A DNA stretch of 64,000 nucleotides from Candidatus Accumulibacter aalborgensis (GTDB lineage: Bacteria; Pseudomonadota; Gammaproteobacteria; Burkholderiales; Rhodocyclaceae). Both the position numbers and the translations under genes were made by a program. The notes beneath the pieces are model-generated. The model saw nothing but the letters and a program-made list of their open reading frames with translations, made no database searches and was not told the origin of the DNA. The number at the start of each line of letters is the position of its first letter. The first letter of the stretch is position 1. The DNA is taken from assembly GCF_900089955.1 (NCBI RefSeq), contig NZ_FLQX01000035.1, positions 124,001 to 188,000 of the forward strand, given 5' to 3'. This document shows positions 1-64,000 of this stretch, one piece after another.

Positions 1-302
1 GCGCGGCGATCGCCAGCGACTTCACCGGCGTCGCCAACCTCGTCTCCGCCTATGGCAGCGCCTTCAAGGCCGCCGCCGACGGACTGGTCGCTGCCGGCGG
101 CCTGATTGCCGCCCGTAGCGATGGGCTGAGTGCGTCGATCGTGAGCCTCGGCAAGCAATCCGACGTGATAACGCAACGACTGACAGAGATCGAAAAGCGC
201 TATCGCAGTCAGTTCACGGCCCTCGACGTGCTGCTCACCGGGATGAGCAAGACCAGCGATTACCTCACGCAGCAGCTCGCCAACCTGCCCAAGATCAGCT
301 AG
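1..302 (+). CDS. fliD: Flagellar hook-associated protein 2 (filament cap) FliD, C-terminal end
   Basis: This is the 3' end of a gene that enters from the left edge; the reading frame begins at position 3 and stops with TAG at 300-302, leaving about 99 residues. The segment ends with RYRSQFTALDVLLTGMSKT and then SDYLTQQL, which is the typical C-terminal signature of FliD, the cap that helps flagellin subunits fold at the growing filament tip. The stop lies nine bases before fliS, with AGGAG between them, so the two are almost certainly co-transcribed. The rest of the protein is outside the window. Confidence 0.9.
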   Translation, partial: AAIASDFTGVANLVSAYGSAFKAAADGLVAAGGLIAARSDGLSASIVSLGKQSDVITQRLTEIEKRYRSQFTALDVLLTGMSKTSDYLTQQLANLPKIS

Positions 303-311
303 GAGTGTTCA

Positions 312-725
312 ATGTTCGGAAATGCACGTAACGCGATTTCAGCGTATCAGAAGGTCGAGGTTGACCTGGCCATCGAAGTCGCCGACCCGCACCGACTGGT
401 CCTGTTGCTCTTCGCCGGCGCGCAGGCGGCGATCGGCAAGGCGCGCGCCGCCATGGAGCAGCAACAGATTGCCGCCAAAGGGGAAGCCGTTTCCAAAGCC
501 ATCGATATCATCGCCAACGGCCTCAGGGTGAGCCTGGACCTGGAAAAAGGTGGCGAGATCGCCGAGCGGCTCGATGCGCTCTATGAGTACCTGGTGCTGC
601 GCCTACTGCGCGCCAACCTGAACAACGACCTGCGCGCGCTGGAAGAAGTTTCGGGTTTGCTCGAAGAGATTCATGGCGCCTGGCGAGCGATTGCACCCGG
701 CGCGCGGCAACAGGCCAGCGGATGA
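312..725 (+). CDS. fliS: Flagellin export chaperone FliS
   Basis: The 137-residue product has the FliS length and opening (MFGNARNAISAYQKVEVD), followed by the helical core with ADPHRLVLLLFAGA and the conserved stretch LRVSLDLEKGGEIAERLDAL. FliS binds the C-terminus of unfolded flagellin in the cytoplasm and stops premature polymerisation before export. A clean AGGAG ribosome site lies just upstream of the ATG. The stop overlaps the start of the next gene as ATGA, indicating translational coupling within a fliD-fliS-fliT-fliK unit. Confidence 0.95.
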   Translation: MFGNARNAISAYQKVEVDLAIEVADPHRLVLLLFAGAQAAIGKARAAMEQQQIAAKGEAVSKAIDIIANGLRVSLDLEKGGEIAERLDALYEYLVLRLLRANLNNDLRALEEVSGLLEEIHGAWRAIAPGARQQASG

Positions 726-1024
726 GCGAGTCTCTGGTCGCGCTCGAGGAACTGTTGGCGCTGTCAGAAGCGATGGTCAGCGCGGCAGCGGCCGAAGACT
801 GGGAGAATCTGGCCAGCCGCGAAGCGGAACGTCGCGCCCTGGCAGACCGTCTACCGGCCGATCTGACGGCCAGCCTCGCGGCAACCGCGCAGCCGCGCGC
901 GCGCCTCCTGATCGCCGCTTGCCAGCGCTGTGAGGCAAGCATTCGCCCGTTGGTCGAGGCTCGCCTGGACGATCTGCGCGTCGTTCTGCGCGCCGTGCGC
1001 GGCCCAGCGCTGCCGCTGCAATGA
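722..1024 (+). CDS. fliT: FliT-like flagellar chaperone
   Basis: This small, alanine- and leucine-rich, almost wholly helical protein (100 residues) has the size and position of FliT. FliT is the export chaperone for the cap protein FliD and in enterobacteria also restrains FlhDC. Sequence conservation in this family is low, so the call rests on helical character, length and location directly after fliS. It overlaps fliS by four bases (ATGA) and overlaps the next gene in the same way. Confidence 0.75.
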   Translation: MSESLVALEELLALSEAMVSAAAAEDWENLASREAERRALADRLPADLTASLAATAQPRARLLIAACQRCEASIRPLVEARLDDLRVVLRAVRGPALPLQ

Positions 1025-2316
1025 TCAGCGTCGACCTCGCCAACCGCCTGCAACCGGGCGCCGACCCGGCTTTGCGGCCGGCTTTGCCGGCCCAGGAGAT
1101 CACCGACAAACTGTCCGGGCTGGTTGCCGGGCAGAGGCTGCTGGCACAAATCGAGTCGCTGATGCCCAATGGCAGCTACCGCGCACTGATCAACCAGCGT
1201 AGCGTCACCCTCGCCCTGCCTTTTGCCGCCAAGACGGGCGACTCGATCGAACTCGAGGTCACCGAGAGCGACGGCAAGCTGACCCTGGCCGTCGTGGCAC
1301 GCGAGGCAGCAGGGGCCGGGAAGGCGGGCAACGAATCGGCCACCACCAGCTTGAGCCGCACCGGACAACTGATCAGCAATCTGCTCGTGGGTAATCGCGA
1401 CGCCAAAGGTGGACCTGCAGCATTGCCGCTGAACGGTAACCAGCCGATTGCGGCCGCGCCACCGACCAGCGCACAGGCCCTGCAACCGCTGCTGGAACAG
1501 GCGATCACGCAGAGCGGCATGTTTTACGAAGCGCATCAGGCGGAATGGGTCGAGGGCCGTTACAGCAAGGAACAGTTGCTGCAGGAACCGCAAGGCAGGC
1601 TGGCCCCGCAGGTACCGACCCAGGAACTCCCGGCCCCGCCGGGATCCCCGGCGGCTGGCGCAGCGCGCAGCATGGCCAGTGCAGTCCTTGACGGAGCACC
1701 GATGCCGATGAAGTTCGCCGAGGAGAATACCGCGCCGATGCCGATCAAGTTCGCCGACGCGAATGCCGCCACGATCCAGCCTGGCCAGGTCGACCAACCC
1801 GTCGCCCCGCAGGCACAGGCACTCGTCCGGCCAGGTGCGATCCCCGACAACGCGCCGGTGCCGATCAAGTCCACCGAGGCGAATACCGGTACCATCCAGC
1901 GTGGCCAGGTGGTCGATCAACCCGTCGCCCCGCAGGCACAGGCGATCGTTCAGCAGCAACTCGAAGCTTTCGCGACGCAGAGTTTTTCCTGGCAAGGACA
2001 GGTCTGGCCCGGTCAGCAAATGGAGTGGCAGATCGACGAACCGAACGGGCACCGCGAAAATGGCGCTGGCGAGAGCAGCGAGAACAGCGAAAGGTGGCAG
2101 ACGCGACTACGTCTGACGCTGCCGACGCTTGGCGAGGTCGATGCGCGACTGCATATCCAGGGCAAGCAGATCACGCTGGCCGTAATGGCCACCGACGCCG
2201 ACACGCGTGCGCTGTTGCGTAGCGACTCCGCCAGCCTGCGCAGTCAGCTCGAACAGGCCGGACTGGACCTCTCGTCACTCGGCGTCACTGCGCCACAGGA
2301 GAGCCAGCCTTCGTAG
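1021..2316 (+). CDS. fliK: FliK-like flagellar hook-length control protein
   Basis: The 431-residue product has a variable, proline- and glutamine-rich N-terminal part and a compact C-terminal domain from about residue 350. That domain contains WQTRLRLTLPTLGEVDARL and HIQGKQITLAVMATDADTR, typical of the FliK C-terminal domain (Flg_hook) that contacts FlhB to switch export from hook to filament substrates. The middle carries imperfect tandem units built around APMPIK..NA.TIQ.GQV.QPVAPQAQA (about residues 225-310), as expected for a molecular ruler whose length can evolve by repeat gain. The start overlaps fliT as ATGA. Confidence 0.85.
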   Translation: MISVDLANRLQPGADPALRPALPAQEITDKLSGLVAGQRLLAQIESLMPNGSYRALINQRSVTLALPFAAKTGDSIELEVTESDGKLTLAVVAREAAGAGKAGNESATTSLSRTGQLISNLLVGNRDAKGGPAALPLNGNQPIAAAPPTSAQALQPLLEQAITQSGMFYEAHQAEWVEGRYSKEQLLQEPQGRLAPQVPTQELPAPPGSPAAGAARSMASAVLDGAPMPMKFAEENTAPMPIKFADANAATIQPGQVDQPVAPQAQALVRPGAIPDNAPVPIKSTEANTGTIQRGQVVDQPVAPQAQAIVQQQLEAFATQSFSWQGQVWPGQQMEWQIDEPNGHRENGAGESSENSERWQTRLRLTLPTLGEVDARLHIQGKQITLAVMATDADTRALLRSDSASLRSQLEQAGLDLSSLGVTAPQESQPS

Positions 2317-2410
2317 GTTGGGTTGGGTTGGGTTAAACCGGCCTTCGACAAGCTCAGGCCTTAACCCAACTTCTTGCGGCGAAAACACCGGGTTATGCTG
2401 GGCTAACCCG
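2316..2410. repeat. Nested palindromic intergenic repeat (REP-like)
   Basis: Immediately after the fliK stop there are three GTTGGG units. The arm GTTGGGTTAA (2327-2336) is matched perfectly by TTAACCCAAC (2361-2370), with an inner GGCCT/AGGCC pair (2340-2344 and 2356-2360) around CTTCGACAAGCTCA. A second hairpin follows: CGGGTTA (2389-2395) and TAACCCG (2404-2410). Such GTTGGGTT...AACCCAAC blocks look like dispersed intergenic REP-type repeats. It may also end transcription of the flagellar operon, but there is no T tract. Confidence 0.65.
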
Positions 2411-2454
2411 ACCTAGGGAACTTAAGCTTCGCGGGATGAAACGATGAAACTGGA

Positions 2455-2739
2455 TCAGTGCGGCAGGCGCAGGACGGCAATGAGGATGCCGACGGCCAGA
2501 GTGAAGAATGCACCGAGTCTGATGGTGAGCCGCAGTTCCATCGCCTGCATATCCTTGCCCATGCCGTCAATTCGGTTCTCCAGCCGAACCATGTCGGCCT
2601 TGGTCGCCAAGGTGGAATCCAGCGCCTCGGACAGAGAGTCCTTTTGTGCTTCAGCGATGGCGGCCGCCTGTTCGCGGGAGAGTCCGGCTTTTTCCAGCCG
2701 CTCCACGAACTTGAAGGTATCAAAGGTGGTTGTGCTCAT
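2455..2739 (-). CDS. DUF1640-like coiled-coil protein with C-terminal membrane helix
   Basis: The 94-residue product has a predicted coiled coil (KFVERLEKAGLSREQAAAI, then EAQKDSLSEALDSTLATKAD and ENRIDGMGKDM) and one hydrophobic segment at the C-terminus (GAFFTLAVGILIAVL). This is the architecture of the DUF1640/CCDC90 family of small bacterial coiled-coil membrane proteins, whose molecular role is not established. In bacteria such genes are often found near toxin-antitoxin or mobile-element scars, and a truncated nuclease gene lies next door here. It is encoded opposite to its neighbours and appears to be a single-gene unit. Confidence 0.7.
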   Translation of the reverse strand: MSTTTFDTFKFVERLEKAGLSREQAAAIAEAQKDSLSEALDSTLATKADMVRLENRIDGMGKDMQAMELRLTIRLGAFFTLAVGILIAVLRLPH

Positions 2740-2792
2740 GGGTTACAGCATACGCCACTTGACGGCCCACCCGCAACCGGCAGCAATTCTCA

Positions 2793-3221
2793 TTGCGACC
2801 CATTGCAGGTGATAACCCTGAACAGCGCTATGCGGCAAAATGGCGGTTGGCCAGGCCGCTCTACGAACGTCACTGGGATAAACAGCGCATCATCGACAGG
2901 TTCAGCGTCATCGACTGGCTGATGCGGCTGCCGACCGAGCTGGAGCAACGCCTGTTGCAGGAAGTCTGCACCCTGGAAAGGAACCTCAGTATGCCCTACG
3001 TCACATCTGCCGAACGCTTCGGAATTGAAAGGGGCCTGCAACAAGGTGGCCAGAAGCAAGGCGAAGCCGCGCTCCTCCAGCGCCAACTCGCCCGTCGATT
3101 CGGCCCACTGTCAGATGCAGGCGCTGCCCGATTGGCGAGTGCCAGTATCGACCAACTGGCAACCTGGGCGAGAAAGGTGCTCGATGCCGAATCGTTGGAC
3201 AACGTCCTTGATCCACAGTAA
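2793..3221 (+). pseudogene. Truncated Rpn-family (DUF4351) nuclease/transposase-like gene, 3' part only
   Basis: The frame encodes 142 residues that resemble only the C-terminal half of Rpn/YhgA-like proteins: KWRLARPLYERHWDKQRIID, then FSVIDWLMRLPTELEQRL, MPYVTSAERFGIERGLQQG and a final DUF4351-type helical region ending SLDNVLDPQ. The N-terminal PD-(D/E)XK nuclease domain is missing. The only in-frame start is a TTG at 2793 with a TGA upstream at 2760-2762, so I regard this as a deleted remnant rather than a short gene. It sits between the flagellar genes and the giant glycosyltransferase and may mark an insertion or deletion boundary. Confidence 0.7.
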
Positions 3222-3234
3222 GTCCACGCAAGGG

Positions 3235-6200
3235 ATGGCTCCCTCAGTCACGCTCGACGAGGCCCTTGCCCAGGCGCTGGCGACAGCGCTCGCCTGCCAA
3301 GCTGCCGGCTGCTTGTGCGAAGCCGAGCAACTCTATCGAGCCATCGTCCAGGCGCGGCCCGATCACCCGCAAGCGAACCACCAACTCGGCCTGCTCGAAG
3401 TCCAGCGGCAGCAGCCTGCTGCTGGTCTGGCGCACTTCCTCGCGGCAGTGGAAGGGAGCCCGGAATCAAGTCAATACTGGCTGAGCTACATCGATGCCCT
3501 GCTTCTCGCGGGCCAGACGGACACGGCACAACAGGTCCTCGCGCTCGGCCGGCAGCATGGTCTGGCCGGGGAGGCCCTGGACTCATTGGTAAAACGTTTG
3601 ACCGATAGTAAGGCAGAGAGACCTTCCGGCAAGACCGCAGAGTCTAGGCCAGCCAAGGCGAGCAAAAAAGCATTTAGGAAAATGACTGTCGGCCGCAACG
3701 CGAAGCCAAGCACTCAGGAAGAGAGTGCGCTCGTCGGACTGTTCAACATCGGCAGATACAGCGAGGGAGAGTCCCTCGCTCGTGCACTGACCGAGCGCTA
3801 CCCTGATCATGGTTTTGGCTGGAAAGTGCTCGGCGCGATGCTCACGTTGCAGGGGCGCGATACGGAAGCGCTGCCAGCCATGCGGCACGCGGCACGACTG
3901 CTGCCACGCGATGAGCAAGTCCAGAGCAATCTGGGCCTGGTGTTGGCCGAAATGGGGCAACTGTCCGACGCCGAAGCCTGCCATCGGCGAGCACTGAAAA
4001 TCAGGCGGGACTTCCCCGAAGCGCATTACAACTTGGGCAACGTCCTCAGCTTGCGGGGACTGCACAGGGAAGCGGAAACCAGTTATCGAAGCGCAGTGGC
4101 TCTAAAGCCTGACTTTTCCCTCGCACACTGCCAACTCGGCAACGTTCTCAGGGACGAGGGCCGTCTTGCAGAAGCGGAAGCCGCTTGCCGAAGGGCGCTG
4201 ACGCTTCAGCCGGAACTGTCCGAAGCACACAATAACCTGGGAACAATCCTCAAGGCGCAAGGCCGTCTCGACGAAGCCGAAAGCAGTTACCGACGAGCGC
4301 TGGCCATCAAGCCGGATCAAGCCGAGATCCACAACAACCTCGGGGAGATGTTGAGAGAACTGGGCCGGCTGACCGAAGCGGAGAACGCATTGCGCCGTGC
4401 CCTGGAATGTAAGCCGGATCTTGCCGTGGCGTACTCCAACCTCGGCAACACTCTTGCGACCCAAGGCCGTTTCGCCGAGGCGGAAGCCGCTTGTCGCCAG
4501 GCGCTGAGCTACAAACCGGATCTTCCCGAGGCACTCGCCATCCTGGGCTTGGCGCTTGGTGGCCAAGAACGACTCAGCGAAGCTGAAGCCAGCTTCCGCC
4601 GCGTGCTGAAATACCAACCGGATTTTGCTGAAGCTCATCATAACCTTGGCCACATCCTCCGGGCTCAGGGACGATTGAGCGAAGCTGAAGCCAGTTTTCG
4701 CCGTACTCTGGAACTTCAGCCCAACCTCGCTGCTGCGTTTCACAATCTTGGCGTGACCCTGACTGAACAGGGCCGATACGCCGAAGCCGAGACAGCCTGT
4801 CGGCAATCACTGACGATCGCAGACGACCCTGTAGTGCTTAGCGCCTTGCTTTTCTGCCTGAGTCACAACGAAGCCATCGATGCGGAGGCGCTGTTTGCCG
4901 AGCACTGTCGGTTTGGCGAGCAGTTTGAAGCCCCCCTGCGCGCTGACTGGCCGCGGCACCCGAACCGCAAAGACCCGGATCGTTGTCTGCAGATCGGTTT
5001 TGTTTCCGCTGATTTGCGCAGCCACGCGGTTGCCAACTTCATCGAGCCGGTCCTGGCAGAACTGGCGAAATACCGGCAATTATCGCTGCACGCCTACGCC
5101 AACCACGCCGTCGAAGATCACGTCACGCAGCGTTTGCGCGAGCACGTCGCTCACTGGCATCCGGTGGCCGGGATGTCGGAATCGGCGCTCGCCGAGGCCA
5201 TCCGCGATGACGCCATTGACATCCTGATCGACCTGAGCGGCCATACCGCCCACCATCGGCTGCTGACCTTTGCTCGCAAACCGGCACCGATCCAGGCAAG
5301 CTGGATCGGCTACCCCGGCACCACCGGCCTGCCGGCCATGGACTACTATCTGGCCGATCGCTTCCTGCTGCCCGCCGGCGAATTCGACAGCCAGTTCACC
5401 GAGAAAATCGTCCGCCTGCCGGCCGGCGCGCCCTTCCTGCCGTTCGCCGGCGCACCGCCAGTGGGTCCGCTACCCGCTCTGAGCCAGGGGCATATCACCT
5501 TTGGCAGCTTCAACCGACCGACCAAGATCAGCCCCGCGATGGTCGCTCTCTGGTCACAGTTGCTGACCGCCCTGCCCAATTCCCGGATGCTGCTCGGCGC
5601 GATGCCGCAGGAAGGGCAAGCCGACCACCTGATCGACGACTTCGCGCGCCACGGCATCAGTCGGGAACGATTGAGCTTCCATCCGCGTTGCGACATGCAA
5701 GGCTATCTCGAATTGCATCAACAGGTGGACATCTGTCTCGATACCTTTCCCTACGCCGGCGGAACGACGACTTTTCACGCCTTGTGGATGGGGGTACCGA
5801 CGCTGACGCTGGCCGGCCGTACCATGCCCGGCCGAACAGGTGCGGCGATCCTGGGTCAACTCGGACTGGGAGCCTTCATCAGCCACAATGCCAATGAATT
5901 CGTCGCTCAAGGCATCGCCTGTACCGCGGACCTCGCGGCTCTAGCCAGGCTACGGGCCGAACTGCGCGAGCGTCTGGGTCAATCGGCGATGGGTCAGCCC
6001 AACCTCATCGCCGCCGGCCTCGAACGAGCTCTGCGCATCATGTGGCAACGCTGGTGCGACGAGCTGCCAGCAGAAACATTCGAGGTGCGCGCGCAGGAAG
6101 CGCGACACGGGTTCAATGGTGAGCAGAATATGCCCCCCGCCGTGACACTCGACGAGGCACTTACCCAGGCGTTCGAGAAGGCCGTCGCGTACCAAAATTC

Positions 6201-9200
6201 GGGCCAATTGAGCGAAGCCGAGCAGCTTTATCAGGCGATCCTGAAGACGCAACCGAATCACCCGCGGGCGAATCACCAACTCGGTCTGCTGGAGTTACAG
6301 CGGCAGCAGCCGGCCACTGGCCTGCCACACTTGATGGCGGCACTTGAAGCGTGTCCGGAATTCAGCCAATACTGGCTGAGCGCACTTGATGCTCTCCTTC
6401 TGCTGGGCCAGGTGGACACTGCCCGGCAGATGCTCGTGCTTGGCCAGCAGCATGGCCTGACAGGGGATGCTGTCGATTCCCTGGTACTGCGCCTGGTCGA
6501 GAATGGGCCAGAGCGAGAGCCACCTATCGCAAAAACCGCAATGCCCTTGCCAGGCAAGCCGGGCAACAAGCCCTCCACCAAGCGGACTGCCGCCGGTCGC
6601 AGCCAGGAATCCAGCGCTGACGAAATGAAGACCCTTCTGGCATTATTCCACGCCGGTCACTACAGCGAGGGAGAAGCCCTCGCCCGCGCACAAACCGAGC
6701 GCTACCCGCGGCAGGGTTTCGGCTGGAAAGTGCTCGGCGCGATGCTCAAATCGCAAGGGCGCGATATGGAAGCGCTGGAAGCCATGCTGCAAGCAGCAAG
6801 ACTGCTGCCTCGCGATGAGCAAGTCCAGGACAATCTGGGCCAGGTACTGGCCGATATGGGACAACTGTCGGAGGCCGAAACTTGTCATCGGCGGGCGTTA
6901 AAAATCAGGCGTGACTTCCCCGAAGCACATTACAACTTGGGCAACGTCCTCAACGCACAGGGACACCTCCAGGAAGCCGTAGCCAGTTATCGACGGGCAG
7001 TAGTTCTGAAGCCGGGGTTTCCCCTCGCACACTACAATCTCGGCAACGCCCTCATGAACCAGAACCGCCTTTCCGAAGCGGAAACCGCTTACCGGAGGAC
7101 GCTGGCACTCCAGCCGGACCTAGTCGAAGCGCACAACAATCTGGGTACAATCCTCAAGGTGAAAGGCCGTCTCGACGAAGCCGAAACAAGTTACCGACGA
7201 GCACTGACCCTCAAGCCATATCAGGCCGTGACCCATTACAACCTCGGCAACATACTCAGCAGCCAAAACCGTCTCGCAGAAGCCGAAGCTGCGTGGCGCA
7301 CTGCTCTCGACTGCAAACCCGACTTTCCCGAGGTCCTTGTCGTCCTGGGTTCAGCCCTCAACGAACAGGAACGACTCTGTGAAGCAGAAGCCTGCTTCCG
7401 CCGCTCGCTGGAACTTCAGCCCGACCAGGCTGACGCGCTTCTCAGTCTCGGCGTTGCCCTTAATAAACTTGGCCGATACTCTGAAGCCGAGGCAGCCTGC
7501 CGGCAATCCATGGTGATCCAACCCGATTACGACCTGGCGCATAGCGCTTTACTTTTCTGCCTGAGTCATAACGAAGCCATCGATGCAGATGTACTGTTTG
7601 CCGAGCACTGTCGGTTTGGCGAGCAGTTTGAAGCCCCCCTGCGCGCTAACTGGCCGCTGCATCCCAACCGCAAAGACCCGGATCGTTGCCTGCAGATCGG
7701 TTTTGTTTCCGCCGATTTGCGCCACCATGCGGTCGCCAACTTCATCGAACCGGTCCTGGCAGAACTGGCGAAATACCGGCAATTATCGCTGCACGCCTAT
7801 GCCAACCACTCGCTCGAAGATCACGTCACGCAGCGCCTGCGCGAGCATGTTGCTCACTGGCATCCGGTGGCCGGGATGTCGGAATTGGCGCTCGCCGAGG
7901 CTATCAGCGATGACGCCATTGACATCCTGATCGACCTGAGCGGCCATACCGCCCACCATCGGCTGCTGACCTTTGCCCGCAAACCGGCACCGATCCAGGC
8001 GAGCTGGATCGGCTACCCCGGCACCACCGGCCTGCAGGCCATGGACTACTATCTGGCCGATCGCTTCCTGCTGCCCGTCGGCGAGTTCGACGGCCAGTTC
8101 ACCGAGAAAATCGTTCGCCTGCCGGCCGGCGCACCCTTCCTGCCATTCGCCGGCGCACCGCCGGTGGGCCCGCTACCCGCTCTGAGCCAGAGGCATATCA
8201 CCTTTGGCAGCTTCAACCGGATGACCAAGATCAGCCCCTCGGTGGTCGCTCTCTGGTCACAGTTGCTGACCGCCCTGCCCAATTCCCGAATATTGCTCGG
8301 CGCGATGCCGCCTGAAGGGCAGGTCGAGCACCTGATCGACGACTTCGCGCACCACGGCGTCACCCGGGAACGATTGAGCTTCCATCCGCGTTGCGACATG
8401 CAAGGCTATCTCGAATTGCATCAACAGGTGGACATCTGTCTCGATACCTTTCCCTACGCCGGCGGAACGACGACTTTTCACGCCTTGTGGATGGGGGTAC
8501 CGACGCTGACGCTGGCCGGCCGTACCATGCCCGGCCGAACAGGTGCGGCGATTCTCAGCCATGTCGGACTGACCGCCTTCATCGCCCGCAACGCCAGGGA
8601 ATTCGTCGCCCAGGGCATCGCCTGCAGCGCGGACCTCGCCACTCTGGCCAGGCTGCGGGCCGAACTGCGCGAGCGTCTGGGTCAATCGGCGATGGGCCAG
8701 CCCGACCTCATCGCCGCCGGCCTCGAACGCGCTCTGCGCCTCATGTGGCAACGCTGGTGCGACAAGCTCCCGGCAGAAACATTCGAGGTGCGCGCGCCGG
8801 AACTGCAACAAGGCCTCAGCGCCGCGCAGAACACGCCTGCCGTTGTGATGCGCGAAGAAGCCACTGCTCGATCGTTCGATAAAGTGCCGACCTGCAACCG
8901 TGTGGGGCCGGTGGATGCCTTTGCACCGCACCTGGCCGACAGCGTGCCGGATCAACCGGCTAGCGCCCTCTCTCCCCGGCCAGTCAGACCAGACAACAAG
9001 CTCGCCGGGAAAAGGGCTACCGGTCGAAGCAAGGAGCCTGCCGCTGAGGAAGTCAATACTCTCGTAACCCTGTTCCATGCCGGCCACTACCGGGAGGGAG
9101 AAGTCCTCGCCCGTGCACTGACCGAGCGTTTCCCTGAGCATGGTTTCGGCTGGAAAGTGCTCGGCGCGATGCTCAAGTCGCAGGGTCGCGATACGGAAGC

Positions 9201-11034
9201 GCTGCCTGCCATGCGACACGCGGCAAGACTGCTGCCACGCGATGCGCAAGTCCAGAGCAATCTGGGCCTGGTGCTGGCCGAGATGGACCAACTGTCCGAG
9301 GCCGAAGCCTGTCACCGGCATGCCCTGAAAATCAAACCGAACTTCCCGGAAGCGCATTACAACCTGGGCAACGTCCTCCACGCGCAGAGACTGCCCAGGG
9401 ACGCAGAAGCCTGTTATCGACACGCACTGACCCTTGAACCGGATTACGCCAAGGCTCACAACAACCTTGGAGCAATGCTCAGAGAACTGGGCCGACTGAC
9501 CGAAGCGGAGCGCGCGTTGCGCCGTGCTCTGGAGTGCAGCCCCGATTTTGCCAAGGCCCATGCCAACCTCGGCAGCACCCTCGGCGACCAGGGCCGCCTC
9601 GCCGAAGCAGAGACCTGCTTCCGACGTGCACTGCGAATCGAGCCTGACCTGGTTGACGCGTCCGTGAATCTCGCCCTGACTCTGACCCAATCGGGCCGAT
9701 ACGCTGAAGCCGAGGCAGCCAGTCGGCAAGCCCTGCAGATCCAGCCCGATTACGTCCTGGCGTATAGCAACCTGCTTTTCTATCTCAGTCACGACGAAGC
9801 TGTTGATGCGGCAGAATTGTTTGCCGAACACTGTCGGTTTGGTGAGCAGTTTGAAGCCCCTCTGCGCGCTGATTGGCCGCGGCACCCGAATCGCAAAGAC
9901 CCGGATCGTTGCCTGCAGATCGGTGTTGTTTCGGCCGATCTGTACCACCACGCCGTCGCCAGCTTCATCGAACCGGTGTTGGCTGAACTGGCGAAGTATC
10001 CTCAATTATCATTGCACGCTTACTCCAACTGCGCCGTCGAAGACCACGTCACGCAACGGATACGGGGACATGTGGCGCACTGGCATGCAATTGCTGGAAT
10101 GACCGACGCTGGGGTCGCCGAAAAGATCCGCGAAGATGGAATCGATATCCTGATCGATCTGAATGGCCACACCGGCCATCATCGGTTGCTGGCCTTTGCC
10201 CGCAAACCGGCTCCGATACAGGTCACCTGGATAGGCTATCCCGGCACCACCGGGCTGCAGGCCATGGACTACTACCTGAGCGATCCCTTTTTCCTGCCGC
10301 GCGGCGAATTTGACGGGCAGTTCACCGAGAAGATCGTCTACCTGCCCTGCTGCTCACCCTTTCAGCCCTTCGCGGACGCGCCGCTGATTGGCCCGCTACC
10401 CGCCCTGAGCCAGGGCCATGTCACTTTTGGCAGTTTCAATCGCCCGACCAAGATCAGTGCCTCGGTGATCGCCCTCTGGTCACGACTACTGGCCGCGGTG
10501 CCCGATTCCCGGATGCTGCTCGGTGCGATGCCGCCGGATGGACGAGTGGAGCAACTGATCGACGACTTTGCACGCCATGGCATTGGCAATGACCGCCTGA
10601 GTTTCCACCCACGATCCACCATGAGCAACTATCTCGACCTTCATCAGCGGGTGGACATCTGCCTCGATACCTTCCCCTATAACGGAGGAACCACCACTTT
10701 CCACGCCTTGTGGATGGGCGTGCCGACGCTGACCCTGGCCGGCGGTACCTTTCCTGGGCAAACCGGGGCGGGGATTCTGGGCCACGTTGGACTGCCAGCC
10801 TTCATCACCCGCAATGCCACCGAATTTGTCGAGCGCGGCGCCACCCTGGCGGCCGACCTTCCCCTTCTGGCCGGACTGCGTAACGAGTTACGCGAGCGAC
10901 TGGCTCGATCGGCCTTCGGCGAGCCAGTCCTCATCGCCGCAGCCCTCGAACGCGCCCTGCGTGGCATGTGGCAACGCTGGTGTCACGACCTGCCAGCCGA
11001 GTCATTCGAAGTGCGCCGGCAGGATTTACCTTGA
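3235..11034 (+). CDS. Giant triple-module TPR / GT41 (SPINDLY/OGT-like) O-glycosyltransferase
   Basis: The product is 2599 residues and consists of three consecutive copies of a tetratricopeptide array followed by a GT41-type catalytic domain. Approximate catalytic regions are residues 555-952, 1456-1852 and 2198-2597. I count about 11, 9 and 7 core TPR units, and modules 1 and 2 also carry an extra N-terminal TPR cap starting (A/P)P(S/A)VTLDEAL. Each catalytic domain keeps the early His (H597, H1498, H2239), the GHT..HHRLL and PAPIQ..WIGYPGT motifs, the Lys in NR.TKIS (K764, K1665, K2406, matching the OGT Lys that binds the nucleotide) and CLDTFPY.GGTTTFHALWMG. All three therefore look potentially active. 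I chose ATG 3235 because module 2 begins with the same sequence; an upstream TTG at 3025 would run through the neighbouring frame. By family it should transfer a sugar to Ser/Thr of a protein in the cytoplasm; position after fliDSTK suggests flagellin, which is inference. Confidence 0.9.
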   Translation: MAPSVTLDEALAQALATALACQAAGCLCEAEQLYRAIVQARPDHPQANHQLGLLEVQRQQPAAGLAHFLAAVEGSPESSQYWLSYIDALLLAGQTDTAQQVLALGRQHGLAGEALDSLVKRLTDSKAERPSGKTAESRPAKASKKAFRKMTVGRNAKPSTQEESALVGLFNIGRYSEGESLARALTERYPDHGFGWKVLGAMLTLQGRDTEALPAMRHAARLLPRDEQVQSNLGLVLAEMGQLSDAEACHRRALKIRRDFPEAHYNLGNVLSLRGLHREAETSYRSAVALKPDFSLAHCQLGNVLRDEGRLAEAEAACRRALTLQPELSEAHNNLGTILKAQGRLDEAESSYRRALAIKPDQAEIHNNLGEMLRELGRLTEAENALRRALECKPDLAVAYSNLGNTLATQGRFAEAEAACRQALSYKPDLPEALAILGLALGGQERLSEAEASFRRVLKYQPDFAEAHHNLGHILRAQGRLSEAEASFRRTLELQPNLAAAFHNLGVTLTEQGRYAEAETACRQSLTIADDPVVLSALLFCLSHNEAIDAEALFAEHCRFGEQFEAPLRADWPRHPNRKDPDRCLQIGFVSADLRSHAVANFIEPVLAELAKYRQLSLHAYANHAVEDHVTQRLREHVAHWHPVAGMSESALAEAIRDDAIDILIDLSGHTAHHRLLTFARKPAPIQASWIGYPGTTGLPAMDYYLADRFLLPAGEFDSQFTEKIVRLPAGAPFLPFAGAPPVGPLPALSQGHITFGSFNRPTKISPAMVALWSQLLTALPNSRMLLGAMPQEGQADHLIDDFARHGISRERLSFHPRCDMQGYLELHQQVDICLDTFPYAGGTTTFHALWMGVPTLTLAGRTMPGRTGAAILGQLGLGAFISHNANEFVAQGIACTADLAALARLRAELRERLGQSAMGQPNLIAAGLERALRIMWQRWCDELPAETFEVRAQEARHGFNGEQNMPPAVTLDEALTQAFEKAVAYQNSGQLSEAEQLYQAILKTQPNHPRANHQLGLLELQRQQPATGLPHLMAALEACPEFSQYWLSALDALLLLGQVDTARQMLVLGQQHGLTGDAVDSLVLRLVENGPEREPPIAKTAMPLPGKPGNKPSTKRTAAGRSQESSADEMKTLLALFHAGHYSEGEALARAQTERYPRQGFGWKVLGAMLKSQGRDMEALEAMLQAARLLPRDEQVQDNLGQVLADMGQLSEAETCHRRALKIRRDFPEAHYNLGNVLNAQGHLQEAVASYRRAVVLKPGFPLAHYNLGNALMNQNRLSEAETAYRRTLALQPDLVEAHNNLGTILKVKGRLDEAETSYRRALTLKPYQAVTHYNLGNILSSQNRLAEAEAAWRTALDCKPDFPEVLVVLGSALNEQERLCEAEACFRRSLELQPDQADALLSLGVALNKLGRYSEAEAACRQSMVIQPDYDLAHSALLFCLSHNEAIDADVLFAEHCRFGEQFEAPLRANWPLHPNRKDPDRCLQIGFVSADLRHHAVANFIEPVLAELAKYRQLSLHAYANHSLEDHVTQRLREHVAHWHPVAGMSELALAEAISDDAIDILIDLSGHTAHHRLLTFARKPAPIQASWIGYPGTTGLQAMDYYLADRFLLPVGEFDGQFTEKIVRLPAGAPFLPFAGAPPVGPLPALSQRHITFGSFNRMTKISPSVVALWSQLLTALPNSRILLGAMPPEGQVEHLIDDFAHHGVTRERLSFHPRCDMQGYLELHQQVDICLDTFPYAGGTTTFHALWMGVPTLTLAGRTMPGRTGAAILSHVGLTAFIARNAREFVAQGIACSADLATLARLRAELRERLGQSAMGQPDLIAAGLERALRLMWQRWCDKLPAETFEVRAPELQQGLSAAQNTPAVVMREEATARSFDKVPTCNRVGPVDAFAPHLADSVPDQPASALSPRPVRPDNKLAGKRATGRSKEPAAEEVNTLVTLFHAGHYREGEVLARALTERFPEHGFGWKVLGAMLKSQGRDTEALPAMRHAARLLPRDAQVQSNLGLVLAEMDQLSEAEACHRHALKIKPNFPEAHYNLGNVLHAQRLPRDAEACYRHALTLEPDYAKAHNNLGAMLRELGRLTEAERALRRALECSPDFAKAHANLGSTLGDQGRLAEAETCFRRALRIEPDLVDASVNLALTLTQSGRYAEAEAASRQALQIQPDYVLAYSNLLFYLSHDEAVDAAELFAEHCRFGEQFEAPLRADWPRHPNRKDPDRCLQIGVVSADLYHHAVASFIEPVLAELAKYPQLSLHAYSNCAVEDHVTQRIRGHVAHWHAIAGMTDAGVAEKIREDGIDILIDLNGHTGHHRLLAFARKPAPIQVTWIGYPGTTGLQAMDYYLSDPFFLPRGEFDGQFTEKIVYLPCCSPFQPFADAPLIGPLPALSQGHVTFGSFNRPTKISASVIALWSRLLAAVPDSRMLLGAMPPDGRVEQLIDDFARHGIGNDRLSFHPRSTMSNYLDLHQRVDICLDTFPYNGGTTTFHALWMGVPTLTLAGGTFPGQTGAGILGHVGLPAFITRNATEFVERGATLAADLPLLAGLRNELRERLARSAFGEPVLIAAALERALRGMWQRWCHDLPAESFEVRRQDLP
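5662..5849 (+). repeat. 188-bp exact direct repeat, copy 1 (module 1)
   Basis: This stretch of the first catalytic domain is identical base for base to 8365-8552 in the second module, 2703 bases downstream (901 codons). Bases flanking the block differ (t/c on the left, c/t on the right). Such perfect identity, including all third codon positions, points to recent duplication or gene conversion between modules. It could also trap a short-read assembly. Confidence 0.95.
8365..8552 (+). repeat. 188-bp exact direct repeat, copy 2 (module 2)
   Basis: This is the second copy of the block at 5662-5849. The equivalent stretch of module 3 (from about 10588) is clearly diverged in both third positions and residues, so the exchange appears to involve modules 1 and 2 only. 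Confidence 0.95.
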
Positions 11035-11092
11035 ACACCCAGGCGACCAGGATGATCAAACATTTACAAAAGTCTTCCGCAGGCTGTTATTG

Positions 11093-11773
11093 ATGGCCCG
11101 CGAAACACTCATCATCTACGGCAATGGGCAGATAGCCCGCATGCTCCTTCATTTTGCCCGAAGCCAGTTTGACGTCGTCGCCTTCACCGTGGACCGCTCG
11201 GTTCGGCAAGAGGCGGAAATCGAGACGGTGCCCGTGATTCCCTTTGAGGACATTGCCGACCATTTTTCGCCGAATGCGCACCAGATGATCATCGCAGTCG
11301 GCTACCGGGAAATGAACGCGCTTCGCGCCCGGAAACATGCCGAGGGCCGAGCCAAGGGATACTGCTTCACCAACTACATCCATCCCTCGGTGGTATGGCA
11401 CCCCAACCTGATCGCGGGCGAAAACAATGTCATTCTCGACCATGTGGCCATCCACCCCTACACCCGCCTGGGCAACAGCAATTTCGTCTGCAGCAATACA
11501 TCGATTGGACACGGCTGCACGATCGGCGACCACTGCTGGATCAACTCGGGCGTCTCGATCGGCGGCGAAACCCGGATCGGCGATGCCTGCTTCCTGGGAA
11601 TCAATGCCGCCATCGGCGACAACATCGTGATGGGGGATCGCTGTTACATTGGTGCAAATACGCTGATCTCGCGTTCTACCCAAGCGGATGAAGTGTACAT
11701 TTCCGCCGGCGGCGAACTTTTTCCCCTGCGCAGCCATGCCTTTCTGCAATTCATTTCCCCTCCCACGCCTTGA
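11093..11773 (+). CDS. NeuD/PglD-like sugar O- or N-acyltransferase (left-handed beta-helix)
   Basis: From ATG 11093 the product is 226 residues; the longer frame upstream only overlaps the glycosyltransferase gene. The N-terminal part is a small Rossmann-like domain (LIIYGNGQIARMLLHFA), and residues from about 100 onward are hexapeptide repeats (NTSIGHGCTIGDHCWINSG, VSIGGETRIGDACFLGINA) that form a left-handed beta-helix. The His in SIGHGC fits the catalytic base of PglD-type acetyltransferases, which acylate an amino group on a nucleotide sugar using acetyl-CoA. Downstream it meets the acyl-AMP ligase frame with almost no gap, so it is probably the first modifying enzyme of the glycan operon. 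The acyl donor might instead be the carrier protein encoded at 14450. Confidence 0.85.
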   Translation: MARETLIIYGNGQIARMLLHFARSQFDVVAFTVDRSVRQEAEIETVPVIPFEDIADHFSPNAHQMIIAVGYREMNALRARKHAEGRAKGYCFTNYIHPSVVWHPNLIAGENNVILDHVAIHPYTRLGNSNFVCSNTSIGHGCTIGDHCWINSGVSIGGETRIGDACFLGINAAIGDNIVMGDRCYIGANTLISRSTQADEVYISAGGELFPLRSHAFLQFISPPTP

Positions 11774-11778
11774 TCCCG

Positions 11779-13329
11779 ATGCTCGTCAACTCCCGACTCT
11801 CACCCATCTATCGTCGATTTCAGCAATCTGCAGAGAGAAATCCGGATAAATTGGCCCTCGTGGTCGGTGAGTCCCGCCAGACTTACCGCGAGTTGCTGAA
11901 AGAGGTGGATGCCCTGGCGGACGGACTTGCCAACGCCGGGCTGCGCAGTGGTGAGCACATCGGCGTCCTGCTTCCCAACTGTGCCGAATTCGTCCTGCTG
12001 CTTCTGGCCGGCGCCCGCCTCGGAGCCGTCATCGTGCCCCAGAGTCTGGGGCTTTCCCCTGAAGCGCTGGCCAATACCTTTAGAACGGCCGCTATCCGAC
12101 ACCTCGTCGCGTGGGCAGGAGCCGCCGACAATCTCGACCCACAGCTTCTTGCCGCCAAGGGCATATTGCTGTCCGTCGGCGGAGCGGTCGAAGGCTGGCT
12201 GGGCCTAGCGGAAATCCTTGCTTCCGGCAGGACAAACCCCCACTCCCCCCCGCTTCTTGGCGAAGACCGGCCTTACCTGCTGGTACTCACCTCCGGCGCC
12301 ACGGGCGACCCGAAGCCGATCGTCCTGAGTCAGCACACCAAGTGTCTGCGCGCCGAAGCGGCGGCCGGACTGTACGGCGTCAAGGCCGACGACGTTATCA
12401 TGGCCGCTACCCCCCTCTACCATTCCCTCGCGCAGCGCCTGGCCCTGATGTCCCTGATTTCCGGAGGCACGAGCGTCGTGATGGCGCATTTTTCACCGGC
12501 GGCCTGGATCGAGAACGTGTCACGCTACCAAGTCAGCTTTTCCATCGCGGTGTCCTCGCAGCTGAAGCAGATTCTGAATCACCTGGTCAGCACAGGGGAA
12601 TCCCTGCCCTCGCTTCGCTGCCTGGTATCGTCTTCGGCTGTGCTTGACGATGAAACCAAGAGGTACCTGCTCGCTCGCCTGCAATGCGAGTTCCATGAGT
12701 GCTACGGGGCTTCTGAGATCGCCATTGCCACCAACCTCACGCCGACGGCGGCTCGGCGTAAGCTGGGTTCCGTGGGCACGGCCGTTCCCGGAACCGAGGT
12801 CATGATCCTCGGCGACGACGGCAAGCAGGCGCCGACCGGAACAGCCGGGGAGATCCTCTGCCGGACGCCGATGCTCTACAGCGGTTACTACGGGCAAGCG
12901 GAGACCACCACCGCCGCCAACTGGGGCGACTTCTTCCGCACGGGCGACCTGGGCACGATGGACGACGAAGGTTTTCTCTACTTTCGCGGCCGAATCAAGG
13001 ACATCATCATCACGGGCGGCGTCAACGTATATCCCAAGGATATCGAGGATGTCATCGCCAGCCATCCGGAGGTCAGGGAATGCGCCGCCATTCCTCTTCT
13101 CGACGACGATATGGGTGAAGTCGCCGGGGTGGTCATCGCTTTCAATGACCCCGAAAATCCGCCCAGCCTGCGCGACATCCAGCGCCTGTGCATGCAACGC
13201 CTCGGTGACTTTCAGCAACCTCGTCGCTTCTTCGTCGTTGCCGACTTGCCGAAGAACGGTATGGGTAAAGTGGACAAACCGACCTTGCGGCAGACCTATT
13301 GCCGACCCATGACGCCGGGACAGGCATGA
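11779..13329 (+). CDS. Acyl-AMP ligase (AMP-dependent synthetase/ligase, ANL family)
   Basis: The product is about 516 residues from ATG 11779; an in-frame TTG at 11770 overlaps the preceding stop and is the alternative start. ANL-family motifs are present in order: the P-loop LTSGATGDPKPIVLSQ, YGASE, FFRTGDLG, FRGRIKDIIITGGVNVYP and the C-terminal catalytic Lys in PKNGMGKVDK. The enzyme should activate a carboxylic acid as an acyl-adenylate and pass it to a thiol. A free-standing acyl carrier protein lies two genes downstream, so that protein, rather than CoA, may be the acceptor. The substrate cannot be read from the sequence. The stop overlaps the next start as ATGA. Confidence 0.85.
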   Translation: MLVNSRLSPIYRRFQQSAERNPDKLALVVGESRQTYRELLKEVDALADGLANAGLRSGEHIGVLLPNCAEFVLLLLAGARLGAVIVPQSLGLSPEALANTFRTAAIRHLVAWAGAADNLDPQLLAAKGILLSVGGAVEGWLGLAEILASGRTNPHSPPLLGEDRPYLLVLTSGATGDPKPIVLSQHTKCLRAEAAAGLYGVKADDVIMAATPLYHSLAQRLALMSLISGGTSVVMAHFSPAAWIENVSRYQVSFSIAVSSQLKQILNHLVSTGESLPSLRCLVSSSAVLDDETKRYLLARLQCEFHECYGASEIAIATNLTPTAARRKLGSVGTAVPGTEVMILGDDGKQAPTGTAGEILCRTPMLYSGYYGQAETTTAANWGDFFRTGDLGTMDDEGFLYFRGRIKDIIITGGVNVYPKDIEDVIASHPEVRECAAIPLLDDDMGEVAGVVIAFNDPENPPSLRDIQRLCMQRLGDFQQPRRFFVVADLPKNGMGKVDKPTLRQTYCRPMTPGQA

Positions 13330-14453
13330 TGCATCCCGTTCTTCCTCCGTTGCGTCTGGGCTTCATCGGCGGATCGATCCACTCGGCAGTCGGCCACACC
13401 CATTTCAACTCGAGCCGTCTGGACGGTCATTTCCGGGTCGATTGCGGCTGTTTCAGCCGCACAGCCAGCGACAATGAGGACACCGCCCGCACCTACGGTA
13501 TTGCCACCGAACGTACCCATGCTTCATGGCACGAACTTCTGGAGCGGGAACGCGAGGCGCTTGACGCGGTGGTGGTGCTGGTGCCTACTCCCGGTCACCG
13601 CGAAATCGTCATCACCGCTCTCGACGCCGGCTACGCGGTCATCTGTGAAAAGGCGCTGGCGACCTCCAGCACTGAATGCCGGGCCATCGGTGAGGCCGTC
13701 GCCCGCAACCGCAGTTTTCTCGCCGTGACCTACAACTATTCCGGCTATCCGATGGTGCGTGAACTACGCCGCCTCATCGCCGAGGGTCACTTGGGTCACC
13801 TCCAGCAGATCCATATCGAGATGCCGCAGGAGGGCTTCCTGCGTCAAGGGGCAACGCCGCAGGCATGGCGCCTGCAGGACTACGCGGTTCCCACCGTATC
13901 GCTCGATCTGGGAGTACACGTACATCACCTCATTCACTTCGTGACCGGTGGCAAGCGCCCCCTTGATGTCGTCGGAGATCAGAGCACCTATGGCCAGTTC
14001 GGCGACATCATCGACAACGTCTCCTTCCTCGCCCGTTACGAGGGCGAACTGCGGGTTCAGTGCTGGTACGGCAAGACGGCTCTCGGTTACCGCAACGGCC
14101 TGCGCATTCGGGTATTCGGCAGCCAGGCCAGTGCCGAATGGTTGCAGATGCAACCTGAAGATCTGTGGCTGAGCCGGGCCGATGGCAGCCGTATCATTCT
14201 CGACCGTGGTTCCGGCGATGCCAATCTGGCACGCCAACCGCGTTATAACCGCTTCAAGCCCGGCCACCCCTCCGGTTTCATCGAAGCCTTTGCCAACCTT
14301 TACACCGACATCGCCGGTCACCTGCGCCATTTCCGGTCCGGCGAACCCGTGCCCAACGATTTCGTCTACAGCGCCCGCGAGTCGGAGGATGGACTGCTCT
14401 TTCTGGAAGCTGTCGCCCGTTCCGCCGATACAATGGCCTGGCAATCCGCATGA
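13326..14453 (+). CDS. Gfo/Idh/MocA-family NAD(P)-dependent sugar oxidoreductase
   Basis: The 375-residue product starts at ATG 13326, which overlaps the preceding stop as ATGA; a TTG at 13299 is less likely. The N-terminal Rossmann fold shows LRLGFIGGSIHSAVG, DAVVVLVPTPGHREIV and the family lysine in VICEKALATSSTECR. The C-terminal sheet domain includes LDLGVHVHHLIHF. Members oxidise or reduce a sugar hydroxyl or keto group, commonly on UDP- or GDP-sugars before transamination, which fits the DegT aminotransferase encoded at the end of the island. Substrate is not determinable. Confidence 0.87.
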   Translation: MMHPVLPPLRLGFIGGSIHSAVGHTHFNSSRLDGHFRVDCGCFSRTASDNEDTARTYGIATERTHASWHELLEREREALDAVVVLVPTPGHREIVITALDAGYAVICEKALATSSTECRAIGEAVARNRSFLAVTYNYSGYPMVRELRRLIAEGHLGHLQQIHIEMPQEGFLRQGATPQAWRLQDYAVPTVSLDLGVHVHHLIHFVTGGKRPLDVVGDQSTYGQFGDIIDNVSFLARYEGELRVQCWYGKTALGYRNGLRIRVFGSQASAEWLQMQPEDLWLSRADGSRIILDRGSGDANLARQPRYNRFKPGHPSGFIEAFANLYTDIAGHLRHFRSGEPVPNDFVYSARESEDGLLFLEAVARSADTMAWQSA

Positions 14454-14734
14454 TTAACCCTTTATCCGACTTTCCCTCGCCTGACATGACCGACCCCTGT
14501 ATCCGCCAATTCGTCCTTCAACTTCTCCTGGAAAAGGGGCCGATCCCGGCCCATATCCCGATCGATGAGTATCCCTATCTGGACGTGAGGCACATCGACT
14601 CGCTGGCCTTCATCAAGTTCATCTTTCGTGTCGAGGAAAAGTTCGGCATCCGCTTCACCGAAGCCGATATTGTTGGCCAGCCAATCCGCACCGTCGGTGG
14701 ACTGACGGGCCTGATAGCAGACAGTATTGGATAA
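14450..14734 (+). CDS. Stand-alone acyl carrier protein
   Basis: This small acidic protein (94 residues) has the carrier-protein helix II motif HIDSLAFIKFIFRVEEKFGI, with Ser51 as the expected phosphopantetheine attachment site, and a C-terminal helix VGGLTGLIADSIG. It overlaps the oxidoreductase by four bases (ATGA). Together with the adjacent acyl-AMP ligase it forms a minimal acyl-loading pair. Free carrier proteins also occur in the flagellin glycosylation island of Pseudomonas aeruginosa a-type strains (established knowledge). Its acyl partner here is inferred to modify the sugar. Confidence 0.87.
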   Translation: MINPLSDFPSPDMTDPCIRQFVLQLLLEKGPIPAHIPIDEYPYLDVRHIDSLAFIKFIFRVEEKFGIRFTEADIVGQPIRTVGGLTGLIADSIG

Positions 14735-14844
14735 TCTTGAGCCGATATCACCGACCGTTCGTCACTGGTCCCGACGAGAACGCTCCAGAAAGACTGATGA
14801 GCCGGGATTACCGCGTGATGGCAACATCGCCAGGAGCAAATGAG

Positions 14845-17247
14845 ATGACGGACATCACCCGCCCCCCTTCGGTTGAGCCCATCCCGATTCAGGCAGAGCA
14901 TATTCTGCATTTTTCGGTAATTATCCCCGCCTACAATGCTGCAGAGGATATTCGACACTGCCTGGCTAGCGTTTTTGTCCAGGACTTCGATCCAGCAGGC
15001 TATGAAGTCCTGCTGGTCGATGATTGCTCCACAGATGCCACCCTTGACATTGCGTCAGGAATCGCCCGCGGCCATGGCAACCTGCAGGTGATGAGCACGC
15101 TGAAGAATAGTGGCCCCGGTATCGCGAGAAATATCGGCGTCAGCCAGGCCCGCGGCATGTGGATCATATTTCTCGACAGCGATGACACCCTCGCCCGCAA
15201 CCTCTTCCGGAATTTAAAAGAATTCATGGATAACCAGGCGAGCGATCTTGATGCGATTGGCTACAACTGGGCTTTCGCCAGCGCCGACAATGGGGCCAGA
15301 TTGTTACCGTCTGCCGGAAGACGTGATCAGAACCCGCTGGGTCTGATCAAGACAGATCTGTTGAAGCAATACCTTTGCCTGCACATGGATGGATCCGTCA
15401 TCTACACCGCAGTACGCAGGGAACTCATAACCCAAAACCACCTTTGTTTCGCCGACGGTTATCATGAAGATGTGGATTACATTTTCATGGTGTACTGGTG
15501 TGCCAGGCGCGTCGGCTATCTTGACGAGGTGCTCTATTACAAGGGATGGCGACCGGGCTCCATCGTCAACACCATTTCCCGCCAGCATGTTCAGGGATTC
15601 ATGCGCGCCTGGGCGCGGATCGCCGCCTTCATTCAAACGCACGATGAAGGCATTTTTGGCTCATTGCATTCGTTCTACCGGACGGGATTGGTGGGCGCCG
15701 TTGCCACCCGCGCAAGAGAAATATACCGCAAAGCCGGTTCGCTCGATCAGGCGACGGAACTGTATACGGAATTGTATGAATGCCTTCACAAGGAGTTCGG
15801 ATCAATCCCCATTGAAGCGGGCGAAATTCCAAACACCCAATACGGGCAGATGACAGCCAATTTCCTCACCGTCTTGCAAGGCCGGAACCTGTCGAACCTG
15901 GAGAAAGGCGCCGCCATTAGCCGGTTCATGGGGGAGGCCATGGACAAGAGCTGGAGTTGCATCGATTTGCATCACTCACTTTTTCTGGCCCCCGATCAGA
16001 TACGCACGTGCTGTAAACGCTTCTTCTTGGAAGGCGCCATGCGCGGTGATGTCGTCCTGTTGAACATTCCACCCGACAGCCCCATCACGATCACACCGGA
16101 ATCTATTCGTAAAGCGAAGCAAGGGCTTCACCACGAGATAAACAGTGGCGGCAAGTCCCCTTGCGAAGGATGCCCATTCCTGGAGTTCAAAGAGTGGGGC
16201 TCGCTCGACAAACTGGAATTGAGGTACCTGTCATTCGAGTATCACTCGGTGTGCAACCTCAAGTGCAGCTACTGCAGTGACATCTACTTCGGTGGCAAGC
16301 AACCCCATTACGACGTGAAGCATCTGGTGAATGATTTGGGCGAATGCCATGCTCTGGACAACTGCTCCACGGTGGTGTGGGGCGGCGGTGAGCCGGTGGT
16401 GGACAAAGATTTCGACGCTCTGCTGGAAAACATGGTGCGGCGTCTACCCCATGCCAGCCAGCGCGTCCTGACTAATTCCGTCAAGCACAACAAGACGGTA
16501 CAACGCCTGCTGGCTGAAAACAGGGTAAGCGTGACCACCAGTGTAGATGCAGGAACAGAAACAACCTATGTCAAGGTACGTGGCATGCCGAGTTTGAACA
16601 AAGCCATGGCAAACCTGAGACAATATGCTGAAGCCAACTCCAGCCAGGTCACAATCAAATATATATTCACCGATGACAATCGTTCGCTGGAGGAAGTCAG
16701 GGCTTTTGTTGCGCTGGTCACCGATTACAAGCTTATCGATTGCAACTTCCAGATCAGTTGCGATTTCAAGCACGAAACGCTGACTCTGGATACGGTCGTT
16801 TCGATGATAGTCATGTATGGCCTGCTGATCGATGCCGGATGCCGGCTGGCGTATTTCGATGATCTTCTGCGCCAACGTCTGAGCAAGGGACACGCCGAAT
16901 CGGCAGAGGTTATTCAGCACACCTTGAAGGGACTCGGACTCGGCCACACACTGGCGGACAAGTCCGCCTACGAGTCGGTCGCCATCTGGGGTGCGGGTTG
17001 GCAATCCAGATACCTGATAGAGAAGTCTGCATTTTTCCGGGACGTCAGAGTCGCGTATTTCATTGATTCCCGGCCCTCGGTAATTGGCAAAGACTTCATG
17101 GGCTACGGTATTTTTGGTCCGGATACCCTGCTGAAAACTGACATCCCCGTCGTGATATCTGCCGTGCAGAATCTGCCTTTGATCCATCAGTCTTTCGTGA
17201 CGCTCGGATTAGACAAGTCGCGACTGATCAATAAACTGATCCTTTAG
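14845..17247 (+). CDS. Fusion protein: GT2 glycosyltransferase, radical SAM/SPASM-like domain and C-terminal Rossmann-like domain
   Basis: I chose ATG 14845 because AGGAG lies eight bases before it; earlier in-frame starts exist at 14797 (ATG) and 14737 (TTG). The 800-residue product begins with a GT2 domain (about 23-250: FSVIIPAYNAAEDI, EVLLVDDCSTDAT and the metal-binding LDSDD). A linker carries CEGCPF, then a radical SAM domain has the 4Fe-4S motif CNLKCSYC at about residue 470 and VVWGGGEP. The final 90 residues (from about 711, VAIWGAGWQSRYLIE) resemble a nucleotide-binding fold. This would combine sugar transfer and radical chemistry on one chain. The region is AT-richer than most neighbours. 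Function is unknown beyond the domains. Confidence 0.85.
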   Translation: MTDITRPPSVEPIPIQAEHILHFSVIIPAYNAAEDIRHCLASVFVQDFDPAGYEVLLVDDCSTDATLDIASGIARGHGNLQVMSTLKNSGPGIARNIGVSQARGMWIIFLDSDDTLARNLFRNLKEFMDNQASDLDAIGYNWAFASADNGARLLPSAGRRDQNPLGLIKTDLLKQYLCLHMDGSVIYTAVRRELITQNHLCFADGYHEDVDYIFMVYWCARRVGYLDEVLYYKGWRPGSIVNTISRQHVQGFMRAWARIAAFIQTHDEGIFGSLHSFYRTGLVGAVATRAREIYRKAGSLDQATELYTELYECLHKEFGSIPIEAGEIPNTQYGQMTANFLTVLQGRNLSNLEKGAAISRFMGEAMDKSWSCIDLHHSLFLAPDQIRTCCKRFFLEGAMRGDVVLLNIPPDSPITITPESIRKAKQGLHHEINSGGKSPCEGCPFLEFKEWGSLDKLELRYLSFEYHSVCNLKCSYCSDIYFGGKQPHYDVKHLVNDLGECHALDNCSTVVWGGGEPVVDKDFDALLENMVRRLPHASQRVLTNSVKHNKTVQRLLAENRVSVTTSVDAGTETTYVKVRGMPSLNKAMANLRQYAEANSSQVTIKYIFTDDNRSLEEVRAFVALVTDYKLIDCNFQISCDFKHETLTLDTVVSMIVMYGLLIDAGCRLAYFDDLLRQRLSKGHAESAEVIQHTLKGLGLGHTLADKSAYESVAIWGAGWQSRYLIEKSAFFRDVRVAYFIDSRPSVIGKDFMGYGIFGPDTLLKTDIPVVISAVQNLPLIHQSFVTLGLDKSRLINKLIL

Positions 17248-17258
17248 AAAGCGCATCG

Positions 17259-18404
17259 ATGGCAATAAAAGCAGGCCAGATCAACATCCATGAGCCAATC
17301 GGCGCGCTCAAGCCAACGCTTATATTTCCGGCCGGCATGCCGCGTTCGCTGGATTACCTGGAAAAATGCAGGCGTGAAGGACAGCCCGTAATCGGTTCTT
17401 CTTCACTGCCTTACGACGTATGCAAGCCGCTGTATCCCGCCTGGGCCTACCTCCCTTATATCACCGATTCGACGTTCAGGGATGCGCTAACAAAGACCAT
17501 CAGGGAACACGGGCTGGGCATGATTTACTCGCCAAATCCTGTGGTCTGGAACTATCTGCAACGCGCTCTGAAAGACATCGACTCGGAGGTCACGCTGGTC
17601 AATGGCTCCCCGGTCGAGAGCGAATTGGGGGACTACCGGGCGGCCCTCCAGCATGCAAACAAGGCTCTGAACTTCCCGCTGTCCATTGCCTCCAGCCATC
17701 CGCTCAAGGCGCCAGTATCGGAACTGGAGATCGCTATCCTGTTCAAGCATGGCAACGTCATCTCCGGAATGTGTGATGACGAAAAAATTGCCGCCCTGTG
17801 CGAAATTGCCAGGCATAGCCCTGAAGGCGACCTCGTCGAAATCGGCAGTTGGTGGGGGAAATCGGCTTTTATATTGGCAAAGCTGGCTCAATACTACGCG
17901 ATCGGAAATCTTCTCTGCGTCGACCCATGGAAGTCCGAGCATCTGGTGCAGCATGATAAAGGGGGTCTGGTTGATGGCGGAATCTCGCAATATGATTGTG
18001 AGGAGGCCCTGAAGGTCTTCATAATGAATCTATTGCCCTACAGCAGAGGCGACATCAACTATCTCCGCATGCCTTCCACTGCGGCGGCCGCTACCTATAA
18101 ATCCGGGGAAACAGTCCATTCGGCGGCTTTTGGCACCACCCATTATACTGGAGAAATCGCCATTTTGCATATCGACGGCAATCACAGCGAGGATGCAGTC
18201 AGGGCCGATATGGAGTCATGGTGTGAGCGCGTCAAAGCCGGTGGCTGGATTATCGTGGATGACTACCTGTGGCCGTATGGCGACGGCCCGCGCCATATTG
18301 CTGATGAGTATCTGGAGGCAAACCACTGCAGACTCAGTTCTGCCTTTGTCATGGGTACCGCATTGTTTATGCAGATTTCCCTTGAACAATCCGACGCTGT
18401 TTGA
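17259..18404 (+). CDS. Class I SAM-dependent methyltransferase
   Basis: The 381-residue product has an uncharacterised N-terminal half (about 1-175) and a C-terminal Methyltransf_24-type domain. Motif I reads GDLVEIGSWWGKSAFILAKL, the acidic strand 2 is LLCVDPWKSEH, and the later strands contain ILHIDGNHSEDAVRADM and GGWIIVDDY. Methyltransferases with the DGNHSYD-like motif commonly act on sugars in cephalosporin, rhamnosyl or O-antigen pathways, so O- or N-methylation of the glycan is plausible. It follows the fusion gene by 11 bases and is the last forward gene of the island, converging with the B12 radical SAM gene. Confidence 0.8.
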   Translation: MAIKAGQINIHEPIGALKPTLIFPAGMPRSLDYLEKCRREGQPVIGSSSLPYDVCKPLYPAWAYLPYITDSTFRDALTKTIREHGLGMIYSPNPVVWNYLQRALKDIDSEVTLVNGSPVESELGDYRAALQHANKALNFPLSIASSHPLKAPVSELEIAILFKHGNVISGMCDDEKIAALCEIARHSPEGDLVEIGSWWGKSAFILAKLAQYYAIGNLLCVDPWKSEHLVQHDKGGLVDGGISQYDCEEALKVFIMNLLPYSRGDINYLRMPSTAAAATYKSGETVHSAAFGTTHYTGEIAILHIDGNHSEDAVRADMESWCERVKAGGWIIVDDYLWPYGDGPRHIADEYLEANHCRLSSAFVMGTALFMQISLEQSDAV

Positions 18405-18458
18405 CCGGCATCGGCAGCGACGGATTTCCTTCCGGCCGGCCAACGTCTAATCTGTCCG

Positions 18459-20339
18459 CTATGTTTTTGCCATACTTAATAGATCGCTGATGGAAACAAG
18501 GCTCTCGATTTCGGGATATTCATCGAGAATCGGTTGCCGCAATCCCGCATAGTACTGGACGACAGAAACAACAATGCATTTGATGCGCTCCCTGTCTATC
18601 ACGGATGGCGATTCTATTTTATGAGGGCCAACGGAAAGCCCCACCCTGGCTTCGGACTTGTCAACGATAACCATATCAGCGGGGTCCAGATCCAGCTTTT
18701 CCAGAAGGGCATAGATGTAAGCGTTTATTCCCCAGATGGCGACCTTTCCATACTCTGAATTAAGAGCAGAAATTGAGTGTTCAATGATATTCCCTATCTC
18801 ATTCGGGATTGGGCTTACATGTTTTCTTCCACACTGGACGCAAGCCAATGTCTCGGTAACAAAGAGTCGGTTCTTTTCCCACCTGTTTGACGCATGACAT
18901 TGGACGCATTCGCCGGTGAGGTCGATGCTGGAATTGGCCAAGTCGAGGGTGTAATTGATTTGCCCCTCTGGCATCGAATGCATCATGCGAGGCAATGACA
19001 GGATCTGCCCGAACATCCAGGCGTAATCTTCATGGCTCATTTTCGTCAGCTTGATTAGCGGACAGCCGTCCTTGATGAACTTGACCGGTTCCGGGATCAG
19101 TCCGTCTCGCACTGCGTCCTTGTAGACGGGACTTCCGGGATATGTAATGATGGCGCTCAACTGAAGCTCGTATTGCCTGTTTGCCTTCCACCAGTCGAAC
19201 GTGCGTTGCGCACTTTCTCTTGTTTCGGCTGGGTCGCCAAAAATCAAAACGCCTTGTATGCCGATCCCGGACTTATAAACCATTTTCAAGGCACGATCAT
19301 GGTGGTGAACTCTGATACCCTTTTTCATGCTTTTCAGAATCCGGTCGTCTGCACTTTCTATTCCAAAGGCCATCGTCGCGCAATTTGATTCTTTCAGAAG
19401 GTCAACGATTTCCTGCGTGATATCGCAAGTTCTGAACTGGGCAAGCCATTTTATGCCATAAGGCTTTATTCTGTCGCAGAACTCTTTGAGTCGTTTGGTT
19501 TTCTTGCCAAACAGGAAGAGTTCATCCTGGATGGACAGGTATTTGACACCAAATTCTGCCACCATATAGTCAATTTCCCTGAACACGTCGTCCAGACTGC
19601 GCTGACGAAATGTCTGGCCGCTGGGGTGGAAGCAAAACGTACATCTAAAAGGACAGGATCTGCCTGTAACGATGGGCAAAGTGTTGTATTCGGACATGCC
19701 GATCGTATTAGGAACGGAATTGAGCAAGTCTCTAAAATTAAAGCTCTCGTAATCGGGATAGGGTATTTCTTCCAGAGGAACTGGTTCAGGCTCGCCCGCT
19801 GTTTTGGTGAATTTGCCGTTGTGCTGAATGATCAACCCTGGAATGGACCATGGGTTCTCCCCATTTTCCAGGCAATGCAGCAATGATGGAAAGGTAAGCT
19901 CGGCTTCCCCGATCACACCGTAGGCACATATTTCCAGGGCGGCCATCGCCGTTTCCGGCGCGCTTGAAATAATCCCGCCGCCGCAAACGCACAAGATGTT
20001 CTTTTTGTGTTTCTTCGCGGCATCAAAGATCTCCTTTATTGCGCCGTATTGTCCGGTCACTCCGCCGGTACTCACCGTTCCAATCTGTTTTTCTTTAATG
20101 ACTTTTTCGAGGATGTCGCTGATGGACCCTTCCACATGATTCAAGTTCAACGTGTGGACATTGAACCCGGCCTTCTTTGCACATGAAGAAACGTAGGCAA
20201 CTCCCATTGGAAATTGATACCAATCCCCAATCTTGTTAACTATGCGCGGCACCACCAACAAATGATTTCGCTCGGTCACTTTATGAAACTTCCTGGAGGC
20301 CGGGATGAATCTCAAGAGATTTTGCATTTGCTCTGTCAT
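18459..20339 (-). CDS. B12-binding-domain radical SAM protein with zinc ribbon and C-terminal Rossmann-like domain
   Basis: From ATG 20339 the product is 626 residues; the long upstream extension of the frame is not convincing protein. An N-terminal cobalamin-binding-like domain (about 25-180, with PMGVAYVSSCAKKAGFNVHT and CVCGGGIISSAP) precedes the radical SAM core. CPFRCTFC starts at about residue 229, followed by IQDELFLFG and MAFGIESADDRILKSMKKG. Around residue 478 comes CVQC...CVQC, spaced like a zinc ribbon, then a final domain beginning KVAIWGINAYIYALLE. B12 radical SAM enzymes typically methylate unreactive carbons or rearrange substrates, so a sugar is the likely target here. GC is distinctly low (25 of 60 bases at 19381-19440). 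Confidence 0.85.
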   Translation of the reverse strand: MTEQMQNLLRFIPASRKFHKVTERNHLLVVPRIVNKIGDWYQFPMGVAYVSSCAKKAGFNVHTLNLNHVEGSISDILEKVIKEKQIGTVSTGGVTGQYGAIKEIFDAAKKHKKNILCVCGGGIISSAPETAMAALEICAYGVIGEAELTFPSLLHCLENGENPWSIPGLIIQHNGKFTKTAGEPEPVPLEEIPYPDYESFNFRDLLNSVPNTIGMSEYNTLPIVTGRSCPFRCTFCFHPSGQTFRQRSLDDVFREIDYMVAEFGVKYLSIQDELFLFGKKTKRLKEFCDRIKPYGIKWLAQFRTCDITQEIVDLLKESNCATMAFGIESADDRILKSMKKGIRVHHHDRALKMVYKSGIGIQGVLIFGDPAETRESAQRTFDWWKANRQYELQLSAIITYPGSPVYKDAVRDGLIPEPVKFIKDGCPLIKLTKMSHEDYAWMFGQILSLPRMMHSMPEGQINYTLDLANSSIDLTGECVQCHASNRWEKNRLFVTETLACVQCGRKHVSPIPNEIGNIIEHSISALNSEYGKVAIWGINAYIYALLEKLDLDPADMVIVDKSEARVGLSVGPHKIESPSVIDRERIKCIVVSVVQYYAGLRQPILDEYPEIESLVSISDLLSMAKT

Positions 20340-20547
20340 TTTTGCGCCTAGCTGCGGAGAAGAAAAAATTCGATGGTAAGCGGTCCGCAAAAAGTCTTTC
20401 GTGTGTCGAGGCGCGCATTTTCTAGGCGGCGGGCCTCTGAAGATCGAAGAACTTATCCGAGAGCGCTTATCCTGCAGCATCAGCACCCGTTGGCGACCGG
20501 CGATCCGCCTATTCCGCGCCCAAGGCCGAAAGCGGGACAATGTCAAT

Positions 20548-21660
20548 TCAGCGACTCTTGGAAACAATCTCGATGATTTGCTCAAGTGTTGCAGATTCGA
20601 TATCAGGATAGATCGGCAGACAAAGTACCTGTCTGGCAATTTGCGTCGCCACCGGCAGGTTGGCTGGCGCCGCTGAGGCAATTCCCCGGTACATTGGCAA
20701 ATCACTGATCAATGGATAAAAATAGCGACGAACGAAAATGCTGTTCCTGCGAAATTCATCGTAGAGTTGATCTCGTGAAATGGCGTACTCGGGGCCAATC
20801 AGGACCGGAAAATAGCCTCCATTCGACTTGACTCCTTCAGCAACCGGGATGCTCTCTACTCCTGGAACTTCTGCCAGAGCCTCGCGGTAACGGCGAGCGA
20901 TATCGAGGCGCGCGGCAATGGCAGCGTCTATGTACTTCAGTTGCAGCAAGCCGAGGGCGGCCTGAAACTCGCTCATCTTGCCGTTGATGCCGGGCGCGAC
21001 AACAGTGACCTCGTCGGCAAAACCGAAGTTCTTCAGGTAATCGATGCGCTGCTTGAGTTTCGCATCATGGCAGACGATTGCCCCGCCTTCGAAGGTGTTG
21101 AACACTTTGGTCGCATGAAAACTCAGTACCGCCAGATCGCCCTGCTCCAGCAGCGAACGCCCGTCAACGGTTACCCCGAAGGCGTGGGCTGCATCGTAGA
21201 TCAGCTTCAGCGCGTAGGTATCGGCGATCTGCTGCAGGCGGTCAGCGGCGCACGGATTGCCGTAGCAATGGACCGGCAGGATGGCGGTGGTTCGGGGGCT
21301 GAGGGCGGCTTCGACCAGTTCCTCATCCAGATTGCAGGTATCGCGACGGATATCGACGAAAACCGGTTTGATTCCGTTCCAGAGCAGCGCATGCGTCGTC
21401 GCGGCGAAGGTGTACGGCGTCGTGATGACCTCGCCCGTGATCCGCAGGGTCTGTAGAGCGGTGATCAGCGCCAGCGTGCCGTTGGTGAACAAGGAGACGT
21501 GCGGAACACCGAGATATTGCCTGAGAGCTTCCTCGAACTGCTGGTGAAACGGCCCGCCATTGGTGAGTCGCCGGCTTTCCCAGATCTCCGCCAGATAGGG
21601 AAGGAATTCGTCCAGCGGCGGCAGGTAGGGTCGAGTGAGGAATGTGGGCTTGTCTGGCAT
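20548..21660 (-). CDS. DegT/DnrJ/EryC1 PLP-dependent sugar aminotransferase
   Basis: The 370-residue product starts at ATG 21660; a GTG at 21705 is the alternative. It shows the family landmarks in order: TNGTLALITALQTL, ITTPYTFAATTHALLWNG, PVHCYGNPCAADRL, the PLP phosphate region YDAAHAFG, the Schiff-base lysine K185 in SFHATKVFNTFEGG and GINGKMSEFQAALGLLQL. Such enzymes aminate a keto-sugar nucleotide, giving the amino group that the acyltransferase at 11093 could then acylate. It lies upstream of the B12 radical SAM gene on the same strand, separated by a 208-base gap. Confidence 0.9.
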   Translation of the reverse strand: MPDKPTFLTRPYLPPLDEFLPYLAEIWESRRLTNGGPFHQQFEEALRQYLGVPHVSLFTNGTLALITALQTLRITGEVITTPYTFAATTHALLWNGIKPVFVDIRRDTCNLDEELVEAALSPRTTAILPVHCYGNPCAADRLQQIADTYALKLIYDAAHAFGVTVDGRSLLEQGDLAVLSFHATKVFNTFEGGAIVCHDAKLKQRIDYLKNFGFADEVTVVAPGINGKMSEFQAALGLLQLKYIDAAIAARLDIARRYREALAEVPGVESIPVAEGVKSNGGYFPVLIGPEYAISRDQLYDEFRRNSIFVRRYFYPLISDLPMYRGIASAAPANLPVATQIARQVLCLPIYPDIESATLEQIIEIVSKSR

Positions 21661-22159
21661 ACGTTCCCAGGCGGTGGGTGGCAACCGAAGTGCCCCATTA
21701 TGCACCGCATGACGAAAATTGTGCTCCTCGAGTTGTTCCGCACGACCGAGGTTCGTCTTGACCTAGCGTGGCAGAAGCGCGCGCCTTTGCTTCGCGCCAT
21801 CATGGTGACCTTGTTCGCAGGTGCGAAGCACATCCACCGTGACCGATGCGCTTCCCTTCGGTCAGCACATGCTACGCACCGGAAATACTCAGGCGTCGTG
21901 TGAGAGGTGACAAAAGACGCTCGGCGCCGTAACATCCGGCCATGAAGCTATTTCGGTGGCGTCCAGGGAAGAACGAAACCCGATACCTCAGCAAGGGTGG
22001 CCACGATGGAATCCATTCGATGGCCTCTCGGGGAAGAAAGCGCATTGCAGACCATTGCAAGCCACCTTGCGGTTCCGCGCGGTCCCGAATTCCGCGTTCG
22101 CTGCATCCGGACCGCGGCCACGCGACGAAGGACGGGAACAAGGAGGAGGAGAGCCAGCC
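21661..22159. other. Gene-poor interval at the right edge of the glycosylation island
   Basis: I see no convincing gene here. Open frames on both strands lack family features and none has a good ribosome site except the one ending the interval. The right end carries the AGGAGGAGGAG site used by the hicB remnant. The interval probably holds the promoter of the aminotransferase (reverse) and otherwise looks like a degraded junction. Confidence 0.6.
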
Positions 22160-22327
22160 ATGAACCAAACCTACACCGCAGTAATCAAGCAGGATGCCGA
22201 CTGGTGGATCGGCTGGATAGAAGACGTGCCTGGGGTAAATTGTCAGGAATCTTCACGCGAAGCGTTGTTACAGTTACTGCGCGAGACTTTGATCGAAGCC
22301 ATTGACTTCAATCGCGCAGAGCAGTAA
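22160..22327 (+). pseudogene. hicB: HicB-family antitoxin, probably C-terminally truncated
   Basis: The 55-residue frame reads MNQTYTAVIKQDADWWIGW and then IEDVPGVNCQESSREALLQL, a clear HicB-type partial RNase-H-like fold. It stops right after EAIDFNRAEQ, whereas relatives continue for roughly 10-20 more residues. A very strong AGGAGGAGGAGA site precedes the ATG. The following bases encode only the tail of a HicA-like toxin, so a deletion seems to have fused the ends of the two genes. A short functional protein cannot be excluded. Confidence 0.7.
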
Positions 22328-22331
22328 CCAC

Positions 22332-22385
22332 TTGGCGACCAAGATTTGCCGTGATCTCGGCATCCCGGGGCCAACAAGGTTCTGA
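22332..22385 (+). pseudogene. 3' remnant of a hicA-like toxin gene
   Basis: In frame from 22332 to the TGA at 22383-22385 the bases encode LATKICRDLGIPGPTRF. This closely matches the usual end of HicA/YcfA toxins, where a line such as L(A/S)KKICRDLGIP follows the conserved VPRH motif. The catalytic His region and the rest of the toxin are absent. It is only four bases after the hicB stop. Confidence 0.6.
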
Positions 22386-22473
22386 CAATTCGCTTGACTT
22401 GGACACCTCGCTGGCATTCCGCCCGCACCGGTGAGCCCCGCGTTTCACGCCCGCAACAAGGAGGAGGAGAACC

Positions 22474-23388
22474 ATGGCTCTCGCACTTCAACAACTGATC
22501 AACGGCCTCACCCTGGGCGCGGTCTATGGCCTGATCGCCATCGGGTACACGATGGTGTACGGGATCATCGGCATGATCAACTTCGCGCACGGCGACATCT
22601 ACATGGTCAGCGCTTTCATCGCGGTCACCGTGTTCACGCTGCTGGCTGGCTTCGGCATCAGCTCGGTGCCGCTATCGCTGCTGGTAGTGCTGCTGGTCGC
22701 CGTTTTCTTCACCTCGATCTACGGCTGGACGGTCGAGCGAACGGCCTACCGCCCGCTGCGCGGTTCGACCCGCCTGGCGCCGCTGATTTCGGCGATCGGC
22801 ATGTCGATCTTCCTGCAGAACATGGTGCAACTCACCCAGGGCGCACGCGTCAAGCCGATCGCGCCGGTGCTGGTCGGCGGTATCGACGTCCTGACCGTCG
22901 ATGGTTTCACGGTTCGTCTGGCCTACTCGCAGATTCTGATCGTCGTTGTTACCGTAACGCTGATGACGGGCTTCACCTGGCTGATCACCAAAACGTCCTT
23001 CGGGCGCCAGCAGCGCTCGTGCGAGCAGGACCGATTGATGACCTCGCTGCTCGGCATCAACGTCGACCGGACGATCTCGCTGACTTTCATGCTCGGCGCC
23101 GCCCTCGCCGCGGTCGCCGGGGTCATGGTCACGGTTTACTATGGCGTCGTCGATTTCTTCATCGGCTTCGTCGCCGGCATCAAGGCATTTACCGCTGCTG
23201 TCCTCGGCGGAATTGGCTCGCTGCCGGGGGCGATGCTCGGCGGCCTCTTGATCGGCCTGATCGAAGCCTTCTGGGCGGCGTATCTGTCGGCCGAATACAA
23301 GGACGTGGCGACTTTCACCATCCTGATCGTGGTGTTGATGTTTCGCCCTTCCGGTCTGCTCGGTCGCCCTGAAGTGGAGAAAGTCTGA
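22474..23388 (+). CDS. livH: Branched-chain amino acid ABC transporter permease LivH
   Basis: The 304-residue integral membrane protein has the LivH opening [20 protein letters not shown] and [20 protein letters not shown], and the cytoplasmic coupling loop [20 protein letters not shown]. About eight hydrophobic segments are visible. LivH pairs with LivM to form the channel of the high-affinity leucine/isoleucine/valine importer. The ATG follows AAGGAGGAGGAGA. It is the first gene of a livH-livM-livG-livF operon with overlapping starts; no livK substrate-binding gene is present in the window. Confidence 0.95.
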
Positions 23389-24689
23389 TGGCTGCCCTCA
23401 TTCTTGCCCACCACCAGACGTCGCCGGCCGAGCGTCTCAAGGACGCCGCCGCAGTCGCTTTCATCGCCCTGCTGCTCGGCATCCCGATGATCGGCCTGTT
23501 GACCGTCGATCAGGGCGGCGCGCTGCGCATTGCGACGCGCTGGCCCGCGCTGTTCGCTTTTGTCGCCGCCTGCTTCGTCGGCCGCCTGGTCTTGCGCTAT
23601 GCCCTTGATCAGTGGCGGGCGCGCCAGTTGGCGCGCGATCAGGCGGACACCCCCGCTAAGGAAGTGAGCCTGGCGACCAACCCGCTACTGAACTGGATCG
23701 GCTGGGTCGCGCTCGGTGTGTCGGTGGCGCTGCCGATCGTTTTTGCCGAAAACCGTTACGTCGTCGATACGGCGACCACGGTGCTGATCTACGTCATGCT
23801 CGGCTGGGGCCTGAACGTCGTCGTCGGCCTGGCCGGCCTGCTCGACCTCGGCTACGTCGCTTTCTACGCCGTCGGTGCCTATACCTACGGCCTGCTGTCG
23901 ACGCAGTTCGGCTGGGGTTTCTGGTCGGCGCTGCCGGTCGCCGGCGCGATCACCGCCAGCTTCGGCGTCCTGCTCGGCTGGCCGACGCTGCGCCTGCGCG
24001 GCGACTATCTGGCCATCGTGACGCTGGGTTTCGGCGAGATCATCCGCATCATCCTGGTGAACTGGACCGAGTTGTCCGGCGGCCCAAACGGGATCGCTTC
24101 GATTCCCCGGCCATCGTTCTTCGGCCTGCCTTTCAAACCGCCCGGCGACGATCCCACCTTTGCCTCGTTCTTCGGTCTCGAATACGCGACCCATCAGCGG
24201 ATCGTTTTTCTCTATTACCTGATCCTTGTCCTGGCGCTGCTCACCAACCTGTTCGTCTCGCGGATGCGCCGGCTACCGATCGGGCGCGCCTGGGAGGCGA
24301 TGCGCGAGGACGAGATTGCCTGCAAGGCGATGGGAATCAATGCGCGCAACGTCAAGCTGTCGGCTTTTGCCATCGGCGCCATGCTCGGTGGCTTCGCCGG
24401 CGTTTTCTTCGCTGCCCGGCAGGGCTTCATCTCGCCCGAATCATTCACCTTCAGCGAGTCGGCAATCATTCTGGCGATCGTCGTTCTCGGCGGCATGGGC
24501 AGTCAGCTCGGCGTCGTTCTCGCTTCACTGGTGCTGGTCCTGCTGCCCGAGCTGGGGCGTGACTTCGCCGAATACCGGATGCTGCTCTTCGGCGCGGCGA
24601 TGATCCTGATCATGATCTGGAAACCGGGCGGCATCCTCTCGCATCGCGAGCCGACACTGCGCTACTTCGCCAACGGAGGGCGCCGATGA
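23388..24689 (+). CDS. livM: Branched-chain amino acid ABC transporter permease LivM
   Basis: The 433-residue protein has a long N-terminal extension with two hydrophobic segments separated by a charged stretch. The LivM core then shows [57 protein letters not shown], the coupling helix [20 protein letters not shown] and [17 protein letters not shown]. It starts one base into the livH stop (TGATG). It forms the second permease subunit of the importer in the inner membrane. Confidence 0.95.
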
Positions 24690-25552
24690 CCGCCCCGGCA
24701 CCGCTCCTGAGCGTCGAGCACCTGACCATGCGCTTCGGCGGCCTCCTGGCCATCGACGACCTGTCGCTAGACGTTGCGGCGCGCAAGATTACCGGCGTGA
24801 TCGGACCGAACGGTGCCGGCAAGACGACCTTTTTCAACTGCCTGACCGGCTTCTACAAGCCGACGATCGGCAGCGTTCGCCTCAATCACCCGCAGCGCGG
24901 AGTGCTGCGGCTCGAAGCGTTGGCCAGTCATCAGGTCGCGCGTTCGGCGCAGGTCGTGCGCACTTTTCAGAACATCCGCCTGTTTCCGCAAATGACCGTG
25001 CTCGAAAACCTGATCGTCGCCCAGCACAACGCGCTGCAGCACGCCTCGCGCTTTTCGCTCGCCGGTCTGCTCGGCCTGCCGGCTTATCGCCGGGCCGAAG
25101 CCGCGGCGATGGCCAAGGCGGTCGGCTGGCTGGAGCGCCTGAAGCTGATCGAGAAGGCCGACACGCCGGCCGGTGCCCTGCCCTACGGCATGCAGCGGCG
25201 CATCGAGATCGCCCGCGCGCTGTGCGTAGACCCCTTGCTGCTGTGCCTTGACGAACCCGCCGCCGGTCTCAATCCGCGTGAGTCAGCCGAACTCAACGAA
25301 CTGCTCAAGCACCTGTCACGCGACGAGGGGATCGCCATCCTGCTCATCGAACACGACATGAGCGTCGTGATGAATGTCTCCGACCACCTCTGTGTCCTCA
25401 ACTATGGCCGCAAGATCGCCGAAGGCACGCCGGCGCAGATCCAGAAAGATCCGAACGTGATCAAGGCCTATCTCGGCGAGGAGGACGCGGACGAGATGCG
25501 TGCCGATGAACTGCGTGCCGATGAAGCGATTGATCAGGAGGCCGTCCGATGA
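24686..25552 (+). CDS. livG: Branched-chain amino acid ABC transporter ATP-binding protein LivG
   Basis: The 288-residue ATPase has Walker [17 protein letters not shown], the LivG insertion [20 protein letters not shown], signature-region [15 protein letters not shown], Walker [20 protein letters not shown] and the switch His in [11 protein letters not shown]. Its last 20 or so residues carry a small repeat ([13 protein letters not shown]) not usual for the family. It overlaps livM by four bases (ATGA). The protein binds LivM/LivH on the cytoplasmic face with LivF and powers transport. Confidence 0.95.
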
Positions 25553-26289
25553 TGCTCCAACTGTCCGGCGTGCATGCCCACTATGGCGCCATTCACGCGC
25601 TGCATGGTGTTGATCTGGCGGTCCAGGTCGGCGAGGTGGTGACGCTGATCGGTGCCAACGGAGCCGGCAAGTCGACCCTGATGATGGCCATCTTCGGCCA
25701 GCCACGGGCGTCAGGCGGGCGCGTCGTTTTCGATGGTGAGGACATTACCCGTCTGCCGACGCACGAGATCGCCCGCCGCGGCATTGCGCTGGTTCCCGAA
25801 GGCCGGCGCATCTTTCCGCGCATGACGGTCCTGGAGAACCTGCAGATGGGCGCCGTCCTGGGCGAAGAAATGAACTTCGAGGTCGACCTGAAGCGCATGT
25901 ACTCGCTCTTCCCTATCCTCGAGGAACGCTGCGCACAGCGCGCCGGAACGCTCTCGGGTGGCGAGCAGCAGATGCTGGCCATCGCCCGCGCGTTGATGAG
26001 CCGGCCGCAACTGCTGTTGCTCGACGAACCCTCGTTGGGCCTGGCGCCACTGTACATCAAGAAAATCTTCCAGATCGTTCGCCAACTGAACCGCGACCAC
26101 GGGATGACCATCCTGCTCGTCGAGCAGAACGCGCACCACGCGCTGCGCGTCGCGCATCGCGGCTACGTGCTGCAACATGGCCAGATCATCCTGTCGGGCA
26201 CAGGTCTGGAGCTGCTGGCCAACCCCGAAGTGCACGCGGCTTATCTCGAAGGCGGACACGCTGCCGCTACTCCCCAACCCGTCGGCTGA
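25549..26289 (+). CDS. livF: Branched-chain amino acid ABC transporter ATP-binding protein LivF
   Basis: The 246-residue ATPase has Walker A GANGAGKSTLMMAIFGQP, the LivF stretch IALVPEGRRIFPRMTVLENLQM (shown in part), signature LSGGEQQMLAIARALM and Walker B LLLLDEPSLGLAPLYIKKIF. Overlap with livG is ATGATG, so either of two adjacent Met codons could initiate. It is the partner ATPase of LivG. Its 3' end overlaps the nominal start of the following permease gene. Confidence 0.95.
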   Translation: MMLQLSGVHAHYGAIHALHGVDLAVQVGEVVTLIGANGAGKSTLMMAIFGQPRASGGRVVFDGEDITRLPTHEIARRGIALVPEGRRIFPRMTVLENLQMGAVLGEEMNFEVDLKRMYSLFPILEERCAQRAGTLSGGEQQMLAIARALMSRPQLLLLDEPSLGLAPLYIKKIFQIVRQLNRDHGMTILLVEQNAHHALRVAHRGYVLQHGQIILSGTGLELLANPEVHAAYLEGGHAAATPQPVG

Positions 26290-27211
26290 CGCCGCCGGCG
26301 AACGGACCCTGGCGGCGAACAAGGCACCGCCGCGCTGGTTGCCGTTCGTCGTCCTCGGCATCGGGCTGCTGGCGATCTCCTTCGGCGCCATCCTGGCGCG
26401 CCTGGCGCAGCGCCATGGCCTGCCGTCGCTGACCATTGCCACGCTGCGCCTCGGTCTGGCGGCGCTGCTCATCACGCCGATCGCCCTCTGGCAGTCGGGC
26501 CGCGCGCTGCGCACCTTGAACCTGCGGCAGGGGCTGCTGACCGCTGGCGCCGGCTTCTTCCTGGCGCTGCATTTCGCCACCTGGATCACTTCGCTCGAAT
26601 ACACCTCGGTGGCCAGCAGCACGGCGCTGGTGACGACCAACCTGCTGTGGATCGGCCTGGCCTCCTTCGTGCTCTTTGGCGACCGACCGAGGCGCCTGAT
26701 GGCCATCGGCATCGTCATCTCGCTCGCCGGAAGCCTGCTGATTTTCTGGAGCGACAGCCGGACGAGTGCGGCCGGCAGCCATCCGCTGCTCGGCAACTTC
26801 CTGGCGCTGGTCGGGAGCTGGTGTTTCTCGTCCTATCTGTTGATCGGCCGCCGCCTGCGCGCCAGCCTGCCGCTGCCGGCCTATGTCTGGCTGGCCTATG
26901 GCAGTGCGGCGATCTTCCTGCTCTTCGCCTGCCAGGCCAGCGGCACTTCGCTGACCGGTTACGCCGGTGCCGCCTACCTCGTCGCACTGGGCATGGCGCT
27001 CGGCCCGCAACTTCTCGGTCACACCTCCTACAACTGGTCACTCAAGCACGTTTCGCCGACCTTCATCGCCGTTGTGACGCTCGGCGAGCCGGTCGGCAGC
27101 GCCGGCCTGGCCTGGCTTTTCTTCGCCGAGTCGTTCGCCTGGCTGCAGGGGATCGGCTTCGTCCTGCTGCTGGTCGGGATTTATCTGGCGGCGCGCGGCG
27201 AGGGGCAGTGA
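26177..27211 (+). CDS. EamA/DMT-family drug-metabolite permease
   Basis: The hydrophobic core (from about base 26340) contains ten likely membrane segments in two EamA repeats, including LAISFGAILARLAQRHGLPS, TWITSLEYTSVASSTALVTT and, in repeat 2, YNWSLKHVSPTFIAVVTLGE. DMT permeases export amino acids, nucleotide derivatives or drugs. The only ATG start (26177) lies 113 bases inside livF and its first 30 residues look like out-of-frame livF. A TTG at 26339 or a CTG at 26261 may be the true start. Context after the liv operon hints at amino acid efflux. Confidence 0.8.
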   Translation: MARSSCRAQVWSCWPTPKCTRLISKADTLPLLPNPSADAAGERTLAANKAPPRWLPFVVLGIGLLAISFGAILARLAQRHGLPSLTIATLRLGLAALLITPIALWQSGRALRTLNLRQGLLTAGAGFFLALHFATWITSLEYTSVASSTALVTTNLLWIGLASFVLFGDRPRRLMAIGIVISLAGSLLIFWSDSRTSAAGSHPLLGNFLALVGSWCFSSYLLIGRRLRASLPLPAYVWLAYGSAAIFLLFACQASGTSLTGYAGAAYLVALGMALGPQLLGHTSYNWSLKHVSPTFIAVVTLGEPVGSAGLAWLFFAESFAWLQGIGFVLLLVGIYLAARGEGQ

Positions 27212-27280
27212 CGCCGGATTCTGCCGGTTGGAGCCTGACCGGACGATGGGGGTGAACTACCGCCAACCGGGGTCACCGCC

Positions 27281-29566
27281 TCAAGGAGCCTGCAGAAAGC
27301 GCGCGAAGTCAGCCGCCGGTAGCGGCGGACTGAACAGGTAGCCCTGATAGGCGTGACAACCCTGCGCCGCCAGGACGTCGCGCTGCTCGACCGTCTCGAC
27401 CCCTTCGGCAATGACCGAGAGACCGAGACTAGCGGCCAGCGTGATGATCGTGCGGGCGATCACCTCGTCATTGGGATCGGTCAGCAGGTCGCGGACAAAG
27501 GACTGGTCGATCTTCAACTGGTCGAGCGGCAGCCGTTTCAGATACGACAGCGACGAGTAACCGGTGCCGAAGTCGTCGAGAGAGAAACTGACACCACGCT
27601 CCTTCAAAGCGGTCATTTTGACAATGGTGTCCTCGATATTGTCGAGCAACATGCTTTCGGTCAGTTCGAGCTCGAGGTTGCGCGCGTTGGCACCTGCGGC
27701 GAGCACCGCCAGCACCTGCTCGACGAAGTTCGGCAAGCGAAACTGGCGAGCACTGACATTGACCGAAACCGTGAAGTGTTCCCTCCCCGGCTGGGCCGCC
27801 CAGAGTGCCGCTTGCGCACAAGCCGTCTCCAGCACCCACAGGCCGAGCGGCAGGATCAGCCCGGTTTCTTCGGCCAGAGGAATGAACTCGGCGGGCGAAA
27901 CGATACCGCGCTGTTCGTGTTGCCAACGCAGCAGGGCCTCGGCACCGATGATGCGGCCCACGCCGTCCACCTGCGGCTGGTAGTAAAGAACGAAATCCTG
28001 CTTCCTGATGGCTTCACGCAGATCCTTCTCGAGGGCCGCACGGGCGGTGACCACCGCCTGCATCCTGGGATCGAAGAAGCGCAGGGTGTTACGGCCCGCG
28101 GCCTTGGCCTCATACATGGCGAGGTCTGCCCGCTTCATGAGGTCATCGATCGCGCTGCCATGCTGACCGCCAAACAGCGTGACGCCGATACTGGGCGTGT
28201 TTTGATACTCGTGGCCAGCCAGATCGTAGGGGTGATTGAGAACGGCGAGGACTTTCTCGCCGACGATCCGGCATTGGCCAGCGGCTTCATCGGTGCGCCC
28301 GTCAAGGTCGTCGAGCATGATCACGAACTCGTCACCGCCCAGCCGGGCGACGGTATCGCGCTCACGTACGCAGCCGGACAGCCGTTTGGCGACCTGGCGC
28401 AGCAGGTGGTCGCCCATGTCGTGACCGAGGGTGTCGTTGAGCGTCTTGAAGTTGTCGAGGTCTATGAACAGCAGTGCCCCCTGGCGGTCGCTGCGGGCGC
28501 TGGTCGCGATCGCCACCCGCAAGCGGTCGTGCAGCAGACGACGGTTGGGCAGGCCGGTCAGTGCGTCGTAGAAAGCCAGCCGCTCGATCTCTTCCTGGGC
28601 CGCCTTGTATTCGCTGACGTCGGTCAGCGCAGAAACATAGTGGGTCACCTTGCCTTCGCTGTCCCTGACCGCCGAAATCGTCAACCACTCCGCGAAGACC
28701 TCGCCGTTCTTGCGCCGGTTCCAGATCTCCCCTCGCCAGACTCCCGTGCCCTCGATGCTGGCGCGCATCGCCGCATAGAAGGCTGCGTCGTGGCGACCCG
28801 AACTGAGCATTTTCGGCGTCCGCCCGACGCAGTCGGCAGCGGAGTAGCCGGTGATCGTGCTGAAGGCCTGGTTAACCCGCAGGATAACGCTGTGGGCGTC
28901 GGTGATGAACATCCCCTGCTGCGACTCGAAAGCGGTGGCGGCAATACGCTCCCACTGTTCTGCCTGTTTGCGGTCGGTGATGTCGTGCGACACGACGACG
29001 ACGCGGGCAGCCCGCCCCTGCTGGTCCGTGATCACTCTGCCGGTCGATGCCATGTGCCGGACACTACCGTCCTGGCGCACCAGACGATACTCGATTTCCT
29101 GACCACGACCCGTCCTGGTCGTCTCCTTGAAAACCTGCTGCACGCGCTCGCGATCATCGGGATGGACATCGGCGAACGAGTCGCTGCCGCGCAATTCGCG
29201 GGTGTCGCCGAAGATCTGTCGATACGAGGGACTGTTGTACAGCCGCTGGCCTTCGAGATCGAGAACTGCGATGTGCTCGCCAATGCTCTCCGAAATCAGC
29301 CGGAAGAACTCCCGCTGTTCCCGCAAGCTGGCTTCGAGTTCCTCTCTCTCGACAATGTCCTGGGTGGTACCGGCGCAAGCCAGCGTCTGCGCGTGCTTGA
29401 GGTCGGCTTCACACGCCTGCAGTTCTGCCCTTGTCCGGGCAAGATCGTTGCCGAGACGATGGACGTCATTTATCCGCTTCCGATACGAGCGAACGAGGAA
29501 AACGACCGGCAGCCAGGCTGTCGCTGCGATTAGGGCGATGGCTGCCGATCCGATCGGATCACGCAT
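27281..29566 (-). CDS. PAS-PAS-GGDEF-EAL c-di-GMP signalling protein
   Basis: The 761-residue product has one N-terminal membrane helix (IALIAATAWLPVVFLVRSY), a short coiled coil, two PAS domains (about 85-205 and 215-330), then GGDEF and EAL domains. The diguanylate cyclase motif is intact (ARLGGDEFVIML). The phosphodiesterase domain keeps EALLRW, NVSARQF, DDFGTGYSSLSYLKRLP, KIDQSFV and EGVET. It could therefore make or degrade c-di-GMP, with PAS input deciding. ATG 29566 overlaps the upstream REC-PAS-GGDEF gene by eight bases, so the two are translationally coupled. Confidence 0.93.
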   Translation of the reverse strand: MRDPIGSAAIALIAATAWLPVVFLVRSYRKRINDVHRLGNDLARTRAELQACEADLKHAQTLACAGTTQDIVEREELEASLREQREFFRLISESIGEHIAVLDLEGQRLYNSPSYRQIFGDTRELRGSDSFADVHPDDRERVQQVFKETTRTGRGQEIEYRLVRQDGSVRHMASTGRVITDQQGRAARVVVVSHDITDRKQAEQWERIAATAFESQQGMFITDAHSVILRVNQAFSTITGYSAADCVGRTPKMLSSGRHDAAFYAAMRASIEGTGVWRGEIWNRRKNGEVFAEWLTISAVRDSEGKVTHYVSALTDVSEYKAAQEEIERLAFYDALTGLPNRRLLHDRLRVAIATSARSDRQGALLFIDLDNFKTLNDTLGHDMGDHLLRQVAKRLSGCVRERDTVARLGGDEFVIMLDDLDGRTDEAAGQCRIVGEKVLAVLNHPYDLAGHEYQNTPSIGVTLFGGQHGSAIDDLMKRADLAMYEAKAAGRNTLRFFDPRMQAVVTARAALEKDLREAIRKQDFVLYYQPQVDGVGRIIGAEALLRWQHEQRGIVSPAEFIPLAEETGLILPLGLWVLETACAQAALWAAQPGREHFTVSVNVSARQFRLPNFVEQVLAVLAAGANARNLELELTESMLLDNIEDTIVKMTALKERGVSFSLDDFGTGYSSLSYLKRLPLDQLKIDQSFVRDLLTDPNDEVIARTIITLAASLGLSVIAEGVETVEQRDVLAAQGCHAYQGYLFSPPLPAADFARFLQAP

Positions 29567-30875
29567 CAACGGCAGTGCTTTCGGCGAGTTCCCGGAAGAA
29601 GCGGTAGCAATTGCGCCCCGCTTTCTTGGCGTGGTACATCGCGGTGTCTGCGTTCTTCAATAGCCCGTTGACTTCCTCGGCGTGGTGCGGATAAACGGCA
29701 ATCCCGATGCTGCCCGAAATGTCGATGTGGTGGGGACCGATGGTGAACGGTCGCCTGAGGGAAGCAAGCAGCTTGCCGGCCACCACTGCCGCGTCCCACG
29801 CCTTGTCGATCTGTGCCAGCAGAATGACGAACTCGTCACCGCCAAGGCGTGAAACGGTGTCCGATTCCCTCGGCACACAACTCTGCAGGCGATGCGCCAC
29901 TTCCCTGAGCAGAAGATCGCCGATGTCATGGCCGAGAATGTCGTTCACGGGCTTGAACTGATCCAGGTCGAGGAACATCACGGCCACCGTTCCCCGGTCG
30001 CGGCGCGCCTGTGCCAGAGCCTGGGCCAAGCGGCCGTCAAGCAGCGTCCGGTTTGGCAAATCGGTCAAGTGGTCATGATGGGCAAGGTGCTGAACGCTTT
30101 CTTCGATGGCCTTGCGCTCGGAGATATCCTGTTTTATGGCGATGAAATGGCGAATCGTGCCATTCCTGTCGGTTACCGGGGAGATGGTCAGCGATTCATC
30201 GTAGAGGCTGCCATCCTTGCGTCGGTTGACCAACTCGCCGCTCCATACTCGGCCGGCCAGGATGCAGTCCCACATCCGCTGGTAGAAGGCGGCATCCTGT
30301 TTGCCGGAGTTGAGCATCTCGCCTGGGGTGCGGCCCACGGCTTCCACCAGAGTCCGCCCGGTCATGGTCGTAAAGGCTGGATTGGCCCACTCGACGGTCG
30401 CATGAATGTCGGTGATGACGATGCCGTTGGCCGCCGAATTCAGCGCCGCTTCGAACAGACGCAGGCGCGACTCGAGTTTCTGGCGCACCAGTGCGTGCCG
30501 TATTGCCCTGCCGAGCGCATTGTGCGCAAACTGACCCTTGACGAGATAGTCCTGCGCACCGGCGCGCAGCGCCTCCTCGGCAAGGTCATGGTCGTCCTGA
30601 CCGGTGAGCACGATGACCGGCACATCAGGGAGCACGACACGCAGCGCTTTCACTGCGGCGAGTCCCGTCGAATCAGGCAGGGCCAGGTCGAGCAGCACGA
30701 CATCGGGCTTGGCGGTAGCGGCTGCCGCAAGCCCCTCTTCCAGGGTGGGCGCCGAGGCGACGCGATCGCTGTCGCCAATTGCCCGCAGCCCGGCAAGGCG
30801 AACGTTGGCCCAGAGATCGCCAGGGTCGTTTTCGATCACCAGGATCGACAGTGGCTTTGGGACCGACTTGCTCAT
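29559..30875 (-). CDS. Response regulator with REC-PAS-GGDEF architecture (diguanylate cyclase)
   Basis: From ATG 30875, preceded by AGGGGAGAG, the product is 438 residues. The receiver domain (about 8-130) has the phospho-acceptor Asp in DVVLLDLALPDSTG and the switch Thr/Lys in VIVLTGQDD and QDYLVKGQF. A PAS domain (about 145-270) precedes a GGDEF domain with an intact active site (SRLGGDEFVILL). Phosphorylation by an unidentified kinase probably controls c-di-GMP synthesis. It forms a two-gene unit with the GGDEF-EAL protein downstream. Confidence 0.92.
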   Translation of the reverse strand: MSKSVPKPLSILVIENDPGDLWANVRLAGLRAIGDSDRVASAPTLEEGLAAAATAKPDVVLLDLALPDSTGLAAVKALRVVLPDVPVIVLTGQDDHDLAEEALRAGAQDYLVKGQFAHNALGRAIRHALVRQKLESRLRLFEAALNSAANGIVITDIHATVEWANPAFTTMTGRTLVEAVGRTPGEMLNSGKQDAAFYQRMWDCILAGRVWSGELVNRRKDGSLYDESLTISPVTDRNGTIRHFIAIKQDISERKAIEESVQHLAHHDHLTDLPNRTLLDGRLAQALAQARRDRGTVAVMFLDLDQFKPVNDILGHDIGDLLLREVAHRLQSCVPRESDTVSRLGGDEFVILLAQIDKAWDAAVVAGKLLASLRRPFTIGPHHIDISGSIGIAVYPHHAEEVNGLLKNADTAMYHAKKAGRNCYRFFRELAESTAVDA

Positions 30876-31240
30876 GCGCGACTCTCCCCTGTACCCGCTG
30901 ACCAGGCCCTGCCCAGCCGGGTGCACGATGACCACAGCCAAGCGAGCTGCCCGGCTTTCATCGACCGTTGCTCGGCAAGCACACCAGTTTGAACCAGTAC
31001 TCGCCCAAAGTGCACACAATGGCCATCAATTCGCGCAGATCCCAAAGCTTATGAACCTAGCCAGCGGTGTGGCATCGACTCCCTTCACCTTCTGCTTGTC
31101 GATTCTACCCCCTCAGGCGATGGGGAACGCGGGTGTGAACCAGAAACATCCCAGCCCGACGCCGCGTTGAAGATTGCCGGAAGTGATGGAAGCGGTAATA
31201 ATGCGGACCGGCCAATTGCCGTTTCCCCGCTAGGTTCATC
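30876..31240. other. Divergent intergenic region between two c-di-GMP genes
   Basis: This 365-base stretch separates the starts of the REC-PAS-GGDEF gene (reverse) and the REC-HD-GYP gene (forward). Frames crossing it are extensions of the neighbours without protein features. It must hold both promoters, but I could not identify a convincing -35/-10 pair or operator. Confidence 0.6.
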
Positions 31241-32338
31241 ATGGCAACCATTCTGATCGTTGACGACACTCCAGAAAACCTGGCGGTTCTGACCTGTCTG
31301 CTCAGCCCACTGCATCACGTCCGGGCGGTCAACTCGGGACAGCAGGCCTTGCAGGCCGCGGCGAGCGAGCCGCGGCCCGACCTCATCCTGCTCGACGTGA
31401 TGATGCCTGAGATGGACGGCTACGAGGTCCTGCGGCACCTGCACGCAAACCCGACCACCAACGCGATTCCGGTGATCTTTGTCACCGCCAGCGACAGCAG
31501 TGACGATGAGGAACAGGGGCTGACGCTGGGCGCCGTGGACTACATTACCAAGCCAATCAGGCCGGCGGTGGTCATCGCTCGGGTGCAAGCACATCTTGCC
31601 CTGAAAGCCAGCCGCGACTTGCTGCAGCGCACGCTTGACGAGGAGATCGACCGGCGGATGGCCGACAACCTCAGGATCCAGGAGGTCAGCATACACGCGC
31701 TGGCTCGCCTGGCCGAGATCCGCGACCCCGAGACCGGGAACCATCTCCGCCGGACGCGGGACTACGTCCGTACCCTGGCGAGTGAGTTGTCGTCACACCC
31801 CCGTTTTGCCGGCTTCCTGACAAAACAGAACATTGACGTCCTCGTCATGTCGGCGCCCCTGCACGATATAGGTAAAGTCTGCATCGATAACAGGATCCTG
31901 CGCAAGCCTGGCCCGCTGACACCGGACGAATGGGACGAAATGAAGACCCACAGCGAGAAGGGCTACAGGGCACTCGATCAGGCGGCGACCATGGCCGAGA
32001 AACCGATCGACTTTCTCAGCATGGCCAAGGACATTGCCCACTACCACCACGAGAAATGGGACGGCTCTGGCTACCCGGAAGGGCTGGCTGGCGACGCAAT
32101 CCCCATCCCGGCACGCCTGATGGCCCTGGCCGATGTCTTCGACGCGCTGATCAATCGGCGGATCTACAAGGGAGCGTTCTCTGTCGGCGAAGCTTTGCAG
32201 ATCATCCGTGACGGGCGCGGCAGCCACTTCGACCCGGACATGGTCGATGCATTTTTCGCCCGCCAGGACGAATTCCTCGCTATCGCAGCCAGACACGCCG
32301 GCAGTGAGGCCGGCCCGGCAATCACACCCACAACCTGA
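31241..32338 (+). CDS. Response regulator with REC-HD-GYP architecture (c-di-GMP phosphodiesterase)
   Basis: The 365-residue product has a receiver domain with Asp52 in LILLDVMMPEMDGYEVL, a coiled linker and an HD-GYP domain. The HD-GYP motifs are complete: ETGNHLRRTRDYVRTLA, LHDIGKV, HSEKGYRALD, HHEKWDGSGYPEGLAGDAIP and ALADVFDAL. Members cleave c-di-GMP to GMP or pGpG using a metal centre. It is transcribed away from the diguanylate cyclase genes, so synthesis and breakdown are encoded side by side. The ATG lacks a clear Shine-Dalgarno sequence. Confidence 0.93.
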   Translation: MATILIVDDTPENLAVLTCLLSPLHHVRAVNSGQQALQAAASEPRPDLILLDVMMPEMDGYEVLRHLHANPTTNAIPVIFVTASDSSDDEEQGLTLGAVDYITKPIRPAVVIARVQAHLALKASRDLLQRTLDEEIDRRMADNLRIQEVSIHALARLAEIRDPETGNHLRRTRDYVRTLASELSSHPRFAGFLTKQNIDVLVMSAPLHDIGKVCIDNRILRKPGPLTPDEWDEMKTHSEKGYRALDQAATMAEKPIDFLSMAKDIAHYHHEKWDGSGYPEGLAGDAIPIPARLMALADVFDALINRRIYKGAFSVGEALQIIRDGRGSHFDPDMVDAFFARQDEFLAIAARHAGSEAGPAITPTT

Positions 32339-32353
32339 TCTGGGAGATCAGCC

Positions 32354-33433
32354 ATGACCTTGCAGAGCAAGCCCAACACTGACGACATTCGCATCCGGGA
32401 AATCAAGGAACTGGTGCCGCCAGCGCACGTCTTTCGCGAGTTTCCGGTCGGTGTCCGCGCCGCGCAAACGACCTATAGCGCGCGCCAGAACATTCACCGC
32501 ATCCTGCATGGCGCCGACAATCGCCTGCTGGTGGTGATTGGCCCTTGCTCGATTCACGACGTAGATTCGGCCGTCGACTACGCCAAGCGCCTGCAGAGCG
32601 AAGTGCCGCGCTTCGACGACGATCTCCTGATCGTAATGCGCGTGTACTTTGAGAAGCCGCGCACAACGGTTGGCTGGAAGGGTCTGATAAACGATCCGCG
32701 TCTCGATAACAGCTTCCGCATCAACGAAGGGGTGCGCCTGGCGCGCGGGCTGCTGCTTGAAATCAACGACATGGGCCTGCCGTGTGCGACCGAGTTCCTC
32801 GACACCATCACGCCGCAGTACACGGCGGACCTCATCGCTTGGGGAGCAATCGGCGCACGGACTACCGAATCGCAGGTGCACCGCGAGTTGGCTTCCGGAC
32901 TGTCATGCCCGGTGGGCTTCAAAAACGGAACCGACGGCAACATTCGCATCGCCATCGATGCCATCCGCGCCGCACAGTCACCGCATCATTTTCTTTCGGT
33001 GACCAAGGCCGGTCATTCGGCAATCGTGTCTACCAGCGGCAACGAGGACTGCCATGTGATCCTGCGCGGTGGCCGGGAACCGAACTACGACGCAGCGCAT
33101 GTCGACGCCGCCTGCCGGGAAATCGCCGCCGCCGGCCTCGCCGCACGCCTGATGATCGACGCCTCGCACGCCAACAGTGACAAACGCTTCAAGCAACAGA
33201 TCGCCGTGGCCACGGACACGGCGATCCAGATTGCGGCAGGCGAGGAGCGAATCATCGGCGTCATGGTCGAGTCGCACCTCATTGAAGGACGTCAAGACCT
33301 AGTGCCGGGTCAGCCGCTCGAGTACGGCAAAAGCATCACCGATGCCTGCCTGGGATGGGAGGAATCGATGATGCTGCTGGAGATGCTGGCGAAAGGTGTA
33401 CGCTCCCGCCGCCTGGTCGAGGCCGCCCAGTAA
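32354..33433 (+). CDS. aroG: 3-deoxy-7-phosphoheptulonate synthase (DAHP synthase, type I)
   Basis: The 359-residue enzyme condenses phosphoenolpyruvate and erythrose-4-phosphate in the first step of the shikimate pathway. Typical motifs are LLVVIGPCSIHDVDSAVDYA, MRVYFEKPRTTVGWKGLIND, ARTTESQVHRELASGLSCPV and GFKNGTDGN, the metal-binding GHSAIVSTSGN, DASHANSDKRF and VESHLIEGRQD. GGGAG lies upstream of the ATG. Which aromatic amino acid inhibits it cannot be told with certainty; similarity in style is to the AroG/AroF group. Confidence 0.95.
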   Translation: MTLQSKPNTDDIRIREIKELVPPAHVFREFPVGVRAAQTTYSARQNIHRILHGADNRLLVVIGPCSIHDVDSAVDYAKRLQSEVPRFDDDLLIVMRVYFEKPRTTVGWKGLINDPRLDNSFRINEGVRLARGLLLEINDMGLPCATEFLDTITPQYTADLIAWGAIGARTTESQVHRELASGLSCPVGFKNGTDGNIRIAIDAIRAAQSPHHFLSVTKAGHSAIVSTSGNEDCHVILRGGREPNYDAAHVDAACREIAAAGLAARLMIDASHANSDKRFKQQIAVATDTAIQIAAGEERIIGVMVESHLIEGRQDLVPGQPLEYGKSITDACLGWEESMMLLEMLAKGVRSRRLVEAAQ

Positions 33434-33456
33434 GCAGGAGACCGGCGCGGGACGCG

Positions 33457-33612
33457 CTACCTGAGCTTGATTTCCTTGTAGATCACATGCTTGCGGGCTT
33501 TTGGATCGTACTTCTTGATCTCCATCTTGCCTGGCATGGTCTTCTTGTTCTTGGTCGTGGTGTAGAAATGCCCCGTACCGGCGGTCGATTCAAGCTTGAT
33601 TTTGTCACGCAT
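33457..33612 (-). CDS. rpmG: 50S ribosomal protein L33
   Basis: The 51-residue product [20 protein letters not shown]... continues with [20 protein letters not shown] and ends VIYKEIKLR, a textbook Cys-free L33. It lies 14 bases after rpmB on the reverse strand, the usual rpmB-rpmG pair. It converges with aroG. Confidence 0.97.
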
Positions 33613-33626
33613 GGCGGACCTCCTTG

Positions 33627-33860
33627 TCAGATCTCGCCGCGTGCGCGCAGATCAGCGAGCACGACGTCGATACCATTCTTGTCGATGGTGCGCAGTCCGG
33701 CATTCGATACGCGCAAGCGCACCCAGCGGTTTTCGCCCTCAATCCAGAAGCGGCGATACTGCAGATTCGGAAGGAAGCGGCGCTTCGTTCTATTGTTGGC
33801 ATGGGAAACATTGTTCCCCGCCATCGGGCCTTTGCCCGTCACCTGGCAAACACGCGCCAT
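33627..33860 (-). CDS. rpmB: 50S ribosomal protein L28
   Basis: The 77-residue product starts at ATG 33860 ([20 protein letters not shown]) and contains [18 protein letters not shown] and [20 protein letters not shown], diagnostic of L28. TGGAG lies nine bases upstream. It is the first gene of the rpmBG operon and has a good upstream promoter on the reverse strand. Confidence 0.97.
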
Positions 33861-33898
33861 GATTGTCGCTCCAATTGTCTTTGGGAAGAAAGCCCGCG

Positions 33899-33928
33899 AT
33901 TTTAGCGCATGCAGCGGGTTGAATTCAA
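33899..33928 (-). promoter_or_regulatory. Probable sigma-70 promoter of rpmBG
   Basis: Read on the reverse strand, TTGAAT (33928-33923) and TAAAAT (33904-33899) are separated by 18 bases. The -10 box is 38 bases upstream of the rpmB start, leaving a normal leader with a Shine-Dalgarno sequence. Confidence 0.6.
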
Positions 33929-34121
33929 GCCTTTTGGTCACGCACGTAGTGCAAGAGAAGAGAGCGTACGGCCAAAGCAATCGACATCAGCGATCCGCAC
34001 GAGAAAGAGAGCACGGGTTTGCGCATTATTCGACTTCTCCCGTGTCCCAACAAGGTGCACAATCAATGCTTTCTGCAACCTGACGCTCCCCTGCCTCTGA
34101 CACCAAGACGCTGCTGAAGCA

Positions 34122-35975
34122 ATGGACCCTACTCTGATTGATCCCGATCTGATCTACGCCAAGACCGTTGCCGGCGAAAAGGCCATGCAGGAGCGGACAC
34201 GCGTCGTCCAAAGAAACATCCGGATGGTGCTGATTCTCGTCGACGGCAACGCCACGGTAGCCGAATTATGCAACCGGACGGGCAATGCGCAACTGACCCA
34301 GAACGCGCTGATCGTACTCGAGAACGATGGCTTTATCGAGCGCAAAGCCGAAAGAGACCCGCTCTGGGGCCGCAGGGACAAATCCGGCAGGCACGCAAAG
34401 GCTGATGACCAACGATTGGCGTCCGAATTCTCGACCTTTGGCAACCGCGACGAATCGGCATTGGTACAGTCACGGCCGTCAGACAGCGGGGCACCAGGGA
34501 TCCTTCGCCTAAATCCCGACCATGCCAGGCAGAGTTCGCTCTCGCCATCCTCATTGCCGCAAGTTCCGTCCCACTCCGGCGCCCACTCCGACACCGTACA
34601 TCAGCAGGACGACGAGCTGGCCGCGTCATCGCCGGCCAGCGCAGAGAAGACACTCTCCCGTCTTGCGCGTCTGATGACCCGCACGCACTCGGGTACGGCA
34701 ACGGATTTGCCTGATCTCAAGGCGATCCGTCGTGGCGGGCGCGGCTGGCATCTGGCCTGGCCGTTGACCGTGGTGCTCGGTGCAGTGGCCTTGTCGGCGC
34801 TGCTCTTTCTTGTCGCCATGCTCTTCCCCTATGCGCGCTATTTGCCGGAAGTGGAAGCTGCACTGGCGCTGCACGCCGGACAGCCGGTAAAAGTCGATGA
34901 CCTGCGCGTCAGCTTTTACCCCAGGCCCGGTCTTCTGCTCGGCAGCGTCCAATTGGGCGACGCCGGCGAGATTCGCATCGCTGAACTGCGCCTGCAACCG
35001 GTTTTCAGCACGCTGCTATCATCAAACGTACTCTTCCGCGAGATCGATCTGAGCGGCATCGAGTTGTCTGCAGCGGCCATCTCCAGTCTTTCGCGGATGT
35101 TTGCTTCCGCGGTTCGGGAATCCGCCAGCACGGGCGCACTGCGCGTGACGGTTGACAAGGCGGACGTCTCGTTCGCGGGTCTTGGCACGGGTGAGATGAG
35201 GGGTGAACTCGGACTTTCTCCGCATGATGGGCTTCTGCAAACCGTGTCCCTGCATTCGGCGGACCACAGCCTGCAGCTCGAGGCCAAACCGATCGACGAG
35301 GGTCTCGCGGTTCAGATCGAGGGTCTCGGTTGGCGTCCATCACCCAAGTCGCCGTACCTGTTTGACTCTCTGACCCTGAAAGGAGAGATTCGGGCGAGTA
35401 CTTTCACCATCGACCACGTGGAGATGCGCATCTTCGGCGGACTGGCTGAAGGTGCCGCGGTCTTGCGCGCAGACCGCCAACGCTCGATGTCTGGCGAGAT
35501 CTCGTTTGAACGGATCAGTGCGAAACGATTCGGCGAGGCACTGGGGATTGGCGGACAGTTCGAAGGCAATGTCAACGGAAAAGTGAAATTCGCTGCCACG
35601 TCGGACACCTGGTCCGACATCCTCTCCGCTTTGTACGCCGACGGCGAGATGACGATGACCCGTGGCTCCCTGGGCGGTATCGACCTTCCCGAGGCCGTGC
35701 GCAGGGTTTCAGCGACGCCCGCAACGCTGGGTGGCGCGACACGCTTTGAGCAGCTATCCGGTGCGCTCAGGCTGACGCCGACCAGTTATCGACTCTCCCG
35801 CCTGGTCTTGAACGCCGGGCTGATGCAATCGACCGGCCAGCTCGAAGTGAGCCATGATCTGCAGTTGCGGGGCCGAATGGACGTACAGATGCGCGGACAC
35901 GCCGACCATACCGCCAAACAGGTCACCATCAGCGGGCCGCTGAAGTCCCCGCAGCTACAGACGCCGTCGCCCTGA
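34122..35975 (+). CDS. AsmA-like membrane-anchored protein with winged-helix-like N-terminal domain
   Basis: The 617-residue product has an N-terminal part (about 10-80) with VVQRNIRMVLILVDGNATVA and ELCNRTGNA, then NALIVLENDGFIERK, resembling a small winged-helix-type domain found in proteobacterial signalling proteins. A serine-rich linker (about 85-190) leads to a membrane helix (about 210-240, LTVVLGAVALSALLFLVAML). The large C-terminal region shows AsmA-family features such as ALALHAGQPVKVDDLRVSF and, near the end, QSTGQLEVSHDLQLRGRMDV. AsmA relatives are envelope proteins linked to lipid transport and outer-membrane biogenesis. The mixed architecture suggests cytoplasmic sensing tied to a periplasmic domain; function is unknown. 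Confidence 0.65.
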   Translation: MDPTLIDPDLIYAKTVAGEKAMQERTRVVQRNIRMVLILVDGNATVAELCNRTGNAQLTQNALIVLENDGFIERKAERDPLWGRRDKSGRHAKADDQRLASEFSTFGNRDESALVQSRPSDSGAPGILRLNPDHARQSSLSPSSLPQVPSHSGAHSDTVHQQDDELAASSPASAEKTLSRLARLMTRTHSGTATDLPDLKAIRRGGRGWHLAWPLTVVLGAVALSALLFLVAMLFPYARYLPEVEAALALHAGQPVKVDDLRVSFYPRPGLLLGSVQLGDAGEIRIAELRLQPVFSTLLSSNVLFREIDLSGIELSAAAISSLSRMFASAVRESASTGALRVTVDKADVSFAGLGTGEMRGELGLSPHDGLLQTVSLHSADHSLQLEAKPIDEGLAVQIEGLGWRPSPKSPYLFDSLTLKGEIRASTFTIDHVEMRIFGGLAEGAAVLRADRQRSMSGEISFERISAKRFGEALGIGGQFEGNVNGKVKFAATSDTWSDILSALYADGEMTMTRGSLGGIDLPEAVRRVSATPATLGGATRFEQLSGALRLTPTSYRLSRLVLNAGLMQSTGQLEVSHDLQLRGRMDVQMRGHADHTAKQVTISGPLKSPQLQTPSP

Positions 35976-36036
35976 TCAAGTGATCGTCGTGCGTCGCCAG
36001 GGCGACTTTCACGGCCAGGTCCGTGACCGTCGTCGA

Positions 36037-37257
36037 TCAGCCGGGGGCACGCTGTTCCACCACGGAGGCGATCGCGTCGGCCACGTAGTCGATGTTGCGC
36101 GTATTGAGCGCCGCGACACAGATCCGGCCCGTGCCGACCGCGTAGATACCATATTCGTCACGCAGGCGGTCAACCTGTTCGACGCTCAGCCCGGTATACG
36201 AGAACATGCCGCGCTGCCTGGCGATGAACGAGAAGTCCTGGCTCGCCCCCTTGCCTTTCAGCTTGTCGACCAGGCTGACGCGCATGGCGCGGATTCGCCC
36301 GCGCATTTCGCCAAGTTCGTCCTCCCACATCTGTCGCAAGTCCGGGCTGGACAAAACGGCAGTGACCACTGCTCCGCCATGCGTCGGCGGGCTGGAGTAG
36401 TTGGTCCTGACGACGCGCTTGATCTGTGACATCACGCGTGCTGCCTCGTCCCTGCTGCCGGTAACCACCGACAGCGCACCGACACGCTCGCCATAGAGCG
36501 AAAAGGATTTGGAAAACGAACTCGCCACCAGGAACTGCAGGCCGGAAGCCGCCAGCAGCTTGAGCGCCAGTGCGTCTTCGTCAATGCCATCGGCAAAACC
36601 CTGATAAGCCATGTCGAGGAAGACGACCAGGCCGCGTGCGCTGAGGACGTCGATGATTTCGCGCCACTGCGCTTCGTCGAGGTCGGCGCCGGTCGGATTA
36701 TGGCAACAGGCGTGCAGAACAACGATCGATCCGGCCGGCAAAGCGCTCAGTCCGCTCTTCATGCCTGCAAAGTTGACGCCACGGGTCGCCGCATCGTAGT
36801 AGGGGTAGGTCTCGACCGCGAAACCAGCATACTCGAAAAGAGCGCGATGGTTCTCCCAGCTCGGATCACTGATGAAGACCGTGGCCTCGGGCAGCAGCCG
36901 CCGCAGGTAATCCGCGCCGACCTTGAGCGCGCCGGTACCACCCAGGGCCTCGATGGTGAGCACACGGCCTTCTTCGAGCAAGCTCGAGTCCTGACCGAAA
37001 AGCAGCTTCTGCACGGCCTGGTTATAGGCGGCAGGACCATCGATTGGCTGATAGCCCCGCGACGGCATGGCTTCCAGCCGAGCCTTCTCAGCCTGTTTGA
37101 CGGCAGCGAGCAGCGGAATCGTGCCGCTATCGTCAAAGTACACGCCAACCCCGAGGTTGACCTTGGTCGCGTGAGTGTCGGCGTTGAACGATTCAGTGAG
37201 ACCGAGGATTGGATCGCGTGGAGCCATTTCGACGGCAGCGAAAGCGGAAGCGGGCAT
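36037..37257 (-). CDS. tyrB: Aromatic amino acid / aspartate aminotransferase (class I, PLP)
   Basis: The 406-residue product has the class Ia layout: KVNLGVGVYFDDSGTIPLL near the N-terminus, EALGGTGALKVGADYL, the NPTGADLD loop, VFLDMAYQGFADGIDEDA and the PLP lysine K250 in SSFSKSFSLYGERVGAL. It transfers the amino group between aspartate or aromatic amino acids and 2-oxoglutarate. AGGAAA lies before the ATG. Divergent placement from uvrB is common in betaproteobacteria. Substrate preference between AspC- and TyrB-type cannot be fixed from sequence. Confidence 0.9.
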   Translation of the reverse strand: MPASAFAAVEMAPRDPILGLTESFNADTHATKVNLGVGVYFDDSGTIPLLAAVKQAEKARLEAMPSRGYQPIDGPAAYNQAVQKLLFGQDSSLLEEGRVLTIEALGGTGALKVGADYLRRLLPEATVFISDPSWENHRALFEYAGFAVETYPYYDAATRGVNFAGMKSGLSALPAGSIVVLHACCHNPTGADLDEAQWREIIDVLSARGLVVFLDMAYQGFADGIDEDALALKLLAASGLQFLVASSFSKSFSLYGERVGALSVVTGSRDEAARVMSQIKRVVRTNYSSPPTHGGAVVTAVLSSPDLRQMWEDELGEMRGRIRAMRVSLVDKLKGKGASQDFSFIARQRGMFSYTGLSVEQVDRLRDEYGIYAVGTGRICVAALNTRNIDYVADAIASVVEQRAPG

Positions 37258-37295
37258 GGGTGTTTCCTAAATGGGCGAGAGAGCACGATACCACG

Positions 37296-37301
37296 TAAAA
37301 T
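37296..37301 (+). promoter_or_regulatory. Candidate -10 element very close to the uvrB start
   Basis: TAAAAT ends six bases before the uvrB ATG, and no Shine-Dalgarno sequence is present. No good -35 box is visible 16-18 bases upstream. If used, transcription would begin at or near the A of the ATG, giving a leaderless message. Confidence 0.4.
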
Positions 37302-37307
37302 TCTAGC

Positions 37308-39386
<2,079 letters not shown>

Positions 39387-39454
39387 GAGCGTGGCGGCAC
39401 GGTCAATACGGTTAAATAGTCATCGACAGGGTTCGTCGACACGGTCCAGCAATT

Positions 39455-39901
39455 TCAGCAGCGGGCGCCGGCCGCGCAGGTCGCCTGAGCGCTGGGCGCT
39501 GGCGCCATCGGTCGCCCCTCCTTCGCCCAGGCGAGAATGCCACCCTGGACGCTGTACACCTTGCCGTAACCCGCCTCCTGCGACAGGACCCGGCTTGCCG
39601 CCTTCGTCCGCTTGCCGCTGCGGCAGATGAGGATCACCGGCTGGTCCGGCCCCGCGACGCCGCGTACCTTTTCCAGCCAGGCGGGCGAATCGGTACGACC
39701 ACGCTCATCAACGAAGGTGAGCAACTTGCTGCCCGCGACGATCCCGGTTTCCTGCCATTCGCCTTCGGTACGGATATCGATCACCGGCACCCCGGCGGCG
39801 CTCAGACGTGCCAGTTCGGCGTTGTCGATATCGACCACGTCGGCGCGAACAGAAAGTGCGAAAAGCAGGACAAAGAAGGAAAAACCCAGTCTGCGGACCA
39901 T
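39455..39901 (-). CDS. Periplasmic rhodanese-domain protein
   Basis: The 148-residue product starts with a signal peptide (MVRRLGFSFFVLLFALSVRA) followed by one rhodanese domain with VIDIRTEGEWQETGIV and the active-site loop LICRSGKRTKAASRVL (Cys93). The C-terminal tail has two more cysteines (TCAAGARC). It probably carries sulfane sulfur or acts in thiol redox chemistry in the periplasm. It is a single gene, convergent with uvrB. Confidence 0.88.
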   Translation of the reverse strand: MVRRLGFSFFVLLFALSVRADVVDIDNAELARLSAAGVPVIDIRTEGEWQETGIVAGSKLLTFVDERGRTDSPAWLEKVRGVAGPDQPVILICRSGKRTKAASRVLSQEAGYGKVYSVQGGILAWAKEGRPMAPAPSAQATCAAGARC

Positions 39902-40060
39902 GGCCGATGCTCCCGAAACGTCGAGTGGGCTATCTTACGTCCATTTGTCGTCTTGCACTCGCCTTGATGGTTGCCACGACGCCTGCACGTGGTACGCAGG
40001 CGCGACAAACGAGCGATCACCATGGTACGCTCTCGCCTTTCTGTTCTGGGGCCTTCCGAA

Positions 40061-40714
40061 ATGGGCGTTATCTGCCGCAAGTCAAGCGCGTCCTATCCCT
40101 TTGCGATACGCGCCTTTCGTGTCGCCGACCGAAGATGCGCCCATCGCTCAGGGCGGTCGGCAGCGTGCTTCTTTCGCCAAGTTTTCGGCTGGCTGGCAAT
40201 GGCCACCTTCGCTGCGCCGCCGGTTATGGCGCAGGCTCCGGCCCCGGCCCGGACGGACGTGCCGTCGCCCTGGGAGGCCCCGGAACCGTGGCGCACCGAC
40301 AGGTTCTATTTTCAGACCAGCGTCGCAACGGTGCACTTCAACCCGGACCCCGAGCACAACAATTCGCAGCACCTCATCAACCTCGAATGGCGATTGAAGG
40401 AAAGCTGGCTCGATGGCCAGTGGCTGGTCGGTGCAGCGTTCTTCGACAACTCCTACAGCCAGAATTCCCAGTATGTCTATGGTGGTCTGCTGTGGCGGCC
40501 GATCGAGAAGGCGCAGCCCTTCTACCTGAAGCTGACCGCCGGTGTGGTGCACGGCTATACGGGCGAGTACCAGGACAAAATCCCGTACAACAGTACTGGC
40601 TACGCGCCCGGCATCGTGCCGTCGATGGGTTATTGTTATAACCGCGTTTGCTCCGAACTCGTGCTTTTCGGCGGGGCGGGCATGATGCTGACCATCGGCC
40701 TGACGCTACCGTGA
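40061..40714 (+). CDS. Outer-membrane beta-barrel protein (PagP-like, often annotated sn-glycerol-3-phosphate transporter)
   Basis: From ATG 40061 the product is about 217 residues; the start is uncertain (ATG 40022 and TTG 39971 are upstream). A hydrophobic stretch ending PPVMAQA suggests a signal peptide with an unusually long N-region. The mature part has alternating strands such as RFYFQTSVATVHFNPDPEHN, QYVYGGLLWRPIEKAQPFYL and KLTAGVVHGYTGEYQDKIPY, and ends in an aromatic-poor LTIGLTLP. Betaproteobacterial homologues of this style are small outer-membrane barrels related to PagP; their role is not established. Confidence 0.6.
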   Translation: MGVICRKSSASYPFAIRAFRVADRRCAHRSGRSAACFFRQVFGWLAMATFAAPPVMAQAPAPARTDVPSPWEAPEPWRTDRFYFQTSVATVHFNPDPEHNNSQHLINLEWRLKESWLDGQWLVGAAFFDNSYSQNSQYVYGGLLWRPIEKAQPFYLKLTAGVVHGYTGEYQDKIPYNSTGYAPGIVPSMGYCYNRVCSELVLFGGAGMMLTIGLTLP

Positions 40715-40787
40715 TCTGCTCCAGCCTCTGGCTATAGACAGGTGATGGTGTCGACCCGGAACAACTGCAGATCGATGGTCGAAATTA

Positions 40788-40991
40788 TTGACCCCTGGCA
40801 GTCAACCGACTCGAACATGCGTCGTTAAGCGAAGTACGACGCAGCAGAAACAGGCTAAAGTGCTCCCCGAAGTCGAGACAGGAATCAGGTCTGTTTCAGC
40901 CAGATACTCGACTTCACCAATACTTGGGGGGCGCGTCGTTGGCAACGATAACAAGGTAATAAACTCAGCAGGTGTATTCGGCGGTAAATAG
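40788..40991 (+). pseudogene. Possible degenerate paralogue of the downstream repeat protein
   Basis: The 67-residue frame begins at a TTG without a ribosome site or signal peptide. Its end, VVGNDNKVINSAGVFGGK, mirrors the end of the next gene's product (AVGKGNTAANEAGVIGGK), with matching V-G, N, AGV and GGK positions. The rest has no recognisable features. I read it as the decayed 3' end of a former tandem copy. Confidence 0.45.
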
Positions 40992-41026
40992 GTAACACCC
41001 ACTTTCTAATCTAGAGGAGAAATACC

Positions 41027-41344
41027 ATGCGCGCACAAATCGCTTTCATCGCTCTCGCCACCGTTTTGTCCACCGCGGCTTTTGCTCAAAAGACCCAGAG
41101 CACAACGAACCCGAACGCTGTCCAGATCCAGGGCAACACCAACATCACGGCAGAACAGAAAGACGTCACCGCTGTTGCCGTAGGCAAAGACAACACGGCC
41201 AAGAACACGGCCGGCGCCATCAAGGGTGGCACCCAGATCCAGGGCAACACCAACATCAAGGCCAAACAGACGGGTGCGACGGCGGTCGCAGTTGGCAAGG
41301 GCAATACCGCAGCAAATGAAGCCGGCGTCATCGGCGGCAAGTAA
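41027..41344 (+). CDS. Small secreted tandem-repeat protein (QIQGNTNI repeats), function unknown
   Basis: The 105-residue product has a clean signal peptide (MRAQIAFIALATVLSTAAFA) and a mature part made of two near-identical units of 37 and 36 residues. They start at about Gln33 and Gln70 and follow the pattern QIQGNTNI-x(6)-TAVAVGK-x-NTA-x(3)-AG-x-I-x-GG. The rhythm of Asn, Gln, Thr and Ala with alternating small residues is reminiscent of beta-solenoid or curlin-type repeats, but spacing is not that of CsgA or CsgB. A strong GAGGAGA site precedes the ATG and a strong terminator follows. I do not recognise the family. Confidence 0.85.
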   Translation: MRAQIAFIALATVLSTAAFAQKTQSTTNPNAVQIQGNTNITAEQKDVTAVAVGKDNTAKNTAGAIKGGTQIQGNTNIKAKQTGATAVAVGKGNTAANEAGVIGGK

Positions 41345-41358
41345 GCGCTCTTCCTCTT

Positions 41359-41405
41359 GAAGCCACCGCTGACGGCCATCTGTCAGCGGTGGCTTCTTCT
41401 TTTTT
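41359..41405 (+). terminator. Strong rho-independent terminator
   Basis: A perfect 15-base inverted repeat, GAAGCCACCGCTGAC (41359-41373) and its complement (41382-41396), encloses an eight-base loop and is followed by TTCTTTTTT (41397-41405). It lies 14 bases after the repeat-protein stop and should end that transcript. Confidence 0.92.
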
Positions 41406-41478
41406 GTGGCGCTGCGCGGAGACTCCTCGCCGCAAGACCCCTGACGAGAAAGGCCTACAGCCCACACAGGAGAGTTCA

Positions 41479-42357
41479 GTGACCGACACGACCGATTTCG
41501 ATAGTCTCGTGCCAGCCCTTCCCTTGAGCCGCCGTCTGTTCATCGTCACCGCCCTCGGTGCCGGCTTTGCGCTGTCCGTACAACCGGTGGCGGCACAAAC
41601 GGTGATCACCACCAACAGCGCAGGCCTCGTCGCCGGCGAAATCAGCGTCCCTGCGGCAGGTGGCGAAATGCCTGCCTATCAAGCGCAGCCGGCAACGGGT
41701 AGCGGCTGGCCGGTAATCCTTGTCGTGCAGGAGGTATTTGGCGTCCATGACTACGTCAAGGACGTGTGCCGTCGCTTGGCCAAGTTCGGCTACCTCGCCA
41801 TTGCCCCCGAGCTTTACGCGCGACAGGGCGACCCGCGGCAGTACAGCAACGTGCAGGAACTGCTCGACGCAGTGGTCAGCAAGGTTCCGGATGCGCAGGT
41901 CATGGCCGATCTCGACGCCTGCGTGGCCTGGGCGCGGGCCAATGGCGGCAACACGGCGAAGCTGGGAATTACCGGCTTCTGCTGGGGAGGACGGATTACC
42001 TGGCTTTACTCAGCGTACAACCCTCAGGTCAAGGCCGGAGTCGCCTGGTATGGCAGACTCGTCGGCCAGACCAGTGAACTGACGCCAAAGCAACCGCTCG
42101 ACGTCGCTGCCAGCCTGCACGGGCCGGTGCTGGGGCTATACGGTGGCGCCGATCCGGGGATACCCCCCGACACCGTCAGAGAGATGCGCCAGGCGCTTGC
42201 CGTCGCCGCGAATCCGGCCAGCAAAGCGTCGAGAATCCATGTGTACGACGGCGCACCGCACGCGTTTCACGCCGATTACCGACCGAGCTACCGCAAGGAA
42301 GAAGCCGAGGATGGCTGGTGGCGCCTGCACGCGTGGTTCAAACAGCACGGCGTCTGA
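41479..42357 (+). CDS. Dienelactone hydrolase-family protein with Tat-type signal
   Basis: I chose the GTG at 41479 because AGGAGAG lies just upstream; the product is 292 residues. The N-terminus has SRRLFIVTALGAGFALSV, a twin-arginine-type signal, ending at VAAQ. The alpha/beta-hydrolase core keeps the dienelactone hydrolase triad context: VQEVFGVHDYVKDVCRR, catalytic Cys168 in GITGFCWGGR, Asp in LYGGADPGIPPD and His in DGAPHAFHADYRPSYR. Exported members of this family are common and their natural substrate is usually unknown. It is probably an independent transcript. Confidence 0.9.
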   Translation: MTDTTDFDSLVPALPLSRRLFIVTALGAGFALSVQPVAAQTVITTNSAGLVAGEISVPAAGGEMPAYQAQPATGSGWPVILVVQEVFGVHDYVKDVCRRLAKFGYLAIAPELYARQGDPRQYSNVQELLDAVVSKVPDAQVMADLDACVAWARANGGNTAKLGITGFCWGGRITWLYSAYNPQVKAGVAWYGRLVGQTSELTPKQPLDVAASLHGPVLGLYGGADPGIPPDTVREMRQALAVAANPASKASRIHVYDGAPHAFHADYRPSYRKEEAEDGWWRLHAWFKQHGV

Positions 42358-42376
42358 TCGCGCGCCAGCGGCGGCG

Positions 42377-43075
42377 TCAGTCGCCGCCGCACCCTCCGCC
42401 GCCGCCACACCCGTCGCCGGAGGAACCACCACCGTCACCAGCGTCACCGCCGCTACTGTCACCGCCGCTACTGTCGCCGCTGCCACCAGTGCTGCCGCTA
42501 CAACTGCCACCGCAACCGATGTGGCCAGCGCAGAAGTCGCTACCGGTCGGCGCGGCAAGGCAATCCAGCCGATAGACGAAGCCACCGACAATGCCGAGCG
42601 TGGCGTCGAGTGCGAAAAGAGTCGGTAGCGACTTCGGCGCCTGGGCATCGATCCCCTGACGTCGACACGACAGCCGCCAGGCGCGCTTGATGCCATCCTG
42701 CGCGTCGGTCGGCGTGCGCATCGCTTCGGCCGGCGTGTGGTGCAGAAAACGGCCGAGCCCGCGGTCACAGAACTGATGATACTGGCGGGTGAACAGAATG
42801 AACTCGTGCCAGGCATCGTCGACCGCCTGCGACGGCATGGCCACGAGACGATTGCCTGCCTCGCGGCAAAGCTGAAAATACTCGCGCAGGCCGTCGAAGA
42901 CCCGCTTCCGCTGGGCGGCAGTCAACTCCGGCCGTCGCGCCGCGAGTCGCCGGTCGAGATACTTCGCGTAAGGATAGCTGTCGATATACCTGGCACGCTG
43001 CCTGAGCAGCGCCCGCCACCAGACGATCGCCGCGATGATCAGGCCGCTGGCCAACAGCACGACGAACAGCGTCAT
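42377..43075 (-). CDS. Membrane-anchored glycine/cysteine-rich C-terminal protein
   Basis: The 232-residue product has one N-terminal membrane helix (LFVVLLASGLIIAAIVWW), a conserved middle with RVFDGLREYFQLCREAGNRL, VDDAWHEFILFTRQYHQFCD and GRFLHHTP, and a tail of roughly 50 residues composed almost only of Gly, Ser, Asp and Cys. The middle matches the glycine-rich domain-containing proteins annotated in many proteobacteria. The Cys and His content (DAWHEF, HQFC) may indicate metal binding. Function unknown; it overlaps no neighbour and is convergent with the hydrolase. Confidence 0.75.
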   Translation of the reverse strand: MTLFVVLLASGLIIAAIVWWRALLRQRARYIDSYPYAKYLDRRLAARRPELTAAQRKRVFDGLREYFQLCREAGNRLVAMPSQAVDDAWHEFILFTRQYHQFCDRGLGRFLHHTPAEAMRTPTDAQDGIKRAWRLSCRRQGIDAQAPKSLPTLFALDATLGIVGGFVYRLDCLAAPTGSDFCAGHIGCGGSCSGSTGGSGDSSGGDSSGGDAGDGGGSSGDGCGGGGGCGGD

Positions 43076-43254
43076 CTATCGCGCTCGCCGCTTCAGACCG
43101 GGCTGAAACAGCGGAACTTGACGACTCCTGTGCCATCGTCATCATCGGTCTGCCAGCAACCGCCGGCATGACAGTTCAAGCGCAGCCGACGTGGATCGCC
43201 AAGATGCATGACAATCTCGCAAAATCTGAAAAGGAGGAGTTTATACTATGCGCC

Positions 43255-43755
43255 ATGCGTGCACCTCTCCTCATCGCCTACCTCGTCTCGCTGCTTCTGG
43301 CAGGCTGCGGCAGCACGCCGCCGCCGCAGCCTGATCGCCCACTACCGGCGACGCGTATCGATCGCCCGGCGAGCAACCCCAAGGCTCACGAGGTGGTGAT
43401 CTTCGCTCTGGGCCTGATCGATACAGGCTACCGCTTCGGGGGCAAGAACCCCGAAGCGGGTCTCGATTGCAGCGGCTTGGTGTCCTATATCTACGGACGC
43501 GCCGCCGGCATCAAGGTGAGCGGCAGCGCCGCCGACATCGCCAGTCGCGGCCACCCGATCGAGCGTGCCAGCCTGCGCCCCGGTGACCTCGTTTTCTTCA
43601 ACACGCGCAACGCCTCGTTCTCGCATGTCGGCATCTATATTGGCGACGAGCGCTTCGTGCACGCCCCGTCGAGCAACGGCCGGGTACGCATCGATCAACT
43701 GGGCGCCCGTTACTATGCGCAGCGCTTCGAAACGGCGCGCAGCTACTTCGACTAG
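43255..43755 (+). CDS. NlpC/P60-family lipoprotein (cell-wall endopeptidase)
   Basis: From ATG 43255 the product is 166 residues with a lipobox (LLLAGCGST, Cys18), so it is a lipoprotein. The NlpC/P60 domain has the catalytic Cys in GLDCSGLVSYIYG and the catalytic His in FSHVGIYIGDERFVHAPSS. RYFGG-like YRFGGKNPE precedes it. It should cleave peptide stems of peptidoglycan. AAGGAGGAG lies 15 bases upstream, rather far for this ATG, while TATACT ends only seven bases before it. Fourteen bases separate it from the antiporter gene. Confidence 0.88.
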   Translation: MRAPLLIAYLVSLLLAGCGSTPPPQPDRPLPATRIDRPASNPKAHEVVIFALGLIDTGYRFGGKNPEAGLDCSGLVSYIYGRAAGIKVSGSAADIASRGHPIERASLRPGDLVFFNTRNASFSHVGIYIGDERFVHAPSSNGRVRIDQLGARYYAQRFETARSYFD

Positions 43756-43768
43756 GCCAAGGCGGACC

Positions 43769-45514
43769 ATGGACCCTCACTCTTTCGTTTACTCAGCCGT
43801 TCTGCTGCTCGTCGTCGCCTCGATCGCCGTCGCCGTGTTCCGGCATTTCGGCCTCGGTTCGATCCTTGGCCTGCTGGTCACCGGGGTTATCGTCGGACCC
43901 CATACGCCGGGGCCTTTCGTCACCACCGAGGTCGATGGTGTCCGCCACTTCACCGAACTTGGGGTGGTGCTGCTGTTGTTCCTGATTGGTCTGGAGATGA
44001 AGCCGCGCCGCCTGTGGGAGCTGCGGCGGACGCTGTTCGGTCTCGGTTCGCTGCAGATCGTCCTCTCGGCGCTGTTCATCGCCGCCTATTTCAGACTTTT
44101 CCAGCCAAACTGGTCGACTGCACTGCTGATCGGCGCCAGCTTCGCCCTCTCGTCCACCGCCTTCGTGATCCAGATGCTCCAGGATCAGGGTGAAATCGCC
44201 AGCCCGCACGGTCAGACCGCTTTCGCCATCCTGCTGATGCAGGACCTGGCCGTGGTGCCGCTGTTGGCCATGGTGCCCATCCTCGCCGACACCGGCCCCT
44301 TGCCCAAGGAGGTGCCGTTGTGGGAGCAGATTGGCGCGGCCGTCGCGATGGTGGCTCTGGTGGTTGTCGGCGGCCGCTATGTCGTGCCGCGGATTCTGGA
44401 CTATCTGGCCCGCCGGCACAACCGCGAGGCCTTCTTCCTGGTCGCCATGGCGGCGGTATTCATTGCTGCCTGGGCAATGGACCGCGCCAGCATGTCGATG
44501 GCGCTGGGCGCTTTCCTGATGGGCATGATGCTGTCGACCTCGCGCTACAGCCTGCAGGTCGAGGCCGCAATGGAACCTCACAAGGGTCTGCTGATGAGCC
44601 TCTTCTTCGTTGCCGTCGGCATGTCGGTGGACGTCGGCGCAGTCGCCCAGCAGCCATTTCAAGTCGCCCTGACGGTACTCGCGATCATCGTCATCAAGGT
44701 CGTCGTGCTTTACGGACTGTGCCTGTGTTTCGGCACCGGACGCAGCACTGCCTTCCGGGTCGCCTTCCTGCTTTCGCAGGGCGGTGAATTCGGTTTCGTG
44801 GTCTTCGGCGCTGCCAAGGCCCTCGGCGTCATCGATGATCAGGTCTTCGTGATGGCCGTCGCGGTGATCTCGCTGACCATGCTGCTCACGCCGCTGCTGG
44901 CCAAGCTCGGCAACCGGCTGGCGATATGGGCAGCCGAGAAAGCGACCGAAACTCACGAGGACTCGCGCTATCAAGCCCAGAGCGACGAAACCGAAACCCA
45001 GGTGGTGATCGCCGGCTACGGCCGCGTCGGCCATACGGTGGGCACCATCCTCGCCAGCAGCGACATTCCCTACGTCGCCTTCGACACCGATGCAGCCCTC
45101 GTCGCCCGGTGGCGCAGCGAGGGCCATCCGGTGTTCTATGGCGATGTCGCTGACCCGGAACTGCTTGGCAACGCCTCTCTGCACCGCGTCGCCCTGGTGA
45201 TCCTGACCATCGACGACGGCCCTACGGCGATTCGCGCGGCGACGCTGATCCGTTCGCACGTACCGCAAATGACGATCGTCGCCCGCGCTCGCGACCTGGT
45301 CACCTGCGACGCCCTGCACCAGGTCGGCGTCAGCCATGCCTTTCCCGAGACACTGGAGGCCAGCCTGCGCCTGGCAGCGCAAAGCCTCGAAGCGCTGGGC
45401 ATCTCCACGGACCAGACGGACATGCTGCTGCGCGGGATGCGCAGTACGGATTACGCACTGGTGCGCCTGGGCCCCGAGGCTGCGCCCCGCTCGACGACTG
45501 CGCCGGAAGCCTGA
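43769..45514 (+). CDS. Kef-type cation:proton antiporter (CPA2) with RCK/TrkA-N domain
   Basis: The true start is ATG 43769 (MDPHSFVYSAVLLLVVASIA), 581 residues. About twelve membrane segments carry family landmarks such as LGSILGLLVTGVIVGPHTPG, FTELGVVLLLFLIGLEMKPR, TAFAILLMQDLAVVPLLAMV and LLSQGGEFGFVVFGAAKALG. A cytoplasmic RCK N-domain follows from about residue 410, with VVIAGYGRVGHTVGTILASS and FYGDVADPELLGNASL. It probably exports K+ in exchange for H+, as KefB/KefC do under electrophile stress. Glutathione gating cannot be judged. Confidence 0.92.
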   Translation: MDPHSFVYSAVLLLVVASIAVAVFRHFGLGSILGLLVTGVIVGPHTPGPFVTTEVDGVRHFTELGVVLLLFLIGLEMKPRRLWELRRTLFGLGSLQIVLSALFIAAYFRLFQPNWSTALLIGASFALSSTAFVIQMLQDQGEIASPHGQTAFAILLMQDLAVVPLLAMVPILADTGPLPKEVPLWEQIGAAVAMVALVVVGGRYVVPRILDYLARRHNREAFFLVAMAAVFIAAWAMDRASMSMALGAFLMGMMLSTSRYSLQVEAAMEPHKGLLMSLFFVAVGMSVDVGAVAQQPFQVALTVLAIIVIKVVVLYGLCLCFGTGRSTAFRVAFLLSQGGEFGFVVFGAAKALGVIDDQVFVMAVAVISLTMLLTPLLAKLGNRLAIWAAEKATETHEDSRYQAQSDETETQVVIAGYGRVGHTVGTILASSDIPYVAFDTDAALVARWRSEGHPVFYGDVADPELLGNASLHRVALVILTIDDGPTAIRAATLIRSHVPQMTIVARARDLVTCDALHQVGVSHAFPETLEASLRLAAQSLEALGISTDQTDMLLRGMRSTDYALVRLGPEAAPRSTTAPEA

Positions 45515-45675
45515 TGGAGCAGCAGACCGCGCACCGACTGGAAGGCAGAGATACCACCAGTGACCGCACTTGAAGAGGGTTTTGTCCTGACAAAGTGCCC
45601 GGCAACCTCGCCGGGTGACCCGCACGGCTGCCGCCGGTCATCCAGGGAAAACCAACCAAGCCTCGGGCGGCACAA

Positions 45676-48366
45676 TCACTTGCGCTGGCCGTCTTCGGTG
45701 GGCAGTTTGTTCGGGAAAAGCCTCCACAGGAACTTTCGCCCTTCATCGAGCAACACGACCGAAGCGGCGACGGCTATCGCCAGGCCCCAGTCCTGCCATG
45801 TGAGATCAACGGTCTCGAACACTGTTTGCGCCGGGGGCCAATGCACCACCAGGACCTGCAACGCCAACACCGCCGCCATGGCCTGCCAGAGCTTGCCATT
45901 AGCGAAGAAGCTGGCGCTGAAGACGCTGCCGTATTCAGCACGCGCGTTGAAGACGTTAAAGAACTGAAACAGCACAAAGCTCGTGAACGCCAAGGTCAGC
46001 GCGTAGCGCTGGTCGTGCACCGCGAGTCCATGCTGGAACATGAACAGGGTGCCGACCATCATCGTCAAGCCGTACAGCGCGAGCCGCAGAAGGCGCTCGC
46101 CGCCGAGAATCTGCGCCGATTGCGACCGTGGTTTGTCGCGCATGAGCCCGGGACGGCCTGGCTCGACGCCCAGAGTCATGGCCGGCGGCCCATCCATGAT
46201 GATATTGATCCACAGGAGATGGATTGCACTGAAGGGCGCCGGCCAGCCCAGCAGCGTCGCGGCGAGGACGGTGAGGATCGCGCCGATGTTGGTTGATAAC
46301 TGGAAGCGCACGAACTTGACGATGTTGTCGTAGATCACGCGGCCTTCCCTTACCGCACGCACGATGGTAGCGAAGTTATCGTCGGTGAGGACCAGCGTGG
46401 CAGCCTCGCGGGTCACGGCAGTGCCAGTGATCCCCATCGCCACGCCGATATCGGCAGCCTTGAGCGCTGGGGCGTCATTCACTCCGTCGCCGGTCATGGC
46501 AACAACATGCCCGGCGACCTTCAGGGCACGCACGATGCGCACTTTGTGCGTCGGTGAGACGCGAGCGAACACGTTGATGGCATTGACGCGAGAGCTCAGC
46601 GCAGCTTCGTCCAGCGCATCGAGTTCGGCGCCGCTGAGCACTTCACCGGCGAGGCCCAACTCGCGCGCAATGGCGGCTGCCGTCGCCTTGTGGTCACCGG
46701 TGATCATCTTCACCTGTATTCCTGCTTCGTGGCACAGGGCAATTGCCGCTTTTGCCTCTGGCCTTGGCGGGTCCATCAGGCCGGCAAGGCCAAGGAAAGT
46801 CCAGTCTTTGGCCCAAGTCATCAGATCACCCGCCGCGTCGAAATCCTTCGCTGGAATGATCCGCTGCGCCACGGCGAGAACGCGCAAAGCCTGGTTGGCA
46901 AGACCTTCGTTCTCGCACTCGATCAGGCTGCGGGACGCCTCGTCCATGGCCTGCTCGCCATTCGCAGCGAGCCACCGGGAAGCCCGTGCCAGGACCACGT
47001 CCGGGGCGCCCTTGACGAGCATTGCCACCGCGTCGCCGGCAGGGTGAAAGGTGGCCATGAACTTGTGGGCCGAGTCGAACGGGATTTCAGCAATGCGCGG
47101 CTGACGCTCCTGTTCGGCTTCCGGGTCGAGACCGCCCTTCTGGGCCAGGACCCACAGAGCCCCTTCGGTCGGGTCGCCAATCAATCGGGCGTCGCGGACG
47201 CGGGAATCGGTGCATAACACCATCGGCAGCAGGAGCGGGCGCAGGTCCGGCACGGTTGAGGCGGTCAACAGGGCGCCGTCCGCCTGGTAGCCCTCGCCGC
47301 TGACCGAAAAACCTTGCCCGGCAAACCAGCCGGCACGGGCAGTCATCTGGTTCATGGTCAAGGTACCGGTCTTGTCCGAACAGATGACCGTGGTCGAGCC
47401 CAGTGTTTCGACGGCGGATAGCTTCTTCAGAATGGCGCCGTTCTTTGCCATGCGCCACATGCCGATGGCCAGCGTTACCGTAACCACCGTCGGCAAGCCC
47501 TCGGGAATGGCGGCGACCGCCAGGGCAACAGCGGTTATGGCTGCCTCGGTCCACGGCAGGCCACGAGCGGAATCGACCACGAAAATCAGCGTGACGACAA
47601 GCACGGCGATGCCGGCCAGTTTCTTGCCCAGCGTATTCAGTTGGCGTTGCAACGGGGTTGCCCCTTCCGCCGCGCTGGCGATCATTCCCGCCAGCTTGCC
47701 CATCTCGGTGCACATGCCGGTCTCGGTGATCAACAATTCGGCACGACCACGGGTAATCACCGTATTCATGAAGAGCAGATTGAGGCGGTCGCCCAGAGGC
47801 AGGTTCTCGGCGTCAAGTTCCGCCGTGCTCTTGCCGGCGGCGTGCGATTCGCCAGTGAGCGCGGCTTCCTCCACCTCCAGGTTGTGGGCGGCCAGCAGCC
47901 GCCCGTCGGCCGGCACCAGGTCGCCGGCTTCCAGCAAGACGATGTCGCCCGGCACCAGTTGACCCGCGTCGACGTCCGACACCTGGCCGTCGCGCCGCAC
48001 CCGGGCACGCGCCGCGAGCATCTCCTTGAGTGCCTCCAGGGTACGTTCCGCCCGATGTTCCTGCCAGAACCCGAGGCCGGCGTTGAGCAGCACCACGATC
48101 AGAATCACCGCCGTATCCTTGATATCGCCGATCGCCCAGGCCAGTACCGCCGCGAACAACAGCACGATCACCAGAAAATTCTTGAACTGGTCCAGAAACT
48201 TGAGCCAGACAAGCCGTGGGACGGCTTCGACCAGCTTGTTCTCACCGTGCTCGGCGAGGCGTTCGGCCACCGTGGTCGTGCTCAAGCCTTCGGCTGGAAT
48301 AACAGCCAGCGCGCGCGCCGCGGCGGACGTTGAAAGAGCGTGCCAGGGGCGGTGTTCAATGTCCAT
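45676..48366 (-). CDS. P-type Ca2+-transporting ATPase (SERCA-like, P-IIA)
   Basis: The 896-residue product (ATG 48366) has all P-type landmarks: actuator TGES (LTGESHAAGKS), the membrane segment 4 motif AAIPEGLPTVVTVTLAIG, the phosphorylated Asp331 in CSDKTGTLTMNQ, the hinge MTGDGVNDAPALKAADIGVA and segment 6 LLWINIIMDGPPAMTLGVEP. PEGLP plus the N-x(3)-D pattern in segment 6 favour Ca2+ transport out of the cytoplasm. It overlaps the upstream exchanger gene by 11 bases, so both form one calcium-handling operon. Confidence 0.93.
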   Translation of the reverse strand: MDIEHRPWHALSTSAAARALAVIPAEGLSTTTVAERLAEHGENKLVEAVPRLVWLKFLDQFKNFLVIVLLFAAVLAWAIGDIKDTAVILIVVLLNAGLGFWQEHRAERTLEALKEMLAARARVRRDGQVSDVDAGQLVPGDIVLLEAGDLVPADGRLLAAHNLEVEEAALTGESHAAGKSTAELDAENLPLGDRLNLLFMNTVITRGRAELLITETGMCTEMGKLAGMIASAAEGATPLQRQLNTLGKKLAGIAVLVVTLIFVVDSARGLPWTEAAITAVALAVAAIPEGLPTVVTVTLAIGMWRMAKNGAILKKLSAVETLGSTTVICSDKTGTLTMNQMTARAGWFAGQGFSVSGEGYQADGALLTASTVPDLRPLLLPMVLCTDSRVRDARLIGDPTEGALWVLAQKGGLDPEAEQERQPRIAEIPFDSAHKFMATFHPAGDAVAMLVKGAPDVVLARASRWLAANGEQAMDEASRSLIECENEGLANQALRVLAVAQRIIPAKDFDAAGDLMTWAKDWTFLGLAGLMDPPRPEAKAAIALCHEAGIQVKMITGDHKATAAAIARELGLAGEVLSGAELDALDEAALSSRVNAINVFARVSPTHKVRIVRALKVAGHVVAMTGDGVNDAPALKAADIGVAMGITGTAVTREAATLVLTDDNFATIVRAVREGRVIYDNIVKFVRFQLSTNIGAILTVLAATLLGWPAPFSAIHLLWINIIMDGPPAMTLGVEPGRPGLMRDKPRSQSAQILGGERLLRLALYGLTMMVGTLFMFQHGLAVHDQRYALTLAFTSFVLFQFFNVFNARAEYGSVFSASFFANGKLWQAMAAVLALQVLVVHWPPAQTVFETVDLTWQDWGLAIAVAASVVLLDEGRKFLWRLFPNKLPTEDGQRK

Positions 48367-49360
48367 GGGCAAAGATGATCCAGGTGTTTATGACATAGAG
48401 GGCGAACAGGCCGAGGCTGATCCAGGTCATTCCCAACAGCATTCGGCCGCGCGGACGGAAGATCAGCCCGACGATGACCAGCGCGCACATCATCACAGCG
48501 GTCAGCGCGGTGAGTGCATGCGATTCGCTGACCGAGGCCAGCAAGGGGCCGTGGACAAAGGCGATGTCGTCGATGGCGAGAATCAAAACGTTGAACAGGT
48601 TGCTGCCGAGCAGGTTGGCAATGGCCATATCAATTGCGCCAAGGCGTAGTGCCGACAGCGTGACGGCCGCTTCCGGAGCCGACGTGATGGCGGCCACCAG
48701 CAAAGTGCCGACGAAGCTCTGGCCCCAACCCATGAGCTCGGCAATATCTTTGGCAACGAAGGGCAGCCACGAGCCGGCAGCAACAATGAAGATTGCCGCC
48801 ACGGCGTAGCCGATGATCGCCCCGCGCAAGGTGACGCTGGCGTATTTTTGAGCCTGCTCTGCCACGAAATCGGCAACAGTACGCTGCTCGTACTGATAGA
48901 CGACACGCATTGATACCAGATAGATGGCGACCATGAACGGCGAGTAGGCGCCAACATGGGCCAGCGCCGGACTGAATCCGCTGCGCTCCAGCAGCACGCT
49001 GAAGCCGGCGAAGGCCAGTAGCAGCGCGCCGAGCGCGGCGGACAGGATATGCCCCTGGGCGGCGCGGGTATAGAGCGTCTCGCGCCGGTAGAGAGCGTCG
49101 AGCAGTACCAGTATCAGGAGATTGAAGACGGCACTGCCAAGCACGTCACCCACGGCGATGTCGGGTGCGCTGGCCACCGTCACTGCGGAGAGCCCGGTCA
49201 CCAGTTCCGGCAGCGACGTGGCGGTGGCCAGCAGGATCAGCCCGACCCAGGAGGCCGACAGGCCGGTCTTCTCGGCGATGATCTCGCCGTTCCTGGACAG
49301 GTGCCAGCCAGCGACGCCGATTAACGCAAGGCACAGGACGAGTTTTAGCCAAGAAGTCAT
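48356..49360 (-). CDS. CaCA-family calcium/cation exchanger
   Basis: The 334-residue membrane protein has the two inverted alpha-repeats of the family: LLATATSLPELVTGLSAVTV with DVLGSAVFNLLILVLLDAL, and LLVAAITSAPEAAVTLSALR with NLLGSNLFNVLILAIDDIAF. These carry the ion-coordinating Glu (PE). It exchanges Ca2+ for Na+ or H+ across the inner membrane. AGGAG lies upstream of ATG 49360. Pairing with a Ca2+ ATPase gives a low-affinity, high-capacity and a high-affinity exporter together. Confidence 0.92.
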   Translation of the reverse strand: MTSWLKLVLCLALIGVAGWHLSRNGEIIAEKTGLSASWVGLILLATATSLPELVTGLSAVTVASAPDIAVGDVLGSAVFNLLILVLLDALYRRETLYTRAAQGHILSAALGALLLAFAGFSVLLERSGFSPALAHVGAYSPFMVAIYLVSMRVVYQYEQRTVADFVAEQAQKYASVTLRGAIIGYAVAAIFIVAAGSWLPFVAKDIAELMGWGQSFVGTLLVAAITSAPEAAVTLSALRLGAIDMAIANLLGSNLFNVLILAIDDIAFVHGPLLASVSESHALTALTAVMMCALVIVGLIFRPRGRMLLGMTWISLGLFALYVINTWIIFAHGH

Positions 49361-49469
49361 GCCTTCTTGCTCCTGAACATGATGAGTAGAGGAATATAGG
49401 GTCTGAACGGGCCAAGACTCATTGTGACACGAACATCTGTTCTACCCCACGAGAGAGCGGACGAAAGCG

Positions 49470-49610
49470 ATGCGGAGCAGAAGGAAGGCGCGAAAGCGCG
49501 TTAATATTCGCCGCTTCGCCCTTTTCGACACCGTCCAGGACCCCATGCTGCGCGCGATCATCGACCCGGACGCCGCACCGCTGCGGCCAGCCTGGGCGCG
49601 GGGGCTGTAA
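49470..49610 (+). CDS. Small open frame upstream of the sirtuin gene
   Basis: ATG 49470 opens a 46-residue frame (MRSRRKARKRVNIRRFALFD, then TVQDPMLRAIIDPDAAPLRP and AWARGL) that ends with TAA directly before the TTG start of the sirtuin and in the same frame. The start is very basic and the end proline-rich. I do not recognise it. It could be a leader peptide, a real micro-protein or chance. Confidence 0.3.
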   Translation: MRSRRKARKRVNIRRFALFDTVQDPMLRAIIDPDAAPLRPAWARGL

Positions 49611-50414
49611 TTGACCGCCGACTACCCGCGCTGCGCGGAACTGATCCGCGCGGCTGATGGCCTGCTGATCACCGCCGGCGCCGGCATCGGAGTGGATTCC
49701 GGCCTGCCTGATTTTCGTGGTCCGCAGGGTTTCTGGCGCGCTTACCCGGCACTTGGCCGAGCGCGCATCGCTTTCGAACAGATCGCCAATCCCGCCGCTT
49801 TCGCGTCCAGGCCCCGCCTCGCCTGGGGCTTCTACGGGCATCGGCTGAATCTTTACCGCCACACCGTTCCACACGAAGGCTTTGCCATCCTGCGCCGGAT
49901 CGGCGAGAGTCTACCGAACGGCGCCTTCGTGTTCACCAGCAACGTCGACGGCCAGTTTCGAAAAGCCGGCTTCGACGAAAAGCGCATCAGTGAATGCCAC
50001 CGCTCGATCCATCACCTGCAGTGCCTCGATGGCTGCCACAGCGGCATCTGGCCAGCCGACGATTTCCAGCCACAGTTGGACGACGAACACTGCCTGCTGA
50101 CCTCGGGATTCCCGCTCTGCCAGTCGCTCGCCCGCCCGAATATCCTGATGTTCGGCGACTGGGGATGGCTCAGCGAACGCAGCGATGCCCAGGATGTCCG
50201 CCTGCAAGCCTGGCTGCGAGACGTGGAAACCCTGCTGGTGATCGAAGTCGGAGCGGGAACGAACATTCCGACGGTCCGTCTGATGGGCGAGCGCGTACAA
50301 GGGCAAGTGATCCGCATCAACCCGACAGAGCCGCAACTGACATCCGGCAAGGGCGTGTCAATCGCCGCCGGCGGTCTGGCCGCCCTACAAGCCATCGCCG
50401 CGGCGCTGCTGTAG
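49611..50414 (+). CDS. Sir2-family NAD-dependent protein deacylase
   Basis: The 267-residue product begins at TTG 49611, because an in-frame TAA sits immediately upstream and no Met follows before the core. NAD-binding motifs are ITAGAGIGVDSGLPDFRGPQ and VFTSNVDGQF, the catalytic His is in ECHRSIHHLQC, and IEVGAGTNIPTVRLM binds the cofactor later. Cys pairs CLDGC and HCLLTSGFPLC might form the zinc site, though spacing is not the classic CxxC. It probably removes acyl groups from lysines. Confidence 0.85.
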   Translation: MTADYPRCAELIRAADGLLITAGAGIGVDSGLPDFRGPQGFWRAYPALGRARIAFEQIANPAAFASRPRLAWGFYGHRLNLYRHTVPHEGFAILRRIGESLPNGAFVFTSNVDGQFRKAGFDEKRISECHRSIHHLQCLDGCHSGIWPADDFQPQLDDEHCLLTSGFPLCQSLARPNILMFGDWGWLSERSDAQDVRLQAWLRDVETLLVIEVGAGTNIPTVRLMGERVQGQVIRINPTEPQLTSGKGVSIAAGGLAALQAIAAALL

Positions 50415-50487
50415 AGCCGCTGGTGTACCGCTAGTGTACAATTCGCGCCCGGATCATCAACGCCAACCGAATGGAGGAGAAGGACAG

Positions 50488-51063
50488 ATGTCAGATCACG
50501 GTTTCCACGTGCATGGCCCGCACGATCACGAAGTCGAGCACGTCGCCCAGCATGGCGGTGACACCTTCACGTCACGCGTCGCCGTCTTGACCGCCGTGTT
50601 GTCCACCGTCGGCGCCATTTTTGGCTACCTCGGCGGCCACTCGCAGAATGCCGCCCTGCTTTACAAGAACGAGGCGGCGATCCAGAAGACTTCCGCCTCG
50701 AATCAGTGGAACTATTATCAGGCGAAGAGCAACAAGCAGAACCTCGCCGAGTTGTCTATCGTCCTGACCACCGGCGAGGCGAGGGAGAAGTACGTCCAGG
50801 CCGTCGAGCGCTACAAGAAGGAGAAGGAGGAGATCAAGGTCGAGGCCGACAAGCTCGAAGCCGTCGCCAAGGAGGCGGACCACAAGAGCGATCTCGAAAT
50901 GCATGTGCATGAGCGCTGGGCACTGGCCACGACGCTGCTCCAGATCGCCATCGCCATGGCCGCGATCACACTGTTGACGCGCAAGCGCTGGATGCTGTTC
51001 GGCGTCTGTGGCGCGACCGGTCTCGGCGTGCTGGTCGGTGCGATGGGCTATCTGCACCTCTGA
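50488..51063 (+). CDS. DUF4337-like membrane protein
   Basis: The 191-residue product starts at ATG 50488 after GGAGGAGAAGG. A His-rich N-terminus (MSDHGFHVHGPHDHEVEHV) leads to a first membrane helix (RVAVLTAVLSTVGAIFGYLG). The region SASNQWNYYQAKSNKQNLAE and a charged coiled coil (residues about 110-150) come next, then two C-terminal membrane helices. This is the DUF4337 layout; function is unknown. The His cluster could bind metal. Confidence 0.85.
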   Translation: MSDHGFHVHGPHDHEVEHVAQHGGDTFTSRVAVLTAVLSTVGAIFGYLGGHSQNAALLYKNEAAIQKTSASNQWNYYQAKSNKQNLAELSIVLTTGEAREKYVQAVERYKKEKEEIKVEADKLEAVAKEADHKSDLEMHVHERWALATTLLQIAIAMAAITLLTRKRWMLFGVCGATGLGVLVGAMGYLHL

Positions 51064-51192
51064 TTGGCGGTTACTGTCACGTATCACTACCGCGAATACT
51101 GCAACAACCCCGCGCTTTGCGCTTCACTGGAGGAAAAAGGGCTCGTCATCAGCGAAGGCAAGGAAGTCGCCCGCAGCTTGCCCGGCCACTGA
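51064..51192 (+). CDS. Short open frame after the DUF4337 gene
   Basis: A TTG directly following the DUF4337 stop opens 42 residues ending NNPALCASLEEKGLVISEGK and EVARSLPGH. The composition looks protein-like (balanced charges, amphipathic), as if it were the tail of a former gene, but I do not recognise a family and there is no separate ribosome site. Confidence 0.25.
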   Translation: MAVTVTYHYREYCNNPALCASLEEKGLVISEGKEVARSLPGH

Positions 51193-51227
51193 TCGCGCTG
51201 GCAGCGGTCGGCCCGCCCGCCGCGGGC

Positions 51228-52133
51228 TCAGATCCTGCTCAGTAGTTCGGTCTTCTTGGCAGAAAACTCTTCGCCGCTGAGAATCCCCTTGGCGTGCAGG
51301 TCGGCCAGTCGCTCGATGAGCGCGAAGAGGTCGCTCCCGCTGCCGGGCGGAGGCGCGCCGCGAGCGTCCGAAGGCAGCGGTGCCGAGGCCGCTACAGCGG
51401 TGGATACGGTGATTGGGATGGGCGCCGCAGCCTGGAGCATGCCGTCCACCGCAACGACCGGCAGGCTGGCCACGGCCACCAGGCCGTGCTGGCTGGAAAA
51501 CGTCAGCGACCCGCCAGCGCCTTGCTGCTGCGAGAAACCACCGATCTGATGATCGAGCGTGTCGTAGATCGTCACCTGGCCACCGACTTCGATCGCCAGC
51601 CGGCGGGCCTGGGCAAAATAGGCGTAGCGCACGCCGTTCTGCGCGCCGGTGCTGGTCGGCCAGCGCAAATCCGCGCCCCACCACTCACCGGAATCACCGG
51701 CAGCGTGCGGCACGAACAGACTGACCGGACCGACCGGCCCCGCGCCATCCTGTAGCTGGTGGGCACCGCTATAGCTGCTGGTGAGTTGGCCGCTGTCGCG
51801 GCCCTGCTGTTGACCGCCGCCGCTACCCTGGCTCTGCGATTGAAAGCTACCCCCGCGAAGGAGGTCCGGCTCGCTGGTCAGCAGCGCGGCGAGGTCATGG
51901 CAGAGCCCGTCGACGCGGCCTTTCAGCGAGTGGTTGAACATATCGGACAGCATGGTCATGCCACCGCGCATCCATTGGCCGGAACCGCCGAATTCCGGGT
52001 GGTTGAACTGCGCCATGCTGCCCTGAGCGTGGATCACGGCCTCGAGCATGTGCAAGACGGCGGCCGAAGTGAAGCCATGCCGCTGAGCCAGGTCGTTGAT
52101 CGCCTGCTGGCCGGCGGAGGAAAGAGGTCGCAT
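51228..52133 (-). CDS. SHOCT-domain protein
   Basis: From ATG 52133 the product is 301 residues. The N-terminal third is helical (LSSAGQQAINDLAQRHGFTS and AVLHMLEAVIHAQGSMAQF). A Gln/Gly/Ser-rich linker follows, then a beta-rich domain (WWGADLRWPTSTGAQNGVRY). The last 35 residues form a SHOCT domain (LFALIERLADLHAKGILSGE with EFSAKKTELLSRI). SHOCT domains are short C-terminal oligomerisation-type modules. The combination is seen in betaproteobacterial hypothetical proteins; no function is known to me. Confidence 0.8.
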   Translation of the reverse strand: MRPLSSAGQQAINDLAQRHGFTSAAVLHMLEAVIHAQGSMAQFNHPEFGGSGQWMRGGMTMLSDMFNHSLKGRVDGLCHDLAALLTSEPDLLRGGSFQSQSQGSGGGQQQGRDSGQLTSSYSGAHQLQDGAGPVGPVSLFVPHAAGDSGEWWGADLRWPTSTGAQNGVRYAYFAQARRLAIEVGGQVTIYDTLDHQIGGFSQQQGAGGSLTFSSQHGLVAVASLPVVAVDGMLQAAAPIPITVSTAVAASAPLPSDARGAPPPGSGSDLFALIERLADLHAKGILSGEEFSAKKTELLSRI

Positions 52134-52259
52134 CGAGGCGGTTCCAAATGGAGGCAAGAGAGTTGAACTCTAGCGTGAACCACCGATCCTGTCCGCCTGA
52201 TTCTGCGGCACCTGGACGCAATCCTTGCCGGCCATCGCGTTTGCACGCTGCTTCCCGAC

Positions 52260-52276
52260 TGTCGGAATTTTTTACA
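52260..52276. promoter_or_regulatory. TGTCGGAATTTTTTACA element in the SHOCT-coaBC interval
   Basis: This 17-base string with TGT...ACA ends lies in the interval between the divergent SHOCT gene and coaBC. It resembles an element I recall upstream of PEP-CTERM genes in environmental betaproteobacteria, but neither neighbour encodes a PEP-CTERM protein. Its role is uncertain. Confidence 0.3.
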
Positions 52277-52408
52277 GGGACCATTTTCTGAGCAAACAGG
52301 GCCAACCGGCAGAGCAGCGGGTCAGGCAGTAGAGTCGACAGGTTCAATCTCAAGTAGAATGTGCCGCCACGCCTCCTCACCTGACTGAAGAATAGTACGC
52401 ATGACACC

Positions 52409-53626
52409 ATGGAACTAGCGGGAAAACGCCTCGTCCTCGGCGTCACGGGCGGCATCGCCGCCTACAAGGTGGCCGAACTGGTCCGCCTGTTGAGCAAGGA
52501 AGGTGCGTCGGTGCAGGTGGTGATGAGCGAAGCGGCAACGCATTTCGTCACCCCGGTCACTTTTCAGGCGCTCTCCGGCAAGCCGGTGTTCACCCACCAA
52601 TGGGATCCGCGGGTGGCTAACAACATGGCGCACATCGACCTGTCGCGCGACGCCGACGCGCTCGTCGTGGCCCCGGCATCGGCTGACTTTCTCGCCAAAC
52701 TGGCCCACGGACTGGCCGACGATCTCCTGACGACGCTGGTGCTGGCGCGCGACTGCCCGCTGCTCGTCGCCCCGGCCATGAACCGGCAGATGTGGGAAAA
52801 CCCGGCCACCCGGCGCAACATCGCGACCCTGCGCGGTGACGGTATCGAGATCGTCGGTCCGGCGTCGGGTGAGCAGGCCTGCGGTGAGACCGGGCCTGGC
52901 CGCATGCTCGAGCCGGAAGAACTTCTGGCCGCGGTGGTCGCCCACTTCCAGCCCAAGCTATTGGCTGGCAAACGCGTCCTGCTGACTGCCGGCCCGACCT
53001 TCGAGGCGATCGACCCCGTGCGTGGCATCACCAATCTGTCGAGCGGCAAGATGGGTTACGCGATCGCCCGTGCCGCCAGCGAAGCGGGCGCGCAGGTGAC
53101 ACTGATCTCCGGCCCGGTCAACGTGCCCTGCCCGCCCGGTGTCACGCGCATCGACGTAACCAGCGCCCGGCAGATGCACGCGGCGGTTCACGACCAGATC
53201 GCCGGAAAGGATGTCTTTGTCGCCGTCGCCGCGGTGGCCGACTACCGGCCAACCCATCCGATCAGCCAGAAGATCAAGAAGAGCGCGCAGACCACGGCAC
53301 CAACGATCGAACTCGTCGAGAACCCGGACATTCTGGGCGAAGTCGCCGCACTGCCGCAGCCGCCGCTTTGCGTCGGCTTTGCTGCCGAAAGCGAAAACCT
53401 GCATGAGTACGCGGAGAACAAGCGGCGCCGCAAGAAGATTCCGCTGATCGTCGGCAACCTGATCCACGACGGCTTTGGCGGTGACGAGAACACGCTGATC
53501 CTGTTCGACGATGACGGCCAGCAGCCGCTGCCGGCCGCGCCCAAGATCGACCTGGCACGTCAACTCGTCGCGCGCATCGCCGTCCTGCTCGACAAACGCC
53601 AATGCCAAGCGTCGACCCCCGAATAG
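52409..53626 (+). CDS. coaBC: Bifunctional phosphopantothenoylcysteine decarboxylase / phosphopantothenate-cysteine ligase
   Basis: The 405-residue enzyme carries out two consecutive steps of coenzyme A synthesis. The N-terminal flavoprotein CoaC domain shows [40 protein letters not shown] and the substrate-clamping [16 protein letters not shown]. The C-terminal CoaB domain (from about residue 190) has [38 protein letters not shown] and VGFAAESEN. It overlaps dut by 25 bases, the usual coaBC-dut pairing. Confidence 0.96.
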
Positions 53627-54063
53627 ACGTCAGGCTGCTCGATGCGCGTCTGCGCGACAAGCCGCCGCACTACGCCACCAGCGGATCTGCCGGACTCGAC
53701 CTGCGGGCGTGTATCGCCGCTCCGATCGTAATTTCTCCGGGAGAAACGGTGCTCATCCCGACCGGCATCGCGATTCACCTGGCGGACCCGGCGCTGGCGG
53801 CAATCATCGTTCCCCGCTCGGGGCTCGGTCACCAACATGGCATCGTTCTCGGCAACCTGGTCGGCCTGATCGACTCGGACTACCAGGGCGAAATCCTGGT
53901 ATCGACCTGGAACCGCGGCCAAGTTGCTTTCACGCTCCAGCCGCTCGATCGCCTGGCACAACTGGTCGTCGTCCCGATCCTGCGCGTGGCCTTCAATGTC
54001 GTCGAAGAATTTGCCGCCAGCGCACGCGGCGACGGCGGTTTCGGCAGTACCGGCCGGTCCTGA
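53602..54063 (+). CDS. dut: Deoxyuridine 5'-triphosphate nucleotidohydrolase (dUTPase)
   Basis: The 153-residue trimeric enzyme hydrolyses dUTP to dUMP, keeping uracil out of DNA. All five motifs are present: [40 protein letters not shown] and the C-terminal glycine-rich [11 protein letters not shown]. The start lies inside the 3' end of coaBC, suggesting coupled translation. Confidence 0.96.
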
Positions 54064-54085
54064 GCAGGCCTGGTGAACCCGGTCT

Positions 54086-54574
54086 TCAGCGCTCGTCGCG
54101 CCGGACCCACAGCCACACTGCGGCGACCATGAAGCCCAGGAAACAAACGATCGACCAGTTGGCCATCGACAGGCCGAGAAACAACCAGTCCTTGTTCGAG
54201 CAGAAGCCGGTGGCCATGAACATCGACGGCCAGCGGACGCCAAACCAGTCAACGATTTGCTCGATCAGCGTCGGCTCGCCAAAACCGCACTCCCTGCTCG
54301 CATCGGGATAATACTGGAGCCAGCTCTGGTAGGCGGCAGTCGCCACTCCGCCGGCGGCCGTCAAGCCAATCAGCGCCGCCCAGAGGCGCCGCCAGCCGGG
54401 CAGCAGCCCACCAGCCAACGCAAGAAGCGCAATCAGGAGATAGAGCAGCCGCTGAAAAATGCACAGAGGACACGGCTGCAGCTTCATCCAATCGCCGATC
54501 ACCAGGCCGGCGGCGGTCAGCCCAATTCCCGCCAGCGCTAGCAGGCCAAAACGGGCGCGTAGCGACAAGTGCAT
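54086..54574 (-). CDS. dsbB: Disulfide bond formation protein B
   Basis: The 162-residue inner-membrane protein has four hydrophobic segments and both redox pairs: Cys35-Pro-Leu-Cys38 in QPCPLCIFQR, and a second pair in SRECGFGEP and MATGFCSNKDW. DsbB reoxidises DsbA and passes electrons to quinones. It is the last gene after the desaturase on the reverse strand and converges with dut. Confidence 0.95.
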   Translation of the reverse strand: MHLSLRARFGLLALAGIGLTAAGLVIGDWMKLQPCPLCIFQRLLYLLIALLALAGGLLPGWRRLWAALIGLTAAGGVATAAYQSWLQYYPDASRECGFGEPTLIEQIVDWFGVRWPSMFMATGFCSNKDWLFLGLSMANWSIVCFLGFMVAAVWLWVRRDER

Positions 54575-54586
54575 CAGTTCGCTCGC

Positions 54587-55750
54587 TCAGGCCGGCACAT
54601 AGCTGCGCAAGCGCATCGACAGTTCCTGCAACTGGCGGACACCCGAGCTTTCCGCCCTCGCGCACCAGTCCTGCAAGGTCTGGAGGAGTTGCTCGCGGGA
54701 AGCATTCGACCGCTCCCAGACGACGGCAAGCTCCTGACGCATGGAGTAAGCCGTTTCGAGCGCGGGACTCGCTCCGAACAGTGAGTCGAGTTGCCCGCGC
54801 AATTCGTGCGGAACGGCGTCTGCATCCGCGGCCAGCCAGTGCGTCAGTCCCTTGAAGCGCTTGCCATCCTGGAGCTTGCCGAGTTCCTCGCGATAAACCT
54901 GTTTCAGCGACTTGGCGTAGCGCGAAAGGACGTCGTACCGGTTGGTGATCACCGCCTGCAAGGTGTCGAAATCGACCACCGGGCGCAGCGTACCGAGACG
55001 AGGTCTGGGTGCCACCTTTTTCACATGCGCCAGGCCGAGCGCCGCAAGGATGCGAATATAGAGCCAGCCGATGTCGAACTCGTACCACTGGTTCGACAAC
55101 CTGGCCGAGGTAGCAAATGTGTGATGGTTATTGTGCAGTTCCTCGCCGCCGATCAGGATTCCCCAGGGACAGAGGTTGGTGCTGGCGTCAGGTGAGTTGA
55201 AATTGCGGTAGCCCCAGAAGTGACCGAGACCGTTGATCACACCAGCCGCCCAGAACGGTATCCAGACCATCTGCGCGGCCCAGATCAGCAAGCCGGGAAG
55301 CACGCCGAAGACACCCACGTCGATGGTCAGCATGATCACCACGCCCAGCTTGTGCCACGGGGTGTAGAGATGGTTCTCGATCCAGTCGTCGGGTGTTCCA
55401 TGGCCGTAACGCTGCAAGGTTTCAGCGTTACGGGCTTCCTTGACGTAGAGAAAGACGCCGCCCCAGAGGACCCGCCGGATGCCGAGGACCTGGGGACTGT
55501 GCGGGTCCTCGGCAGTCTCGCATTTGGCGTGATGCTTGCGGTGGATCGCCGCCCACTCCTTGGTCACCATGCCGGTGCTCAACCACAGCCAGAGACGAAA
55601 GAAATGCGCCGCCAAAGGATGCAGATCAAGGGCGCGATGAGCCTGATGCCGGTGCAAGAAAATGGTCACCGATGCAATCGCCACATGCGTCAGAACCAGC
55701 GTGGCCAGCACGTAACCCCACCATGGCCAATCGACTAAGCCAGCGTACAT
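54587..55750 (-). CDS. Membrane fatty acid (delta-9-type) desaturase
   Basis: The 387-residue product has the three histidine boxes of acyl-lipid/acyl-CoA desaturases: HRHQAHR, HRKHHAK and HNNHH, with GYRNFNSPDASTNLCPWGIL before the third. Several membrane helices separate them. About 100 residues after the catalytic domain form an additional helical tail. It inserts a double bond in membrane acyl chains using O2. GAGGATGG precedes the ATG; dsbB follows 12 bases downstream. Confidence 0.92.
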   Translation of the reverse strand: MYAGLVDWPWWGYVLATLVLTHVAIASVTIFLHRHQAHRALDLHPLAAHFFRLWLWLSTGMVTKEWAAIHRKHHAKCETAEDPHSPQVLGIRRVLWGGVFLYVKEARNAETLQRYGHGTPDDWIENHLYTPWHKLGVVIMLTIDVGVFGVLPGLLIWAAQMVWIPFWAAGVINGLGHFWGYRNFNSPDASTNLCPWGILIGGEELHNNHHTFATSARLSNQWYEFDIGWLYIRILAALGLAHVKKVAPRPRLGTLRPVVDFDTLQAVITNRYDVLSRYAKSLKQVYREELGKLQDGKRFKGLTHWLAADADAVPHELRGQLDSLFGASPALETAYSMRQELAVVWERSNASREQLLQTLQDWCARAESSGVRQLQELSMRLRSYVPA

Positions 55751-55919
55751 GGTTCATCCATCCTCAAGAGATCCAACCCTCGATTCTAAGGCAATAACGG
55801 GCGCACGCCAAACGCCATTGCGCCCACGCGGTGCTCGGCGGCTGGCAGCAACGCTGGCTGCCGAGCGCGCGCTCGGGACCTTCGTGCCGGCCAGGGTTTA
55901 TCGCGCGGCAACAACCCGT

Positions 55920-55925
55920 TATCAT
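55920..55925 (+). promoter_or_regulatory. Candidate -10 element close to the response regulator start
   Basis: TATCAT ends six bases before the ATG at 55932, the same spacing as the candidate elements at uvrB and mutL. No Shine-Dalgarno sequence is visible. Confidence 0.3.
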
Positions 55926-55931
55926 TGGCCC

Positions 55932-56654
55932 ATGAAGACACGAATCCTGCTCGTCGAGGACGATGAACGCCTCGCCGACCTGACTGCCGAATACCTGCGC
56001 AAGAACGATTTCGAAGTCCTTGTCGAGGCGCGTGGCGACACTGCCGAAGCGCGCATCCTCACCGACCGACCCGACCTGGTGATTCTCGACGTCATGCTGC
56101 CCGGCAAGGACGGTTTCGAAGTCTGCCGTGCAGTCCGCGCGCAGTACGGCGGCGTGATTCTGATGCTCACCGCTCGCGACGAAGACTTCGACCAGATTTT
56201 CGGTCTGGAACTGGGCGCCGACGACTACATCGCCAAGCCCGTGCAGCCCCGCCTCCTGCTGGCGCGCATCAAGGCCTTGCTGCGCCGCGCGCCGGCAACC
56301 CCGCTCAACGCCGCAGGCGACGCTGCCGGCCCCCCCGAACCGGCCGAAATGTCTTTTGGCAGATTCCGTATCAGCCAGGCCACGCGCAGCAGCCAGCTCG
56401 GCTCAGACAGCATCGACCTGACGACGGCCGAATTCGATCTGCTCTGGCTGCTCGCCCGCCACGCCGGCAACATCCTGTCGCGCGACGATCTACTGCAGGA
56501 ACTACGCGGCATTGGCTTTGATGGCCTCGACCGATCGATCGACGCGCGTATTTCCAGGCTGCGACGCAAGCTGGGTGACGATCCGGAGAACCCGGCACGG
56601 ATCAAGACCGTGCGCGGCAAGGGTTACCTGTTCAGCAAGCATGACTGGCAATAA
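55932..56654 (+). CDS. rstA: OmpR-family response regulator (RstA-like)
   Basis: From ATG 55932 the product is 240 residues. The receiver domain has the acidic pocket VEDDERL, the phospho-acceptor Asp53 in LVILDVMLPGKDGFEVC and LTARDED...DDYIAKPV. The C-terminal winged helix shows IDLTTAEFDLLWLLARHAGN, DDLLQELRGIGFDGLDRSID and VRGKGYLF. The GFDGLDRSID recognition-helix region resembles RstA. It overlaps the kinase gene by 14 bases. Confidence 0.88.
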   Translation: MKTRILLVEDDERLADLTAEYLRKNDFEVLVEARGDTAEARILTDRPDLVILDVMLPGKDGFEVCRAVRAQYGGVILMLTARDEDFDQIFGLELGADDYIAKPVQPRLLLARIKALLRRAPATPLNAAGDAAGPPEPAEMSFGRFRISQATRSSQLGSDSIDLTTAEFDLLWLLARHAGNILSRDDLLQELRGIGFDGLDRSIDARISRLRRKLGDDPENPARIKTVRGKGYLFSKHDWQ

Positions 56655-58044
56655 CAAGCTGCTCGCCCTGTTCGGGGCCAACAAGCCGGCGCCGTGGCGA
56701 GGACGCTACAGCCTCGCCCGCCTGTTCTTCACCTTCTACCTGCTGGTCATGGGTTCCTTCGTGGCCATCGCGATCTTTGCCGACTTTGTCATTTCGACCG
56801 CCGTCAAGGGAATTACCGACGGCTATACCAGCCGTTTCATGCGCGGCACCATCGTCCTGATCGAGGACGAACTGTTCCGCCGACCGCGCTCCGAATGGCC
56901 AAGGACGATTGAGGCGCTGGATAGGAAATTCGCCTACAAGCTTGAGATCGTTGACCGCTGGACGCTGAAACTGCCACACAAGCAGGCCGAAAAACTCGAC
57001 GATGGCGACCTGGCCATCGACGCACAGGGCGACATCCTTTACCACCGCCTCAAGCAGACGCCGCAGGTCCTGGTGGTCGGTCCGATCTCGCCCGAGCGCA
57101 ATCCGGACTACCGGAAGGGCATACCGCTCGATTTGCGCATCAGTCTGCTGACCTGGAGCCTGATTGGTTTCTGCCTGGCGATCGTCGTCTGGCTCTGGGT
57201 GCACCCGGTCTGGCGAGATCTTGAAGCGATGCGCCAGACGGCGCGCGCATTGGGCGAGGGTCTCTTCGAAGCACGTGCGCCGACGATGCGCAGCAGCGCT
57301 TTCGGGCCTCTGGCGGAAACCCTCAACGGGATGGCGGAACGAATACAGCGGCTCATCGCGACGCAAAAGGAGTTATCCAGCGCGATCTCACACGAATTGC
57401 GCACGCCCATCGCACGCACGCGCTTCGCCCTCGAGATGCTCGCCGAAGCGGGCGATCGATCCGAGCACGAGCGCCTGTCGCGACTCATCGAAGCCGACCT
57501 GGATGAACTCGATGGTCTGATCGACTCCAGTCTGACCTATGCGCGTTTCGAGCGCGAGCAGCCCCAACTCGAACTGAGCACGGTTTTCATCGCACCATGG
57601 CTTGAAGAGCAGGTCGAAGCCAATCGCCTGCTTGGGCGGACGCTTGACCTGCAGGTCGACGTGTCGGCCTTGCCGCCGATGCAACGCGTCGAACTGGATT
57701 CGCGGAGCATGCCGTATGCCGTCACCAACCTGCTGCGCAACGCTATCAAGTACGCCCGCGCGCGCATCCGGGTAAGTGCGGAAATCGCCAACGACCAGAT
57801 TGCCCTGCACGTGGACGACGACGGCATCGGCATCCCGGAGGCTGAGCGCGAGCGCGTTTTCTGGGCCTTTACCCGGCTCGACCGCTCGCGCGACAGGGCG
57901 ACCGGCGGTTACGGCCTCGGACTGGCCATCGCGCGGCTGGTTCTGGAGCAGCACGGCGGCACGGCCAGCGCTGAAGAATCACCACTCGGCGGAGCCCGCT
58001 TCACCCTTTGCTGGCGACTGTCACAAAGCGTCACCGAAAGCTGA
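56641..58044 (+). CDS. rstB: Sensor histidine kinase (RstB-like)
   Basis: From ATG 56641 the product is 467 residues. Two membrane helices (about 25-50 and 165-190) frame a periplasmic domain of about 110 residues. A HAMP-like segment leads to the dimerisation helix with His251 in SSAISHELRTPIARTRFALE. N-box NLLRNAIKYA and G-boxes DDDGIGIPEAERERVF and GGYGLGLAIARLV are intact. The N-terminal region (FYLLVMGSFVAIA, IVLIEDELFRRP) matches the RstB style. It is co-transcribed with the regulator; the signal is unknown. Confidence 0.9.
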   Translation: MTGNNKLLALFGANKPAPWRGRYSLARLFFTFYLLVMGSFVAIAIFADFVISTAVKGITDGYTSRFMRGTIVLIEDELFRRPRSEWPRTIEALDRKFAYKLEIVDRWTLKLPHKQAEKLDDGDLAIDAQGDILYHRLKQTPQVLVVGPISPERNPDYRKGIPLDLRISLLTWSLIGFCLAIVVWLWVHPVWRDLEAMRQTARALGEGLFEARAPTMRSSAFGPLAETLNGMAERIQRLIATQKELSSAISHELRTPIARTRFALEMLAEAGDRSEHERLSRLIEADLDELDGLIDSSLTYARFEREQPQLELSTVFIAPWLEEQVEANRLLGRTLDLQVDVSALPPMQRVELDSRSMPYAVTNLLRNAIKYARARIRVSAEIANDQIALHVDDDGIGIPEAERERVFWAFTRLDRSRDRATGGYGLGLAIARLVLEQHGGTASAEESPLGGARFTLCWRLSQSVTES

Positions 58045-58120
58045 CGCAATCACCGCAGACTCGCTCTCCAGTCGCACCTATCATCGGTGCTGCTTTCAAA
58101 AAAACGATGGAGGATGCGAC

Positions 58121-58273
58121 ATGAGTGAATTCAAGCTGAACTGCGAGCAGTTTCTCGCCACCACACGACAGCATTTTTTTGCCGGCGATCTGGTTGATGC
58201 CTTTGAAGCGGGCGACGATGGCGGCTTTTCATGCCCTGCCTCGGGCGCGATGGAGCATCGACCCCACAACTGA
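58121..58273 (+). CDS. Small protein of unknown function after the two-component genes
   Basis: The 50-residue frame (MSEFKLNCEQFLATTRQHFF, then AGDLVDAFEAGDDGGFSCPA) starts at 58121 with GGAGG seven bases upstream, which supports real translation. It has no membrane helix and two cysteines. The next frame begins two bases after its stop. I do not recognise a family. Confidence 0.5.
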   Translation: MSEFKLNCEQFLATTRQHFFAGDLVDAFEAGDDGGFSCPASGAMEHRPHN

Positions 58274-58275
58274 CA

Positions 58276-58527
58276 ATGACCGCGGTGGCCGAACCACCTG
58301 TGCCGCCCGTGCGTTTCCCGCTCGCCGAAGGAGTCGGAATTTTTATCGGCATAGTCGCCTGGGATGTGCTCACCCTCGGCGAGTTCGACCTTCTCAAGGC
58401 CTCGCTGATCGGCGCAAGCAGCGCGCTGGCCTGGTACGGCGTGCGCACTTTTCGCCGCCGCGCGAGTCGCATAGGGACATCCAGGCCTACCCCGGGACCC
58501 ACCGACCGTCCTGATCGGGAACCTTGA
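58276..58527 (+). CDS. Small two-helix membrane protein
   Basis: From ATG 58276 the product is 83 residues, with hydrophobic segments around VGIFIGIVAWDVLTLGEF and LLKASLIGASSALAWYGV, followed by a basic, proline-rich tail. It follows the 50-residue gene by two bases, suggesting a short operon behind the RstAB-like genes. Function unknown. Confidence 0.55.
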   Translation: MTAVAEPPVPPVRFPLAEGVGIFIGIVAWDVLTLGEFDLLKASLIGASSALAWYGVRTFRRRASRIGTSRPTPGPTDRPDREP

Positions 58528-58546
58528 CGTCCGCTGCACTTCGCCA

Positions 58547-59848
58547 TCACGCTGCGGCAGGCGAACCGCCGATCATGCGTACCTCGCGTTGGGGGAAAGG
58601 AATCTCGATGCCGTGGTCGCGGAACGAGCGCCAGATGGCCATGTTGACCGCTGAACGGACGCCGCCGGTCCCCTCTTGCGGGTCCGATATCCAGAAGCCG
58701 AGATCCAGGTTCAGGCCGCTATCGGCAAAAGCAGTCAGCAAGGCTTGCGGTGGCGGGTCAGCCAACACTCTCTTCTGCCCCAGTGCAGCCTCGACCAGCA
58801 CCTGCATCGCTTGCTCGATATCCGTACCGTAGGCGACCTGAACGGAGACCATGAGGCGAATGCGCGGGTCGGAATGCGATTCATTGCGCACGATGTTCGA
58901 TACCAGATACTCGTTTGGAATGATCACTGCGGTTCCGGTCAGCGTGCGCAGGACCGTGTAACGGGCAGTGATCTCTCTTACGATGCCGGAGGTGGTGGCA
59001 TCGATGGCGACCACATTGCCGATGCGTATCGATTGATCGAGCAGGATGATGAAGCCACTGACGTAGTTGCTGGCGATCCGTTGCAGACCGAGACCCAGGC
59101 CAACGGCCAGTGCGCCACTGAACACCGACAGCGCGGTGATGTCGATGCCGACCATCGACAGGCTCAGCAGGAGGGCGATCACCGACAGCACGGCCTTGAC
59201 CAGGCGGCCGAGCACTACCTGGATGTTGGAATCCAGCGTGTGGCTGGTCAACAAGCGTTTTTCGATGAAGCTGGAAAGCCAGAGCGCAAGCAGTACCGTC
59301 GCGCAAACGGTAACCACGCCGCTCAGGATGGTCCACAAATCGAGCTTCTGTTTGCCGGCATGAAAGCTTACCTGCTCAAGCATCTCGACCAACGGCGCGG
59401 ACAAGCCGGTGAGATAAAGCGCCAGGCAGAACCAGATGCTGGTGGCGATGAAGCGCTCGGAAGTCGCCAACCAGCTACTCGGCGAGAAAGCGTGACGCAG
59501 GACGTAGATCGCCGCACGCACCAGGGCCATCGAGATCAGCAGCGGGAGTGCCAGATCAAGCAGACTGACCGGTCCGAGATGCCCGTAGGTGAATGCCTTG
59601 CGCGCGATCAGGACGAACAACAGCGCCAGCAGGGGAAAAGCGACGCGCTTCAGGCTACCGGTGCCGAGGGTACGCAGCGCGCCATGATCAGCGCTCGAAC
59701 GGACAAACTGTTGCCGCTGCCCGTAGCGCGACAAGGCCCAGGCGAGGAGCAGACTGCTGGCCAGCGCCAACACCTGCCAGAGAAAAGCCGGGTCGCGAAA
59801 ATCGCGCCACAACTCCAGCAACAAGACGAACATTTCGTTTTCGTTCAT
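58547..59848 (-). CDS. MscS-family mechanosensitive ion channel
   Basis: The 433-residue product (ATG 59848) has about six membrane segments. The last is the pore helix SGALAVGLGLGLQRIASNYV, followed by SGFIILLDQSIRIGNVVAID and the beta-domain IPNEYLVSNIVRNES. The C-terminal domain is typical for MscS. The channel opens on membrane tension to release osmolytes. It overlaps rsmB by four bases (ATGA) as the last gene of a five-gene reverse operon. Confidence 0.92.
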   Translation of the reverse strand: MNENEMFVLLLELWRDFRDPAFLWQVLALASSLLLAWALSRYGQRQQFVRSSADHGALRTLGTGSLKRVAFPLLALLFVLIARKAFTYGHLGPVSLLDLALPLLISMALVRAAIYVLRHAFSPSSWLATSERFIATSIWFCLALYLTGLSAPLVEMLEQVSFHAGKQKLDLWTILSGVVTVCATVLLALWLSSFIEKRLLTSHTLDSNIQVVLGRLVKAVLSVIALLLSLSMVGIDITALSVFSGALAVGLGLGLQRIASNYVSGFIILLDQSIRIGNVVAIDATTSGIVREITARYTVLRTLTGTAVIIPNEYLVSNIVRNESHSDPRIRLMVSVQVAYGTDIEQAMQVLVEAALGQKRVLADPPPQALLTAFADSGLNLDLGFWISDPQEGTGGVRSAVNMAIWRSFRDHGIEIPFPQREVRMIGGSPAAA

Positions 59849-61107
59849 TTCCGCTCCATTATCGCCGCGTAAAAGGCATCGGTCCCGTGCCGATGCGGCC
59901 ACAGGCGCAAGCGCTCGCCGCAGTCGATGGCAATCTCCTGGTTGGCAAGGATTTCCTGCGCCGAACGCACGACAAACTCGCCGTGCTGCGCCAGAAAAGC
60001 CGCGACGACGGCATCGTTCTCGGCGTCGAGCACGCTGCAGGTCGCATAGACGAGCCGTCCTCCCGGCTTCACCAGACTGGCCGCTGCCGAGAGAATGGCT
60101 CCCTGTTTGGCGCTCAGTTCGGCAACGCTCTCCGGCGTCTGCCGCCACTTCAGATCCGGATTGCGGCGCAGGGTTCCCAGGCCGGAACACGGCGCATCGA
60201 CAAGCACGCGATCGAGCTTGCCGGCCAGTCGCCTGACCTTGATGTCCCGCTCCGACTCGATGCGCACGGGATACACATTCGACAGGCCGGAGCGCGCCAG
60301 GCGCGGCTTCAGCCTGGCCAGCCGCCGCTCGGCCACGTCAAAGGCATAGAGCCTGCCTTGCGAGCGCATCAGGGCACCGAGCAGCAAGGTCTTGCCACCG
60401 GCACCGGCACAGAAGTCGGCGACCATTTCGCCACGTCTGGGCTGCAGCAGGAAGCCGAGCAACTGGCTACCCTCGTCCTGGACTTCGATGCGGCCATCGA
60501 TGAACAAGGCGTTTTTCGACAGCGCCGGCTTGCCGACCAGGCGGATGCCAAGCGGTGAATAAGGACACGCATCGGCCGCCAACCCATCGGCCAGCAACCG
60601 CGCCAGCACGTCGTGCCGCGTTGCCTTGAGGGAATTGACGCGCAGGTCGAGCGGCGCCGGCTGATTGAGCCCAGCCGCAAGCTGCTCGACGTCGTCCGCG
60701 GCAAATTGCACCGTCAACAGCGCATGCAGCCAGTCGGGCAGATCGAGGCGTACCGCCGGCGGCAGTTCATCGACTTTCACCGCCTTGGCGTGCGCGAGCC
60801 ACTTGCGTTCGGCCTCGGTCAGCACCGCGTCCAGCTCGCGCCGGTTCATGCCCTGCACACAGGCCAGCGAGGCCAGCAACAGGCGCCGTGAGGTCACCTC
60901 GTCGGCGCAGCGCGCCGACAGCGAGCGTTTGCGGCGCAACACCGTGAAAACCGCTTCGGCCACGAAACCACGGTCGGCATGGCCAAGTTCACGATGCTGC
61001 CGAAAATAGTTGGAAACGACCAGATCGGCCGGAAAGCTTGAGCGCAACAGCTCGGCGAGCAGTGTTTCGGCATGGTGGAAAAGGGCGGTCGTCAAACGCA
61101 CGGTCAT
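59845..61107 (-). CDS. rsmB: 16S rRNA (cytosine-967-C5)-methyltransferase RsmB-like
   Basis: The 420-residue product starts at ATG 61107 (MTVRLTTALFHHAETLLAEL). A helical N-terminal NusB-like part precedes the methyltransferase domain, with VADFCAGAGGKTLLLGALM for SAM binding. The two catalytic Cys motifs are DAPCSGLGTLRRNPDLKW and YATCSVLDAEND. LDLRVNSLKATRHDVLA and VQDEGSQL are family signatures. It modifies ribosomal RNA; other RsmB/RsmF-type m5C methyltransferases are the main alternative. It overlaps both neighbours by four bases. Confidence 0.87.
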   Translation of the reverse strand: MTVRLTTALFHHAETLLAELLRSSFPADLVVSNYFRQHRELGHADRGFVAEAVFTVLRRKRSLSARCADEVTSRRLLLASLACVQGMNRRELDAVLTEAERKWLAHAKAVKVDELPPAVRLDLPDWLHALLTVQFAADDVEQLAAGLNQPAPLDLRVNSLKATRHDVLARLLADGLAADACPYSPLGIRLVGKPALSKNALFIDGRIEVQDEGSQLLGFLLQPRRGEMVADFCAGAGGKTLLLGALMRSQGRLYAFDVAERRLARLKPRLARSGLSNVYPVRIESERDIKVRRLAGKLDRVLVDAPCSGLGTLRRNPDLKWRQTPESVAELSAKQGAILSAAASLVKPGGRLVYATCSVLDAENDAVVAAFLAQHGEFVVRSAQEILANQEIAIDCGERLRLWPHRHGTDAFYAAIMERK

Positions 61108-62138
61108 TGCTCCTGGCTGAATTCGATGGTCGTCGCAAGCTGGACGTAGACATCCCCTTTGCGGTCGGTATGCTGTATCTTCACCGGCAGCAGCGCACGA
61201 TCGTAGGCCAGCCACAGGTCGGTCGTCGATCCACCGGGCACACGCAGGTGAAGACAGCGAAAGGTGCCGGCCGGAACCTCGACTTCCTCGTCGCCGACCA
61301 CTTCGAGGCGATACTGGCCGTACTTCTTGCCGGTGGCAACCGGCAAGCTGCTTCCCGAGGCCAGATTGGCCAGCAAGCCCAACTGGTAATTGAACGACAA
61401 CAGATCCTGCGCGCCCAGGGTCAGGGCCTGCACTGGCCGACCAGGCATGCGTAACTGCATGTTCGCCCAGTCGAATTCGGCTAGTTCGCGGGGAGCGTGC
61501 CCGGCTTCTCGGCTCACGAAATGCTCGGGCACCAACCCGGCGACGGTCAGCCGGCCGCGACTTTCGAGTTCGACCCGCAGCGGCTTGAACAGCGCCACCA
61601 GCCCCGTCGTTTCGGTCACTGCGGTGAACCGGTACGCCCCATCGACGATTTCCCAGTCGTGCGTCGACTGACCGATGGCAAAGCCCTGGTCACCACGATC
61701 GACGCGATAGTGGATCATTCCCCGCGCGGGTAGCCGCGACTCGGTCGAAGCAGGCATCGCCGGAGGGGATGTCGCGACCGCCTCGGCTTGATCGCCAGGT
61801 TCGCTCTCGTGCTCGATCTCGGGTGCGGCCGCGGGTGTCGGGGTCGGCACGGGGGATTCCTGAGCGGTCACCACCGGCGGACGCGCAGCCCGCTCAAGCG
61901 GCCTGCGCGGCGCCTTCCTGCGTGCCACCGGCGGGAGTTTGGCGTTGACTCCCGCTTCGACCCTGGTTTCGATTCTGGTCAGTGGATCGGGCAACGGCGC
62001 CCCTTTCGCCAGCGGGCTCAGTTCGACCACCAACGGCGTGGGCTGGGCAGCGTCAGACAAGTCGAACTCGGGGGCAAAGAGCGCCAGGGCATGCACGCCA
62101 AGCGAAGCCGCGAAAGCGATGATCAGGGCCACAGGCAT
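61104..62138 (-). CDS. DUF3108-domain protein with TonB-like N-terminus
   Basis: The 344-residue product has an N-terminal membrane helix (VALIIAFAASLGVHALALF), a proline-rich periplasmic spacer (about 45-135) and a beta-rich DUF3108 domain. The latter shows GMIHYRVDRGDQGFAIGQST, VPEHFVSREAG, LLSFNYQLGLL and FRCLHLRVPGGSTTDLWLAY. The helix plus proline-rich spacer recall TonB, and the domain is probably periplasmic. In betaproteobacteria it commonly sits beside purN. Function is not established. Confidence 0.87.
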   Translation of the reverse strand: MPVALIIAFAASLGVHALALFAPEFDLSDAAQPTPLVVELSPLAKGAPLPDPLTRIETRVEAGVNAKLPPVARRKAPRRPLERAARPPVVTAQESPVPTPTPAAAPEIEHESEPGDQAEAVATSPPAMPASTESRLPARGMIHYRVDRGDQGFAIGQSTHDWEIVDGAYRFTAVTETTGLVALFKPLRVELESRGRLTVAGLVPEHFVSREAGHAPRELAEFDWANMQLRMPGRPVQALTLGAQDLLSFNYQLGLLANLASGSSLPVATGKKYGQYRLEVVGDEEVEVPAGTFRCLHLRVPGGSTTDLWLAYDRALLPVKIQHTDRKGDVYVQLATTIEFSQEQ

Positions 62139-62800
62139 CGGGCAGCCGCCTCAGCCCCCACAGCCGGAGAGATCAATACGCCAGCGCCATCCTGTGCCGC
62201 ATCCAGCGCGACGCGTCCGCCCTGCAGACGCAGGCGACCTTCGGCAAACCAGCGCACGGCCAGTAGATAGATTTGATGCTCCTGAGCCAGAACGCGCGCA
62301 GCGAGAGTCGCCTCGTCATCGGCATCGAGCACCGGTACGGCGGCCTGAACGATGACCGGCCCGTGATCAAGCTCGGGCGTCACGAAGTGTACCGTACAAC
62401 CGTGAATCCGCGCCCCCTCGTCAAGCGCTCGGCGATGGGTATGTAAACCTGGAAACGCCGGCAACAAGGAAGGATGAATGTTGATCAGCCGTCCAGCGTA
62501 GCGGCGCACGAAACGGTCGCCGAGAATCCGCATGAATCCGGCCAGCACGACCAGGTCTGGCGCGAAGGTGTCGATCGCTGCGGCCAGCACGGCGTCGAAA
62601 TCCTCGCGGGCGACAAACTGCCGGTGGTCGACCACGCGTGTCGGCACGCCGCTCGCGGCTGCGGTCGCCAGACCTTGGGCATCAGGGCGATTGGAGAGCA
62701 CCGCGGCGATCCGCACAGCGAGCGTACCGGAATCGACTGCCGCGAGCAGCGAAGCCATGTTGCTGCCTCGCCCCGAGATCAGAATGACGACCGAGATCAT
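62123..62800 (-). CDS. purN: Phosphoribosylglycinamide formyltransferase (GART)
   Basis: From ATG 62800 the product is 225 residues and catalyses the third step of purine synthesis, using 10-formyl-tetrahydrofolate. Family features are VVILISGRGSNMASLLAAVD, VLAGFMRILGDRFV, the catalytic INIHPSLLPAFPGLHTHRRA and CTVHFVTPELDHGPVIVQA. It overlaps dedA by four bases and the DUF3108 gene by 16. Confidence 0.96.
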   Translation of the reverse strand: MISVVILISGRGSNMASLLAAVDSGTLAVRIAAVLSNRPDAQGLATAAASGVPTRVVDHRQFVAREDFDAVLAAAIDTFAPDLVVLAGFMRILGDRFVRRYAGRLINIHPSLLPAFPGLHTHRRALDEGARIHGCTVHFVTPELDHGPVIVQAAVPVLDADDEATLAARVLAQEHQIYLLAVRWFAEGRLRLQGGRVALDAAQDGAGVLISPAVGAEAAARCLWP

Positions 62801-63432
62801 GCCTTGCGCTGCCGCAACCAAGCAATGAACAGCGGCAGCAGGGAAATCACGATGATCGCCACGATCACCAGCGTCAGGTTCTTCTGAATCCACGGCAGAT
62901 TGCCGAACCAGTAGCCGGCCAGGGTCAGCGACCCGACCCAGGCGGTACCGCCGATCAGGTTGAAGAGGGTAAAACGCGCATAGCTCATTGCGCCAATGCC
63001 TGCCACAAAGGGCGCGAAAGTGCGGAACAGCGGCAGGAAACGGGAAAGGACCAGCGTCTTGCCGCCGTGCTTCTCGTAGAAGGCATGCGTCTTGTCGAGC
63101 GCCGCCTTGTTGAAGACGCGCGACTGCTCCCAGTGGAAGACCTTGGGTCCGAGACAGCGGCCGATCTGATAGTTGAGCATGTTGCCGAGCACGGCGGCAG
63201 CGGCGAGCACGGCGAGCAGGATGCCGATCTCCATGCCACCCAGCGCAGCCAGCGCGCCGGCAACGAAGAGCAGCGAGTCGCCGGGCAGGAACGGCGTCAC
63301 CACAAAGCCCGTTTCGCTGAAGATGATGACGAAAAGAATCGCGTAGATCCACGACCCGTACTGCTGCACCAAGATCGCCAGGTGCTTGTCGAGGTGCAGG
63401 ATGAGGTCGATGAAGCTGGTCAGATATTCCAT
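62797..63432 (-). CDS. DedA-family (SNARE-associated/VTT) membrane protein
   Basis: The 211-residue product (ATG 63432; a TTG at 63459 is possible) has the DedA signature [20 protein letters not shown], the helical [20 protein letters not shown], the re-entrant [20 protein letters not shown] and [20 protein letters not shown]. DedA proteins are implicated in lipid flipping (undecaprenyl phosphate or phosphatidylethanolamine) and membrane homeostasis. It is the first gene of the reverse operon, divergent from mutL. Confidence 0.93.
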
Positions 63433-63487
63433 CGTCGGCGCAGGCAGGGTAAGCGGCAAGGCGCGATTCTACCGGAAGCCAGGCCGG

Positions 63488-63493
63488 TATAAT
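63488..63493 (+). promoter_or_regulatory. Consensus -10 element close to the mutL start
   Basis: A perfect TATAAT ends six bases before the mutL ATG, and there is no Shine-Dalgarno sequence between them. The -35 region (around GATTCT) is poor. Transcription from this element would start at about the initiation codon. Confidence 0.5.
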
Positions 63494-63499
63494 CCGCCA

Positions 63500-64000
63500 A
63501 TGCGCGAAACCCCAAGAATCCACCTGCTGCCGGATCTCCTGATCAGCCAGATTGCGGCCGGCGAAGTCGTCGACCGTCCGGCCTCTGTCCTCAAGGAACT
63601 CCTTGAAAATGCACTCGACGCCGGCAGCTCGACAATCCAGATTCAGCTCGAAGAAGGCGGCGTCAAGCTGCTGCGCGTCAGCGACGACGGTTGCGGTATC
63701 GCACGCGAGGAACTGGTTCTCGCCCTCACCCGCCACGCCACCTCGAAGATCCATTCGCTCGACGACCTCGAACGCGTCGGCACGCTGGGTTTTCGTGGCG
63801 AAGCGCTGGCCTCGGTAGCCGCCGTCGCCCGCGTCACGCTGACCAGCCGACAAGCGAGCGAGGGAGGACAAGGTAGCGCGGCCGTGCAACACGCCTGGCG
63901 GCTGACGGCCGACCCCGGCGCGACCCCTGAACCAGCCGCCCTGCTCACCGGTACGGTCGTCGAAATGCGTGACCTGTACTACAACACGCCGGCCCGGCGC
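63500..64000 (+). CDS. mutL: DNA mismatch repair protein MutL, N-terminal part
   Basis: The frame opens at ATG 63500 and runs off the window after 167 codons. It begins [20 protein letters not shown] and shows the GHKL ATPase motifs [29 protein letters not shown] and [16 protein letters not shown], followed by [15 protein letters not shown]. MutL links MutS mismatch recognition to strand incision. The rest of the gene is outside the window. Confidence 0.97.

Follow-up and report, generated by a model that had tools for sequence, protein, structure and literature searches.

FlmG of Caulobacter crescentus is, by analogy, the best functional precedent for the protein described here. FlmG is a 596-aa protein with a TPR part and a GT-B glycosyltransferase part that O-glycosylates flagellin in the cytoplasm (PMC7591256), a feature shared with the role proposed here. 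The likeness was judged by this TPR and GT-B architecture. FlmG has one module, whereas the protein encoded in our window has three.

Among solved structures, which were searched with catalytic domains 1 and 3, the best match to both was the Arabidopsis GT41 protein O-fucosyltransferase SPINDLY (SPY; 7y4i; PMC9715652), with E values of 1.7e-77 to domain 1 and 1.2e-73 to domain 3. The bacterial TPR-GT41 protein of Thermobaculum terrenum, TtOGT (5djs), matched domain 1 with an E value of 4.3e-73 and, according to the SPY study, was without O-GlcNAc activity in vitro (PMC9715652). SPY has one module and TtOGT is a 529-aa chain with one catalytic domain, in contrast to the three domains found here.

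The locus from Candidatus Accumulibacter aalborgensis bears on how TPR glycosyltransferases select and occupy numerous sites of a single substrate. It has single-module orthologues for direct comparison, so that one and three catalytic domains can be compared in the same operon place and with flagellins of nearly equal length. The explanation we prefer, with about even confidence, is a flagellin-modifying TPR-GT41 enzyme in which fused tandem duplicates, homogenised by conversion, act as a covalent concatemer. This cytoplasmic protein O-glycosyltransferase would modify flagellin before export. It would have arisen from the single-module flagellar-operon gene of the genus by tandem duplication and in-frame fusion, its catalytic parts being kept alike by gene conversion and its TPR arrays drifting in sequence and in how many repeats they hold. 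TPR clamps of unequal length would grip the middle domain of flagellin, and three equivalent active sites would put the same small sugar on several Ser/Thr sites. Three sites would be expected to improve site occupancy, and they might glycosylate processively, as a sequence-only reading of the locus had proposed.

Domain layout and assembly of the GT41 gene

The window, meaning the whole stretch of 64,000 nucleotides analysed here, encodes a three-module TPR-GT41 protein O-glycosyltransferase at 3235..11034 (+), identified by translation and Pfam. The frame translated into 2599 aa and a stop with zero internal stops, and upstream the frame stays open as far as a TTG at 3025. A Pfam search of the 2599-aa protein gave six stretches of PF13844 (Glyco_transf_41), that is, two halves of each of three domains, scoring 445.3 bits where the cut-off is 25; every half-domain lay above the curated cut-off, and TPR models covered much of the remainder. 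The sequence-only reading had assigned the gene to GT41 and seen three TPR arrays and three catalytic domains in one uninterrupted frame, and the translation and domain search agreed with it on both counts.

Every module has its TPRs before the GT41 domain, for which a GT-B fold is expected from the family. Module 1 (M1; residues 1-962; 3235..6120, +) comprises an N-terminal TPR block, a linker, ~10 TPRs, and catalytic domain 1 (residues 577-941; 4963..6057, +; H597, K764, Y840). Module 2 (M2; residues 963-1860; 6121..8814, +) repeats this order with ~8 TPRs and catalytic domain 2 (residues 1478-1842; 7666..8760, +; H1498, K1665, Y1741). Module 3 (M3; residues 1861-2599; 8815..11031, +) is without the first TPR block (equivalent to M1 residues 7-125) and has ~6 TPRs before catalytic domain 3 (residues 2219-2583; 9889..10983, +; H2239, K2406, Y2482). 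Core repeats were counted with a home-made TPR profile. The earlier description of three complete modules holds for the three catalytic domains behind TPR arrays, but is a little too strong for M3, with its missing block and short array. In module alignments, protein identity was 77% between M1 and M2 (891 aligned residues), 68% between M1 and M3 (731 aligned residues), and 68% between M2 and M3 (736 aligned residues), so chance is no issue for their likeness. The catalytic domains of M1 and M2 were 92% identical.

The unequal arrays bear on whether the fusion merely replaces or fixes an oligomer, with no added processivity. SPY forms dimers in solution, and the same state is described for human OGT (PMC9715652); SPY and TtOGT are the closest solved relatives by sequence, which is consistent with a covalent oligomer. 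However, M3 is one TPR block short and the arrays differ in length, and we regard this explanation as unlikely.

The genome is a draft of 181 contigs in which another TPR-GT41 gene is seemingly broken over two contig ends, so an assembler might have joined separate or collapsed genes. The longest exact match between modules, however, was only 188 bp, followed by one of 70 bp, and the locus lies in the middle of a 230,652-bp contig, which makes an artefact unlikely. One genome assembled as a single contig (G052) also has a GT41 frame with three domains, 2070 aa long. We rejected misassembly as the main explanation and consider it very improbable. The broken gene belongs to another subfamily (L010:2-841 and L011:2-1258; G000:C7 and C181).

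Neither a phage nor a plasmid origin was supported. Nine phage records were all below 60% identity, none covering 80%, and no viral contig was found. With catalytic domain 1 as the only query, 94 plasmid records were all below 60% identity, most frequently from Azospirillum (35) and Cereibacter (17).

Active sites and donor gate

The residues on which the sequence-only reading had based three active sites were found in all three domains. The key His residues H597, H1498, and H2239 align with SPY H495 and human H558. The nucleotide-binding Lys residues, correctly given as K764, K1665, and K2406, align with SPY K665 and with human OGT K842, the latter equivalence being set by adjacency to Y841 as in PMC9715652. 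The CLDTFPY.GGTTTFHALWMG loop was present in each catalytic domain. M1 to M3 also have all of the Asp, His, Lys, Tyr, and Thr at SPY positions 491, 495, 665, 744, and 748, and each keeps the Asn and Lys of the GSFN..K motif, which contains SPY K665. This conservation of key residue positions is consistent with three intact active-site pockets. The integrity is judged from sequence because the predicted structure of M3, built from an alignment of only four sequences (mean pLDDT 56.3), was good in the TPR part and poor in the catalytic part, which counts against our preferred explanation. One position differs from SPY: S496 is replaced by Ala in M1, M2, and M3, and S496A strongly lowers SPY activity (PMC9715652). 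We count this replacement, too, against the concatemer reading.

At the donor gate, all three modules have Tyr at the position of human OGT Cys917, like SPY Y744 and like TtOGT (PMC9715652). According to the same study, the small residue in human OGT suits UDP-GlcNAc, and Tyr at this position leaves little room for it (PMC9715652). The small residue typical of O-GlcNAc transferases is thus absent, and UDP-GlcNAc is disfavoured as the donor. 'OGT' is used here as a family name and makes no statement on the donor, since the gate Tyr leaves UDP-GlcNAc little room.

FlmG needs pseudaminic acid (PMC7591256), whereas a search of the window's genome (a draft with 100% estimated completeness) gave no match for NeuB. 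NeuB was present in 15 of the 28 genus genomes; among the 13 relatives with an orthologue of the GT41 gene, it was found in eight and not seen in five. We rejected a FlmG-like nonulosonic donor (pseudaminic or legionaminic acid) for this genome, such a donor being unlikely because no NeuB was found in the draft. As far as residues and gene content indicate, the protein would be a GT41 enzyme with a donor gate unlike that of O-GlcNAc transferases, with mixed likeness to SPY-type fucosyltransferases, and with no sign of a FlmG-type donor.

The modules could also divide labour, differing in acceptor site or donor and so placing different sugars or filling different sites. They have TPR arrays with unequal numbers of repeats and diverged sequences, and the surroundings of the M3 pocket differ from those of the other modules (PYN vs PYA, GGTFPGQ vs GRTMPGR). 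Three related proteins of another family have a Cys gate in the first module and Tyr in the rest. In the window protein, however, the gate is the same Tyr throughout and the catalytic domains of M1 and M2 are nearly identical, and we think such a division quite improbable.

Gene neighbourhood and flagellin

The gene order, all in one direction, is fliC-flaG-fliD-fliS-fliT-fliK-(orf)-(DUF4351)-GT41, and the order and direction suggest one operon. The upstream fliC encodes 595 aa with Flagellin_N and Flagellin_C. It is followed, after flaG and fliD, by genes for the flagellin chaperone FliS (312..725, +), the flagellar protein FliT (722..1024, +), and the hook-length control protein FliK (1021..2316, +). 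Between fliK and the GT41 gene lie an open frame with no Pfam match (2444-2812) and a DUF4351 protein gene (2793..3221, +). In the genus, fliS-fliT-fliK preceded the GT41 orthologue in 11 of 13 loci, the remaining two being cut by contig ends. Both genes could be located in 12 genus loci, and in every one the GT41 start lay 32-62 bp behind fliK; the two small frames (2444-3221) are therefore an addition in the window's genome. These genus genes occupy the same operon place as the window gene, but have one visible catalytic domain.

Flagellin had been named as a possible target in the sequence-only reading, and the context agrees: because the gene lies behind fliC, flaG, fliD, fliS, fliT, and fliK and is read in their direction, flagellin is the probable substrate of the three-module protein. 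The further suggestion that an unusually repetitive target calls for three sites fared less well. Flagellin has 595 aa here vs 581-584 aa in 11 relatives, and 155 Ser+Thr residues vs 136-148; these were the relatives whose fetched stretches contained a flagellin. Since both excesses are small, the argument gains little. Flagellin number does not stand out either: Flagellin_N matched twice in the window's genome, once strongly and once weakly (a match read as FlgL-like), and there were also two matches in 24 of the 27 other genus genomes, the other three having one. We rejected a longer or extra flagellin as the reason for three modules. The size and number of flagellins give little reason for three modules, which counts against the explanation that we prefer. 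The weaker FlgL-like match (G000:C94:99287-99700) lies in a 613-aa frame, compared with 441-572 aa in relatives.

A Maf-type transferase looks unlikely as a competing flagellin transferase: PF01973 had no match in the window's genome and matched two of the 28 genus genomes, in a search that included no control known to carry flagellar Maf and whose sensitivity is not proven.

Downstream, a frame with a hexapeptide acyltransferase similar to NeuD/PglB/VioB (TIGR03570, below cut-off) lies at 10787..11773 (+); the TTG listed as its start falls inside the GT41 gene and is provisional. Next come genes for an AMP-binding (AMP-forming) acyl ligase (11770..13329, +), a Gfo/Idh/MocA oxidoreductase (13299..14453, +), a protein with GT2 glycosyltransferase and radical SAM parts (14737..17247, +), and a methyltransferase (Methyltransf_24; 17259..18404, +). 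On the opposite strand are a B12-binding radical SAM protein (18459..20705, -) and a DegT-family sugar aminotransferase (20548..21705, -), whose best NCBIfam match was DesI (dTDP-4-dehydro-6-deoxyglucose aminotransferase), below cut-off. The acyltransferase, ligase, and oxidoreductase genes follow the GT41 gene in two of the 13 genus loci (G026, G018), and a DegT relative is within reach of it in two (G013 and, in part, G018). A Gallionella MAG (L072) has the order fliS, fliK, GT41, and then DegT, and on the megaplasmid of Cupriavidus metallidurans CH34 DegT comes directly after the GT41 gene. Because DegT and acyltransferase genes lie near this and related GT41 genes, an amino-sugar donor is plausible. 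UDP-GlcNAc would then not be the donor; a candidate is an N-acylated 4-amino-4,6-dideoxyhexose made through the neighbouring DegT and acyltransferase genes, a reading limited by the below-cut-off matches of both. The GT2-radical SAM fusion and the B12-radical SAM protein near the flagellar genes hint at an unusual, radically modified sugar.

Origin of the modules and concatenated GT41 proteins elsewhere

Among the 28 genus genomes, only that of the window showed more than one GT41 domain per frame. A complete catalytic domain was found in 12 of the 13 genus loci, scoring 616-685 bits to the module profile. Ten orthologous frames, each with one visible catalytic domain, measured 985-1219 aa between stops; the orthologues in G014 (518 aa) and G001 (514 aa) are fragments, and that in G002 is masked from mid-domain onward, so its module count covers the visible half. 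The Gallionella MAG was considered as a three-module relative and rejected, its protein having 806 aa and one catalytic domain. That orthologue (L072:9899-12319) carries an N-terminal TPR block at its C-terminus, as in a shrunken two-module protein.

M1, M2, and M3 grouped together with support of 96/97 in a 20-row catalytic-domain tree. In 16-row trees, from which the masked G002 sequence and three distant paralogues were left out, the support was 94/96 for protein and 89/92 for DNA at codon positions 1+2. A 62-row tree, with 24 hand-picked single-domain proteins and without the cut third module of G403, did not settle the placement of M3 among the genus orthologues. We favour a triplication within this lineage, including M3, for which the trees stop short of proof; an older origin of M3 is possible because of the 62-row result and because two of the three supports from the smaller trees carry no star.

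Divergence was uneven along the modules. Between M1 and M2, dS fell from 0.86 in the N-terminal TPR block to 0.50-0.64 over the core TPRs and to 0.15-0.16 over the catalytic halves, and between M1 and M3 it rose from 0.30 in the first TPR half to 0.74-0.82 over the catalytic halves. The catalytic domains of M1 and M2 look homogenised and the TPR parts older. We infer that gene conversion between neighbouring copies caused this mosaic, a reading that, like the trees and dN/dS, draws on three copies of one gene. Given the mosaic dS, the grouping of M1 with M2 in catalytic trees may reflect conversion and not birth order.

Junction 2 resembles junction 1 (AQNTPAVV vs EQNMPPAV), a likeness that suggests that fused tandem genes multiplied as a unit. 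Junction 1 retains a Met where M1 starts, an ATG at 6130..6132 (+; residue 966) with GGTGA 7 nt upstream, which is vestigial or a possible internal start. Initiation there would yield a separate M2-M3 protein as well. One short SD-like string is often expected by chance, though, and junction 2 has no Met at the matching place, and we rate a second product as improbable.

A plainer account is dosage or drift only, in which a near-neutral in-frame fusion of tandem copies left modules that act singly with no new property. Genes rich in repeats readily undergo in-frame tandem duplication, the gene of the relatives has one visible catalytic domain, and flagellin has changed little in length and number. 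However, the active-site residues are kept in all three modules, and dN/dS stayed between 0.09 and 0.61 in every region compared, which gives no sign that any module has escaped selection. Frames with two to four domains also recur in several lineages, with one three-domain orthologue common to three genomes, as described below. We hold dosage or drift to be a possible but rather doubtful explanation, and continue to prefer the covalent concatemer.

The sequence-only reading held that GT41 enzymes normally carry one catalytic domain. This was true of most frames seen, but the rarity it implied was too strong, as a profile count verified frames with two to four GT41 domains in at least nine other genomes. 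In searches at genus, family, order, and phylum level, among the matches listed, there were at least 14 such frames in 10 genomes including that of the window, with 39 modules by profile count. At least 13 of these frames come from nine other Pseudomonadota genomes (G052, G403, G571 with two, G587, G590 with two, G602, G609 with two, G612, and G616 with two). Three of the 14 reach a contig end in G403 or G616, and one reaches a contig end in G609. As in the window protein, these frames consist of TPR-GT41 modules with key residues kept in nearly all: His in 38 of 39 modules (Gln in module 2 of G403) and Lys in all 38 modules long enough to reach its position. The donor gate was Tyr in 34 modules, Cys in three, and Phe in one, with one module cut before the gate. 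Frames of 1751, 1697, and 2273 aa in G091, G055, and G339 were rejected as multi-domain candidates, each having one GT41 domain.

In the tree, the window's modules fell with the genus orthologues, far from the other multi-domain proteins, which belong to other subfamilies; the modules of G052 grouped by themselves, as did those of the two G616 proteins together. Because the modules of multi-domain proteins cluster separately, concatenation most likely arose several times. At the 13 other multi-domain loci, queries with FliC, FlaG, FliD, FliS, FliT, and FliK of this genome had no match in the stretches analysed, so the proteins there probably act on other substrates. This also counts against the explanation that we prefer.

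Concatenated GT41 is a recurring but little-described design. The literature listings and abstracts searched held no description of multi-domain GT41 proteins, which is weak evidence of absence as most subscription journals lie outside their coverage. We tentatively suggest, as a generalisation that may well prove wrong, that multi-module GT41 proteins are repeatedly evolved concatenated glycosyltransferases with two to four catalytic domains per chain, in which multiple active sites borne by one TPR scaffold glycosylate a secreted polymer subunit at many sites per binding event. Some members would mix donors through Cys and Tyr gates, and the window protein would be the flagellin-dedicated instance. 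Processivity stays a hypothesis, and the wider recurrence is the more interesting outcome. If the extra sites raise occupancy, concatenation would offer a simple design rule for engineering protein glycosylation; if they give no gain, the recurrence of fusions would need another explanation, such as fixed oligomers.

The orthologous three-domain protein is shared within one other genus, by the genomes G571, G590, and G609. In its three copies (L106:4419-11804, L109:312-7868, and L113:164-7681), the gate is Cys in module 1 and Tyr in modules 2 and 3, and these gates on one chain possibly accept different donors. The most GT41 domains seen in one frame were four, in L111:3253-14595 (G602, 3781 aa) and L115:1312-8961 (G616, at least 2550 aa).
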